DNA from: Strigops habroptila
Taxonomy: Eukaryota > Chordata > Aves > Psittaciformes > Psittacidae
Reading direction: 5' to 3'
Length of the DNA: 64,000 bases
NCBI RefSeq assembly: GCF_004027225.2
Contig: NW_022651109.1
Location: forward strand, 1-64,000
The position numbers were made by a program, and so were the translations under genes. The notes under the pieces are model-generated. The model worked only from the letters and a program-made list of their open reading frames with translations, was not told where the DNA came from and did not search any database. Below, piece by piece: positions 1 through 64,000 of this stretch (within the stretch, counting starts at the first letter, position 1; each line of letters begins with the position of its first letter).

Positions 1-326
1 CATGGACCTATGGGAACCCATATTGACCCATAGGAACCACATCATGACCCATAGGAACCCATCAAGGACCTATGGGAACCCATATTGACCCATAGGAACC
101 ACATCATGACCCATAGGAACCCATCATGGTCCATGGGAACCCATCATGGACCTATGAGAACCCAACATGGGCCTATGGGAACCCACCACAGACCCATAGG
201 AACCCAACATAGACCCATAGGAACCCCATCCCAACCTACGGGACCCCCATCCCAACCCCATCCTGGCCCCCTGGGACCCCATCGCAGCCATCCAGGACCT
301 GACGGCACCATTGGGTTGTCCCATAG
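1..326. repeat. Minisatellite in LGI4 intron (ATGGGAACCCATCATGG type)
   Basis: About 240 bases of imperfect tandem units built on CATAGGAACCCA and ATGGACCTATGGGAACC, followed by C-rich sequence up to the exon acceptor at 326. Open frames here on both strands are products of the repeat. Confidence 0.8.
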
Positions 327-2451
327 AGCTTCAACCCTTCCAGTCTCTGCCCTTCTCGTCGCTGTCAGCCGAGCCCTTCGCTATGGGGGGACACCCGGGG
401 GTGGCCTTGGCCCAGCCCTTTGCTGGGGCTTGTGCCCTTCTGGAATGGGACCAGTTGGCTGGACGCTTCCGAGCTCCCACCATCATCAACGGTGAGTCCC
501 AGCACCCCAGAACCTGCTTTGGTTCACCACCACCACGTCGTACCCATGGTGGTCTATCACCATCACCTACCCATTGAGGTCCACCACCACCCCATACCCA
601 TGGTGATCTACCACCACCCCATACCCATTGAGGTCCACCACCACCCCATACCCATGGTGGTCTACCACTGCCACCCCTCCATTGCTGTCCACCACCACGT
701 CATACCCATGGTGATCTACCACCATCACCTACCCATAGAGTCCCACCACCATCACCTACCCATTGAGGTCCACCACCACCCTATACCCATATAGTGGTCT
801 ATCACCACCCCATACCCATAGTGATCTACCACCACCCCATACCCATTGAGGTCCACCACCACCCCATATCCGTTGAGGTCCACCGCCACCCCATATCCAT
901 GGTGATCTACCACCACCCCATACCCATAGTGGTCTATCACCACCCCATACCCATAGTGATCTATCACCACCCCATACCCATTGAGGTCCACCACCACCCC
1001 ATACCCATGGTGATCTACCACCACCCCATACCCATAGTGGTCTATCACCACCCCATACCCACTGAGGTCCACCACCCCCCCAACCCCTAACCACCCCCCA
1101 TATCCCCCCCATAGGCACGTCCCCGGTGGCCTGCCACCCGCTGCCCCTCGGTGGCACCCTGGTGCTGGTGGTGGCCCAGCTCAGCGGTGGCTCCTCCGTG
1201 TGGCGCCGCTCCGGTGGTCCCGGCTCCCGCTTCATCCGGCTCCAGGCTTTGGGAAGCGGCCGCTTGAGACGTCCCCACGCGGTGGCCAGCGCCCGCCTTG
1301 GTGGCCAATGGTACCTGGGGGTGGCCGATAGCTCCAAAGGGGGCACCAGCACCCTCTTTAGATGGGGTGGCCGCGGCTTCTATCCCCACCAAGCCCTTCG
1401 GCCGTGGCATCGGGACACCCACTTGGAGTTCTTGGAGTTAGGGGGAAGACCGGCTCTGGTGGTCTGCAGTGGGACCAGGAGGCCCTTGGTCTATAGGTGG
1501 AGTGGGGTGGCCTTCACCCCCCACACGGACATCCCCCACGTGCCTGATGTCTACGCGGCCAAGCACTTCAGGATGAGGGGACACGTGTTCCTCTGCTTGA
1601 CAAGGTTCCTCGGGGACGCCAAGGTGAGGTGGGACGTGGTTATGGGGGGCCACCAGCTATGGGGGGTAGTGGGGATGTGGGGGGCTACCACATCATGGGG
1701 CTGTGGGTGTCATCATATGTCTACTGGGGGCTATGGCCATCATGAGTCCATGGGGGTCAGCGTATGGCCACTGGGGTCCATCACCATCATGTGGTCATGG
1801 GTGGCCACCAGCATCATGAGGGACTCAACCCAACCCTCCCCATGATGGCCACCACCCAACCCACCTCAACCCAACCCATCCCTATGGTGACCATCACCCA
1901 ACTCAACCCAACCCAGCTGAACCCAACCCTTCCCACGGTGGCCACCACCCAACCCACCTCAACCCAACCCACCTCAACGTAACCCAACCCAACCCAACGC
2001 CTCCCCATGGTGGTCACCATCCAAACCACCTCAACCCAACTCAACCCATCCCTATGGTGACCATCACCCAACCCAACCCACCTCAACCCAACCCACCCCT
2101 CTGATGACCACCACCTCAACCCACCCCTTCCCATCCTTCTCCATGCAGGTGATGCGCTGGGAAGGCTCCATGTTCCGGGAGGTGCAGCAGGTCCCAGCAC
2201 GTGGCTCCATGGTCTTCCAACCCCTGGCTTTGGCCGGTCAACGCTACGTCCTCCTGGGCAATGACTATGCCCCGAGCCGTGTCTATCGCCTTGGTCCTGG
2301 TGGCCACCTCGAGCCCATCCAGGAGCTCCTGGCCCCATCTCCTCGCTCCTTCGCACCCATCTCCTTGGGTGACCAGCACTTCCTGGTGGCCTCCAGCTTC
2401 AAAGGGGCCACCCAGATCTACCAGCACGTCACCATTGACCTGGGTACTTGA
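327..2451 (+). CDS. LGI4: LGI4, 3' part: EPTP/EAR beta-propeller exons and stop
   Basis: Three exons in phase carry the C-terminal EPTP (EAR) propeller of an LGI protein: 327-491, 1115-1623 and 2149-2451, with a TGA stop at 2449-2451. Motifs seen include LPFSSLSAEPFAMGG and VALAQPF in the first exon, WYLGVADSSKGGTSTLFRW in the second and TQIYQHVTIDL near the end, all typical of LGI repeats. The signal peptide and leucine-rich repeats must lie left of the window. LGI proteins are secreted ligands of ADAM22-family receptors, and LGI4 acts in Schwann-cell myelination. I chose LGI4 over LGI1-3 because an FXYD gene lies convergent just downstream, as FXYD3 does next to LGI4 in human. Both introns are filled with minisatellites. 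No AATAAA was seen for this gene before the FXYD 3' end. Confidence 0.85.
530..1095. repeat. Minisatellite filling an LGI4 intron
   Basis: Tandem copies of a roughly 27-base unit containing CACCACCCCATACCCAT alternating with GGTGATCTAC or GAGGTCCAC. It fills almost the whole intron between 491 and 1115 and ends about 20 bases before the acceptor. Confidence 0.9.
1830..2100. repeat. AACCCAACC-type tandem repeat in LGI4 last intron
   Basis: Runs of CAACCCAACCCACCT and CCATGGTGACCATCACC units fill the second half of the intron before the last LGI4 exon. Confidence 0.8.
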
Positions 2452-2849
2452 GGGACACCAAAGACACCCCATGGTGGTGGTGGGGGGGTGAGGGCCACCA
2501 AGCTACCAGGTACCTGATGTCGCCCAAGGACACCGTTGGTCCCATGTCCATTGGCCACCGTTGACCACCCATGTCATCTCCTGGTGCCACCAAATGTCCC
2601 CAAAGCCACCACTGACACCATGTCCCCAAGGCCACCATCAACCCAATGTCACCGTTGGCCCCACGTCACCTCCTGGTGCCACCATCAAGCCAATGTCACC
2701 ATTGGCCCCATGTCACCATTGGCCACCATCCACCCAATGTCACCACCAACCTCATCTCACCTCCTACTTCCACCCCCTCTTGCTTTTGTCCCCTCTTGTC
2801 CCCTGATGCCACCACCCCCCAATAACCAAAATGTCCCCAAACATCCCCT

Positions 2850-5384
2850 TTTAAACCATCATTTTTATTCATTGCCCCATTTCTTGCCGTTTTTGGGGGG
2901 TTTCACCCCAAAATGAACCCCCTCCATGTCCCCCGTTTCCATGTGTCCCATTGGGGACACTTGGGGTCACCTCAACACGTGCTGGTGGCTCCTGTGGAGA
3001 GACGAGGGTCAAGGGGGGGGACCCACAGCCTTGGGTGACCCCCCTACGGTTACTATGGTGACACCCCCCCCCCTTGTCACCATGGGGTGACCCAATGGGG
3101 GGGGTGACACTTGGGGACGTACCAGGAGGAACGAGGTGGGATGACTCGGGGGGGGGGACAACGGCGGCTGTTGGGGTAGGAGGGGTTGACATGTCCTCCC
3201 ATGTCCCCATATCCCATATCCCCATGTCCCCATATCCCATATCCCCATATCCCAATGCTCTCATATCCCCATATCCCATGTCCCCATGTCCCCATATCCC
3301 CATATCCCAATGTTCTCATACCCCATATCCCATACCCCATATCCCCATGTCTGCATGTCCCCATATCCCATATCCCCATATCCCATGTCCCCATATCCCC
3401 ATATCCCAACGTCCCCATATCCCCATATCCCACACCCCATATCCCATATCCCCATACCCCATATCCCATGTCCTACCTGGCTTTGCTCCCACACTTGCAC
3501 TTCCCACCTGGCAATGGGACACAAGAGGTGACATGTCACCCCCCATAGGGGACACTGAGCCCAGGGACCCCCCCAATGACACTGAGACCATCCAAGTGGC
3601 ACAAGGATCCCCCCAATGACACTGGGACCATCCAAGTGACACAAGGACCCCCCCAATGACACTTGGACCCCCATTGGTGACACTCACTGAGGAGGACGAT
3701 GACGCCAACCACGCAGAGGACAGCGGCCACCACGAGCCCGGCCACGCGCAGGCGGTGCCAGTCTGGGGGGGACACATGGGGCACCCCTGTCACCTCCATT
3801 GGGGTCCTCAATGTCACCTCCATTGGGGTCCTCAACGTCATCCCCCATTGGAGACCTCAATGTCATCCCCATTGGGGACCTCAATGTCATCCCCATTGGG
3901 GACCACAATGTCATCCCCATTGGGGTCCTCAATATCACCCCCATTGGGGTCCTCAATGTCATCCCCATTGGGGTCCTCAACGTCATCCCCCATTGGAGAC
4001 CTCAATGTCATCCCCATTGGGGACCTCAATGTCATCCCCATTGGGGACCTCAATGTCACCCCCATTGGAGACCTCAATGTCATCCCCATTGGGGTCCTCA
4101 ATGTCACCCCCATTGGAGACCTCAATGTCATCCCCATTGGGGACCTCAATGTCATCCCCATTGGGGTCCTCAATGTCACCCCCATTGGAGACCTCAATGT
4201 CATCCCCATTGGGGTCCTCAATGTCACCCCCCATTGGAGACCTCAATGTCATCCCCATTGGGGACCTCAATGTCACCCCCATTGGGGACCTCAACATCAC
4301 CCCCATTGGGGACCTCAACGTCACCCCCATTGGGGTCCTCAATGTCATCCCCATTGGAGACCTCAATGTCACCCCCACTGGAGACCTCAATGTCATCCCC
4401 ATTGGGGACATCCCATCACCCCCATTGGGGACCCACCTGCCACCCCATTGGGGACCTCCCTGTCTCACCCATTGGGGACCCCCCTGTCCCCACTCACCAT
4501 AATAGAAGGGACTGGTGGCATCTGGTAGGGAATGGGAAGACTCAGAGGGACACCAGTATAAACCCCCATATCCCAGTATAACCCCTTCGCATCCCAGTAT
4601 AAACCCCCCATTCCCAGTATAACGCCATCATATTCCAGTATAACCCCCTCATATCCCAGTATAACCCCCCATATCCCAGTATAACCCCCTCATCTCCCAG
4701 TATAACCCCCTCATCTCCCAGTATAACCCCCCATATCCCAGTATAAGCCCTCATCTCCCAGTATAACCCCCCATATCCCAGTATAACCCCCTCATCTCCC
4801 AGTATAACCCCCCATATCCCAGTATAACCCCTCATGTCCCAGTATAACCTCCCATATCCCAGTATAACCCCCTCATATCCCAGTATAACCCCCCTATTTC
4901 CCAGTATAACCCCCTCCCATTCCCAGTCCAGCTCTTCCCCCCTCCCAGTTGCTCCCAGTTCATCCCAGTTACTCACCAGGGGGCAGAGGGTTCCCTCTCA
5001 CTGGGGACAAAACTGGGGGGGGCAAAACCAGTTGGGGTGGAGTGAGTGACCAGTTCCTCCCAGTTCATCCCGGTTACCCCCAGTTCATCCCAATTCCCTC
5101 CCAGTTCATCCCAGTTCCTCTCAATTCCCTCCCAGTCGCTTCTAGTTCATCCCAGTTCCCTCCCAGTTCCCCCCAGTTCCTCCCAATTCCCTCGCAGTTG
5201 CTCCCAGTTCATCCCAGTTCCCTCCCAGTCCACCCCAATTGCTCCCAGTTCCCTCCCAGTACATCCCAATTGCTCCCAGTTCATCCCAATTCCCTCCCAA
5301 TTGCTCCCAGTCCGTACCAATCCCCTCCCACTATATCCCAGTACCTCCCAGTAGCACCAGGATGCTCAAGCTGACCCTCTCCAT
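2850..5384 (-). CDS. FXYD3: FXYD-domain ion-transport regulator, FXYD3-like, seven coding exons
   Basis: Small exons on the minus strand splice in phase: 5345-5384, 4977-5012, 4498-4521, 3688-3762, 3477-3507, 3123-3167 and a last exon from 2991 with TGA at 2967-2969, about 91 residues in all. The start gives a signal peptide, MERVSLSILVLLG. The 24-base exon encodes ATSPFYY, and the next exon completes the FXYD signature PFYYDWHRLRVAG and the single transmembrane helix, ending IVLLS. SGKCKC follows on the cytosolic side. FXYD proteins bind and modulate the Na,K-ATPase. The YYDWH and KCKC features fit FXYD3 or FXYD4, and convergence with LGI4 favours FXYD3. The first donor is GTACTG, which is weak, and the last two exons have no clear family match, so the C-terminus is less sure. 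Every intron is minisatellite. Confidence 0.78.
2864..2869 (-). terminator. Poly(A) signal AATAAA of the FXYD gene
   Basis: TTTATT on the plus strand reads AATAAA on the minus strand, about 100 bases beyond the FXYD stop codon. It lies roughly 410 bases from the LGI4 stop on the opposite strand, so the two genes end tail to tail. Confidence 0.7.
3190..3480. repeat. CCCATATCC/CCCATGTCC repeat in an FXYD intron
   Basis: Short tandem units of CCCATATCCCCATATCC and CCCATGTCC. It is the same repeat family as the larger blocks at 10610-11455, 13160-14010 and, inverted, 14215-14670. Confidence 0.9.
3785..4490. repeat. 24-base minisatellite in an FXYD intron
   Basis: About 29 copies of a 24-base unit containing CAATGTCATCCCCATTGG, with a second version carrying GGAGACCT. 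The unit length is a multiple of three, so all frames stay open for hundreds of codons; these are not genes. Confidence 0.92.
4555..5340. repeat. CCCAGTATAACCCC and CCCAGTTCCTCC tandem repeats
   Basis: 4555-4920 holds a roughly 21-base unit, CCCAGTATAACCCCTCAT. 4920-5340 holds a looser 10-base unit, CCCAGTTCCT. A 36-base FXYD coding exon (4977-5012) is embedded in the second block. Confidence 0.88.
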
Positions 5385-5389
5385 TCTCT

Positions 5390-5850
5390 GACCTGGTGTT
5401 AATGGGTAGGAACTGGTTTTAATGGGCGGGAACTGGGTTTTAATGGGCAGGAACCGGTGTTAATGGGCGGGAACTGGTGTTAATGGGCGGGAACTGGTGT
5501 TAATGGGCGGGAACTGGGTGTTAATGGGCGGGAACTGGGTGTTACTGGGCGGGAACTGGTGTTAATGGGCGGGAACTGGGTGTTAATAGGCAGGAACTGG
5601 AGTTAATGGGCGGGAACTGGTGTTTATGGGCGGGAACTGGGTGTTAATGGGTGGGAACTGGGTGTTAATGGGCTTGAACTGGTGTTAATGGGCGGGAACT
5701 GATGATAATGGGCGGGAACTGGGTGTTAATGGGCGGGAACTGGTGTAAATGGGCGGGAACTGGGTGTTACTGGGCGGGAACTGGGTGTTAATGGGCGGGA
5801 ACTGGTGTTAATGGGCGGGAACTGGGTGTTACTGGGCGGGAACTGGTGTA
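5390..5850. repeat. 20-base G-rich minisatellite upstream of FXYD
   Basis: About 22 copies of GGGCGGGAACTGGTGTTAAT, starting right at the 5' end of the FXYD first coding exon. It lies where the FXYD promoter would be expected. Confidence 0.9.
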
Positions 5851-7070
5851 ATTGGGCGCCAATGGAACATTCCTGCGTGGGGCGAGGTCCCAGTTCGCTC
5901 CCAGTTCCTCCCAGTGCCCGATAAGGCCGGGACCGGTCGTACCAGTGTCCTTGGGGGGGGGTTATTGGGGTTCCCCCCCATTATACACGGCCCCTAATGG
6001 GTATGTGGGACCCCCCCCCCCACAGGGGACCCCAACACCCAAAAAGCCCCCCACCAATAGACCCAAAGCATAGTCCCCATAAGGACCCCCCCTATAGGAC
6101 ACCCCCACTCATGGGGACCCCCCCATAGAGGAACCCCCCCCACCTATGGGCCCCCCACCCAAGGGACCTCTCCCCATAGGGAACGCCCCCATAGGGACCA
6201 CCTATAGAGGACCCCAACACCCAAAGGACCCCCCCCATAGGGAACCCCCCCACCCAAAGGGACCCCCCCACCCATAGGGATCCCCCCCCATAGGGATACC
6301 CCCCACCCATGGGACACCCAATGCAGTGACCTCCCCCATAGGGTAACCTCCCCATAGGGGACCCCAACATCCAAAGGATCCTCCCCCATAGGAAACCCCC
6401 CCATAGAGCCACCCTCCCACCCATAGGGTCCCCCCATAGGGTAACCCCAACCTATGGGACGCCCCATAGAGGAACCCCTCCCCATCGGGTAACCGCCATC
6501 CATAAGGCACCCCAACACTCATAGGACCCCTATAGGACCCCCCCCCATAGGACCCCCTATAGGACCCCCCCATAGGGCCCCCCATAGGGACCCCCCCCAA
6601 CTCACGTTCCGACACCAGCAAGGACCAAACCAGGAACTGGGGGGGGGAACAGCCCGTACCTGGAAGGGGGCGTGGCTAAACACGGAAGAGCCAATCAGAG
6701 CCCTCCTACAAACCACGTGACACCCCCCCATAGCCTGGGTCCCCCCTATGGACCCAAGGACCCCCCATGGACCCAATACCCCCCCCATGGACCTAATACC
6801 CCCCCCCCCCCCAAAAATGGGTCCCCCCCATGGACCAATAACCCCCCCCCCAAAAATGGGTTCCCCCCATGGACCCAATGACCCCCCCCATGGACCCAAT
6901 ACCCCCCCAAAACATGGGTCCCCCCATGGACACAATGGCCCCCCCATGGACCCAATGATCCCCCCAATGGGCCCAATGACCCCCCCCCCCCCAAACCTGG
7001 GTTCTCCAGCCCTTGCAAAGGACACGTATGACACACGTGTGTTCACACATGCACACATATGCGGTGCTTG
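5851..7070. repeat. Intergenic C-rich repeat (CCCCCATAGG, CCCCATGGACC)
   Basis: Degenerate tandem units of poly-C joined to ATAGG (6060-6600), then poly-C joined to ATGGACCCAAT (6720-6990). I see no gene here. Confidence 0.75.
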
Positions 7071-7077
7071 GAGAGGC

Positions 7078-7083
7078 TTTATT
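7078..7083 (-). terminator. Candidate poly(A) signal of the minus-strand NIDO gene
   Basis: AATAAA on the minus strand, about 960 bases beyond the stop at 8046. If used, the 3' UTR would contain the 18-base minisatellite at 7120-7960. No nearer signal was seen. Confidence 0.45.
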
Positions 7084-7114
7084 GGTGTCCTCCTAACGTG
7101 TCCTCCGTGGTGAT

Positions 7115-7965
7115 GGGGCCTTCTATGGGGCAGGGTTCTTCTATGGGGCAAGGTCCTTCTATGGGGCAAGGTCCTTCTATGGGGCATGGTCCTTCTATGG
7201 GGCAAGGTCCTTCTATGGGGCAAGGTCCATCTATGGGCAAGGTTCTTCTATGGAGCATAGTCCATCTATGGGGCAAGGTCCTCCTATGGGGCAAGGTTCA
7301 TCTATGGGCAAGGTCCATCTATGGGGCATGGTCCTTCTATGGGGCATGGTCCATCTATGGGGCAAGTCCCTCTATGGGGCATGGTCCTTCTATGGGGCAT
7401 GGTCCATCTATGGGGCAAGGTCCTTCTATGGGGCATGGTCCATCTATAGGGCAAGTTCCTTCTATGGGGCAAGGTCTATCTATGGGGCAAGGTCCTTCTA
7501 TGGGGCATAGTCCATCTATGGGGCATGGTCCTTCTATGGGGCATAGTCCATCTATGGGGCAAGGTCCTTCTATGGGGCATGGTCCTTCTATGGGGCATAG
7601 TCCATCTATGGGGCATGGTCCTTCTATGGGGCATAGTCCATCTATGGGGCAAGGTCCTTCTATGGGGCATGGTCCTTCTATGGGGCAAGGTCCATCTATG
7701 GGGCAAGGTCCATCTATGGGCAAGGTTCTTCTATGGAGCATAGTACATCTATGGGGCAAGGTCCTTCTATGGGGCATAGTCCATCTATGGGGCAAGGTCC
7801 TTCTATGGGGCAAGGTCCATCTATGGGCAAGGTTCTTCTATGGAGCATAGTACATCTATGGGGCAAGGTCCTTCTATGGGGCATAGTCCATCTATGAGGC
7901 AAGGGCCTCCTATGGGGCACGGTCCATCTATGGGGCAAGGTTCACCTATGGGGCACGGTGTTGGC
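7115..7965. repeat. 18-base minisatellite (TCTATGGGGCAAGGTCC)
   Basis: About 46 copies of an 18-base unit with CAAGG, CATGG and CATAG variants. It lies downstream of the NIDO stop, perhaps in its 3' UTR. Open frames on both strands come from the unit length being a multiple of three. Confidence 0.92.
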
Positions 7966-8045
7966 ATTATGACATCCACATCCCCCCCAGCCCCATTGCC
8001 CCCCCCATTGCCTTGTCCCCCTGTTCCTCCAAGACCACCCCACCA

Positions 8046-11000
8046 CTACCAGCACACATAGACCCTCTCCACTGTGGTCTCCTGCGTGCTGTGGGGCTCG
8101 GTGGGGCTGGGGGGTCTCTCGGTGGGGCTGAGGGGTCTCTCTGTGGGGCTGGGGGGTCCCTCGGTGGGGCTGGGGGGTCCCTCGGTGGGGCTGGGGTGTC
8201 CCTCAGTGGGGCTGGGGGGTCTCTCAGTGGGGCTGGGGGGTCTCTCAGTGGGGCCAAGGGGTCCTTCAGTGGGGCCGGGGGGTCCTTCAGTGGGGCCGGG
8301 GGGTCTCTCAGTGGGGCCAAGGGGTCCCTCAGTGGGGCCAAGGGGTCCCTCAGTGGGGCCGGGGGGTCTCTCTGTGGGGCCGGGGGGTCCCTCGGTGGGG
8401 CCGGGGGGTCTCTCTGTGGGGCCGGGGGGTCCCTCGGTGGGGCCGGGGGGTCCCTCGGTGGCCGTGAACTCATCCACGCGGAAGATCCAGCGCCCGGGAA
8501 TGCCGACGTTGCTGCGGTGGCCGATGCTCAGCACCGCGGGCGAGCGGGAGCCCGGGATGTTGTAGTAATGCACGTCGTCCCCGCTGTTGAACCCGGCCTG
8601 CGGGCACCAAACCCCTCAATTCCAGCCCAAATCCACACAATTCTGCCCAAATCCACTCAATTCCACCCCAAATCCATTCAATTCTACCCAAATCCATTCA
8701 ATTCCAGCCCAAATCCATTCAATTCCAGCCCAAATCCACTCAATTCCGCCCAAATCCACGCAATTCTGCCCCAAATCCATTCAATTCCAGCCCAAATCCA
8801 TTCAATTCCACCCAAATCCACTCAATTACACCACAAATCCATTCAATTCCAGCCCAAATCCACTCAATTTTAACCCAAATCCATTCAATTCTAGCCCAAA
8901 TCCACTCAATTCCACCCAAATCCACTCAATTCCAACCCAAATCCACTCAATTCCACCCCAAATCCATTCAATTCCAGCCCAAATCCATTCAATTCCACCC
9001 AAATCCACTCAATTACACCACAAATCCATTCAATTCCAGCCCAAATCCACTCAATTTTAACCCAAATCCATTCAATTCTAGCCCAAATCCACTCAATTCC
9101 ACCCAAATCCACTCAATTCCACCCCAAATCCACTCAATTCCACCCCAAATCCATTCAATTCCACCCAAATCCACTCAATTCCAACCCGAATCCACTCAAT
9201 TCCAACCCAAATCCACTCAATTCCACCCAAATCCACTCAATTCCAACCCAAAACCACTCAATTCTAACCCAAATCTACTTAATTCCAACCCAAATCCACT
9301 CAATTCCACCAAAATCCATTCAATTTCACCCAAATCCACTCAATTCCACCCAAATCCACTCAGTTCCACCCCAAATCCATTCAATTCTACCCAAATCCAT
9401 TCAATTCCAGCCCAAATCCACTCAATTTTAACCCAAAACTACTTAATTTCACCCAAATCCACTTGATTCCACCCAAATCCACTCAATTCCAGCCAAATCC
9501 ATTCAATTCCAACCCAAATCCACTCAATTCCACCAAAATCCATTCAATTCCACCCAAATCCACTCAATTCCACCCAAATCCACTCAATTCCAACCTGAAT
9601 CCACTCAATTCCAGCCCAAATCCATTCAATTCCACCCAAATCCATTCAATTCCAGCCCAAATCCACTCAATTTTAACCCAAAACTACTTAATTTCACCCA
9701 AATCCACTTGATTCCACCCAAATCCAATCAATTCCAGCCAAATCCATTCAATTCCAGCCCAAATCCACTCAATTCCACCCAAATCCACTCAATTCCAGCC
9801 CAAATCCACTCAATTCCAGCCCAAATCCAGTTTTAACCCAAAACTACTTAATTTCACCCAAATCCACTCAGTTCCACCCAAATCCACTCAATTTCACCCC
9901 AAATCCACTCAACTGCAGCCCAAATCCATTCAATTCCAGCCCAAATCCACTCAATTCCACCCAAATCCACTCAATTCCACCCAAATCCATTCAATTCCAA
10001 CCCAAATCCACTCAATTCCAACCCAAATCCATTCAATTCCAGCCCAAATCCACTCAATTCCACCCAAATCCATTCAATTCCAGCCCAAATCCACTCAATT
10101 CCACCCAAATCCAGTCAATTCCAGCCCAAATCCACTCAATTCCACCCAAATCCACTCAATTCCACCCAAATCCATTCAATTCCAGCCCAAATCCACTCAA
10201 TTCCACCCAAATCCATTCAATTCCAGCCCAAATCCACTCAATTCCACCCCAAATCTACTCAATTCCACCCAAATCCATTCAATTTCAACCCAAATCCCCT
10301 CAATTCCAGCCCAAATCCCCTTTAGCTCCATCCCATCCAGGCTGGTGGCCCTGTCCCCATTGCCCCCCATTCTCCCCATTGCCCCCATTGCCCCCATTGT
10401 CCCCATTGCCCCCATTGCCCCCATTGCCCCCCATTGCCCCATTGCCCCCACCTGGGCAGGGATGCCCCCCATGCCGGTGTGGGGGTCCCCCTGGTTGGAG
10501 ATGCCCGTGGTCCATTGGATGTCGCCATAGTTGAGCATGACAAAGGAGGTGGCACCATCGGTGGCCAACACGGCTTGGAAGGTGTTCACCTGGGGGGGGA
10601 GGAGGAACATCACCATGTCCCCATATCCCACACCCCACACCCCACACACCGTACCCCATACCCCATACCCCATATCCCATATCCCATATCTCCATACCCC
10701 ACATCCCATATCCCATATCTCCATACCCCATACCCCATATCCCACATCCCACACCCCATATCCCATATCCCATATCTCCATACCCCACATACCATATCCC
10801 ATATCTCCATACCCTATACCGCATACCCCATATCCCATACCCCATATCCCATATCCCACACCCCATATCCCATACCCCATATCTCCATACCCCATACCCC
10901 ACACCCCATATCCCACACCCCCTATCCCATATCCCATATCTCCATACCCCATACCCCGTATCCCATATCCCACACCCCATACCCCATATCCCATTCCCCA

Positions 11001-13127
11001 TGTCCCATATCCTATACCCCATATCCCATATCTCCACACCCCACACCCCATATCCCATACCCCATATCCTATACCCCATACCCCATATCCCATACCCCAT
11101 ATCTCCATACCCCATATCCCATACCCCATATCTCCATACCCCATACCCCATATCCCATACCCCATATCCTATACCCCATACCCCATACCCCATATCCCAT
11201 ATCTCCATACCCCATATCCCATACCCCATATCTCCATACCCCATACCCCATACCCCATATCCCATATCTCCATACCCCATATCCCATACCCCATATCTCC
11301 ATACCCCATACCCCATACCCCATATCCCATATCTCCATACCCCATATCCCATATCCCATACCTCATACCCCATACCCCATACCCCATATCCCATTCCCCA
11401 TGTCCCATATCCTATATCCCATATCCCACACCCAACACCCCACACCCCATATCCCACCTTCTCCGAGGCGGCCCCAAAGAAGGAGACCCGGTCCCACGTG
11501 GCCACAAAGGCCCACGTTGGCCGAGGAGCCGGCTCCGGGTCGGCCACGGCCACGGCCAAGTCCTGAGTCAAGCGGGCCAGGAGCTGCGGGTCCTGGCTTT
11601 GCCGGTAGAAGACCTCTCCCCCGAGCCGCGTGTCCACGTCAGCCCAGTACGGAGCCACGAAGGGGCGGCGGCCGGACAACGGGAAGGGCTGGGGGGTGAA
11701 CTCGGGGACCCCCATCCCGAAGGACACCACCCCGTTGTTGTTCACCTGGAGGAGGGGACCATGAGCCCACGGTGAGCTAACAGTGGTGGTTGGACGTTGA
11801 GCGGTGGAGGGTCTCAAGGGTGGGAATGCACCATTGGGATGGGGATGCAACGCGTGGGTATGGTGGGACAAACTCAGCATGTCTACAAGCCATGGTGGTA
11901 CCCAACCGTGGTGGCACCCAACCATGGTATCACCCAACCATGGTATCACCCAACCATGGTGGCACCCAACTGTGGTGGCACCCAACCATGGTATCACGCA
12001 ACCATGGTGGCACCCAACCATGGTATCACCCAACCATGGTGGCACCCAACCATGGTGGCACCCAACCATGGTATCACGCAACCATGGTGGCACCCAACCG
12101 TGGTGGCACCCAACCATTGTGGCACCCAACTGTGGTGGCACCCAACCATGGTATCACGCAACCATGGTGGCACCCAACCATGGTGGCACCCAACTGTGGT
12201 GGCACCCAACTGTGGTGGCACCCAACCATGGTATCACCCAACCATGGTATCACCCAACCATGGTGGCACCCAATCGTGGTGGTACCCAACCATGGTATCA
12301 CCCAACCATGGTGACACCCAACCATGATGTCCCCAACCCACAGCGCCCCCCATCCCATAGGGCCCCCATAGGACCCACATAGAGCGAGCGGTGGGGTTGT
12401 CCATAGAAGGAGAAGGTCTCCCATAGGAAGATCTCGGGGCTCATCCCATCGTCTTCATGGGGGGTGGCTTCATCTCCAGCCGCTGGCCCATAGGGGTAGA
12501 GCAGCCCACCTAAGGGGGACACCATTGCTATGGGGCTGGGACCCACATGGTGGCCCAGAACCCCATATTGTCACTGTGGGACCTTCTGGTGTGGGGCTGG
12601 GACCTCTTAAAATTGGGGAGGGACTTTCTGATGTGGGGCTGAGACCTTCTAGTGTGGGGCTGGGACCCACACAGTGGCCTATAACCCCCGTTGTCACTAT
12701 GGGACCTTCCAATATGGGTCTAGGACCTTTTAATATGGGTCCGAGACCTTCTAATATGGGTCTGATACCTTCTAATATGGGGCTGGGACCTTCTGCTATG
12801 GGGCTGGGACCTTCTGCTATGGGGCTGGGACCCACTTGGTGGCCCAGAACCCCCCATTGTCAACTCTGGCACCTTCTGGTGTGGGGCTGGGACCTCCCAA
12901 TGGGGCTTAGGACCCCCCAACATGGGTTTAAGACCCCAACCTATGAGTCTTGGACCCCCCTTTCCTTGAGTCTGAATGGGACAAGGTGCCACCCATGGGT
13001 GCCCCCCATGTCGCCCATGTGGTTTCCTCTCACCTGGGGGTCTCCTGGGTGCCCCCCATGTCCCCAAAGGTCCCCAATGATCCGGGAGGAGGAGGAGGAG
13101 GAGGAGGAGGATGGGCAGAACCTTCAT
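8046..13127 (-). CDS. Secreted stand-alone NIDO-domain protein (alpha-tectorin N-terminus-like) with heptapeptide-repeat tail
   Basis: Five in-phase exons: 13034-13127 (signal peptide MKVLPILLLLLLLLPDHWG), 12379-12509, 11458-11745, 10452-10589 and 8046-8597, about 400 codons with TAG at 8046-8048. The middle exons form a NIDO domain like that of alpha-tectorin, nidogen and MUC4. Recognisable pieces are LLYPYG, VNNNGVVSFG, FVAPYWADVD, FYRQSQDP, WAFVATWDRVSFFG, IQWTTG and GFNSGDD, ending GRWIFRVDEF. Unlike tectorin, no vWD domains follow. The last exon runs straight into about 17 heptads of the type GPTEGPP and ends VERVYVCW. The role is unknown; it should be extracellular. It is paralogous to the plus-strand NIDO gene at 36536, exon for exon from the LLYPYG exon onward. 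Introns are satellite-rich. Confidence 0.82.
8095..8470 (-). repeat. Coding 21-base minisatellite: about 17 GPTE(G/R)PP heptads
   Basis: A 21-base repeat inside the last NIDO exon, in frame, giving proline- and threonine-rich heptads that vary between GPTE and SPTE. The plus-strand paralogue lacks it and ends soon after the NIDO domain. One threonine per heptad could be O-glycosylated; that is inference. Confidence 0.85.
8605..10325. repeat. 1.7-kb satellite in NIDO intron (CCCAAATCCACTCAATTCCA)
   Basis: About 85 imperfect copies of a 19-21-base unit with CACTCAATT, CATTCAATT and ACTTAATTTC variants. It fills nearly the whole intron between the last two NIDO exons. It is notably more AT-rich than the neighbouring repeats. 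Confidence 0.95.
10605..11450. repeat. CCCATA-family repeat in NIDO intron
   Basis: CCCATATCCCATACCCC and CCCATATCTCCATA units fill the intron between the exons at 10452-10589 and 11458-11745. A 613-codon open frame on the minus strand crosses it and is a repeat artefact joined to the real exon. Confidence 0.93.
11885..12335. repeat. 16-base minisatellite (CAACCATGGTGGCACC)
   Basis: About 28 copies of a 16-base unit alternating CAACCATGGTATCACC and CAACCATGGTGGCACC, in a NIDO intron. Confidence 0.93.
12535..12960. repeat. GGGGCTGGGACCTTCT tandem repeat in NIDO intron
   Basis: Degenerate units of about 21 bases with ATGGGGCTGGGACC and TAATATGGGTCT variants between the signal exon and the LLYPYG exon. 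Confidence 0.8.
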
Positions 13128-13159
13128 CTGCTCAGGGCTGGGGGGTGAGGGGACGTCCT

Positions 13160-14015
13160 TCATCCGTACCCCATATCCCCATGGCCCGTATCCCCATATC
13201 CCACACCCCATACCCCATATCCCACACCCCATATCCCATATCCCATACCCCATATCCCATACCCCACACCCCATATCCCATACCCCATATCCCATATCCC
13301 CTATCCCATATCCCCATATCCCATATCCCACACCCTATATCTCATATCCCATACCCCACATCCCATACCCCATACCCCACACCCCATATCCCATTCCCCA
13401 TGTCCCATATCCTATACCCCATATCCTATATCCCATATCCCATATCTCCACACCCCACACCCCATATCCCATACCCCATATCCCATATCCCATACCCCAT
13501 ATCCCATACCCCATATCCCACACCTCATATCCCATACCCTGTACGCCATATCCCACACCCCATATCCCATACCCCATACCCCATATCCCATACCCCATAC
13601 CCCATACCCCATATCCCACACCCCATATCCCATACCCCATATCCCACACCCCATATCCCATACCCCATATCCCACACCCCACACCCCATACCCCATATCC
13701 CATATCCCACACCCCACACCCCATACCCCATATCCCACACCCCATACCCCATATCCCACACCCCATATCCCATACCCCACACCCCACACCCCACACCCCA
13801 TACCCCATATCCCACACCCCATATACCCCATATCCCACACCCCATATCCCACACCCCATACCCCATATCCCATACCCCATATCCCATATCCCACACCCCA
13901 CACCCCATACCCCATACCCCACACCCCACACCCCACACCCCACACCCCATACCCCATATCCCACACCCCACACCCCATATACCCCATATACCCCCCACCC
14001 CCCACCCCACATCCC
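13160..14015. repeat. CCCATA/CCCACA repeat, left arm of a long inverted repeat
   Basis: 850 bases of CCCATATCCCACACCCC-type units in one orientation. After a 200-base non-repetitive spacer, the reverse complement of the same motif follows at 14215-14670. Confidence 0.93.
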
Positions 14016-14214
14016 GTCCCCACTCACCCCTGCCCCATGGTTCCGTCTGTCCCCACCGTGTGGCCGGAGCCACTTTATCCCCAGGGAGGGGACAGGAGGG
14101 GACACGGAGGGGACCCCCCCCGGGGGTGGCACCTCCCAAGGCCTCGGGCGCTTCCTCCTGCGCCCACAGGAACCCTGGGGGCACCGGGAGGGACTGGGAG
14201 GGGCTGGGGGTACC
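14016..14214. other. Non-repetitive spacer between inverted CCCATA arms; possible upstream region of the minus NIDO gene
   Basis: About 200 bases of ordinary GC-rich sequence, the loop of the inverted repeat. On the minus strand it contains GGGGATAAAGTGGC, a weak TATA-like motif. It lies roughly 0.9 kb upstream of the NIDO signal exon. A promoter role is only a guess. Confidence 0.25.
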
Positions 14215-14670
14215 GGGTGTGGGGTGTGGGGTGTGGGGTGTGGGTTATGGGACATGGGGTGTGGGATATGGGGTATATGGGGTGTGGGGTATGGGGTGTG
14301 GGTTATGGGGTGTGGGATATGGGGTATGGGGTGTGGGGTGTGGGGTGTGGGATATGGGGTGTGGGATATGGGGTATGGGGTATAGGGTATGGGATATGGG
14401 ATGTGGGGTGTGGGGTGTGGGATATGGGGTGTGGGGTATGGGATATGGCGTATGGGGTGTGGGATATGGGGTATGGGATATGGGATATAGGATATGGGGT
14501 GTGGGGTGTGGGGTATGGGGTGGGGGGTATGGGATATGGGATGTGGGGTGTGGGGTGTGGGGTATATGGGGTGTGGGATATGGGGTATATGGGGTATGGG
14601 ATATGGGATATGGGGTATGGGGTGTGGGGTGTGGGATATGGGGTGTGGGATACGGGGTGTGGGATATGGG
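14215..14670. repeat. TATGGG/TGTGGG repeat, right arm of a long inverted repeat
   Basis: 455 bases of GGGATATGGGGTGTGGG-type units, the reverse complement of the left arm at 13160-14015. Confidence 0.93.
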
Positions 14671-15084
14671 GAGGGAACTGGGGTGACTGGGAGCAACTGG
14701 GGACAACTGAAGGGGCAACTGGTGCCCACCCCATGGGACCCACATATGGGTGTCCCCCCTCTATGGGACCCACATATCAGGGTTCTTCCTTCTATAGGAC
14801 CCACATATCGGGGTGTCCCCCCCCCCCCCCCAGGCCCCCATATCCGGGTGCCCCCCCCATGAGCCCCACACATCCGGGTTCCCACCCCATAGATCCGGCC
14901 CCACGGGCAGCTCCGTGACGGGAACTATTGACTCAAGGGGTTCAATGGGGGGGACCAGGAAGCGCCTGGGGCCAGGATGGGGCTGCCAAAGGGCCTGGAT
15001 ATGTGGGGCCCACCCCATAAGTGACCCCCCCCAGCCCCATAAGTGACCCCCAAGTCCCTTTTTCCCTTCCCCACACTCTCATTT

Positions 15085-18000
15085 CCTTCAATTCTCGTCC
15101 TTTTATTGCAATTCCAAGGGGATTTTTGGGTGGGAATAAGCCCTTTTCCAGCCTGGCGCGGGCTGGGGTGACCTCATCGGTGACGTCAGCGATGACCTCA
15201 TCGGCCAAGCCTTTCACCCCCCCTTTGCCGGAGCCTCTAAATGCAGCACTGGGGGGGGGGGGGGGGGGAAGGGAAAGAGGAAATAAGGGATTAATCCCAA
15301 GGTTTTTGGGGGGTTTTCCCACTTTTTGGGGTCTTTTTCCCTCTTTTTGGGTTGTTCTTCCCAATTTTGGGGCTCTTTTCCCCACTTTGGGGGCTCTTTT
15401 CCCCTCTTTTTGGCCTTTTTTCTCTCTTTTGGTCTCTTCTTCCCTGTTTTTGGCCTCTTTCCCTTATTTTGGGGGCTATTTCCCCTCTTTTGGGCCCCTT
15501 TTCCTTATTGTTGGCCTCTTTTCCCTGTTTTTGGGGCTATTTCCCCTCTTTTTGGCCTCTTTTCCTTGTTTTTGGCCTCTTTCCCTTATTTTGGGGGCTA
15601 TTTCCCCACTTTTTGGCCCCTTTTCCCTCTTTTTGGCCTCTTTTCCCATCTTTTTGCCCCCTTTCCCCCTCCTTTTGGGCTCTTTTCCCTATTTTTGGCC
15701 TCTTTTCCCTGTTTTGGGGGCTATTTCCCCTCTTTTTGGCCCCTTTTCCCTCTTTTTGGCCTCTTTCCCCCTATTTTGGCCTCTTTTCCCTATTTTGGGG
15801 CTATTTCCCCTCTTTTTGGCCTCTGTTCCTTGTTTTTGGCCTCTTTCCCTTATTTTGGGGGCTATTTCCCCTCTTTTTGGCCCCTTTTCCCTCTTTTTGG
15901 CTTCTTTCCCCCTATTTTGGCCTCTTTCCCCTCTTTTTGAGGCTATTTCCCCTCTTTTTGGCCCCTTTTCCCTCTTTTTGGCCTCTTTCCCCCTATTTTG
16001 GCCTCTTTCCCCTCTTTTTGGGGCTATTTCCCCCCTTTTTGGTCCATTTTCCCCTCTTTTGGGCCTCTTCCCCTTTCTTCTGCCCTCCTCGATGACGCTG
16101 GGATGAAGAACAACCATCTCTGCGCCCCCAATCAGCGGGGAAAAGACCCATTTTGGTCAGTACGAAGTGATGGGACCAAGCAATGGACGCTTCTCCATGG
16201 TGGTGACACCAAGTCCCGTGGGGAACCTCAACCGAGCCCAAGGTGGGACCCCAAAGAGGACCAAGATCCCCCAATCCAAGCCCAGGGACACTCACGTGGG
16301 TGAAGTCTGGTGCTCTCCACGCCTTGGCCATCGCCACCATGTCCCCAGCCAATGTCCCATCAGGTCCTTGGAGGTCGTTGGCCACGTTCCCATCGTAGTT
16401 CCCACAGATCCCACAGAGCTTCTCACTCAGGTCTTGGGCCACCGTCACTGTCACCTCCCCACTTGGGTTGAACCCAATGTCCAATGAGGGGGGTTGGGTG
16501 AGCCAGATGGTTCCGTGGGTCTCGGTGATGTTCAGCGCCCCATAGACCTCCATAGGGATGGTGGCTGGGACCCCATTGACCTGGAGAAGACACCAAGAAG
16601 GAGAATGTGGCTCCATGCCATGGGGTGAAACGGCCAAGAAATGGGTCATTTCTCCACCACCGCCCCATAAACTGGGGTGAAATCCCTTCGTTTTAGGTAT
16701 GGAGACGTGGTGGGAAGCACCATGAGGTCCTTCCATGGGGCTGGGGTGAAGGAGGGCACCCATGGGTGCTTCTTATAGGTGAAATGGCTTAAAAAAGGAC
16801 CATTTTGGTCAATGGAAAGGGCTGAGGAGGTGCATGGACATCTCATGGTGATGGTGGGATGGAGGAGGGACCATGCTGGTGCTTCCCACCCATTACACTG
16901 ATGGACCTTGGGATATAATGGTGGAAACCCATGGATTTTGGTGACAACAAAGGACCTTTTTGGGTGGCAGCACAACGGGGACAACCTACCCAGACCTTCT
17001 TCTCCCTCTTGACGGTGACGAAGGCCCGAGGGCTGAAGAGATGAAGGGCCACCACCGATGGTCGATCTTGGTCCTCTCTAACCTCAGCCAAGAGCCGGAA
17101 CCATGGAGAGCGTTGAGGGTCGCACAAGGTGGCCACCACATAGACACCACTGGCCATGGTGGTGCTGGTGGCCCCATCGAAGGAGATGAAGCGGGTGGCT
17201 GGGGCCAAGGTGCAGCGTCCTGGTTGCTCCACACAAGCCCGGGCTCCATCTCTGAGGCCACAGGCTTGGCCAAAGGGACAAGCAGAAGGTCGGCATTGGA
17301 GGCCACCAGGACCACGGCATGTGCAGGTCTCGGTGCAATCAGGGGACATGATGGTCTCGGCGATCTATGGGGTGGGAGAAGCAGCAATAGGGTGTCTATG
17401 GCTGGGGTTCCGGTTGGAATGGGGCAGAAGGGCAAGGAATGAGGAGGTTTTCCATTGGGAAGGAGAAGAAGGTCAAGAAACATTGAGGAACCCCCTTGGA
17501 AAGGTGGAGAACATCAAGAAACGTTGAGTTTTCCCATTGGAAAGGGGTAGAAGGTCAAGAAATGAGGAGGTTTCCCATTGGAAAGGTGGAGAACGTCAAG
17601 ACCCATTGAGGAACCCCCTTGGAACGCTGAAGAACATCAAGAAACGTTGAGTTTCCCCATTGGAAAGGACCAAAGGGTCAAGAAACATTGAGGAACCCCC
17701 TTGGAACACTGAAGAACATCAAGAAACGGGTCCTATGGACCTGCAGAAGACACGGAAAGCCTTTGGAGCACCCATGAGACCTTCAAGGAACCCACCTCAA
17801 AGTAGCGCCCATGGTGAAGGCACCCACAGGAGTCCATGGGGACACATTCGCCACCATTGAAGAGGAAGCCCTGGTCACACTCGCAGCCCTCGAAGCATCT
17901 GCTGGTGCATGGTGGGGTCATGGAGATGGTGGCGCAGGTGAGGTCGCAGCTATGGGTGCAGAGGGAGTAGTGGCTGTGGGGTGGGCAGGAGAGGGCTGGA

Positions 18001-21000
18001 GGGGAGAAGAACCTGGTTATGTTCTGCTTGTCCAAGGAGGTTCCTTCTTGTGATCTTCTACACCCATGGAGGACCTCAACCGTGGTCCATCCATCCTCAT
18101 ACCTTCATGCAGAACCTCAACCGTGGTCCATCCATCCTCATACCTTGATGGAGAACCTCAACCCTGGTCTATGAAACCAGGTTCCTCCTTGGAGAACCTC
18201 AACCCTGATCCATCAAACCTCATCCCTTGGTAGATAACCTCAACCCTGGTCTATGAAACCAGGTTCCTCCTTGAAGAACCACAATCCTGGTCCATCCAAC
18301 CCCCCAGTGACCCTCTATGGACTCACGGCAGTTGGCTGCATCCCTCCAATCCTGGAGGTCCCCACCAGCAGCTTGACAAGCAGCAGCGTAGACCTGGAAG
18401 CTCCTACACAGGGCTTTGCCCCCCGGCTCCTTGCATTGCTCCTGTAGGCACCCAACCACGTACTTATGGGGTTCCACCACCCCATGGCACCCAGAGAAGG
18501 GTCCTGACGCCTCCTCCAGCACCCCACATAGCCCCGGGGTGTCCATGGGGCAGGTTGTGGGGAGGAACCCATGGGTGCAAGTGGTTGAGTTAGTGTCCTC
18601 TTGGGGTTCATCGTCATTGAGGTCCCCATTGAAGTCACCACAGAGGCCGTGGGTTCGCTGGTGGTAGGAGCTGGGCAGGGTGACAAGGATGTAGGAGACA
18701 CCATCAAAGAGGACTTTGGGGCCTCCTTGGGTCAATAGCACCCGGTGGGTGCCCTCTTGGGTCACTGTTATGGTCCCATCAGCCAGGACCAGGGGCAGGA
18801 GGTGCTGGTGGCCATCTACCTGTGGGGGGACACCAAGAAGAAGAGTAAGAAAGGGGGTGGTGGACACCAAAAGTGGGGTTTTGGACACCAAAATGGGGTC
18901 CGAAGGACCTTCTGCACACCACAAAGTGGGGTTTGAAGCCCAAAGTGGGGCTTCTACAGCCTGATGTCCAGCCCAAAGTGGGGGTTGGACCCCAAAGTGG
19001 GGTTTGGGCACCAGAAGCGGGGTTTGGACCCCAAAACAAGGTCTTCAAGACCTTCTGGGCACCCCAAAAGTGGGGTTTGGACCCCAAAGTGAGGTTCTTA
19101 TGATGTGATGTCCATCACAAAAGCCATTTCCACCCCCAAAGGAGACGTCCACCATCCCCACTCACCATCACCTCCCATTGTCTCCCCCTGGCCATGCCCA
19201 CAGTGACTCCACGCATGGTGACCATCACCCTCCGGATGTCTTCTCCTTCCTTGTCCACCTCCACCTTGAAGGCCACCAGCACCTCCTGAGGCTCCACCAC
19301 GTCCACCTCCACCAGCGTGTAGGTGCAGTTGCCACCCAGCTCCAAGTGGTGGCCATCGAAGGTGCTGTAGGTGCCACCAAACACCTCGCAGCGCCCACAA
19401 GCACGGGGGTAACAGCCCAAGACCCCATCTTGGACCTCACAGACCTCGTCCACCCCACAACCTTCTGGCCAACACTCCAGAACGCCACCTCCTTGGCACT
19501 TGCAACGTTGGCTACAACGTGGACATGCCATGAAGTCCTCGCCTCGCTTGTAGTAGTGACCATGGTGCCAGCAGCCACATTGGGACAAGGGGACGCAGTG
19601 GTCACCGCTCAGGAGGAAGCCATCGTCGCAGAAACAACCTTCAGCGCACGATGAAGGTTCTTCACAGTCTTCTGCTTCAGCTTGGCCACGGCATGTGGAT
19701 GGGCAAGGTGGCCCACAGAGCTCGTAGTGTTGGTTTGGGGGGCAGATGGGACCTGGAAGGGGGAAATGAAGAGGGGTCATGGTTGGGGAGGTCCAAAAGC
19801 TTGGGGGGTGAAGGGCTAAAGGTGTCCATGGAACAGCAGAAGACATAATGCATGGAGAGCGCAAGACTTGGTGCAACCAGGTCTTGGTGTATGGAGAACC
19901 CAATCCTTGGTAGAACCAGGTTTTGGTGCATGGAGAACCCAACTCTTGGTAGAACCAAGTCTTGGTGCATGGAGAACCCAACCCTTGATGCAACCAAGTC
20001 TTGGTGCATGGAGAACCCAACCCTTGATGCAACCAAGTCTTGGTGCATGGAAAACCCAATTCCTGATGCAACCAAGTCTTGGTGCATGGAGAACCCAATC
20101 CTTGATGCAACCAAGTCTTGGTGCATGGAGAACCCAACCCTTGGTAGAACCAGGTTTTGGTGCATGGAGAACCCAACCCTTGGGAGAACGAGGTCTTGGT
20201 GTATGGAGAACCCAACCCTTGGTAGAACCAAGGGTTCTTTGTCCCAAAGGGTTCTTTGGTAGAACCAGGTCTTGGTGCATGGACCCACCACGACCTGGTC
20301 CATGGACCCACCACCCCACCTTGTGCCTGCAAGCCCCAGCAGACCCCTCCACTCACTGCAGAAGGCCGCCGTGCGCCATGGTCTGACGTGGACCCCTTGG
20401 CTCTGACACGCGGTCACATAGGCACTGATGGAGCTACAAACAGCTTCTTGGTGGCCTTCATAGACGCAGGTGTCAAAGAGGCAGTCATCCAAGTATGGCG
20501 CTGGGTCAATGGCGCTGTGGCATGGGGCCAGAGGTCCTGTCTTCTTCACCAGGAGGCCACAGTGCTTGTCACCACGATAGACACGTTTCTCCTCCTTGGT
20601 GCAACCTTGAGAACCTTCAGCGTTACCAGGTTGGCAACCAGGGACATGGGCCACCTTCCAAGAGGCACCAAAGTGGGTCTCATTAGTGGCCAAGTGTCCA
20701 TCGGGCAAAGCCAAGTCGTCTTGAGGGTCACCATTGGCGTTGCCACAGAGGCCACACACGGCCCTTGAGTAGGTGATGGGGAGGAAGACCCTGGCATAGC
20801 TGCGCCAATCGAAGGTGACGGTGACGTCAAAGTTGGTCTTGATGAAGCCATGGACGCCGCTGAGGTAGGCATGGAGCTTCTCCTCATGGTTGAAGGGGAG
20901 GTCCACCAGGATGCCGTTGACCTGGAAGGGTAGCATGGGTGGGTGGTGCAATGGAATGACTTGGAAAGCCACCAGGATGCAGTGCAACCGGGTTGGAACG

Positions 21001-24000
21001 CCATTGAGGTCCATGCAGATGGCATGCAATGAGGTCAAAACCCATCTAAACATCATAGAAGGGCCTTGGAGCCCGTCTAAACACCGTGCAAGGACCTCAT
21101 AACCCATCTAAACATGATAGAAGGACCTTGGAAGCCACCTAAACACCATAGAAGGACCTTGAAACCCATCTAAACCCCATATGGGGACCTTGAAACCCAC
21201 CTAAACACCATATGGGGACCTTGAAACCCACCTAAACACCATATGGGGACCTTGAAACCCACCTAAACACCATAGAAGGACCTTGGAAGCCACCTAAACA
21301 CCATAGAAGGACCTTGAAACCCATCTAAACCCCATATGGGGACCTTGAAACCCACCTAAACACCTGAGAAGGACCTTGAAACCCATCTAGACCCCATAGA
21401 AGGACCTTGAAACCCATCTAAACCCCATAGGGGGAACCTTGAAACCCACCTAAATACCATATGGGGACCTTGAAACCCACCTAAACACCATAGAAGGACC
21501 TTGAAACCCACCTAAACACCTTAGAAGGACCTTGAAACCCATCTAAACCCCATATGGGGACCTTGAAACCCACCTAAACACCATAGAAGGACCTTGAAAC
21601 CCACCTAAACCCCATGCAAGGACCTTGAAGCCCACCAAGATGCCTCCCAATGACTACACAACCCACCACCACCTCCTTCTCTCCTACCTTGAGCTTCTTG
21701 GGGTGCTCCTGGCTGAGGCTGAGGCTCATGTTGTAGACCTCCAAGGTGACCTCCTTGGTGTAGGAGACCACACTATTGCCCCTGTTGTTGTTCTCAACAG
21801 TGACCATGAAGGGGACCAAGGTTGGGTCATCAGAGCAGAGGGCAACCAACTGGTAGGCACAGGTCCCCATGAAGTCATAGCGGCGCCCATCAAAGGTGGT
21901 GTAATGGGGGTCACCGGTGGCCACGCAGATGGACCTGCTCTTGGCCACGCATCTCCTCACGCCCTTGACCACCGAGCAGGTCTCGCTTGGCTTACAAGCC
22001 ATCTCCTTGCACACCACCATGGCCAACGTTGGGTCACAGCGACACCAAGAGCTGCAGGTCTCATCGGCCCAGAACTCCTCACCAGGAAGGTGGTAACGTC
22101 CGTCATGGGTGCAACCACAACTGGCCAAGGCCACGCATTGGCCACCGCTGAGGACGTAGCCCTGGTTGCAAGCGCAGGTCTCCACACAAGGTTGGGTGCA
22201 TGTGGTGGGAGCATCTTGGTCAGTGCATGTGGCCGGGCAGGAGGTGCCACAAGCTTCATAGTGGCTGTTTTCAGGGCAGGGTAAGGCTGGGAATGGAGAA
22301 GATAGAGGAGGACAATGAAGAACCATCACATTGAAGGTCCTCCAGTTGGGTTGGGCAACCCCTAGAAGGGCTGGGTGGAGAATGGGTGGAAAGAAGGACT
22401 TGGTGGTGTTGGTTGAGGAGAACCTCAACGTTGACCAAGGAACCAACCATGTCTTGGGTTCCATCACTAGAATCATGGGATCATGGAGGCAACCAGGTTG
22501 GAAAAGGCCTTTAAGGTCATCAAGTCCAAAACCATGTCAGCAGCAGGTCATGGAGGGGATTGTCCACCTCTAGGGAGACCCCTCTTGGAGAACTGGGTCC
22601 AGCTCTGGTGTCCCAGAGTTGAATGGAGAAGGTTTGGATGCCCCATCCCAAGGCCAGGTTGGACAGGGCTTGAAGCAACATGGTCTAGTGGAAGGTGTCC
22701 ATGTCCCTTGATTGGAACTGGATGGTCTTCAAGGTCCAACTCATGGTTGGAACTAGATGAGCTTGAAGGTCCCTTCCAACCCATTCCATGGTTCTAACAC
22801 ATTGGGGTTGGCCATTAACCCATGAAACCCAACCAGAAGTGGACATCCCCTGAAGCCACCATCACCCTATGCTTGATCTTGGGCCCCAGGCCCACCCCAC
22901 CACCTAAACCATGGTCACCATGGACCTCCATCTCCAACCCCCCTTAGATACCAGTTGTAAAGGTTTCAATGGACCCCAATGAGATGTGACTTCTTGGCCA
23001 TGGAGATCCATGGAGAACCATGACCATCACTTACGGCAACCTGATGGTGTCCTCCAGTCATGCACGGTGGCCCCATTCTTCTTGCAGATGGACGCGTAGG
23101 CCTCCAGCACAGGGCAGAAGATCTGCTTGGCCCCATCGCTCATACACACATCGTAGAGGCAGTTGCGGTAGAAGTCCTGCGGTGGGACCACATCATGACA
23201 AGCTTTGAAGGGCCCTTGGAAGCTCTTCTTGATGAGGCCACAATACTGGTTGCCACCATAAAGCTCCTTCTTCTCCTCTTCACACACCGGGCAGGTTCCT
23301 TCACAGTAATGCCAACAGAATGGGTCATCTTCATGGTCATCGAGGACCTCCCAAGCTTCAGCCCAGGCCACCATGGAGGTGAGGTTGGTGCCGCTCTGGG
23401 GGACGTCATCTTCTGGCTTGAGGTTGAAGTTGCCACAGAGACCACAAGTGTGTTTGTAGAAGCTACTGGGGAGGTCAATGAGGAGACGCCAGTTCCAGTC
23501 ATACGTTACCCTCAGGCCAAAGTCGGTCTCCAACACGGCGCTGAGGCCACTCTGGAAGATCTTGAGCTTGTTGTCCTCCAAGTTGACTGGGAGAAGGGTC
23601 ACCACACCATCCAGCTAGAGGGAGGGAGCGTGCAACCAGGTTGGGGTGTGCAACCAGCCCATGGCAACGTGAAGCCACCCATGAGAAGGTGCAACCACTC
23701 ATTGATGGTGTTCAACCACTCATTGATGGTATTCGACCGCTCATTGATGATGTTCAACCACCCATGAGAACATTCAACCACCCACCATGAGCTTCAAGAC
23801 CTCCTGGTAAGGTCCAAACCTGGAGACAACCTTCATTAGAGGTTCTGGGCATCAAACCCCTTCCAGTTTCATCTCTACCTTCATTGGGCTTTGCTTTGGC
23901 TTCACTCAACCCACATGAGGTGGCTGCCACCACAAAGGTCCTCTTGGGGGTTGGTGTCCCAAATGCTTTGAGGTCTCTTGGAGACCTCCTGAAGCCACCT

Positions 24001-27000
24001 TGGGTGGGTTTGGGGTAGGAAACAACCTCAGGTTGCTCCATGGTATCTCCCAAAACTTCAAATATCGAGTTGATTGGACCGATGGTGGCCTTGATGGAGC
24101 AGGAAGAGGTTTGGACCATGATGGAGAAGAGATGGATGGAAAAGGAGGTGGAAAAGTCCCATTTTCCTTCCATTTGAACCCAAATCACCCTGATTTTGCC
24201 CATGTCCTTCTGGTGGATGGAGATATGTTGACCATAGACCTCGATGGTGACCAAGCTTATGGAGGAGATGGATGGAGAAGGAGATGGATGGAAAAGGAGG
24301 TGGGAAAGACCCATTTCCCCCAAGTTTTGGGTCAACTCACCCTGACTTTGCCCATTTCCTTCTGGTGGATGGAGATACGTTGACCATAGACCTTGACGTT
24401 GACCAAGCTGACGTAGGAGATGGATTTCACTCCCCCACGGATGTTGTTCTTGCTCTCCACCTTGAAGGGCACCAAGGAGGTGTCATTCCCACAGGATTCC
24501 ACCATGGTGTAGGTGCAGGTCCCTTGGAAGTCAAAGTCCAGCCCATCAAAGGTGTGGTAATGGGGATCTCCCCAAGCCCAGCAGGTTGCAACCATGGATG
24601 GGACACACTTGGCTTGACCATCCTTCAACTTGCATCTCTCTTTGGGTCTGCACCGAAGGGCTTTGCAAGGGTCTGGAAGGAGAAGAAACCATAGGAGAAA
24701 CCATGGGAGATGGACATCGGTGGCCTCCATCTCCCATTGCTGTTGGAGATCAGTGGCCACCATCTCTCTTGCTTTAGGCTTTGCTCCTCAACCTTGCCCT
24801 TCAAACTAGACCATCTAGACCATCAACTGGACCTTCTCCACCTCCAACCCCCCTGCAGAAGCCCCATCGTTCCTTACTTTGGTTGATGCACCCCATGATC
24901 CCATCCTTGATCTCACAGGTCTCATCCTCAGTGCAACTGTGGTTGCTACAGGTCAAGCCTTGGCCAGGGACACACGTACAACGCTGTTGGCAGGTCTCCT
25001 TCAGGACCATCTCATGGGGCTGGAGGGGGAGAGGAGCCAAAGGGGTGAGAAGAACCAGATTGTGTTGACTTCAATGCATGAGACCATGTAGGGATGGGGG
25101 AAACCATCGTATCTTGAGGTCTTCAACCTCCTCAGAAGGTTGCGCTGGGACAATCTCAAGCACAAACATAGGTTGGGTGGAGAATGGATGGAGACAACCC
25201 CTAAGGAGAAGGTCTTGATGGTGCTGGGTGAGGGGAAGCTCAATGTTGACCCAGGAACCAACCATGTCTTGGGTTCCATCACCAGCTCCATGACAAGTAG
25301 GTCATGGAGGGGATTGTCCTCATCTACTCCACTCTGGTGAGACCAACCTGGAGAACTGGATCCAGCTCTGGTGTCCCCAATGTAAGAAGGTCAATGGAGC
25401 TGTTGGAGCAAGGCCAGAGGCCATGGAGATGCTCCAAGGGCTGGAGCACCTCTATGGAGACAGAGGGAGCTGGGGTTGGAATGGGTTGAATGGAGAAGGT
25501 TTGGGATGACCAGGTTGGACAGGGCTTGGAGCAACCTGGGCTGGTGGAAGGTGCCCATGTCCCTTGGTTGGAACTGGATGCTCTTCCAGGTCCATCCCAA
25601 CCCAACCCATTCCATTTCTTTATGTGAAACCATGAAAGATGGAAGCTACTGAGATATTTCATCTACAGGGAGCTTTGGGACCATCTACTGCAATGTAAAT
25701 GGGAAGAAACTGATGAAGAACCCTCCAAAGGCCACCAGAGGGAGAAGGTTCCTACCTTGTAGTACTCCCCATCCACAAAGCATCCACAGTGGTCCTTGGG
25801 GACGCAGCCATGGCCATCAAAGACGTACCCTTGGTCACACTGACACCCTTCCATGCAGCTCTGAGGACATCTGGAGGCATCTCCAAGCCTTGAGCAGCTC
25901 TTGGGGCAGAGGTTGGTGCAAAGGGAGTAGCTGCTGTTGGCCGGGCACTTGAGGGCTGCAATGGAAGCCATGAGGTTGACCCAACGTTGGGGTGCGAGAG
26001 TGGTGGCAACCTCAAGGGTGGACCTTAAGGTGGTGGAAGGGTCTAAACGTTGGTGGGAACAGAAGCCATGTGGTGTTGGGGGCAAGGAGAAGACAACCTG
26101 AGCACCGACAAGCACCATCGTTGTGGTCACCATGGACCTCCATCTCCAGCCCCCCTTAGATACCAGTTGTAAAGGTTCCAATGGACCCCAAAGAGATGTG
26201 ACTCCTTGACCATGGAGAACCATGACCCCACCACTTACGGCACAAGGATGGTCTTCTCCAAGCCTCAATGGTGACCCCGGCATCTTGGCAAGCGATGGAG
26301 TAGCTCTGGATGGTCCTACAGAGGACATTGGTGTCCCCTTCGGCAAGGCAAACATCATGGAGACACGCTTGGAGATACAGGTCCGGGTCAATGAGGTGGT
26401 GGCAGGAGGCAAAAGGTCCCTTTGGGGCCATCAGGAGGCCACAATAGTTGGGTTTCTGGAGGACCATCATCTTCTCCTCCGTGCAGATGGGACAATGGTC
26501 CTTGGGGCAATGGTCAATGCAAGGTGCATCAAGGGTCTTCCAAGCAGAGCCAAAGACCACCGTGTTGGGAGCTTGGTGGCCATCAGGGAGGAGAAGCTCA
26601 TCGTCTCGTTGCCCATTGTAGTTGCCACAGAGCCCACAGAGGTGGCCTTGGTAGCTTGGTGGGACCGTGACCATGACGTGGTGGAGGAGGTCATAGAGCA
26701 CGAGGAGGCCAAAGTCAGTCTGAAGCAGGATGCCCATCCCGTGTTGGTGGACCTCAACCTGCCCATGGCTTAGGATGGCCGGGAGGTGGTGGGATATGGA
26801 GTCCACCTAGGACAGGAAGAGATAAACCCACCAATGAGCTTCAAGGAGGCTACAAGGAGAAGGTTATGGAGGTAGGAGCAGGAACCATTGGGAGAAGAAC
26901 CTTCCAACCAACCTTCTAATGGATTTATGGAAGCTGGAAGGCAAAACATGGCTTTATCTTGGACATAGGGGTGAGGTCTTCTCCCATCATGGAAACCCAA

Positions 27001-30000
27001 GTTTGGGCTCTCATGTCCATAAGGCAGACCCCAAATTGTGGTTATGGATGGAGCTGTGTCCCTCTAACCTCATAGCAAGGTCAGTGTGAACCCATAGATG
27101 ATGATGGTGGACCACCATCATGCAGTTGTGTCCATCCAACCTCATACCGAAGTCAACATAAGCCCATAGACATTGATGGTGGACCACCATGGATGGAGCT
27201 GTGCCCATCCAACTTCATTCCAAAGCCAACATGAACCCATAGACCTCACCACCACAACCTTAGTGTGGTGGACCTCCAAGTACCACCTTACCATGACACT
27301 CCTCCTGCCTTGCATCAAGGTCAGCGTGAGCCCGTGGACCTCAATGGTCAACGTTTGGATGCTGGAGACCTTCTTCTTCTGGCGAGCATCCTTCTGGATC
27401 TTCACCACGAAGGGGTTGAGGTTGTCACCAGAGCAGGTCTCCGTGAGGACATAGGAGCAGGTACCTGAGATGTTGAAAGCCACCCCATCAAAGGACATAT
27501 AGTTGCGGTCACCGGTGGCCACGCAGGTCCCTGGTGCAGTAGATGGACATTGGAAGACCCCATCGATGACTTCCCCTTCACCATCACCAGGACAAGAGGT
27601 CTTCTGGCAGTCCACATTGCCACCAGGTTGGCAGAGACACTTCTCCTGCATGGAGGGGTAGAAGGTCTCATTCACCTTGTAGTAGAAGTCCTGATGGTGG
27701 CAACCACATTGGGACATGGGGACACACTCGTCACCGCTGAGCACAAAGCCTTGGTCGCACACACAACCTTCACGGCATTGGTCTTTCATGGAGCATCTTC
27801 TGGATGTGTGGATGGTGCTGCAGGTCTGGGAGCAGGGCTGGGAGCAGAGCTCATAGTGGCTTCTTGGAGGACAGGAGATATCTGCCATTGGACATGGACA
27901 TCCATGAGGAGCAAGGAAATCCCACCCCAGATCCTCCAGTTCTTCTACACTTGGGGGCAAAGCTCTGCTTAATGGTGGTGTCCACCACACGTAGATGGGT
28001 TTAACCCATGGTTACACCTCATCTCTACCTCCTTATGGACATCATGAAGGTTGAGGTGTCCATAAAGATGGTGGAACCAGCCTAAGAAGGGTTCCTGGTC
28101 ATTGGAACAGAGACGATGGGACCAAGCTAAGAAGGGTTCCTGGTCATTGTCTATGACCAGAGATGGTGGCACCTATCTAAGAAGGGTTCTTGGCCATTGG
28201 ACCAGAGATGATGGGACCAACCTAGATGTCAGGTGGGATTCCCACCTCTCTGCTTCATCTCCACATGGTTTTGGGCTTCCCTTGGATGCTCCTGACCATT
28301 CATGAAGCCCAAACCCAACCGATGATCCCAACTTACTGCAGAAGTCCTCGGTCCTCCACATCCCAATGGTGACACCAGCAGCTTGACAGGCAGCAGCGTA
28401 GCGGGCAATGATGGGACATGCCACCTCCTCCCGATGTGGGAAGAGGCAGGAATCATGGACACAGCTTTGGAAGTACTTGGTGGCATCTACATGAGCATGG
28501 CAAGCTCCAAAAGGTCCATCTACTTGTTGGAGGAGCCCACAACCCATCTTGGAGTCTTCTTCTTGCTGTTGTTGTCCCCTTTGAGGGCATTCCACCTTTG
28601 ATAGCTCCATGCAACCTGGGATGTCCATCACCTTCCAGTTGTCTCCATAGGTGTCCGGGTTGGAGGTCGCGCTGTTGTTCTTCACCATCATCATCATCTC
28701 ATCATCCACGTTCCCATCGTAGTTCCCACAGAGGCCACACAAGCTGTTGGAGTAAGTGCTGGGCACTGAGACCATGACTTGGCTTTGCCAGTCGTAGGTG
28801 ACCATGAGGCCAAAGTCGGTCTCCACCACAGCTTCTTGGCCACCTCTGGAGATGGAGATCTTGTCTCGGTGGTGGTATGGGAGGTTGACCAAGCGGTCAT
28901 TGATCTGGGGGCAAAAGGCAAGAAGAAGCCATCATTTGGTGTCCAAGACTCAATTCTCCACCCCCTTGACTCCAACCAACCCACCCAAACCATGTAGATG
29001 GAGACCAGGATGGACCCATAACCATGTGCCCACTAGCTCTGAGGTGAACGGTGCCCACCACCACGCATGGATCTCCTGCTTCTGGTGGAGATCCATAGAT
29101 TGAGGCCATTAAACCTCATCTTGGTCAATGTGGGGTCACCAAACCCAAGGGTGGAAGCTCTGGATCTCAGTGTGGTTGAAGGAGAACCTTCGGTGTTGCC
29201 CAATGGATAGAAGAAATGGGCTGAGGAGCAGAAGAACATGAAGAAACATCTACTAAACCCACCATGACTTTGCCAGGATGGTCCTGCTTGACCACAATGG
29301 TCTTGCCATAGACTTTGACCATCACAAGAGCAATGGAGGACAAAGCTTCCTCCTCATGGCCATTCTGCACCAACACTTGGAAGTCCACCAGCTCTTGGCT
29401 CTTCTCACACAACCCAGTGAACTGGTAGATGCAGGAACCTTGGAAGATGAAGCTCCCACCATCGAAGGTCTCATAATGGGTGGCACCAACAGCAGAGCAG
29501 GTCCCATAGCTCTTGGGGTAACAGTCTTGGATGCCCTCTTCCACCCGGCATTCTTCTCCATCACGGCAGCTGGACCATTGACATATGGGCCTTCGGAGCT
29601 CCATGTCACACCTACAGCGCTTGGTGCAGTTGGTGTCACCCCAAAAGACCTCATGGGGACCATGGAGGAGGCCCTCAAAGACACAACCACATTCGTCTTG
29701 GGGGATGCACTCGTTGAGGTCCAAGACGAAGCCCTCTTGGCACTGGCAGGTCTCCACGCAGGCCATGGGGTCGCAGGCAGGTGGCATCACGGCAGGGTTG
29801 CAGGTGGTGGGGCAGGAGGTGCCGCACGTGGTGTAGTTGCTGTTCTTGGGGCAGGGAAGAGCTGTGGATGGGATGGGACAAGGTGGTTGTGGTGGGATGG
29901 GGCAGCATCTGCGTGGTGGGATGGGACACTTTGGTCAGGTGTGGTTATGGTGGGATGGAACACTGCGGTTGTGGTTGGAAGGGACACCATGGTCGTGGTG

Positions 30001-32965
30001 GGATGGGATGCCATGGTCGTGGTGGGATGGGGCACTCATGGCAGGATGGAATGCCATGGTTGTGGTGGGAAGAGACATGATGGTCATGGTGGGATGGGAC
30101 ACCATGGTCATAGTGAGATGGGACACTATGGTCGTGCATGGTTATGGTGGGGTGGGACACCATGGTCATAGTGAGATGGGACACTATGGTCGGGCATGGT
30201 TATGGTAGGATGGGACACTGTGGTTGTGGTGGGATGGGACACCATGGTCAAGGTTGGATGGGACTTTCTACATAGACTTTATGGAGTCTTCATGGACTTC
30301 CTGGAGTCTCCATGGTCATTCTGGACCCACCTCCCTTCCATGCCCATCTTCTAACACAACCTGTCCCACCTCACTTGGAAGACCAAGACCTCTATGATGA
30401 CACCAACATCCCCATTGACCCCATTTCCCTTTCTCCCTTTCTCCTTCTCATTCCCATCCCACCACCCCTTGATTCCATAATGAACATGCCCACCAAGGGG
30501 AGGACCTTTGGGCCCACCAGGAGCTACTCACGACACTGCGCCAATGTCCTCCAGTCCTCAATGGTGACCCCTTCCTCTTGGCAGCTATCTGCATAGGCTT
30601 CCAGGGCTTGGCACAGCATGGTATGGAGCCCATCATTGACACACAGGTCATAGATGCAGTTGTCCAAGTAGACATTGGGGTTGATGGTGGCGTGGCACCT
30701 CCTGAAGGGCCCCATACTTTGGGTCATCATCCCACACGATGTCTCCTCCTTGTACTTGGCCACCTCGTCCCATTGACAACAGTCACAGTCTCCACCACAG
30801 TTGTCCCAACAATGATGGGTCTCGTTGGTCACCTTCCAGCTTGTTCCCAGCTCCACCATGTCCTGGGCCATGTTGCCATCAGGTTTGAGGGCATCATCTT
30901 GAGGGTCACCATTGGCGTTGCCGCATAAGCCACACACTTTGCCAGCGAGGACACTGGGGAGCTTCACCACCACGTGGTCATCCCAGTCATAGAGGACCTT
31001 CAGCTTGAAGGCCGTTTGAAGCAGCATGGACTTGCCTTTTGGCCGTAGATGGAGCTTCCCATTGGCGAGGGTGATGGGGAGGTGGGACCGGTGGTTGTTG
31101 ACCTGGAAGAGGAAGGAAACCCCATGAAGGACCCAAAATGACATCCAAAATGGGGTGAAATGGAAGGGTTTGAGCTTTGGAGGTGTCTTCTGCAAGAGGT
31201 GACCATGCAGAAGCTCATTGAGGTTGAAGAAGACCCTTCAGACATGTCGTTCCCATGTTGCTTTGGATTGACATACCCTCACCATCCCGTTCTCCGACCT
31301 GACCACCACAATGGTCACGCCATAGACACGGATGGTCACGGAACCAACATAGGAGACCTTCAGGTTGCCCCGATGCTCGTTTTTGGCCTCAATGCTGAAG
31401 ACGGGCAGGGTTGGGTCTGGGTCACAGGTCTTGGTCAAGGTGTAGGTGCAGGTGCCCATGAAGTCAAAGGGTTGCCCATCAAAAGTCCTATAGTGAGGAT
31501 CACCGGTGGCCCAGCAGGTTGAGAAGGTCTCTTGGACACATTTGGGTTGTCCATCCACCATCTCGCACTTCTCCTTGCAGGCCAGGTCTTGGCATGAAAG
31601 AGGAGGAGAACCTGTAGAGAAAAAGGGAAGAAAGCCATGGATGGCCACCATGGAGAAGAGAAAGAGGGAGGAAACCCATGGATGGCCACCATGGAGAAGA
31701 CCTCCCCACTGGCAACACACAACCATGGTGTTGATCATACTTACTGGTGGCACAAAGACCACTGAAGCCATAACCAACATAGTTCTGGAAGCCAAAGACC
31801 AGGAGCCCAAAAGGTGTCCTTGGGTGCTCCACACTCTGGATCTCCCCTGGCTTGGTCATGGTGATGGTGGCCCAGGAGAAGTCTGTGCCGGGAATGGTTT
31901 GCCAGGGTATGGTCCTCTCCGTCTTCTGGTTGAATGTTATGGAGCTGGTGTCCACGCTGAGGGCCATGAGGACAACGTGGTTCTCATAGCCGGCCATGCT
32001 GACAACCTGGTAGGACTTGCAGTAGGTGGACACGGGTTGGATGTTGACCATGAAGGGGTCTTGCCTGATGAAGCCCTTGGACCCGGTAAAGAAGAAAACC
32101 ACCTGAACCCCAGCTGAAGCATTGAGATGAAGAGGAGAACTTCTGCCCACCCTGAACTTATGGACCTGCCCGGCCACCATGACCTCGGTGGCAACCGAGT
32201 TACCGCTGTTGTAGCTGATGGAGGTCCTCTCCGCTGCCACCACATAGGCGAAGTCCATGTGCTCCTGCAACGGGTTGGGAGGGATGACATAGACCTTTCC
32301 CCATCCATCAACAGGCAGAAGCTGCTCCACCACATGGTCGCATCCTGTGTGGACCTTCACACAGGTATGGCCACTGAGGACCACCACGGGGTTGTCCGAT
32401 ATGACCTCGGTGCCAGAGAGATCGTAGCTGCTTTGGAGCTGGAAGCTGTGGTAGGAACTCAAGGAGACGTGAAGGATGGTCCCAGAGGAGTAATTCTTCC
32501 CTCTGTAGTAGAAACTACCCTTGGCTTTGATGGCAACAGTGGTTGAGGTCTTCCCGGCCACCACCACCAGCTCCTTCAGCCCATTTCTCCTGTTGTCTTC
32601 TGGTGTCACCACATAATACCTCTGACCCAGCATCTCCACAGGTAGAACCATGGTGGCACCAATCGTGTAGCTCTTGGAGCTGATGGCCACCACCGAGATG
32701 TCCTTGGTGGCCTGGATCAAGACGGCTTTATCCGAAAGCTGGTTGCCCATCAGCTCCACGTTCGCAGGAAGGCGGAGAGGAACCGTGTCACCATTCCCAA
32801 GGGTGATGGTGTTGGAGAAGGCATGGTGGTGCATGGTCACCTTCACCGTGGTGGACGGGGAGTAGGCTGTGAGGAGGAGCTGGGCATCGAGGTAGGTGCC
32901 TTCCACATCGTTCTGCATGAAGGCCATGAGGAATTCCGTGCCGGGAAAAGCCGAGGTGGGAAGAG
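15085..32965 (-). CDS. FCGBP: FCGBP-like (IgGFc-binding protein) gene, seven vWD units
   Basis: Nineteen minus-strand exons join in one frame (about 2,940 codons). Order: IgGFc-binding N-terminal domain (31745-32965), then seven vWD domains, each split over two exons, with C8 and TIL modules between, and a tiny last exon that adds Cys-Cys-Ile and stops at 15237-15239. The architecture matches FCGBP, a secreted mucus protein that associates with MUC2; human FCGBP has 13 vWD domains, so this copy is short. The autocleavage motif GDPH is present in vWD 1, 4 and 5 and lost in 2, 3, 6 and 7. CGLCG or a close form is kept in all but vWD6, which reads HGLCG. The exon with the start codon is uncertain: a candidate at 34955-35003 is in phase but gives no signal peptide. 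Introns carry CR1 pieces and minisatellites. A plus-strand paralogue lies head to head at 41552. Confidence 0.88.
15102..15107 (-). terminator. Poly(A) signal AATAAA of the minus FCGBP-like gene
   Basis: GCAATAAAAGG on the minus strand, 130 bases past the TAG stop, in a short AT-richer stretch that gives a compact 3' UTR. Confidence 0.8.
15237..17995 (-). CDS. Minus FCGBP-like gene, unit 7: TIL, vWD7 without C8, terminal microexon
   Basis: Exons 17796-17995 (TIL), 16990-17364 (VWC-like plus vWD start, FISFDG without GDPH), 16296-16580 (CGICGNYDGN to RAPDFTH) and 15237-15248, which adds CCI and the TAG stop. The plus gene ends in the same way, DFVG then CD and stop, which supports the microexon. 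Confidence 0.8.
15300..16085. repeat. Polypyrimidine/polypurine minisatellite in last intron of minus FCGBP-like gene
   Basis: 780 bases almost free of A on the plus strand, built of CTTTTTGGCCTCTTTCCC and GGGGCTATTTCCCCTC units. On the transcribed strand it is GA-rich. It fills the intron between the terminal microexon and the vWD7 exon. The T/C-rich frames are artefacts. Confidence 0.92.
17440..17745. repeat. Tandem repeat in FCGBP-like intron (CATTGGAAAGG / ATCAAGAAACGTTGAG)
   Basis: Units of roughly 35-60 bases with CCCATTGGAAAGG and AACATCAAGAAACGTTGAGG recur about six times. Confidence 0.8.
18060..18300. repeat. GAACCTCAACCCTGGTC tandem repeat in FCGBP-like intron
   Basis: About six copies of a 40-60-base unit with GAACCTCAACC, TGGTCCATC and AACCAGGTTCCTCCTTG. 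Confidence 0.75.
18327..19752 (-). CDS. Minus FCGBP-like gene, unit 6: TIL, degenerate vWD6, short C8
   Basis: Exons 19166-19752 and 18327-18819. GDPH is replaced by GGTYSTFDG, and the usual CGLCG reads HGLCGDFNGD. The second exon is 493 bases against about 570 in the sister units, the loss falling between vWD and C8. The unit looks structurally relaxed. Confidence 0.82.
19855..20285. repeat. 39-base minisatellite in FCGBP-like intron
   Basis: About 11 copies of a unit holding GGTGCATGGAGAACCCAA followed by CTTGATGCAACCAAGTCTT or CTTGGTAGAACCAGGTTTT. As 39 is a multiple of three, frames on both strands stay open. Confidence 0.92.
20357..22286 (-). CDS. Minus FCGBP-like gene, unit 5: TIL, vWD5, C8
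   Basis: Exons 21688-22286 and 20357-20921. TIL begins CPENSHYEACGTSC; GDPHYTTFDG is intact; the second exon has CGLCGNANGD and a C8 ending WRTAAFC. It closely matches the second unit of the plus-strand gene. Confidence 0.87.
21045..21650. repeat. 31-base minisatellite in FCGBP-like intron
   Basis: About 19 copies of a unit containing ATAGAAGGACCTTGAAACC and CATCTAAACCCCATATGG, filling most of the intron between 20921 and 21688. Confidence 0.92.
22330..22797 (+). mobile_element. CR1 LINE 3' fragment (sense on plus)
   Basis: Contains the CR1 tail hallmarks CAGGTTGGACAGGGCTTG, CTAGTGGAAGG, GATTGGAACTGGATGG and GGTCCCTTCCAACCCATTCC. It lies in an intron of the minus FCGBP-like gene, antisense to it. 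It is 5' truncated, as usual for CR1, and has internal gaps against the usual tail. Confidence 0.85.
23035..25955 (-). CDS. Minus FCGBP-like gene, unit 4: TIL, VWC-like exon, microdomain, vWD4, C8
   Basis: Four exons: 25756-25955 (TIL, CPANSSYSLCTNLC), 24878-25019 (VWC-like, CQQRCTCVPGQGLTC), 24341-24672 (DPCKALRCRPKERCKL, then GDPHYHTFDG) and 23035-23614 (CGLCGNFN, C8 ending WRTPSGC). The microdomain has the C-x4-C-x5-C-x8-C-V spacing repeated in the gene at 57687. A CR1 fragment sits in the first intron. Confidence 0.85.
24140..24425 (-). other. Tandem partial duplication of a vWD4 exon end
   Basis: 24165-24262 repeats the last part of the vWD4 exon and its donor region (24335-24420). The copy reads VYGQHISIHQKDMGKIR against VYGQRISIHQKEMGKVR. 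In the copy the donor GTGAGT has become GTGATT, and no acceptor was seen. It looks like a non-coding exon relic in the intron. Confidence 0.75.
25180..25625 (+). mobile_element. CR1 LINE 3' fragment (sense on plus)
   Basis: Matches the CR1 3' region: GAACTGGATCCAGCTCTGG, GGAGATGCTCCAAGGGCTGG, GAGCTGGGG, CAGGTTGGACAGGGCTTGG, and ends at CCATCCCAACCCAACCCATTC. It lies between the TIL and VWC-like exons of unit 4 of the minus FCGBP-like gene. Confidence 0.85.
26239..27881 (-). CDS. Minus FCGBP-like gene, unit 3: TIL, vWD3, C8
   Basis: Exons 27292-27881 and 26239-26806. TIL begins CPPRSHYELCSQPC. The vWD reads GDRNYMSFDG, a changed GDPH. The second exon holds CGLCGNYNGQ and a C8 ending WRRPSLC. 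Confidence 0.85.
28337..29861 (-). CDS. Minus FCGBP-like gene, unit 2: TIL, vWD2, C8
   Basis: Exons 29263-29861 and 28337-28904. TIL begins CPKNSNYTTCGTSC, and the vWD start reads GATHYETFDG, so GDPH is lost. The second exon has CGLCGNYDGN, a run of methionines in the following loop, and a C8 ending WRTEDFC. Confidence 0.85.
29870..30260. repeat. GGGATGGGACACCATGGTC tandem repeat in FCGBP-like intron
   Basis: Imperfect 24-base units such as GTGGTGGGATGGGACACC and CATGGTCATAGTGAGATGG between the TIL exon of unit 2 and the C8 exon of unit 1. Confidence 0.85.
30532..31611 (-). CDS. Minus FCGBP-like gene, unit 1: microdomain, vWD1 and C8
   Basis: Exons 31277-31611 and 30532-31102. The first starts with the C-x4..C microdomain (SCQDLACKEKC) and then GDPHYRTFDG; the second has CGLCGNANGD and a full C8 set ending WRTLAQC. 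GDPH is intact, so autocatalytic Asp-Pro cleavage is possible. Confidence 0.85.
31745..32965 (-). CDS. Minus FCGBP-like gene, exon for IgGFc-binding N-terminal domain
   Basis: One 1,221-base exon opens at an acceptor after TTCTTCTCCAG and closes at GCCACCA before GTAAGT. It carries EFLMAFMQN, LLLTAYSPSTTVKVT, LSGHTCVKVHTGCDHVVEQLLPVDGWG (positions about 225-250 of the exon) and GYENHVVLMAL, which align with the N-terminal domain of FCGBP. The exon begins after where a signal peptide would end, so a leader exon upstream is required. Confidence 0.85.
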
Positions 32966-32999
32966 CTGGAGAAGAACATGGGAAAAGTGGGAATTTGGT

Positions 33000-34250
33000 G
33001 TCTCTTTTTGATGGTTGTGGAAGCTGGGCTGGAAGTTTCTGCTCCAAGGTTCAACCAGAGCAAGGAGTGAGGCTGAATGTTGGCTTTGGGGTGGGAATTC
33101 CCAATGGGAATGAGGGAATTTGGGAAGTTTGGTTGAGGAAAGGCATGGGAAGGTCTAAGGAAATAGGGTTTGGGGGAGAAATGGGAAATTAGGGAAAATG
33201 GGAAATTGGTGCAATGGGAAAGAAGTGGAAATGGGAATTGGTGGAAATGGGAATTGGTGGAAATGGGAATTGAAGGAAATGGGAATTGGTGGAAATCAGG
33301 ATCTGATTGTAGGTTTTCCTGGTGGAAACAGGGTTGGAATATCGGGACACAACCAAAATGGGGGATAAAAAGGGTTTTTTGCTGCAGAAATTGCAATGGG
33401 AGGTGTTGGGGGGGGTGTTTTGGGTGTTTTTTGAGTGTTTTATGTGTTTTGGAGGGAGTTAGGTGTTTGTTATAGGGTTTTTTGATATGTTTGTGGGTGT
33501 TTTAGTGCTTTTTAATGTGTTTTGTGGCTTTTTTTTAGGCTTTTTGATCATAAAAATGGGATTTATTGCAAAAATGGTGCTAAAAAAGCCCCCAAAAGAG
33601 AAAATAGTTATTTTTGCTAAGAAAACAAGGGGGAAATGGGCTTTTTCTGAAGAAAAAGTGAGTTTTGGGTGAAAAAGACCCCCAAATAGGTGTTTTTATT
33701 GAGAAAACCGGGTAAAAATGGCTTTTTTAGGGGAAAAATACCATACAGAGAAGCTAAACCCGACAAAACTAGGAATAAGTATTTGATGCTCAAAACCAAA
33801 CAAGAAACATGGATTTTGGGTGGGAAAATGAGGAAATTTAGGCTTTTGCTGGGAAAAACACCCCCAAAAGGTGATAAAAGCTCTTGGATTATAAATTAAA
33901 ACAGCAGTGATGGGGGGTTTGGGTAAAAAAAGACGGGTTTGGGGTAAAAATAGCTGTTTTGTGCTCTTTTTCATTGGAATAATGAGGGAACGAGGGTGTT
34001 TTGGGTAAAAATAGGGAATAATGAGGTTTGGCTGGGGGTAAAAGCAGGGAATGAGGGATTTTGGGTGAAAAAAGGGGGGGTTGGTGAAAAACAACAGGCA
34101 AAGAGAGATTTTTGGTGAAGAGGTGAAGGGTTAATAAAGTGGGAAAGGGGAAAATAGGGAATAAGGGGAAATCTCTGGAAAACAAAGGGAATAAAGACTT
34201 TTGCTGCAGAAACATGAAGTAGAAGGGACTAAAATAAGCTTAAAGCACAG
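33000..34250. other. AT-rich low-complexity region upstream of the minus FCGBP-like N-terminal exon
   Basis: Dominated by GGGAAATGG, AAAAATGGG and TTTTGGGTG words, with clear A-richness on the plus strand, unlike the GC-rich flanks. No coding exon was found. It may be the first intron of the minus gene, as a TATA-like element and a candidate first exon lie at 34955-35063. Confidence 0.5.
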
Positions 34251-34954
34251 GAAATGGGGGGTTTGGGGATGGGAATGGGGTTGGGTTGATGCTCACCCCA
34301 GCAAAGAGCCAATGGAAGCCACCAGATGCCCATCTCCATCACTGGAAAAATGCCCAAACTAAGGAAAATGTACCTTTTTTGGGGGTAAAAAGAGCCATTA
34401 AAGGACAAAGAGGAACCTGGAGGTGACCCAAGTGTCTCCAGCATCTCCTTTTGGCCCCAAATTGTCCCCAAAGACCCTTTTCTACCCCATGGAACCCTCT
34501 TGCAAGTCACTTGGGGTTGAGTTCTTCTCAACCCAACGACCCCCAAGTCGTCCCTTTACCAGCACCTCCAACCCAAACCCCTTCTTGATGCCACCTCCAA
34601 GCCATGGTGCTATCAAACCCTCCTTGTAACCATCCACCAACCCACCCAGCAATGAATCCCACCCCTAAAATCACCCGAATTTGGGTCAAAATGAGGCCAA
34701 ATGGCAGGGATTTGGCCATTCCCACCTTCTGGATGATCTTAGAGCTGCTGGTTTCCCCCCATCACTCAACATTCGATGGGGTTCCATCAAAAACGTCTCA
34801 ATTTGGACTTGGGATGGAGGAAACCCCCCTTTTTCTGTAGTTTTCTTGGGAATTTAACCCATTTAGAACTTCTCCTTGGTGAGTGAAGGCATCTCTGACA
34901 CCTTTGGCTTAGACAGGACAACCCATCATGCCCCAGAGGACCCATAGCACTTAC

Positions 34955-35063
34955 CTTCAGGCTTCTTTCTGCTTCCGCGTCTCTTTGCTCTCCCAAAGAA
35001 CATGGATACGTGAGGCTGGATGAGGGAAAACTGTCAGCTTGATCCCAAAGCTTCCCTTTTTAT
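34955..35063 (-). promoter_or_regulatory. Candidate promoter and first exon of the minus FCGBP-like gene
   Basis: On the minus strand a TATA-like CATAAAAAGG lies at about 35055-35064. An ATG at 35003 follows about 55 bases downstream, and a GTAAGT donor comes after 34955. The reading phase joins the N-terminal-domain exon correctly. But the encoded piece, MFFGRAKRRGSRKKPE, is basic and not a signal peptide, so either it is untranslated leader or another exon is missing. Confidence 0.35.
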
Positions 35064-35814
35064 GACCAAATGGGGCTTATCTCCTGGAGCTCTCACAGGG
35101 ACCTCTGATAGGAGAAGGAATTGGCTCCAAAAAGGGCTGGATTTGGCCAGATCTCATGAACAGGAGGTGGAGTTGGAGCTTTGGAGGCCAAAAGAGGTTG
35201 GATTGTGAAACTGGCTCTGGAATTCCAGAGAACTGGAGTTAATGGTGCACATGGTGGCGCCAGAGGACATGGGAAATGTGGAGCTGGAGTCCTTCAGTTC
35301 CAAATGTTTTCTTTGTGGGAAGGATGCTGAGGAGGTTGTGGTGGGTGATGGGATCCATAGGGGGACATTGTGGTGAGTGTAGGACCTACAGAAGGACGTT
35401 GTGGTGGTTTTGGACCCCCATAGGGACATTGTGATGGGTGCAGGACCCCATGCCCCATGTCCCCATCTGCCTCCCACCACCATTCCAAGGTCCGCACCAC
35501 CAAGACCCCCCCAAACCTCATCCAGCTCCTCCAGACGTTGCACTTGGAGGACGTTCTACCCATTAACCCCCCTGTTTGTGGCCTCCAAGAGATGGTGGTG
35601 ATGGAACAGGGTTGATTAATGAGGAACTTCCTTCTGGGAAGCCTGGAGAACACCAAGGCCCAGAGTGTGTGTCCATGCCAAGACCTTATCTAAGGGCTCA
35701 TTAAACGTCTGGAAGAGCCAGATGTCTCCCAGGACCTTCTGGAGACCTTAGATGGGGTCTTGAACCCTTGATGGACAGAAAGTTGGCAGATTCCATTGTG
35801 TTTATGGGGTTTGA

Positions 35815-36055
35815 TCCAGGTGGGATGGGTTTTCCTCATGGTGGGATGGGTTTATCTCACGGTGGGATGGGTTTATCTCACGGTGGGATGGGTTTTCCTC
35901 ATGGTGGGATGGGTTTTCCCATGGTGGGATGGGTTTTCCTCACGGTGAGATGGGTTTCCTCATGGTGGGATGGGTTTCCTCATGGTGGGATGGGTTTCCT
36001 CATGGTGGGATGGGTTTTCCTCACGGTGGGATGGGTTTTCCCATGGTGGGATGGC
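35815..36055. repeat. 21-base minisatellite (GGTGGGATGGGTTTTCCTCA)
   Basis: About 12 copies of GGTGGGATGGGTTTTCCTCA with variants, 480 bases upstream of the plus-strand NIDO signal exon. Confidence 0.9.
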
Positions 36056-36535
36056 TCCAGGAGATCTTCAAGTTAAAAGAAGGGACAGGATGTGACCCTG
36101 AACCCATTTCTTGCTGGGTGAGCTCCTCTTTCCTTCCCTTCTTTCCCTTGGGACATCAAGCCACAGCAAGGAGATCCAGGTAGGACATTTGATTTCCATC
36201 TTCTCCCTTGGAATATCAAGTGTTGGAGCAGTTTCTCCTTCTTCCTATGGCTTCAAGTAGCAAGAATTGGGCTGAAATGAGCCCAAAAAAGCCCTTGATT
36301 TGCTACAAGGGAAGATCTGGAGCTTGTCCTGCAAAGACCACCCATGGGTGCTCCTCAGATCCCCCCAATCCCATCGGGAATCCTCCATCCTGCCTCAGTT
36401 TCTCTTAGTTTCATCCTAAATGGGGCTTATTTCACCCCAAACCCTGCAGTTGATCCAACTCTTCCTTCTTCCAGTCAGAAGCTGTTTCTCTTCATCCCAT
36501 CCATTGGAGAAGCCCCTCATTTTGGAGGTGCTGGG

Positions 36536-38758
36536 ATGCAGTCCTCATTCCATGTCCTGCTCCTGCTCTTAGGTAGGTTAGAAGGAGACATCTCCTGAGG
36601 ATGCTCACGTCCTGGGTGATGGTTGCTCCTATTTCCCCTCCATGTCTTCTCCAGGAGCTGTGGTGAACGTCCAACCAGCAGAAGACAAAGGTGGGTCTTC
36701 ACACCATCCAAAGATGGGGTTTTCCACCCAAAATGGGCTTGTTTCTGCTTCACTTTGGGAAGTAGGATGGGAAAGGAGCTTCCATATGGGAATATGGACG
36801 TTGGAGGTCCTCTTCTTGCCCTCTTTGCCCTCAAATCTGTGTCTACCCTGGTTTCACCCCAACCTTTGGCCACCTTGGTTGAGAAGTCAACCCCATTTGG
36901 ACTCACTTTGACCTACTTGGTCAACCCTAAATGGAGCTCAGGCCCCATTTAAGACCAAGCTGGTGGGTTCCACCCCAAAGTCCATGGGCTGGGGTTGGGA
37001 TGTCCATCAATAGCTCAACCTCTGTGTTCCTCCAGCATCTCTGCTCTATCCTTATGGTTTGGACCAACAAGACCATAAGAACCCCAAGCTGGATGATGGG
37101 ACATCAAAGAAGGTCACCCTCACCATACCCTTCACCTTCTATGGCCAGGAGCACCAAACCCTCTATGTACGTGCGTCAACATCCCACCACTTCCATGAGG
37201 ACCTTCCCTTTTCCCATTCCCATCTTTTCTTCTGCTCCATTTTGTCCCTTTTCCCCCCATTTGGTCCCATTTCTGGTGTATCCAAGTGTCCTCCTATGGT
37301 TGGTGGGTCTTAGGAGAAGGCCTTCACCTGTATAGGAGGTCCATGGCCATGTTTAGGGTGTCACATCCCTCCCCACCCCTTGTTTTGATGGCACAATGGT
37401 GCCCTCAAGCATGGCCATGGAGAAGCAGAAGTCAATGTGGTCAGAAGACCACATCTGGAGCCCATCTCCGTGCTACCATAGCCAAGGTGTTGATGGGGCT
37501 CCAATGGAGGTGGCCACCACATTGGGGTTGACCTGATGTCTTCTCCAGGTCAACAACAACGGTGTGATATCCTTTGACACCCGCGTCAACCAATACACCC
37601 CAGACCCCTTCCCATTGGCCGATGGACGCCGCTTCGTGGCCCCATACTGGGCAGATGTGGACAACGTGCTTGGAGGAGATGTCTTCTACCGACAGACCAC
37701 TGACCCAGCACTGCTGGCCCTCATCACCAAGGACATCAACCAATACTTCCCCACCATCCCCTACACGGCCACATGGGCTTTGGTGGCCACCTGGGACCAT
37801 GTGGCCTACTATGGCTCTACCACCAATAAGGTAAGGTCCATAGGCATGACTTGAAGGGCAGGTGAGACCCATGTGTTGGCCCATGACCCATGGTTGGCCT
37901 CATGACCATGTATTTGCTTCATGACTGTGTGTTGGCCCATGACCATGTGTTGACCCCATACCCATGTGTTGACCCCATACCCATGTGAAAGAAGCTCCGG
38001 TAGAACCCCAAAAGTACCCATCTGCTGGTGGACACCAAAAGAACCAGCTTGGATGGACCATTCCTCACCAAGAGAACTTCCTTAGCATCCCTCAAAGCTA
38101 ATCCCCATCCACACCTCCTCATCCCGCCATTTCTGGTGTCCATCACCCCCTTCCTTTCTGCAGGGCAACACCTTCCAAGCCACCCTGACCACCGACACCA
38201 AGATGTCCTTCATCATCCTCAACTACTGGGATATCCAATGGACTACAGGGGCAGCAAGCGATGGTGACCCTGAAACAGGGTTTGGTGGGACTCCAGCCCA
38301 TGTATGTTGGGAAAGGAGAAGGAAATGGGGTGGAGTTGGGAATGGGGGAGAAGGTCAACCAGGGATGGGTCAACACCAGGTTCAGCCCATCTTTGACCCA
38401 TAGTAGGTTGGTCCATGATGTTTTTGGGTGACAACACCAGGTCCAATGAAGATTGGAGGAGCCCCATAACATGCTTTGGGCCACCACCACCATCACCAGG
38501 AGGTTGTCCCATGCCATGGGTGGGATTAACCTTCTGAATCCTCCACTTTGGCGCTTTTTCCAGGCTGGCTTCAACAGTGGAGATGACACCAACTTCTACA
38601 ACATCCCTGGCTCCCAAACTGAAGCCATCATCAACATCACCAAGACCTCCAATGTCAACGTCCCGGGGCGATGGGTCTTCCAAGTGGATGACTTCAAGGT
38701 GACGGGGGTCCCCACTGAGGTGCCCAAGGTCTCCAACAGCAACAACTGCTGGTTGTAA
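36536..38758 (+). CDS. Secreted stand-alone NIDO-domain protein (alpha-tectorin N-terminus-like)
   Basis: Six exons in phase: 36536-36572 (signal peptide MQSSFHVLLLLL), 36655-36690, 37036-37166, 37549-37830, 38164-38301 and 38564-38758, about 272 codons with TAA at 38756-38758. The NIDO domain is complete: LLYPYG, FTFYGQEHQTLY, VNNNGVISFD, FVAPYWADVD, FYRQTTDP, WALVATWDHVAYYG, IQWTTG, AGFNSGDDTNFYNIPGS and GRWVFQVDDF. It ends shortly after with NSNNCWL and has neither the heptad tail of the minus-strand paralogue nor any vWD domain. It should be a small extracellular protein; its partner is unknown. It lies 2.6 kb upstream of the plus FCGBP-like gene in the same direction, recalling the NIDO-then-vWD order of alpha-tectorin. 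Confidence 0.87.
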
Positions 38759-38851
38759 GGTGGGTTTTGGGGTGAAAACCTGGGAAAAAAGGACAATTGA
38801 GGTTTCCTTGGAGGACTTTTCTCCTCTTGAGTTCTTGGTTTCTTCCCACAG

Positions 38852-38975
38852 ATACATCAAACCCATTGGGCCAGAGAAACCCATCGGTGTCCCCACCACG
38901 TGTAGGATGAAGATGACCCAATGGGATGCATCAACCTCCGCTGGAGCAATAAAACTCCAGTTGGGACATGGTGGC
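38852..38975 (+). terminator. 3' UTR exon and poly(A) signal of the plus NIDO gene
   Basis: A donor-like AAG/GTGGGT follows the stop codon, and an acceptor TTCTTCCCACAG precedes 38852. AATAAA lies at 38948-38953 with a GT-rich stretch after it. Splicing in the UTR is inferred; the signal itself is clear. Confidence 0.6.
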
Positions 38976-39169
38976 TCCTGTGTCCTCATCACTTCCAACC
39001 CGTGGTCATGGGATTTGGGGGTTGGGGGTTGGACAACATGGGTGGAAATAACCCATTTGGGGCCGTTTTGGGCTTTAATTTCTGGGGTTTTGAGGTCTCT
39101 GGGCATGAATTTACCAATTTTTGCCATCTTGACACCGAAATCGAAGGGGGGTTGGGTCTGAAAACACAA

Positions 39170-39445
39170 ATTTGTGAGGTTTCCATTTCTTTGTGCTCAA
39201 ATTTGGGATTTTCCCCTTTCTTTGTGCTCAGATTTGGGATTTTCCGCTTTCTTTATGCTCAGATTTGGGATTTTCCCCTCAAATTTACATCAAATTTACA
39301 ATTTTTTTCTTCTTTTTACTCAAATTTACAACAAATTTACAGATTTTTCCTTCTTTGTGCACAAATTCACAATAAATTTGGGATTTTTCCCTTTTCTGTG
39401 CTCAAATTTCTGATTTTTCACCTTTTTTTGCACCCAAATTTATAG
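39170..39445. repeat. AT-rich tandem repeat (GCTCAAATTTGGGATTTTC)
   Basis: Imperfect units TTTGTGCTCAAATTTGGG and AAATTTACAACAAATTTAC in the interval between the plus NIDO and plus FCGBP-like genes. Confidence 0.8.
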
Positions 39446-39589
39446 GTTTTTTGTGCCAAAAGCCCAAATGACTCATTTGAGGGGAAAATCCAGATATTCC
39501 AGGAAAAACATCCCCAAAATCCTCCAAACTGGGACTTTTTTCCCTAAAATGGAACTTTTTTACCCTAAAAAAGTGGTTTTACACCTGAA

Positions 39590-39835
39590 AATGAGCTCAA
39601 ACACGCAACATGCAACATACAACACGCAGCACACGTGTGTACAACACACAACTTGGCACAAACGCCCCCAAAATGACACCCACAACATGTTCTAACATGA
39701 CACAACACGCAACACACATGACTTTACATATACCCCCATGATATTGCACCCACAACATGCTCCAACATGGCACCACACACACAACCCCCCCAACATGCCA
39801 CACGCAACATACAAACACCACCCCCCCCCCACTTC
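39590..39835. repeat. AACATGCAACA/CAACACAC repeat
   Basis: Short AC-rich units such as CAACATGCAACATACAACA and two longer copies around CACCCACAACATG. No gene seen. Confidence 0.75.
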
Positions 39836-40434
39836 GAGCTTGTTCCAAATGGGATATTTTGGGAATATCCCTCCCCCTTTCCCACATTTTCACCCTTTTC
39901 CCCTCTTTTTAGCCCCATTTTAGAATCAAACCCCCTCCGACACCCCCCCCTTGTGATTTTGGATCATTCCAACCTCTCCAGGAAACCCCCCTCAATCCCT
40001 ATGTAGGAATTCCTGGAATTCTGCTGGGTTTTGGCCCTTTGCCACTGCCTCGGGTGGGTTTGAACCAAAACCTCGCTTTTTTTAACCCATTTTTGCAGCC
40101 AAAAGTGATGTCAAAGCAGCAGGTGGGTGGGTCTGTCCCTGGGGGTCGTTTGTGTTTGTCCTGGTTTAGGGGGATATTTGATCCCAAAACTCTAATCCAA
40201 GGCAGAGCAGGAGGGTTGAAAGAGGAGCCGGGATCAAGATCAGGATTTGGGGCTAAACCGGTGGATTTTGGGGCTGGAAGAAAGGTAAAGTTCAAGATGG
40301 GGTTAAAACCGGGTGGGATTTGGCAGCGATGGGTGAAAAGAGGGGAACGGAGCCAGGAAATTCCTTAAATATTCCATATCCCCACACAGAGAGCTCGGGG
40401 TCATTCCTGGTTGCAGCTGGAATTGGCTGTTTGG

Positions 40435-40975
40435 GAAGGGGTGGGGGGGGGGGGGGAAAGGAAAAGGGGGGGGAAGGGGAAAAGAGGGGAAGGGAAAAGG
40501 GGGAGGAAAGGGAATGGGGTGGGAAAAGGGAAAGGAATGGAAAATAGGGGGGAAAAGGGGAGGAAAGGGAAAAGGGATGAAGGGGAAAAGGGGGAAGAAG
40601 GGGAGGGAAAGGGAAAGGGGGAGGAAAGGGGGGGAAAGGAATAAGGTGGGAAAAAGGGGGAAAGGGAAGGGAAAATAGGGGAAGAAGGGGGGGGTTGGAA
40701 ACAGGGGAGTAATGGGAAAATAGGGGGAAAAGAGGAAGAAAGGGGAAAAGGAGAAAGTGGGAATGGGAGGAAAAAGGGGGGATTGGGGGGAAGAGAGAAA
40801 AAAATGGGCAAAATAACCGAGGGAAAAGGGGAAATAATGAAGGAAAAAGCAAAAGGAAGTAAAGGGGAAAAGGAGGAAAAGGGGGAAAGGGGGAAAGGGA
40901 GGAAATAAAGGGGAAAAGGAGGAAAAGGGGGGGAAAAAGGGGGGGGAGAAAGGGGGGGAAAGAGGGGACAAAGGG
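40435..40975. repeat. 540-base polypurine tract (GGGAAAAGGGG)
   Basis: Nearly all purine on the plus strand, with AAAGGGGAGGAAAGGGAA units. It directly abuts the antisense CR1 copy. The proline- and phenylalanine-rich minus-strand frames are artefacts. Confidence 0.93.
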
Positions 40976-40977
40976 AC

Positions 40978-41440
40978 ACCTTCCACTAGAGCAGGTTGCT
41001 CCAAGCCCCGTCCAACCTGGCCTTGAGCGCTGCCAGGGATGGAGCATCCCAACCTTCTCCATTCAACCCATTCCATTGTCCCACCACCCTCATGGTGAAG
41101 AACTTCTCCCTTAGATCCCATCCAACTCTTCCCTCTTCCAACTGGAAGCTGTTTCTCCTCATCCCATCCCTCCATCCCTTGTCCAAAGCCCACCTCCAGG
41201 TTTCTGGTGGTCCCTTTAAGCCCGAGAAAGTGCTCCAAGGTCTCCATGGACCATTCTTTTCTCCAGGTTGGACAACCCCAGCTCCCTCTGTCTCTATAGA
41301 GGTGCTCCAGCCCTTGGAGCATCTCCATGGCCTCCTCTGGCCTTGCTCCATCAGCTCCATTGACCTTCTTATGCTGGGGGCACCAGAGCTGGACCCAGTT
41401 CTCCAAGTGGGGTGTCACCACAATGGGGACAAGTCCACAT
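40978..41440 (-). mobile_element. CR1 LINE 3' fragment (sense on minus)
   Basis: Reverse complement of the CR1 tail: CACTAGAGCAGGTTGCTCC, TCCAACCTGGCCTTGAGC, CCCACCTCCAGG, GGTGCTCCAGCCCTTGGAGC and CAGAGCTGGACCCAGTTCTCC. It lies just upstream of the candidate first exon of the plus FCGBP-like gene. A short matching scrap, CACTAGAGCAGGTTGCTCC, recurs near 41791. Confidence 0.88.
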
Positions 41441-41551
41441 GTGCCATCACAATCAACCTCAGAACTTCAAGCCATGGGGCAAAGATAAGTCCCATTTTTG
41501 GTAGAAATCAGAGGATTTGACCATTTTCTCCCCTTCTGCAGCAGAAGAACC

Positions 41552-44500
41552 ATGAACCGGGGTGAAGCTGATGTTCTCCTGAGGGGCTGCACCATCGTGT
41601 TTTGGGGTGAGTTCAAACCAGGTGGAGAAATGGACCAAAACTTGCCCAATTCTCCCCAAAATGGCCCCAAAATGAGAGGTTTGGGTCCAAGGAGACACGT
41701 TTTGCACCTCCAAAGAGTCATGGGATGGGTTGGAGGGGAAGGACCTCGAGGAACATCTGGTTCCAAGCCCATGACATGGGCTGGGACAACTTCCACTAGA
41801 GCAGGTTGCTCCAATAGTTCATCAAATGGAAGTCCATCAGATCAATGTCCCTCAGATCAATGTCCCTCAAATCAATTGTCCATCAGATCAAAAAAGTCCG
41901 TCAAATCAAAGTCCATTAGATCAATTGTCCACCTCAAGCCCACCTTGAGTCACATTCCCCACACTTGACCTTATGGGTGATGAAGACACCAACGGCCAAT
42001 TCTCCTCTTCCAGGGCTGCTTTGGTTGCTCAGCGTCTCCGCATCAGCCCTACCTCACCTTGGAGAAGACTTCGTGGTGGCCTTCATGCAGAACGGTTTGC
42101 AGCAGACCCTCAACAGTGACTTCAAGCTGCTCCTCACAGGTTACTCACCCTTTACATCCATCACCATCTCCATGAAGAAGCCAGGCTTGAGGATGACGGT
42201 CCAGGCCACCACTGGCCAAACCATCCTGGTGAAGATCCCACCTCAAGCAGAGATGGTTGGGAGCAAAGTCTTCGACAACACCGTGGTGGTGAAGGCCAAC
42301 AACGCCATCTCCGTGGTCATGGTCAATGAGAAGCCCACCTCGGTGGACTCAACCGTGGTGCACCCAGTGCACACTTGGGGCACCGAGTACCACGTTGTGA
42401 CCCCCAACGTGGGCACCGACCGCTATGGAGAGTTCGTGGTGGTCTCTTGGGATGAACCCACCATGGTTGATGTCCATCTCAAAGCCATGGTGACCTACCA
42501 AGGCCGGACTTACCCTCGGGGCTCAGTTCTTCCCATCAAACTAGAGCCTTTCCAAGCAGCTCAAATCCAAAGTCCATCTGATATGTCTGGCACCAGGATC
42601 ATGGCCCATAAACCGGTGGCCGTCTTCACCGGTCACACTTGCTTGGCCAGGTTCACCCAATGTGACCATCTGGTGGAGCAGCTTCAACCTGTTTCTAGCT
42701 GGGGAACCACTTTCATTGTGCCACCGTTGCCCTTTGAGACTCAAGCCGACATCATCTACGTGTCCACCTCGCAGAAGACCCGTGTGGAGTCTCAACATGG
42801 TGTCTCCAAAGAGGTCCGGGAGCTCCGGCCAAGCAGGTCAACGCTCTATGGTCTCCAAGCCTTCAACACCTTGTACCTGTCGGCCAATGCTGGCATCCAG
42901 GTCATCTTCTTTGCTGATGGAGGTACCAAGGGCTCCATCTCTTATGACCCCTTCTTCATGACCATCCCTGATGTCTCCAGCTACTGTCACTCCTACAACA
43001 TCATTGCCTTGGAAGGGTATGAGAACTATGCCCTGCTCATAGCCAAGACCTCAGAGACATCTGCAATGGTGCTCAACAAGAGCCCCTTGAGGAACATCAT
43101 GTGGAAGAACGTCCCAGGAACCGAGTACTCCTGGGCTGAGCTGATCTTGGGCAACCAGTTCTCGGTCCATATGGTGGAGAATGAGTTGTCCCCCTTTGGG
43201 TTGCTGAGCGTGGGGATCCGGGAGCAGAAAGCCTATGGGTTGGCGGCTGTTTGTGACAGTGGTGAGTGTCCCATGGCCACCTTCTTCACCTCCTTTCTGC
43301 TTCCTTTAGGTGGCCAAACCCACCTGAGATAGGTTGTGATCCATACATGATCCATAGATTAATGGTCTATCAATGGAAGGAGTCTCAAATGGTCAACCCA
43401 GATGTTCAAGTCCAAGGTTTGAAGGTGCTGGTTGACCATCTACGATGATGGTGACCATAAGTGGTCAACCTCAGATGCTCAAGCCCAAGCTTAAGGTGGT
43501 TAAACCCACCTGGGTTAGATCCTGGCTTTAACATAGTAGAGCTCTAGAGGTGTTGGTTGACCATCTATGGTGATGATGGCCACAAGTGGTCAACCCATAT
43601 GGTCAAGTCCAAGCTCTGGAGGTGCTGGTTGACCATCTATGGTGATGGTGATGCTGTCCCCGTCCCTCCCCCCATAGACCATTCCATGTGTGGTTCCTTC
43701 TAGATCCCTGCCGGCTCCTGAAGTGCCGCATGAAGGAGACCTGCAAGTTGGAGAAGGGGGTGGCCACCTGCGTCCATGACTACATGGGCACCTGCATGGG
43801 CTCGCAGGCCTTGCAGTACCACACCTTTGATGGGATGACCATGGACATCCGTGGTGGTTGCACCTACACCATTGCCAAGTACTGTGGCAACGATCCCACC
43901 TTGATGCCTTTCGTTGTGGAGGAGAAGAAGAGTGAAGGCAACATCAAGGAGTGGTTGACCAAGGTCTATGTGTATGGTTCCAACATCTCCATCCACATCG
44001 GGGAAGGAGGTAAAATCCAGGTGGGTTCTTCCAGGTCTTGGAAGTGTTATTCCATGGACAAAGCCAAGTGGAAGAGGGTAAAACATGGTGGTGGGTGAGG
44101 TTGACATAAGAACCTAAGGAGAACTACCAAAACCATGGAGAATTGGGACATAGAAGTGAAGGGGAAGGTGTTCTGGACCTCACTGAGATGCCCTCAGAAG
44201 TGTCTCCATCCAAACCATGGCCACTTTTGGGTTAGAATCAAGGAAAAGGCAGGTTTAAGGCCATAAGTCCACCATGAAATGGGCTTTTGGACTCATAGAT
44301 AATCAACTAACCTTCTCCTTCTCCTTTCCTCCAAGGTCAACAACAAGCCCATCAACGTACCAGCCACATTAGAAGATGGGAAGATCCAGATCTCCCAAAA
44401 CGAAGGCAGGACCATCCTCCAAACAGCTTTTGGGCTGCAGGTGACCTATGATGAAGACTGGTCCATAATGGTGGCCGTGCCCAGCAGCTACTTTGGGGCT

Positions 44501-47500
44501 ACCTGTGGGCTCTGTGGCAACTTCAATGAGGACACTGAGGATGAGATGACCCTTCCTGATGGCACCCAAGCTGCTAACATGGAGGATTGGGCTGAAAGCT
44601 GGCGAGATGCCTCCTGCCAAGATGATTGTGAAGGCCAGGAGATGCTGCAGGACACGTGTGGTGAGTTCCTATTGGGGTCTCCAAGCATTGTAGGGGAGAA
44701 ACCCATGGAGATCTGGTCATGGGGATCCAAGAGGTGCTGCCCAGTCCATTGAGTTGATGCTTGGAGGTGCCAACCAAGTTGATGTCAATCAACATCAACG
44801 AAGGGTTGGGTTGCTCTTTCCATGCCAATCTACCTTCAGCTCCGTAACACCCATCATCTATGTAGGACTTCCTTGAGGGACATCCCCAAGGGGTGTCTCT
44901 TGGGCTTGGGCTCACTTGCAGGCATCATCCAAGCCAGCATCCCCAGCGTTGTCCCTCTAAGTGCTCAGTTCATGCTTTGTTTGAGGTCTTCTTCTCAACT
45001 CTCACCCCAACAGCTCAAAAATGCCCAGAAAACAGCCACTTTGAGGCCTGTGGGACAGCGTGTCCAGCCACCTGCACCCACCCCAGAGGTCCCACCTCCT
45101 GCAGTGAACCATGTACCCCGAGGTGCCATTGCAATGAGGGCTTCGTCCTCCACAACCACACATGTATCCCAGTGGAGACCTGCACTTGTGTCCACAATGG
45201 TCGCTCCTACAAGGCCCAAGAGGAGTTTTGGGATGATGGGACATGCCAAAGCTGGTGTAGATGTGATGGCGGCCAAGTGACCTGTAGGAAGAGGGGGTGT
45301 AAAGCCCATGAGAAGTGTGTGGTGGTCAACGGTGTCCCAAGGTGCCAGGCCATGAAGCACCTCACATGCATTGGGACGGGTGACCCTCACTACACCACCT
45401 TCGATGGGTTGAGATATGACTTCCAAGGGACCTGCATCTACCAGTTCGCAGCCCTCTGCACCCAAAGGGACCCCAAACTGGTCCCATTCACTGTCAAGGT
45501 GGAGAACAACAACCGGGGCAGCAAAGCCGTGTCCTTCACCAAGACCCTCACCTTGGAGGTCTATGGCAACGTCATCACCATGAGCCAGGAGCATCCACGC
45601 AAGGTCAAGGTAGGTGGCCACCAAATCCACCTTCAACCTGCAGCTAAACTGCTCATTTCCTGCTTTTCCTGCCCAAAGCCCCCCTTTCCCCTCATTTTTC
45701 CATGAATAACATCAAAACCCATCCCACATCCCATCGTCCTTTGTTCTCCACTCCCATGTGGCCTTTGGAGCACAATATTCCCTTTCTCCAGCTGCAAAGT
45801 GATTCAGTTCCTATGGGAACAGTTCCATTCTCACCTTCTCCTGGCCAAAGTGTTGCTCATAATGGTTGGGAACAGCTCTTCCCTTGTTTTCCCTCTTGGA
45901 ACAACGTTTTTCCATTGAAGAGTGAAGCCTCCACCTGGAAACCCTCCAAGAACCAAGGTTCTTGGAGGAACATCCAGATCTTGAGCAATCTCAATGTTCT
46001 TGGGAATTGCATCCACGGAAAGTGTTTCACAACCTTCCCTAGATCTTGATTCACTTGGATTTGGCTGGAGACTCTTCCTGGCTTACGGAAAACCACCCAA
46101 ATCCCAAGTGATTGAGGGGTGGTTTGGAAGTTCTCCACGTGGAAAGTGTTTCTCAACCCTGACTTGGGTGGAATTGGACCAGGAAACCTCTCCCAAAAGG
46201 ACTTCCCAGACCTAAAGGGGCTACAAGGAAGCTGGGAAGGGGCTTTGGACAAGGAGATGGTGGGATGGGATGAGGAGAAACAGCTTCCAGCTGGAAGAGG
46301 GAAGAGGTAGATGGGATACGAAGAAGAAGTTCTCCCCTGTGAGGGTAGTGGGACATTGGAATGGGTTGAACTCGGAAGGTTTGGATGTACCTGGAAGGGT
46401 TCAAGGCCAGTTGAATGGAAGCAACCTGATCTAGTGGAAGGTGCCCGGGTCCTTAGATGGTCTTCAAGGCCCCTTCCAACCCAAACCTATGCAACCACCC
46501 GTATCTCGAGCAGGTTGCATGAGTTTGGGTCCACAACCAACCTTCTCCAACCACCTCCCCAGGTCAACGGCGCATTCGTGGAGCTCCCATTCACCAAGAA
46601 GGACCAGTTTGAGCTCTACCACAGTGGTGTCCATGGCTTTGCCCGCACAGCCTTTGGTCTAAGGGTGAGCTTCGACTGGTACAGCTACGCCCGTGTCCTC
46701 CTCCCTGAGGTCTACGCTGGTGCCGTCTGTGGCCTCTGTGGCAACGCCAATGGAGACCCCAATGATGACTTTGTGACCCGCGATGGCCAACGGGCCACCG
46801 ATGAGGTCCACTTGGCCAACAGCTGGAAGGTTGGAGATGTCCCTGGTTGCTCCTCTGGTTGCGAAGGGAATTGTCCAAAGTGCAACCAAGAGGAGAAAGA
46901 ACCCTACCGTGGGGATGGCTATTGTGGGATCATCACCAAGGTTGAAGGACCATTCAGGGCTTGTCATGGTGTGGTCAACCCAACGGCCTTCCTGGAGGAT
47001 TGTGCCTTTGATGCCTGTCACTACAAAGGCCACCGGGACACCTTGTGTAAAGCCATTGCTGCCTATGTGACCGAGTGTCAAAGCCATGGAGTCAACATGG
47101 AGCCATGGAGGACACCAACCTTCTGCGGTGAGTGGGGTCAGAAGGAGGTTCTCCATCCTTCCCGGCCAGGAAATGAAGGTTTGGAGGTCAACCACCCCTT
47201 GTGGCTTTGCTTAGAGCCAATGGAAGCCCAAAAACACTTCCAAAGTTGGGTTGATTTGTCCCATATCCAAAATCTCCTTGTGATGGAATGGGTTTATCTT
47301 CTCCCTCCATAGCTCCAAGGCCAAAGGTTGAGGTTGAAAGCTTCCAAAGCAACATTCCTTCCTTCCTTCCCCCATATAGTCCTCCAGATTCTTCCTAGAT
47401 GCAGGAAAGGGAACACCAAACCCATCCCCATGGCCATATTGATGCTCCACCACCAAACCCATGGAATACTCAACAGCCCCCCACGATGGACCTTCTTATC

Positions 47501-50500
47501 CTGCTGCTTCCAATGGCTTCATCCTTCATCTTCTTCTCCTTCCAGGTCCTTCTTGCCCTCGTCATTCCCACTATGAGCTCTGTGGGACCAGCTGCCCAGC
47601 CACATGCCGTGGTATCTCCAATGCTTGTGGCTCAACCCCATGCACTGAAGGTTGCTTCTGCGACCAGGGCTTTGTCCTCAGTGGGGACGAGTGTGTCCCG
47701 GAGGCCGAGTGTGGTTGTGAGCACCAGGACCTCTACTACAAGAAGGGTGAGGTCTTCTTCTCGTCATGCCGGGAGAGGTGCCGTTGTGAAGCCAACGGGG
47801 TGGTGGAGTGCCAAGAGGTCTTCTGCGGTGCCCATGAGGAGTGCCGGGTGGAGGATGGGGTCTTGGGCTGCTACCCCACCAGTTATGGGCGCTTGGTGGT
47901 GTCTGGTGACCCCCATTACGTGACGTTTGATGGAAGGGCCTTTGACCTCCTGGGTTCCTGCACCTACATCTTGGTGCAGATCTGCAAGCCAGAGAAGTGG
48001 TTGACGGACTTCTCGGTGCTGCTGGAGCATGATGTGGGCCACCGGGGCAATGTGGCCTTGATGAAGAAGGTGGTCACCTCCATCCATGGCCACACGGTCA
48101 GCATGGAGAGGGGACGGCGCTGGGAGGTCATGGTAAGTTGGGTGGGTGCTGCATGGACGTGCAGATATGGCCCATATCTCCATGTAAACCCTTCCTCATC
48201 CTATGTCCACACCTTAGGTGGACGGAGAACGCTACACGCTGCCCTTGGTCACCAAGGACAAGAAGCTACGGGTTGGCCAAGAAGGCAACAACATTGTCCT
48301 CCAGACCATGGCTGGCATCCGGCTCCTCTACAACGTGGCCACCTACCTCCTGGTCACCATCCCTGATGCCTACAAGGGCCACGTGTGCGGATTAGGTGGC
48401 AACTACAATGGGGACCCCAGTGATGACTTCCAGTTGCCTGGTGGCTCCTTGGCACAGAGCACTGAGGACTTTGTCACCTCCTGGAAGGTCCATGCGGAGG
48501 ATGGAACATGCACCGATGGCTGCACCACCACCGTCTGCCCTATTTGTGATGCCACCAATGTCACTCCCTACGTGGGCAGTGGCTCCTGTGGGATCATCCA
48601 GGATCCGATGGGACCTTTCAGCTCCTGCCACCCAAAGGTGAGCCCGGTGGAGTATTTCAACCATTGTCTCCACGATGTCTGTGCTGCTGATGGAGCTCCT
48701 GAGGTCCTCTGCCACAGCATCCAAGCCTATGCTGCTGCTTGTCAAGCTGCCACCGCCGAGGTCAAAGCGTGGAGAACATCCACTTTCTGCCGTAAGTTCT
48801 CCAGAACATCTCCAAGAAGCCACCTCAGCTCCTGTTCTCCTCCAAACCCCACGGTTTCCCCCATAAAACCCATCCAGTTTGACCATTGTGGCTTTGGAGG
48901 CAAGTTCTCCATCACTGTCCACACCAAGAAGATATACAAGTGACCTCCGTGATATCAAAGCTGCCTTTTGCTTAACTCACCCCAAACTCCACCAAATAGC
49001 CCCAAAATCACCTTCAAACCACCTAAAGAAGCTAATTTTGGGGCTCCAATCACCCATTTCCTTCCCAAAACCCACCTTAGAAGGAAGGAATTCCATCCCA
49101 CCACCTCCAGAACATCATCATGTATCTAAGGAGGTGGAAATGGGTGCCCATCAATGTGCTTGTGATCTGAAATGCTTCCATTTGGGTGTTCAAAGCAGGA
49201 TTTGGTTGATTGAACATCTTCTGGTGGCATCAGAGGTGGCCAAGGGCATTGCTGGGGATGTCCCATTGGGTCCAGGTCATGTTTTGGGTGGCAATAATGG
49301 TGTTTCTCCTTCTTGTCCAGCTCTCTCCTGTCCACCCCATAGTCACTATGAGCTCTGCACCCGCACGTGTGACTTCACGTGCTCCAGCCTCTCCATGGCA
49401 GCCCCATGCACTTGGACGTGCTTTGAGGGATGTCAATGTGATGATGGGTACCTCTTCGATGGAGATACCTGCGTGTCTTTGGAGCAATGTGGCTGCTTGC
49501 ACCAGGGAAGGTACTTCAAGGTGAGGTTGGCCATCAAGGCTTTGGTTGAGGGAGGGTAGTGGGTTGTCCCATCTAGATGATGCGACTGGTTTGGAGATAC
49601 CATCTTTGATGAGGTTGGTTGTCCCATCTCATTGATGTAACTGGTTTGGAGATACCATCTTTGATGAGGTTGGTTGTCCCATCTCATTGGTGTAACTGGT
49701 TTGGAGATACCATCTTTGATGAGGTTGGTTGTCCCATCTCATTGATGTAACTAGTTTGGGGTCTCAACCTTCAGTGAGGTGGGTTGTCCCATCGAGATGA
49801 TGCAACAGGCTTGGCACCTCCATCTTCGATGGGATCATCTTAAGGCCACATGTCCAGAAGAACACTGTTGATAACATCCCAAAATCCATGGTTTGTTCCT
49901 CTGGAAAAGGAAAACCAATTCCTTGAGCCCCACCTTCTCCACCATCTCCATGTCCTGGTTTTTCTCTCCCTTTGGGATCTCCTCTCCCATTGGAGATGGG
50001 AAATCCCACCCCCAGAACCTGGAGATGGTTGATCCATATGGACCGACCTCTGATCTTTCCCTTTCCAGGCAGGTGAGACCATCATCTCTAACAACTGCAC
50101 CACAAGATGCACTTGCCACCCATCCCAGGGCCTTGTCTGTGAGGACATCCGGTGTCCCCACGACCAGGTCTGCTCCACACGGGACGGGGCTCAGCTCTGT
50201 GTCAAGCAGCAAGGCCAATGTCACCTCACTCCTGGGGCCTCCTTGAGCACCTTTGATGGCACCAAGGGAATGCTCCTCACCAGTGGCACCTACAAAGTGG
50301 CCGCCCTTTGCAACGAGCAGTCACCCAACTGGTTCAAGGTGGTGGTGGAGGTCAATGAGTGCCGGGAGGACAATGTCCCTGCTGCCGTTGCCATCTTCAT
50401 CTTCTTCCGTGAGGCTTTCATCACCATCAACACCAACATGGAGGTGTCGGTAAGGTGGGGCAAGGACATGGGCAGCCCTTGAGGATGACCAAGAAGGAGT

Positions 50501-51031
50501 CATTAAAGGGAGTTGGGTGGGATTATCTCCTCCTTTTGAGGTGATCAACCCCTGTTTCATCCCAATCCTCCCTTCTCCTTGCTGCAGGTCAATGGTCTTT
50601 CCACCCATCTCCCAACCAATGTGTCCAAAGCCATCTCCTTGAGCACCACAAATGGGAACGTCACCATCTCCCATACATCAGGCATGGATGTGCTCTTCAG
50701 CCCCAAAGGTGCGGTGACAATCACTGTTGGGGCCACCATGGTCAACCGCCTCTGTGCTCCTTGTGGCAACTTCAATGGAGACCCCAAGGATGACCTGAAG
50801 CTTCCCGATGGTCGCGTTGTGAGGAGCATCGCTGAGGTGGTTGATGCCTGGAAAGCCAAGGACTTTGTGGGCTGGTGAGTGAGCTGGAGAGATGTCCCCA
50901 TCCCAACGGGGTGAGATGGTTCGAAGCTCGGCAGGGTAGGGACCAACCTCCATGGGGCAGCAATGGGTTGGGTACGGTGGCCTCCAAGGATGGGCTTCTC
51001 CAGCTTCTTTGGTTTCATCCACAGCGACTGA
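41552..51031 (+). CDS. FCGBP: FCGBP-like (IgGFc-binding protein) gene, four vWD units, short paralogue
   Basis: Twelve exons give one frame of about 1,713 codons: 41552-41606, 42014-43261, 43704-44020, 44336-44660, 45014-45609, 46563-47127, 47546-48132, 48218-48791, 49321-49520, 50069-50449, 50588-50874 and 51025-51031 (TGA at 51029). The signal peptide is split by an intron: MNRGEADVLLRGCTIVFW then GLLWLLSVSASA. Next come the IgGFc-binding domain and four vWD units matching units 4-7 of the minus-strand paralogue. GDPH is intact in units 2 and 3, changed in unit 1 (ALQYHTFDG) and absent in unit 4. Unit 1 lacks nearly all of its C8 domain. Unit 3 reads CGLGG instead of CGLCG. The start exon rests on phase and hydrophobicity only. 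A GTAAGT after the stop suggests a spliced 3' UTR; no poly(A) signal was found. Confidence 0.88.
42014..43261 (+). CDS. Plus FCGBP-like gene, signal core and IgGFc-binding N-terminal domain exon
   Basis: This 1,248-base exon starts after TCCTCTTCCAG. It encodes the signal-peptide core LLWLLSVSASA, then LPHLGEDFVVAFMQNGL, LLLTGYSPFTSITIS, FTGHTCLARFTQCDHLVEQL, GIQVIFFADGG, GYENYALLIAK and GIREQKAYGLAAVCDS. It aligns along its length with the minus-strand exon 31745-32965. Confidence 0.88.
43330..43655. repeat. Tandem repeat in FCGBP-like intron (GTTGACCATCTATGGTGATG)
   Basis: Three to four copies of a unit of about 90-100 bases with GGTGCTGGTTGACCATCTA and ACAAGTGGTCAACC. Confidence 0.75.
43704..44660 (+). 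CDS. Plus FCGBP-like gene, unit 1: microdomain and vWD with C8 missing
   Basis: Exons 43704-44020 (DPCRLLKCRMKETCKL microdomain, then ALQYHTFDG in place of GDPH) and 44336-44660 (CGLCGNFNED). The second exon is 325 bases against about 570 in sister units. It stops after the first C8 residues at LQDTC and its donor keeps the phase to the next TIL exon. The unit equals minus-strand unit 4. Confidence 0.83.
45014..47127 (+). CDS. Plus FCGBP-like gene, unit 2: TIL, vWD, C8
   Basis: Exons 45014-45609 (CPENSHFEACGTACPATC; GDPHYTTFDG) and 46563-47127 (CGLCGNANGD; C8 ending WRTPTFC). Nearly the same as minus-strand unit 5. A CR1 fragment lies in the intron. Confidence 0.88.
46205..46500 (+). mobile_element. 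CR1 LINE 3' fragment (sense on plus)
   Basis: CR1 tail features: GGATGAGGAGAAACAGCTTCC, GTGGGACATTGGAATGGG, GATCTAGTGGAAGGTGCCC and CAAGGCCCCTTCCAACCC. It lies in an intron of the plus FCGBP-like gene, in the gene's own direction. Confidence 0.83.
47546..48791 (+). CDS. Plus FCGBP-like gene, unit 3: TIL, vWD, C8
   Basis: Exons 47546-48132 (CPRHSHYELCGTSCPATC; GDPHYVTFDG) and 48218-48791 (CGLGGNYNGD; C8 ending WRTSTFC). One CGLCG cysteine is replaced by glycine. The matching minus-strand unit 6 instead lost GDPH and the other cysteine. Confidence 0.86.
49321..51031 (+). CDS. Plus FCGBP-like gene, unit 4: TIL, vWD without C8, terminal microexon
   Basis: Exons 49321-49520 (TIL), 50069-50449 (CTTRCTCHPSQGLVC, vWD start LSTFDG without GDPH), 50588-50874 (CAPCGNFNGD to KDFVG) and 51025-51031, which completes Cys-Asp and stops. 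This mirrors the end of the minus-strand gene. Confidence 0.84.
49590..49760. repeat. 60-base tandem repeat in FCGBP-like intron
   Basis: Three near-identical copies of a 60-base unit beginning GATGAGGTTGGTTGTCCC and containing AACTGGTTTGGAGATACC, with diverged edge copies on both sides. Confidence 0.88.
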
Positions 51032-51249
51032 CACACAAAGCCAAGGAAGTGACGCGGGTAAGTGAAGTCTTCTCCTCGTTCCTGCCCCACCTCATGCTCC
51101 TGGAGCTCCCCCATGGAGGAGGCCTCACTTGCTCCATCTTCCATAACGAAGAACCTGGATAACTGGGGAGTTCTGGTGTCTCAGCATGGACCAACCATAG
51201 AGAGACATATGTGGGGAGTAGGAGAACCTTCTGAAATGGGTTTAGAGCC

Positions 51250-51365
51250 ATTGTGACCAGTATAGAACCAGTTTAACCCAATCTAGAACCATTTTGCCCA
51301 GTATAGACCCAGTTTAACCCAATCTAGACCCATTTTAACCCAATCTAGACCCATTTTGCCCCATA
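51250..51365. repeat. CCAATCTAGACCCATTTTAA tandem repeat
   Basis: About five copies of a 20-25-base unit, just downstream of the plus FCGBP-like stop. Confidence 0.8.
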
Positions 51366-52490
51366 AAGCCGCATTTTCCTGACCACAGAGCACCCCAAAG
51401 CCACCACCTCAAAGCCAATGGAGATGCCTCCAAGCTCCATCCCATCTCCAGCATCTCCTCGCTTGCCCTTGCACCTCTCCCACCACCCTGTCCTCACTCC
51501 ACCACCTTCCCCACACCTTTCCATACCGTTGCTTGTCCTGCATGTCACCTCCACGCCAATGTCCACCACCCTAATGTGCCCTTATGCCACCATTTCACAC
51601 CTTCTTCCCATCTTCTGCTGGTGACAAGGAGGACATTGGATGAGGTCTCAATGATGGGGTGGGTGGTGAGGAGATGACTTCAAGTTTTGGTGGCATCCAA
51701 GACATGGAAGATGAAGCCAACACCACCATAAGGCTTGAGAACATCCTGACCACCCCCCCATGAATGAAGACAGGATGAAACCATGGATTGACCCCATCTA
51801 CCCATGGTTCTATTGAACAAAACTCACCTTTTGGGAAGGAGATGATGAACTTTCCACCTCTCCGTGAGGGTGAGGTGGTTCCTCTTCCAAGGGCGGACCT
51901 TGATGTCCACCCATATTCCATGTCTTTCAGCTATGCCTCCAACCTTGTGCGGATGGAAGTGGAAGCCCCCATCTACCCCATGCAGTAGGTGAGACCACGT
52001 TGGGATTGACATGAGAAGACACCTCCCACCCTCACCAATCCTTGTCCATGCTCCATGCTTCCAAAGGCACCAATGGGTTTCTCAGGTTGAGGTTCTTCAA
52101 TGGTAGGAGGAAAACCAGCCTGGAGCTATGGTGGACATCAACGGGAGCAGGTCCTATGGCCTCAAACACCTCCAAAACCATGGAAAATGTTTGATCCAAC
52201 CTCAAATTATGGAGGACAAAGGGATATTTGGAAGACCTGATCTCCACCAGGTAGAACTGGAAGCTTGGATGATCCATCTCATGATGGATCATGAAGAGAA
52301 GCCAAAATCAGCTTAAAATCAAGACCAACAGACCTGAATCCCATCGTTTTCCCCCCAAAATGCACTATTCCCATCTCGTGGTTTCCATGGAATGCTGCTT
52401 GTGGCTGAGTCAACCATTAAACCCTTTTGCTTGTGGCTTTGTGGAGCTTCTTCTGCTTTGAACACGGGCTTGGGAATGGGAGAGAGTCCA
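51366..52490. other. Intergenic sequence without recognisable gene
   Basis: Ordinary mixed sequence between the plus FCGBP-like gene and the CR1 copy. It may hold spliced 3' UTR of that gene, since a donor follows its stop at 51059. Short open frames show no family features. Confidence 0.4.
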
Positions 52491-52494
52491 TAGG

Positions 52495-52875
52495 AGGCTA
52501 TGGAGATGCTCCAAGGCCATGGAGCACCTCTGCTATGGAGATAGAGAGAGCTGGGGTTGTCCAACCTGGAGAAGAGAAGGGTCCATGGAGACCTTGGAGC
52601 ACCTTCTCGGACTTAAAGGGACCACCAGAAACCTGGAGATGGGCTTTGGACAAGGGATGGAGGGATGGGATGAGGAGAAACAGCTTCCAACTGGAAGAGG
52701 GAAGCATTGGATGGGATCCAAGGGAGAAGTTCTTCACCATGAGGGTGGTGGGATGCTGGAATGGGTTGAATGGAGAAGGTTTGGGATGACCAGGTTGGAC
52801 AGGGCTTGGAGCAACCTGGTCTAGTGGAAGGTGTCCATGTCCCTTGGTTCGAAGGAGATGGTCTTCAAGGTCCAT
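52495..52875 (+). mobile_element. CR1 LINE 3' fragment (sense on plus)
   Basis: Clear CR1 tail: GAGCTGGGGTTGTCCAACC, CTGGAGAAGAGAAGGGTCC, GGATGAGGAGAAACAGCTTCC, CAGGTTGGACAGGGCTTGG and CTAGTGGAAGGTGTCC. A short piece of the same tail follows in reverse orientation at about 52880-52930 (CCAAACCTTCTCCATTCAACC). Confidence 0.88.
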
Positions 52876-53049
52876 CCCAACCTATCCCTGTTAATCCCAA
52901 ACCTTCTCCATTCAACCCATTCCGATGTCCCATCTCCATTCCAGAGCTGCTCGAGTCCTGGAATCTTCCACTTCCCACAGCAATCCCATAGGACTGGGGT
53001 GACTTGAGAACATCCTGAGGGGAATGGTGGTGGAGAATCCACCAGTAAC

Positions 53050-53450
53050 TTATTAGAGTGAATTCCAAAGGTATTGGAACAGATCCCAAAGGAATTGGAG
53101 TGAATCCCAATGTAATTAAATCAAATCCCAAAGCAATTAAATCAAATCCCAAAGTCATTGAATCAAATCCCAAAGCAATTGAATCAAATCCCAAAGCAAT
53201 TAGGACAAAACCCAAAGGAATTGGATCGAACCCCAAAGGAATTGGAGCAGATCCCAAAGGAATTGGATCGGATCCCAAAGCAATTAAATCAAATCACAAC
53301 CCAATTAAACCAGATACCAGAGGAATTGGAGTGAATCCCAATGTAATTAGGACAAAACCCGAAGGAATTGGATCAGATCCCAGAGGAATTGGATCAAATC
53401 CCAAAGGAGTTGGAGTGGATTCCAAAGCAATTCGAACCCCCCAAAGTACT
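53050..53450. repeat. 20-base minisatellite (AATCCCAAAGGAATTGGATC)
   Basis: About 20 copies with AAAGCAATTAAATC and AATGTAATTAGG variants. Confidence 0.93.
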
Positions 53451-53499
53451 TAGAAGAGGATGGAAAAACCCCAAAGGCCCTTCAAATGATCCCAATGGA

Positions 53500-53870
53500 G
53501 TTGCAGCAGTGAATAGAAATATCAGAGCCATTAATTAGAATATTAAAGGAATTAATAGAAATATCCAAGTAATTAATAGAAATATGAAAGTAATTTGTAG
53601 AAATATTGAAGTATGAATAGAAATATCAGAGCAATTAATAAAAACAACAAGCAATTAATAGAAATATTAAGCAATTAATAGAAATACCAGAGCAATTAAT
53701 AGAGAGATCAGAGGAATTAATAGAGCTATCAAACAATTAATAGAAATATCAGAGCAACTAATAGAGATATCAAAGGAATTAATAGAGCTATCAAACAATT
53801 AATAGAAATATCAGAGCAATTAATAGAGATATCAAAGGAATTAATAGAGATATCAAACAATTAACAGAAA
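53500..53870. repeat. AT-rich 21-base minisatellite (AATTAATAGAAATATCAGAGC)
   Basis: About 17 copies of a unit such as TTAATAGAAATATCAGAGC. It is strongly AT-rich between GC-rich repeat blocks. Confidence 0.93.
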
Positions 53871-54960
53871 TATGGGTGCTATAGGGTGTCTATGGGTGCT
53901 ATGGGGGTCTATGGGTGCTATGGGGTGCCAATGGGTGCTATGGGGGTCCATGGGTGCTATGGGGCGCCAGTGGGTGCTATGGGGGTCCATGGGTGCTATG
54001 GGTGCCAATGGGTGCTATGGGGGGGTCCATGGGTGCTATGGGTGCCAATGGGTGTCAATGGGTGCCGCTCTCTGGGCCGTGGTGCCCTGGAGCCGCCCGT
54101 TCATTTACTCAGCAATTAACGGCGACAGGGAGGGACCGGGGGAGGGGGCGGGCACTTTTAGGGGGGCCCTTTGGGTCCTTTTGGGTCCCTTTGGGGGGTC
54201 CCTTGGGGGGGTGTCTCTCAAAAGTCTGGGTCACTTTGGGGGGGTCTGTTTGGGTCCCTTTTGGGTGCAATGCAGAGGTCCCTCTGGGGGCAATGGGGGG
54301 TTCCCTCTGGGGGCAATGGGGGGGTTCTTTGGGTCCTTTTGGGGGGGTAATGGGGGGGTCCCTTTGGGGGGAAATGGGGGGTCCTTTTGGGTCCCATAAA
54401 GGGACAATGGGGGGTCCCTTTAGGGGCAATGGAGGGCCCCTTTGGATCATTTTGGGGAAGTCTCTTTTGTGTCCCATTGGGTCTTTTTGGGGGGGTCTCT
54501 TTAGGTCCCTTTGGGTCCCTTTTGGGGGGATCTCTTTGGGGGCAATGGGGGGGGTCCCTTTGAGGGGTCCTTCTTGGGTACTTGTGGGGGGTTCCTTTTG
54601 GGTCCCTTTGGGAGCAATGGGGGGGTCCCTTTGAGTCTATTTGGGTCCCTTTGGGATGGCAATGAGAGGGTCCTTTTGGGTCCCTTTTGGGGGCAATGGG
54701 GGGGGCCCTTTAGGTCTCTTTGGGTCCCTTTTGGAGGCAAGGGGGGGGTCACTTTGGGGATGTCCCTTTATGGGGTAATAGGGGGTATTTTTGAGTCCCT
54801 TTATGGGGTAATAGGGGGTCCCTTTGGGTCCCTTTATGGGCCAATGGTGGGTCCCTTTTGGGGGGGTCCCTTTAGGTCCCTTTGTGTCCTCTTTGGGTCC
54901 CATTGTGGGGGTCCCTTTGGGTCCCTTTAGGTCCCTTTGGGGGTGTCTATGGGTGAGGCA
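53870..54960. repeat. G-rich repeats (TGGGTGCTATGGGG; GGGTCCCTTTGGGGG)
   Basis: 53870-54070 has TGGGTGCTATGGGGGTCCA units; 54170-54950 has GGGTCCCTTTGGGGGCAATG units. Between them is 100 bases of ordinary sequence with no gene seen. Both blocks are rich in G runs. Confidence 0.88.
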
Positions 54961-55194
54961 ACGCCAGGGGGGTCCTTGCGTACCTTTGGGGTGTCTTCCC
55001 CCCCCCCTTGCCTGGTCCCTGTGTGCTCTGTGGGGCCCAACCCAACCTCCCCCCCCCACCTCTCCTCATTCCATTGTTCTGGAAAACAAAAGGCTCCGGC
55101 TCAATTATCCCAAGCAGGGGAGCGGAGGGACCTGAGGGACGGGACAGGGAGTGGGAATGGGGGTGGGAATGGGGGAGGCAGCGTGGGGAAGGGT

Positions 55195-56465
55195 GGAGGG
55201 ATGGACATAAGGATGGGGGGATGGATGATGGATGATGGGTGGAGATGAGGATTGATGAAGATGAAGATGGATGGATGGAGATAAGGATGGAGATAAGGAA
55301 GCATGGATGGAGATGAGAATGATGGGCATAAGGATGGATGGATGGAGATAAGGATGGAGATAAGGATGGAGATAAGGAAGCATGGATGGAGATGAGGACG
55401 ATGGACATAAGGATGGATGGATGGAGATAAAGAAGGATGGATGGAGATAAGGATGATGGACATAAGGATGGATGGATGGAGATAAAGAAGGATGGATGGA
55501 GATAAGGATAGATGATGATGGATGATGGGTGGGTGGATGGATGGATGGATGGATGGACGGACGGATGGATGGATAGATGAATGGATGGATAATGGATGAT
55601 GGTGATGGATGGAGATAAGGCTGGATGATGGATGGATGGGGATAAGGCTGGATGGATGGGGATAAGGCTGGATGATGGATGGATGAGGATAAGGCTGGAT
55701 GGATGGGGATAAGGCTGGATGATGGATGGATGGGGATAAGGCTGGATGGATGAGGACAAGGCTGGATGGTAGGGGATAAGGCTGGACGGATGGGGATAAG
55801 GCTGGGTGGATGAGGAGAAGGCTGGATGGATGGGGATAAGGCTGGATGGATGGGGATAAGGCTAGATGGATGAGGATAAGGCTGGATGATGGATGGATGG
55901 ATGGGGATAAGGCTGGATGGATGAGGATAAGGCTGGATGATGGATGGATGGGGATAAGGCTGGACGGATGGGGATAAGGCTGGATGATGGATGGATGAGG
56001 ATAAGGCTGGATGGATGAGGATAAGGCTGGATGATGGATGGATGAGGATAAGGCTGGATGGATGGGGATAAGGCTGGATGATGGACGGATGAGGATAAGG
56101 CTGGATGGATGGGGATAAGGCTGGATGGATGGGGATAAGGCTGGATGATGGATGGATGAGGATAAGGCTGGATGGATGGGGATAAGGCTGGATGATGGAT
56201 GGATGAGGATAAGGCTGGATGGATGGAGATAAGGCTGGATGATGGATGGATGGGGATAAGGCTGGGTGGATGGGGATAAGGCTGGATGATGGATGGATGA
56301 GGATAAGGCTGGATGGATGGGGATAAGGCTGGATGATGGATGGATGAGGATAAGGCTGGATGGATGGGGATAAGGCTGGATGGATGGGGATAAGGCTGGA
56401 TGATGGATGGATGGGGATAAGGCTGGATGATGGATGGATGGGGATAAGGCTGGATGATGGATCAT
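55195..56465. repeat. GGATGGAT/GGGATAAGGCTGGAT satellite upstream of the module-array gene
   Basis: 1.27 kb: first GGATGGAGATAAGGATGG units, then (GGAT)n, then about 35 copies of GGATGGGGATAAGGCTGG with or without ATGATGGAT spacers. Every copy holds GATAAGG, a GATA-factor consensus. It ends about 210 bases upstream of the TATA-like element of the next gene. Minus-strand frames of over 500 codons are artefacts. Confidence 0.93.
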
Positions 56466-56564
56466 GATGGATGATGGACGGATGATGATGATGGACCAAG
56501 AAGAACACCCCCCCACCCGCCGCCCTCCTGGCGCCAGCCTGGCCCCAGCTGCTCCAGCCCCAGA

Positions 56565-56726
56565 TCTTATCTCTGCCCAGGGGGCAGGCCCTGCCCCCCG
56601 CCCAGCGACCAATGGGGTGGCACTGGGGGGTCGGAGCCAGCACCCCATTGGTTGATGCCACCCCATTGGGGCCCTACAAAAATGCGGCACTCCTGGAAGG
56701 ACCCACAGCTCCGTGGCCCTGCAGTG
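56565..56726 (+). promoter_or_regulatory. Promoter and non-coding exon 1 of the module-array gene
   Basis: A CCAAT box at 56609-56613, inverted CCAAT boxes (ATTGG) at 56647 and 56665, and a TATA-like TACAAAA at 56675-56681 precede a short leader. The leader ends CCCTGCAGTG before GTGAGTCC (donor after 56726). The next exon opens with CAG then the ATG at 57687. All parts are read directly; function is inferred. Confidence 0.6.
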
Positions 56727-56734
56727 GTGAGTCC

Positions 56735-57655
56735 TGGAACTATGGGGTGTCTATGGGGTGCTATGGGGGTCTATGGGGTCAATGGGTGTCCATGGGGTGT
56801 CCATGGGGGTCTATGGGGGTCTATGGGGTCAATGGGTGTCCATGGGGGTCTATGGGGCAGGGTGGGTCCTGGACACCTGGGTCCCATTTCCATACTGGGG
56901 ATGTCTATGGGGTGTCTATGGGGTGTCTATGGGGTCTATGGGTTCCATGGGGCATGGTGAGTCCTGGACCCCCAGGACACATTTCCATACTGGGGCATCT
57001 ATGGGGGCATCTATGGGATCTCTATGGAGGTTTATGGGGTGTCTACGGGGGCCTATGGGGTGTCTATGGGAGGTTATGAAAGTCTATGGGGGGGGGTCTA
57101 TGTGTTCTATGGGGCAGGGTGAGTCCTGGACCCCTGGGTCTCCTTTCCATACTGGAGCATCAATGGGGTGTCTATGGGGTCTATGAAGTTTATGGGGGTC
57201 CAAGGGGGTCTTTGGGGTATATGGAGTGTCTATGGGCTATCTATGGGGTGTTCATGGGGGTCTATGGAGTGTCTATGGGGATTCTATGGGGTCTATGGGG
57301 TCTATAGGGCATGGTGAGTCCTGAACCCCTGGCTCCCATTTCCATACTGGGTGGGTGGGGGGGGTCTATGGGCTGTCTATGGGCTGTCCAGGGGGGTTCT
57401 ATGGGGTCTATGGGACAGGATGGGTCCTGGGTCCCTGGGTCCCATTTCCATACTGGGGGGTCTGTGGGCTGTCTATGGGGGTCTTCGGAGTATATGGGGT
57501 GTCTATGGGCTGTCTATAGGCTACCTATGGGGTGTCCATGGGGGTCTGTGGACTGTCTATGGGGATTCTATGGGGTCTATGGAGCAGGGTGGGTCCCATT
57601 TCCATACTAGAGTGTCTATGGGAGGTCTATTGGTGTCTATGTGGGTCTATGGGGT
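56735..57655. repeat. TCTATGGGG repeat with recurring 45-base donor-like box in intron 1
   Basis: The intron is built of GGTGTCTATGGGG-type units. Six times, at about 56857, 56948, 57115, 57310, 57415 and 57585, a longer box appears containing GGTGAGTCCTGGACCCC or a variant and then CCCATTTCCATACTGG. The first part of the box copies the exon 1 donor. Confidence 0.85.
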
Positions 57656-57686
57656 CTCACCATCCTCTCTCCAACCTGTGGGGCAG

Positions 57687-60600
57687 ATGGGGCCTCCTCG
57701 GACCTTCCTCCTCTGGGCTTGGCTCCTGCTCCACTGTGGTGAGTCCTATTTGGCCAAAATCCCTCATTTTCTCCCCAAATTCCCTCCCCCCACCCCCAAA
57801 TCTGGTCTTTTCCACCCCAAATTTGCCTTTTCCACCTCCCCTTTTCCTTCTCCAACCCCCAAGTTGGTCATTTTCCACCCCAAATCCCCTTTGGAATGAG
57901 CAACCACGAGGGCTCAACCCCTATACAAGCCCTTGGAGAATCCCCATCCCTTACATCCTCCCATGGACATGGTCATAAGGCAGGGAAGAGCTTCACTGGG
58001 TGGAAGGAGAGCAAATCCAGTCGGGAATTCCACCTCCTTGGCCGCCAGAAGAAGCTGCCTCAGGCTGTGGTGGCTTCTCTGGTGTCTCGTAAGGGGTTGG
58101 GCCGTTGTTCATGGAGCTCCTGGTGTCATTCCAGGGGCAGATCCATCAATCCCAAGTGGATCCAAGCTCTGCCTTGGGGTGCGATGTGGACCTGGGAGAA
58201 CCTGCAAAGTGATGGAGAACGGGCCCAAGTGTGTCCCCTTGGCCTCATGCAAGGAAACCCGTTGTGGAGCAGGAACCCAATGCAAGATGGTCGATGGGTG
58301 GCCCAAGTGTGTCCCAGTCCCATCATGCCAGAACACCCACTGTGGAGCAGGAACCCAATGCAAGATGGTTGATGGGTCTCCAAAGTGTGTCCCATTACCT
58401 TCATGCCTCAACTTCCATTGTGGAGCAGGAACCCAATGCAAGATGGTCAATGGGTGGCCCAAGTGTGTCCCATTGCCCTCATGCAAGGACATCCAATGTG
58501 GAGCAGGAACCCAATGCAAGATGGTTGATGGGTCTCCAAAGTGTGTCCCGTTGCCTTCATGCCTCAACTTCCATTGCAAGACAGGAACCCAGTGCAAGAT
58601 GATGGATGGGTGGCCCAAGTGTGTCCCAGTCCCATCATGCCAGAACACCCATTGTGGAGCAGGAACCCAATGCAAGATGGTTGAAGGGTCACCCAAGTGT
58701 GTCCCATTACCTTCATGCCTCAACTTCCAGTGTGGAGCAGGAACCCAATGCAAGATGGTCAATGGGTGGCCCAAGTGTGTCCCATTGCCCTCATGCAAGG
58801 ACATCCAATGTGGAGCAGGAACCCAGTGCAAGATGGTTGATGGGTCTCCAAAGTGTGTCCCGTTGCCTTCATGCCTCAACTTCCATTGTGGAGAAGGAAC
58901 CCAATGCAAGATGGTCAATGGGTGGCCCAAGTGTGTCCCAGTCCCATCATGCCAGAACACCCATTGTGGAGCAGGAACCCAATGCAAGATGGTCAATGGG
59001 TGGCCCAAGTGTGTCCCATTGCCCTCATGCAAGGACATTCGTTGTGGAGCAGCAACCCAGTGCAAGATGGTTGATGGGTCTCCAAAATGTGTCCCATTGC
59101 CTTCATGCCTCAACTTCCATTGCAAGACAGGAACCCAATGCAAGATGGTCAATGGGTGGCCCAAATGTCTTCCAGTCCCATCATGCCAGAACACCCATTG
59201 TGGAGCAGGAACCCAATGCAAGATGGTTGATGGGTCTCCAAAGTGTGTCCCATTGCCCTCATGCCTCAACTTCCATTGTGAAGAAGGAACCCAATGCAAG
59301 ATGGTCAATGGGTGGCCCAAGTGTGTCCCATTGCCCTCATGCAAGGACATCCAATGTGGAGCAGGAACCCAGTGCAAGATGGTTGATGGGTCTCCAAAAT
59401 GTGTCCCATTGCCCTCATGCAACAACTTCCATTGTGAAGAAGGAACCCAATGCAAGATGGTCAATGGGTGGCCCAAGTGTGTCCCAGTCCCATCATGCCA
59501 GAACACCCATTGTGGAGCAGGAACCCAATGCAAGATGGTTGATGGGTCTCCAAAGTGTGTCCCGTTGCCTTCATGCCTCAACTTCCATTGTGGAGCAGAA
59601 ACCCAATGCAAGATGGTCAATGGGTGGCCCAAGTGTGTCCCATTGCCCTCATGCAAGGACATCCGCTGTGGAGCAGGAACCCGGTGCAAGATGGTTGATG
59701 GGTCTCCAAAGTGTGTCCCGTTGCCTTCATGCCTCAACTTCCATTGTGAAGAAGGAACCGAGTGCAAGATGGTCAATGGGTGGCCCAAGTGTGTCCCAGT
59801 CCCATCATGCCAGAACACCCATTGTGGAGCAGGAACCCAATGCAAGATGGTTGAAGGGTCACCCAAGTGTGTCCCATTGCCTTCATGCCTCAACTTCCAT
59901 TGTGGAGAAGGAACCCAGTGCAAGATGATGGATGGGTGGCCCAAGTGTGTCCCCAAGCCCTCGTGTCAGAACTTCCCATGCAAGGGAAGGACCCGTTGCC
60001 ACATGGTGGCCGGGAGACCCAAGTGTCTCCCCACCCCTTCGTGTCGCCTCTTCCGCTGTGAGGAAGGCATGAGGTGCAAGATGGTTGGGGGTTGGCCCAA
60101 ATGTGTCCACCTCGCCCCATCCTGCCACCTCATTCGCTGTCCCAAGGGGACCCAATGCAAGGTGGTGGATGGGTGGCCCAAGTGCGTGAGGAAACAGCTC
60201 TTCCAAAGGGAAGCTCCATCACCGCCAGGTCTCCAGAGGTCACCATCCTGCCACCAGCATCCTTGTCCTCAAGGGACCACGTGTAAGGTGCTCGATGGTT
60301 GGCCACAGTGTGTCCAAGCCAAGATGCCCTCAAGGAGACCTTCTTGTGGCGACATCCAATGTCCTAAAGGGACCACATGCAAGATGACCGATGGGTGGCC
60401 TCACTGTGTCCAAACCCAACCCACCTGCCAGAGCATCCAATGCCAGCAAGGAACCGTGTGCCACATGGTCAATGGTTGGCCACGGTGTGTCCCAACCAAG
60501 ATGTCCCCAACCCAACCATGCCAAGAGGTCCAATGTCCCAAAGGAACCTCCTGCAAGCTGATGGATGACCAACCGCGGTGCGTCCATAACCCACCTTCCT

Positions 60601-63600
60601 GTGAGGACATCCAATGCCAGCAAGGAACCGTGTGTCACATGGTTGACGGGTGGCCTTGGTGTGGCCCAATGAAGATCTCCCACCCATCAGTGGTCCACAA
60701 ACCGCCATCATGTCAAGAGGTCCATTGCCAGAAGGGGACCATGTGCAAGATGTTGGATGGGTGGCCCAAGTGTGTTGGACCTCTGCCTTCATGCAGGGAC
60801 ATCCAGTGTCCCAAAGACACCATGTGCCAGATGGTTGGGTCTTGGCCTAAGTGTGTCCATAACCCACCTTCCTGCAGCAGCTTCTGGTGTCCCAAAGGGA
60901 CCTCCTGCTCCATGGAGCGTGGTTGGCCTCGTTGTGTGCAGAAAGGGTTGGTCCATCACCAAGAAGCTTCTCCAGCTTGGGGTGGGACAAGGAAGTCTTC
61001 CAATGCACGGCCCATCCCAAAGCAACCACCAAAGATGAGGACAACGTGCGCTGAGGTGACGTGTCACCATGGGACCACATGTAAGGTGATGGATGGTCAA
61101 CCACAGTGTGTCCATCAGCAGCCATCCTGCCAGCAGATCCAGTGTCAGAAGGGAACCTCCTGTCAGATGGTTGATGGTTGGCCAAGATGCATCCAAGCCA
61201 AGACCTCCATTAGAAGACCTTCATGCATCGATCTCCACTGTCCCCAAGGTACCAACTGTAACATGGTCAATGGTCAACCCCAGTGTGTCCAAACCAAGAT
61301 GCCCCCAAGGCCACCTTCATGTAGTGACATCCAGTGTCCCAAAGGGACCACGTGTAAGATGCTGGATGGTCAACCCCAGTGTGTCCATCACCAACCTTCA
61401 TGCCAGGATGTCCAATGCCAGAGGGGAACCTCCTGTCAGATGGTTGATGGTTGGCCAAGGTGCATCCAAACCAAGACCTCCATTAGAAGACCCTCATGCA
61501 TCGATCTCCAGTGTCCCAAAGGGACCACGTGCAAGATGACCAATGGTTGGCCTCAATGTGTCCATCCCCAACCCTCCTGTAGTGATGTCCAGTGTCCAAA
61601 GGGCACCACCTGTAACATGGTCAGTGGGTGGCCTCAATGTGTCCATCACCAACCTTCATGCCAGGATGTCCAGTGTCAGAAAGGGACCACGTGTCAGATG
61701 GTTGATGGTTTGCCAAGATGCATCCAAGCCAAGACCTCCATAAGGAGACCTTCCTGCATCGATCTCCACTGTCCCCAAGGTACCAACTGCAACATGGTCA
61801 ATGGCCAACCCCAGTGTGTCCAAACCAAGATGCCCCCAAGGCCACTTTCATGTAGTGACATCCATTGTCCCCAAGGGACCATGTGTAAGATGCTGGATGG
61901 TCAACCCCAGTGTGTCCATCGGCAGCCATCCTGCCAGGAGATCCAGTGTCAGAAGGGGACCGTGTGCCAGATGGTTGATGGTTGGCCAAGATGCATCCAA
62001 ACCAAGACCTCCATTAGAAGACCTTCATGCATTGATCTCCACTGTCCCCAAGGTACCAACTGCAACATGGTCAATGGTCAACCCCAGTGTGTCCAAACCA
62101 AGATGCCCCCAAGGCCACCTTCATGTAGTGACATCCAGTGTCCCAAAGGGACCACATGTAAGATGCTGGATGGTCAACCCCAGTGTGTCCAGAACCAACC
62201 TTCATGCCAGGATGTCCAATGCCAGAAGGGGACCTTGTGCCAGATGGTTGATGGTTGGCCAAGGTGCATCCAAACCAAGACCTCCATAAGGACACCTTCC
62301 TGCAGTGACCTCCAATGTCCCCAAGGGACCACATGTAAGATGATGGATGGTCAACCACAGTGTGTCCACAACCAACCTTCTTGCCAGGATGTCCAATGTC
62401 AGAAGGGGACCATGTGTCAGATGGTTGATGGTTGGCCAAGATGCATCCAAGCCAAGACCTCCATTAGGGCACCTTCTTGCATTGACCTCCACTGTCCACA
62501 TGGGACCACATGTAAGATGCTGGATGGTCAACCACAGTGTGCCCACAACCAACCAACCTGCAGTGACATCCAGTGTCAGAAGGGAACCACCTGCAACATG
62601 GTCAATGGATGGCCACGGTGTATGCAACCCAAGATCTCCATCAGGAGACCTTCCTGCAGTGACCTCCAGTGTCCCAAAGGAACCACCTGCAACATGGTCA
62701 ATGGGTGGCCTCAGTGTGTCCATCACCAACCTTCATGCCAGGATGTCCAGTGTGGGAAAGGAACCTCCTGCCAGATGGTTGATGGTTGGCCAAGATGCAT
62801 CCACACCAAGACCTCCATAAAGAGACCTACATGCCGTGATCTCCACTGTCCCCATGGAACCACCTGTAACATGGTCAATGGTCAACCCCAGTGTGTCCAA
62901 CCCAAGATGCCCCCAAGGCCACCTTCATGTAGTGACATCCATTGTCCCCAAGGGACCACATGTAAGATGCTGGATGGTCAACCCCAGTGTGTCCATCATC
63001 AACCAACCTGCAGTGACATCCAGTGTCAGAAGGGAACCACCTGCAACATAGTTGATGGTTGGCCAAGGTGCATCCAAACCAAGACCTCCCTTATGAGACC
63101 TACTTGCAGCCACCTCCACTGTCCCAAAGGGACCACCTGCAACATGGTCAATGGGTGGCCACAGTGTGTCTATCACCAACCCTCCTGCAGTGACATCCAG
63201 TGTCCCAAGGGTGCCACCTGCAGCATGGTCAATGGGTGGCCTCACTGTGTCCAACCCAAGATCTCCATCAGGAGACCTTCATGCAGTGACCTCCAATGTC
63301 CCAAAGGAACCACCTGCAACATGGTCAATGGGTGGCCTCACTGTGTCCATCACCAACCTTCATGCAGTGACATCCAGTGTCCCAAGGGTGCCACCTGCAA
63401 CATGATCAATGGTTGGCCTCAGTGTATCCAAGCCAAGACCTCCATAAGGAGACCTTCCTGTAGTGACCTCCAATGTCCCAAAGGGACCACCTGCAACATG
63501 GTCAATGGGTGGCCTCACTGTGTCCAACCCAAGATCTCCATCAGGAGACCTTCCTGCAGTGACCTCCAATGTCCCAAAGGAACCACCTGCAACATGGTCA

Positions 63601-64000
63601 ATGGGTGGCCTCACTGTGTCCAACCCAAGATCTCCATCAGGAGACCTTCCTGCAGTGACCTCCAATGTCCCAAAGGAACCACCTGCAACATGGTCAATGG
63701 GTGGCCTCAGTGTGTCCATCACCAACCTTCATGCCAGGATGTCCAATGCCAGAAGGGAACCTCCTGTCAGATGGTTGATGGTTGGCCAAGATGCATCCAA
63801 ACCAAGACCTCCATAAGGAGACCTTCATGCATCGATCTCCACTGTCCCCAAGGGACCACCTGTAACATGGTCAATGGCCAACCCCAGTGTGTCCAAACCA
63901 AGATGCCCCCAAGGCCACCTTCATGTAGTGACATCCAGTGTCCCAAAGGGACCACGTGTAAGATGCTGGATGGTCAACCCCAGTGTGTCCATCACCAACC
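57687..64000 (+). CDS. Secreted protein of about 67 tandem four-cysteine modules (FOLN/FCGBP-microdomain-like), runs off the window
   Basis: Exon 57687-57738 encodes the signal peptide [17 protein letters not shown]. The next exon, from 58135, joins in phase and stays open to base 64000, about 1,955 codons with no stop and no intron. After a short lead it consists only of modules with spacing C-x4-C-x5-C-x8-C, usually followed by V or I. I count about 67 (the last is cut), all with four cysteines. Modules 1-24 are exactly 26 residues with K-M-V-(D/N)-G-(W/S)-P-K before the last cysteine. From about 60100 linkers vary between modules, mostly 27 or 32 residues per module. The spacing equals the microdomain before vWD domains in the neighbouring FCGBP-like genes and resembles follistatin N-terminal (FOLN) modules. 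The function is unknown; it is likely an extracellular, disulfide-rich fibre or mucus component. Confidence 0.85.
58167..60038 (+). repeat. Module block A: 24 modules of 78 bases, four-module higher-order repeat
   Basis: Exact 78-base units. The residues after the first cysteine define subtypes KDIQ, LNFH and QNTH. From module 5 they recur in the order KDI, LNF, QNT, LNF, a 312-base higher-order unit, with one position skipped. Very low divergence points to recent expansion or homogenisation. Confidence 0.9.
60039..61096 (+). repeat. Module block B: diverged modules with variable linkers
   Basis: About ten modules that share the cysteine spacing but differ in sequence. Linkers reach about 35 residues near 60960-61035, where a basic, proline-containing stretch separates two modules. 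This looks like the older, unhomogenised part of the array. Confidence 0.8.
61097..64000 (+). repeat. Module block C: three-module higher-order repeat of 273 bases
   Basis: Modules cycle among three types with fixed linkers: one ending [13 protein letters not shown] (32 residues), one ending [13 protein letters not shown] (32) and one ending PQCVHHQP (27), together 91 residues or 273 bases. Later cycles are mixed with [11 protein letters not shown] forms. All copies keep the frame. The array continues past the window. Confidence 0.88.

Follow-up and report, generated by a model that had tools for sequence, protein, structure and literature searches.

The question raised by this locus is which protein is encoded by a very long open exon of four-cysteine modules, and from which gene that protein came. 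The window, meaning the whole 64,000-nt stretch that was analysed, is the first 64 kb of its own contig (C81, 229,176 bases). A sequence-only reading had described a signal-peptide exon joined to one long open exon at the end of the window, and had taken the product for a possibly undescribed family built of nothing but about 67 modules. The two exons and their junction are borne out here, and sequence comparison identifies the repeat array as the gene for cysteine-rich eggshell membrane protein (CREMP), a family that has already been described. The parts of this gene that lie in the window are:

57687..57738, plus strand: predicted CREMP signal-peptide exon, 17 residues and 1 nt, donor GTGAGT, phase 1
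58135..64000, plus strand: array exon, window part, continuing on contig C81 to 67193
58170..60041, plus strand: modules 1-24, with 5-residue linkers throughout and a similarity peak at a lag of four modules
60042..63986, plus strand: modules 25-67, with CREMP a (6-residue) and b (11-residue) linkers and four odd linkers of 10-37 residues

The array exon has its AG acceptor at 58133-58134 and is joined in phase 1 to the signal-peptide exon, from which only a 396-nt intron separates it. Inside the window 67 strict C-x4-C-x5-C-x8-C modules follow each other in one frame without a stop, the first at 58170 and the last starting at 63924. The 268 cysteines among the 1,954 exon residues are exactly 67 x 4 and all lie in modules, so the earlier count of 268 with none lost was accurate. 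Similarity among modules 3-23 was highest at a lag of four (mean module identity 0.86 vs 0.69 at a lag of one), which suggests that the block with 5-residue linkers probably grew by units of four modules. Minisatellites occupy much of positions 1-64000, introns included (219 tandem-repeat rows in the window), and a repeat of the GGGGTCTAT type makes up the intron at 56727-57686, which precedes the signal-peptide exon.

The CREMP module was named in 2011 by Kodali et al., and that paper distinguishes an a form, C-X4-C-X5-C-X8-C-X6, from a b form with X11 and reports a-b, a-b-b or all-a runs for chicken, zebra finch and green anole (PMC3068167). PDB entry 9pgb, a '4-module Cysteine Rich Eggshell Membrane Protein', was the closest solved chain for all three array pieces tried, with E values of 9e-30, 8e-45 and 4e-78. 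When five a-b-a-b runs were compared with the chicken construct, the best two were identical at 87 of 118 residues and the remaining three at 76-82. The array shares with chicken CREMP the four-cysteine spacing, the a and b linkers, the a-b and a-b-b order and the cysteine content (13.7% here vs 13.8% in PMC4608100). The proposal of an undescribed family is contradicted by these matches; a named family is found for the module, but the papers searched contained no match for the architecture of the whole protein.

The 66 linkers of the window divide into 18 of type a (X6), 20 of type b (X11), 24 of X5 and 4 odd ones, and the corresponding numbers for the whole array are 35, 32, 26 and 6. Among the window modules K25 was present in 20/20 b and 0/18 a, and P26 in 18/18 a and 0/20 b, in agreement with the CREMP rules, under which K25 occurs only in b and P26 belongs to a and is absent from b. 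Of the five residues given as invariant in the chicken description, P19 was constant here (18/18 a, 20/20 b), whereas D3 (13/18 a, 17/20 b), K8 (12/18 a, 13/20 b), G9 (17/18 a, 20/20 b) and G17 (16/18 a, 20/20 b) were not, and P7, described in chicken as present in a and never in b, was found in 15/18 a but also in 10/20 b. The a and b cores were also mixed in a poorly resolved module tree of 67 rows and 63 columns, whereas in chicken they are segregated. The invariant residues and the a/b segregation are descriptions of chicken sequences, not definitions of CREMP.

In Pfam, FOLN (PF09289) scored above its cut-off (88.4 and 105.2 bits, cut-off 21.1). TILa (PF12714) reached 178.3 and 170.2 bits (cut-off 27), but its best stretches reached only positions 33-54 and 34-54 of 55, and it was rejected as the family of the module because the match covers the last part of the profile alone. 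An NCBIfam match at 24.7 bits was also rejected, the cut-off being 120. A protein-database search with modules 53-67 returned 4,926 candidates, none at E <= 0.001, and the array had no match to viral contigs. With a 94-residue module query, the 40 matches listed (49 candidates scored) were all on the window's own contig, in an assembly of 1.149 Gb and 89 contigs. Structure models of the X5 block (pLDDT 88.6, pTM 0.45) had one beta hairpin in each module, and a model of an a-b-a-b run was less certain (pLDDT 68.7, pTM 0.25). The top Foldseek match of both was 9pgb (E 6e-7 and 1e-11) with a TM of about 0.2, so these models inform on the module and not on the overall shape.

When the array exon is followed beyond the window it ends at 67193, giving an exon of 9,059 nt that holds 100 strict modules and, in addition, a half module with two cysteines. 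The number of about 67 modules is therefore correct inside the window, but it is an effect of the window's edge. The half module lies in a linker of 43 residues after module 89 (C81 65871-66062). Modules 90-100 (C81 66063-66935) are more diverged, with linkers mostly of 5 or 6 residues, and this divergence fits the expected old edge of an expanding array. The statement that the exon encodes nothing but modules likewise holds inside the window, but beyond it the same frame enters a VWD domain; the open frame runs from 58137 to 67214, and module 100 passes into the first half of that domain without an interrupting stop. In a 107-residue piece made of module 100 and the VWD start, the module accounts for a match to 9pgb (4.9e-16), and residues 1-102 are matched by FCGBP chains (8e-11 and 2e-10). 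Since the array exon leads into a VWD like that of FCGBP, the four-cysteine module is not the protein's sole building block. Five further exons follow on contig C81:

67844-68063 (C81), plus strand: tail exon, recognised by frame, splice signals and phase only
69192-69496 (C81), plus strand: tail exon, recognised by frame, splice signals and phase only
70372-70873 (C81), plus strand: tail exon with a VWD or C8 Pfam match
71587-71942 (C81), plus strand: tail exon with a VWD or C8 Pfam match
72947-73466 (C81), plus strand: tail exon with a VWD or C8 Pfam match

Together the seven exons form 3,671 codons uninterrupted by a stop; their acceptors are AG, their donors GTGAG, and the phases alternate. 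VWD or C8 was detected by Pfam in three of the five downstream exons, and the first two had no match by Pfam and none by tblastn with FCGBP. For both tail exons tried, the best PDB match was FCGBP (3e-116 and 1.5e-110, each summed over several stretches). Three CGxC motifs are kept in the tail and GDPH is absent from it; the Pfam scan of the tail gave no TIL and no TILa, and a shortened TIL stretch was recognised by eye alone. Since VWD and C8 were found while GDPH and full TIL/TILa units were absent, the gene is FCGBP-related, not an FCGBP. A terminal exon with its stop codon was not found in 73.5-83.6 kb, where the listed open frames rich in cysteine had the look of repeats; the plus-strand Pfam scan gave nothing from 73.5 kb until fibrillarin, and tblastn with 13 FCGBP pieces gave nothing in 73.5-143.9 kb. 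The next plus-strand gene seen downstream is represented by fibrillarin exons at about 83.2-86.2 kb on C81. Because FCGBP and FBL are presumably neighbours in human as well, the CREMP locus may be the ancestral FCGBP locus.

Two FCGBP-like genes stand head-to-head in the window upstream of the array, and the one on the plus strand apparently has fewer VWD units. The IgGFc_binding domain was looked for in the plus-strand gene of the two. These genes and their stand-alone modules are:

15996..32100, minus strand: FCGBP-like gene with VWD, TIL and TILa exons, ends approximate
24605..24667, minus strand: second stand-alone FOLN-type module of the minus-strand gene, before a VWD
31538..31594, minus strand: stand-alone FOLN-type module that opens a FOLN-VWD exon, two residues shorter than that of CREMP
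41551..50875, plus strand: FCGBP-like gene with IgGFc_binding, VWD, TIL and TILa, its end taken as the last VWD open frame
43709..43771, plus strand: stand-alone FOLN-type module of the plus-strand gene, at the start of a phase-1 exon and ahead of a VWD

In total 11 modules of this kind were found in both genes, ten by pattern and one (that at 31594) by profile. Eight are TILa tails (four by Pfam and four by context) and three are the stand-alone FOLN-type modules, which have a phase-1 acceptor in common with CREMP. Outside the array the CREMP profile, run on 1,499 open frames, matched best at the module at 31594 (23.4 bits, E 3e-6). When DNA was compared, the three stand-alone modules scored 25, 26 and 22, against maxima of 15, 16 and 15 from 30 codon shuffles per module, whereas the eight TILa tails scored 12 to 16.5; one tail, at 50138, exceeded its own shuffle maximum (16.5 vs 15) and another, at 47809, tied at 14. 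In protein scores on the CREMP profile the module at 31594 reached 28.4 bits and the other ten FCGBP modules at most 16.3, but a follistatin-type FOLN reached 22.9, which is near enough to 28.4 that protein similarity alone does not prove an FCGBP origin. The argument for that origin is instead made from the DNA result, the exon phase, the FOLN-VWD colinearity and the neighbourhood. Module 100 with the VWD start is colinear with the FOLN-VWD exon of the minus-strand gene (32% over 110 columns, 4e-13), and tblastn between the two gave 1.8e-9.

CREMP resembles FCGBP in having FOLN directly before VWD, in the combination of VWD and C8, and in the phase-1 acceptor and phase-0 donor around the FOLN-VWD exon. 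It differs in having 100 FOLN modules where FCGBP has single ones, in a tail without GDPH in which TILa was not found by Pfam or tblastn, and in lacking the IgGFc-binding domain, since tblastn with the N-terminal exon of the plus-strand gene gave nothing after 57 kb. When the CREMP promoter region was compared with the window by blastn, only minisatellite matches were obtained and none to the FCGBP promoters. On account of the VWD tail, the colinearity and the DNA likeness of the stand-alone modules, CREMP looks like an FCGBP paralogue in which the FOLN module was multiplied about 100-fold. As far as sequence can tell, it is probable that this gene encodes CREMP, a structural protein in the eggshell-membrane fibres of birds, and has its paralogues in the FCGBP genes beside it.

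Three other explanations have to be weighed against this one. Satellite DNA that is open by chance, without a protein product, would account for the tandem periods of the array (78, 81, 96, 177 and 273 nt), for minisatellites nearly throughout the window and for long open runs in two other frames of the same stretch (609 codons on the minus strand and 441 in another plus frame). Because the repeat period is a multiple of three, an open frame alone is weak evidence. The cysteine codons of the window modules showed 0/536 changes from consensus at positions 1-2 and 51/268 at position 3, which is beyond chance. In 1,000 runs of a null with uniform substitution, a mean of 155 cysteines was lost (least 126) and 47 stops were gained on average (least 24), where none of either was observed. 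In the whole array 0/400 cysteine codons were lost across the 100 strict modules, partly because only strict modules were counted. The comparison of synonymous and non-synonymous change that had been proposed earlier gave a pooled dN/dS of 0.44 in modules 1-25 and 0.21 in modules 26-67, ratios that are descriptive because module pairs are not independent. With a relative that is expressed in chicken, as PMC4608100 reports, the satellite reading is disfavoured to the point of being barely credible, and the earlier view that coding is under selection stands.

The two remaining explanations accept CREMP. The working protein could be the module array alone, with a transcript that stops early, or with a VWD tail that is left out, removed by cleavage or decaying. 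This would explain why a terminal exon was not found, why GDPH is missing from the tail and why TIL is shortened there, and the published CREMP fragments consist of modules only. Yet the VWD half shares its exon and frame with module 100, and frame and phase are kept by the seven exons over their full length along with the three CGxC motifs, so this explanation is unlikely. Alternatively, the module came from another FOLN-bearing gene and an FCGBP-type tail was joined to it later. Besides the profile score of the follistatin-like FOLN, FSTL3 and FSTL1 were among the PDB matches of the array; these have a single module of the same fold class with a FOLN Pfam match, but their similarity is weak (E 0.004-0.007). 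Follistatins pair FOLN with a Kazal domain. The likeness in DNA between the array and the three stand-alone modules of the FCGBP-like genes, the FOLN-VWD colinearity and the tandem neighbourhood argue against such a source, which we also consider unlikely. The motif C-X4-C-X5-C-X6-10-C also occurs in the slime-mould spore coat protein SP75, compared here by description only, which is reported as much more variable (PMC3068167).

A wider model, to which we give about an even chance, derives the protein of eggshell-membrane fibres from the mucus protein FCGBP and has its VWD/C8 tail join the rods, for birds and probably also for other reptiles that lay eggs. A tandem FCGBP copy would have lost its IgGFc-binding N-terminal part, which would have brought the signal-peptide exon to the phase-1 FOLN-VWD exon, and the FOLN unit would then have multiplied within that exon to about 100 copies in 9 kb. 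The chain would be secreted via the ER by isthmus gland cells, and its cysteines would pair within modules, two disulfides each, to give a stiff extended rod; the disulfide-rich and probably elongated product expected by the sequence-only reading is supported, and egg coats, one of its tissue guesses, fit CREMP. D-assemblies link chains in FCGBP, mucins and VWF, and by analogy the VWD/C8 tail may join CREMP rods into disulfide-linked fibres. The lysines, one per b linker seen in the window, could take later lysyl-oxidase cross-links. For this genome the model is drawn from sequence, and expression and fibre function are those known from the chicken papers.

As a natural fibre the eggshell membrane is abundant, and its proteins are difficult to analyse. 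A recombinant four-module chicken fragment was ordered, anisotropic and oxidised by QSOX1, and the number and length of CREMP proteins were then unknown (Kodali et al. 2011, PMC3068167). Du et al. (2015) found the 5' end and N-terminus unclear and predicted unconventional secretion (PMC4608100). For one genome the locus described here addresses these printed gaps in length and secretion signal: a single locus was found, its predicted signal peptide is of the classical kind, its 100 modules are followed by a VWD/C8 tail, and an origin from FCGBP is likely. The signal peptide, the 24 leading X5 modules, the full 100 modules and the VWD/C8 tail go beyond the published fragments as far as those sources were available. 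The protein and its module family were already known, and what is new is found past the end of the window. No statement of the full architecture or the FCGBP link was found in the searchable literature, which excludes subscription papers, preprints, gene-database annotation and the paper behind 9pgb, so they may be known there. If true, the link would tie egg membranes to gel-forming mucus proteins and hint at how CREMP chains join.

In chicken white isthmus CREMP transcripts rose 58-70-fold and those of FCGBP 7.6-34-fold, according to PMC4608100, and the neighbourhood of the two genes perhaps explains this joint rise. In one eggshell-membrane powder, CREMPs accounted by spectral count for 27% of the main proteins, and its protein list includes CREMP1-6 and an IgGFc-binding-protein-like entry (PMC6811977). 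In chicken, CREMP1-6 may derive from several genes or be pieces of a single one. Within the array studied here the core DNA is identical in two module pairs, 38/67 and 60/63. Modules 60 and 63 are both b by linker, or a and b by tree labels, a pattern that suggests a possible exchange between core and linker classes.
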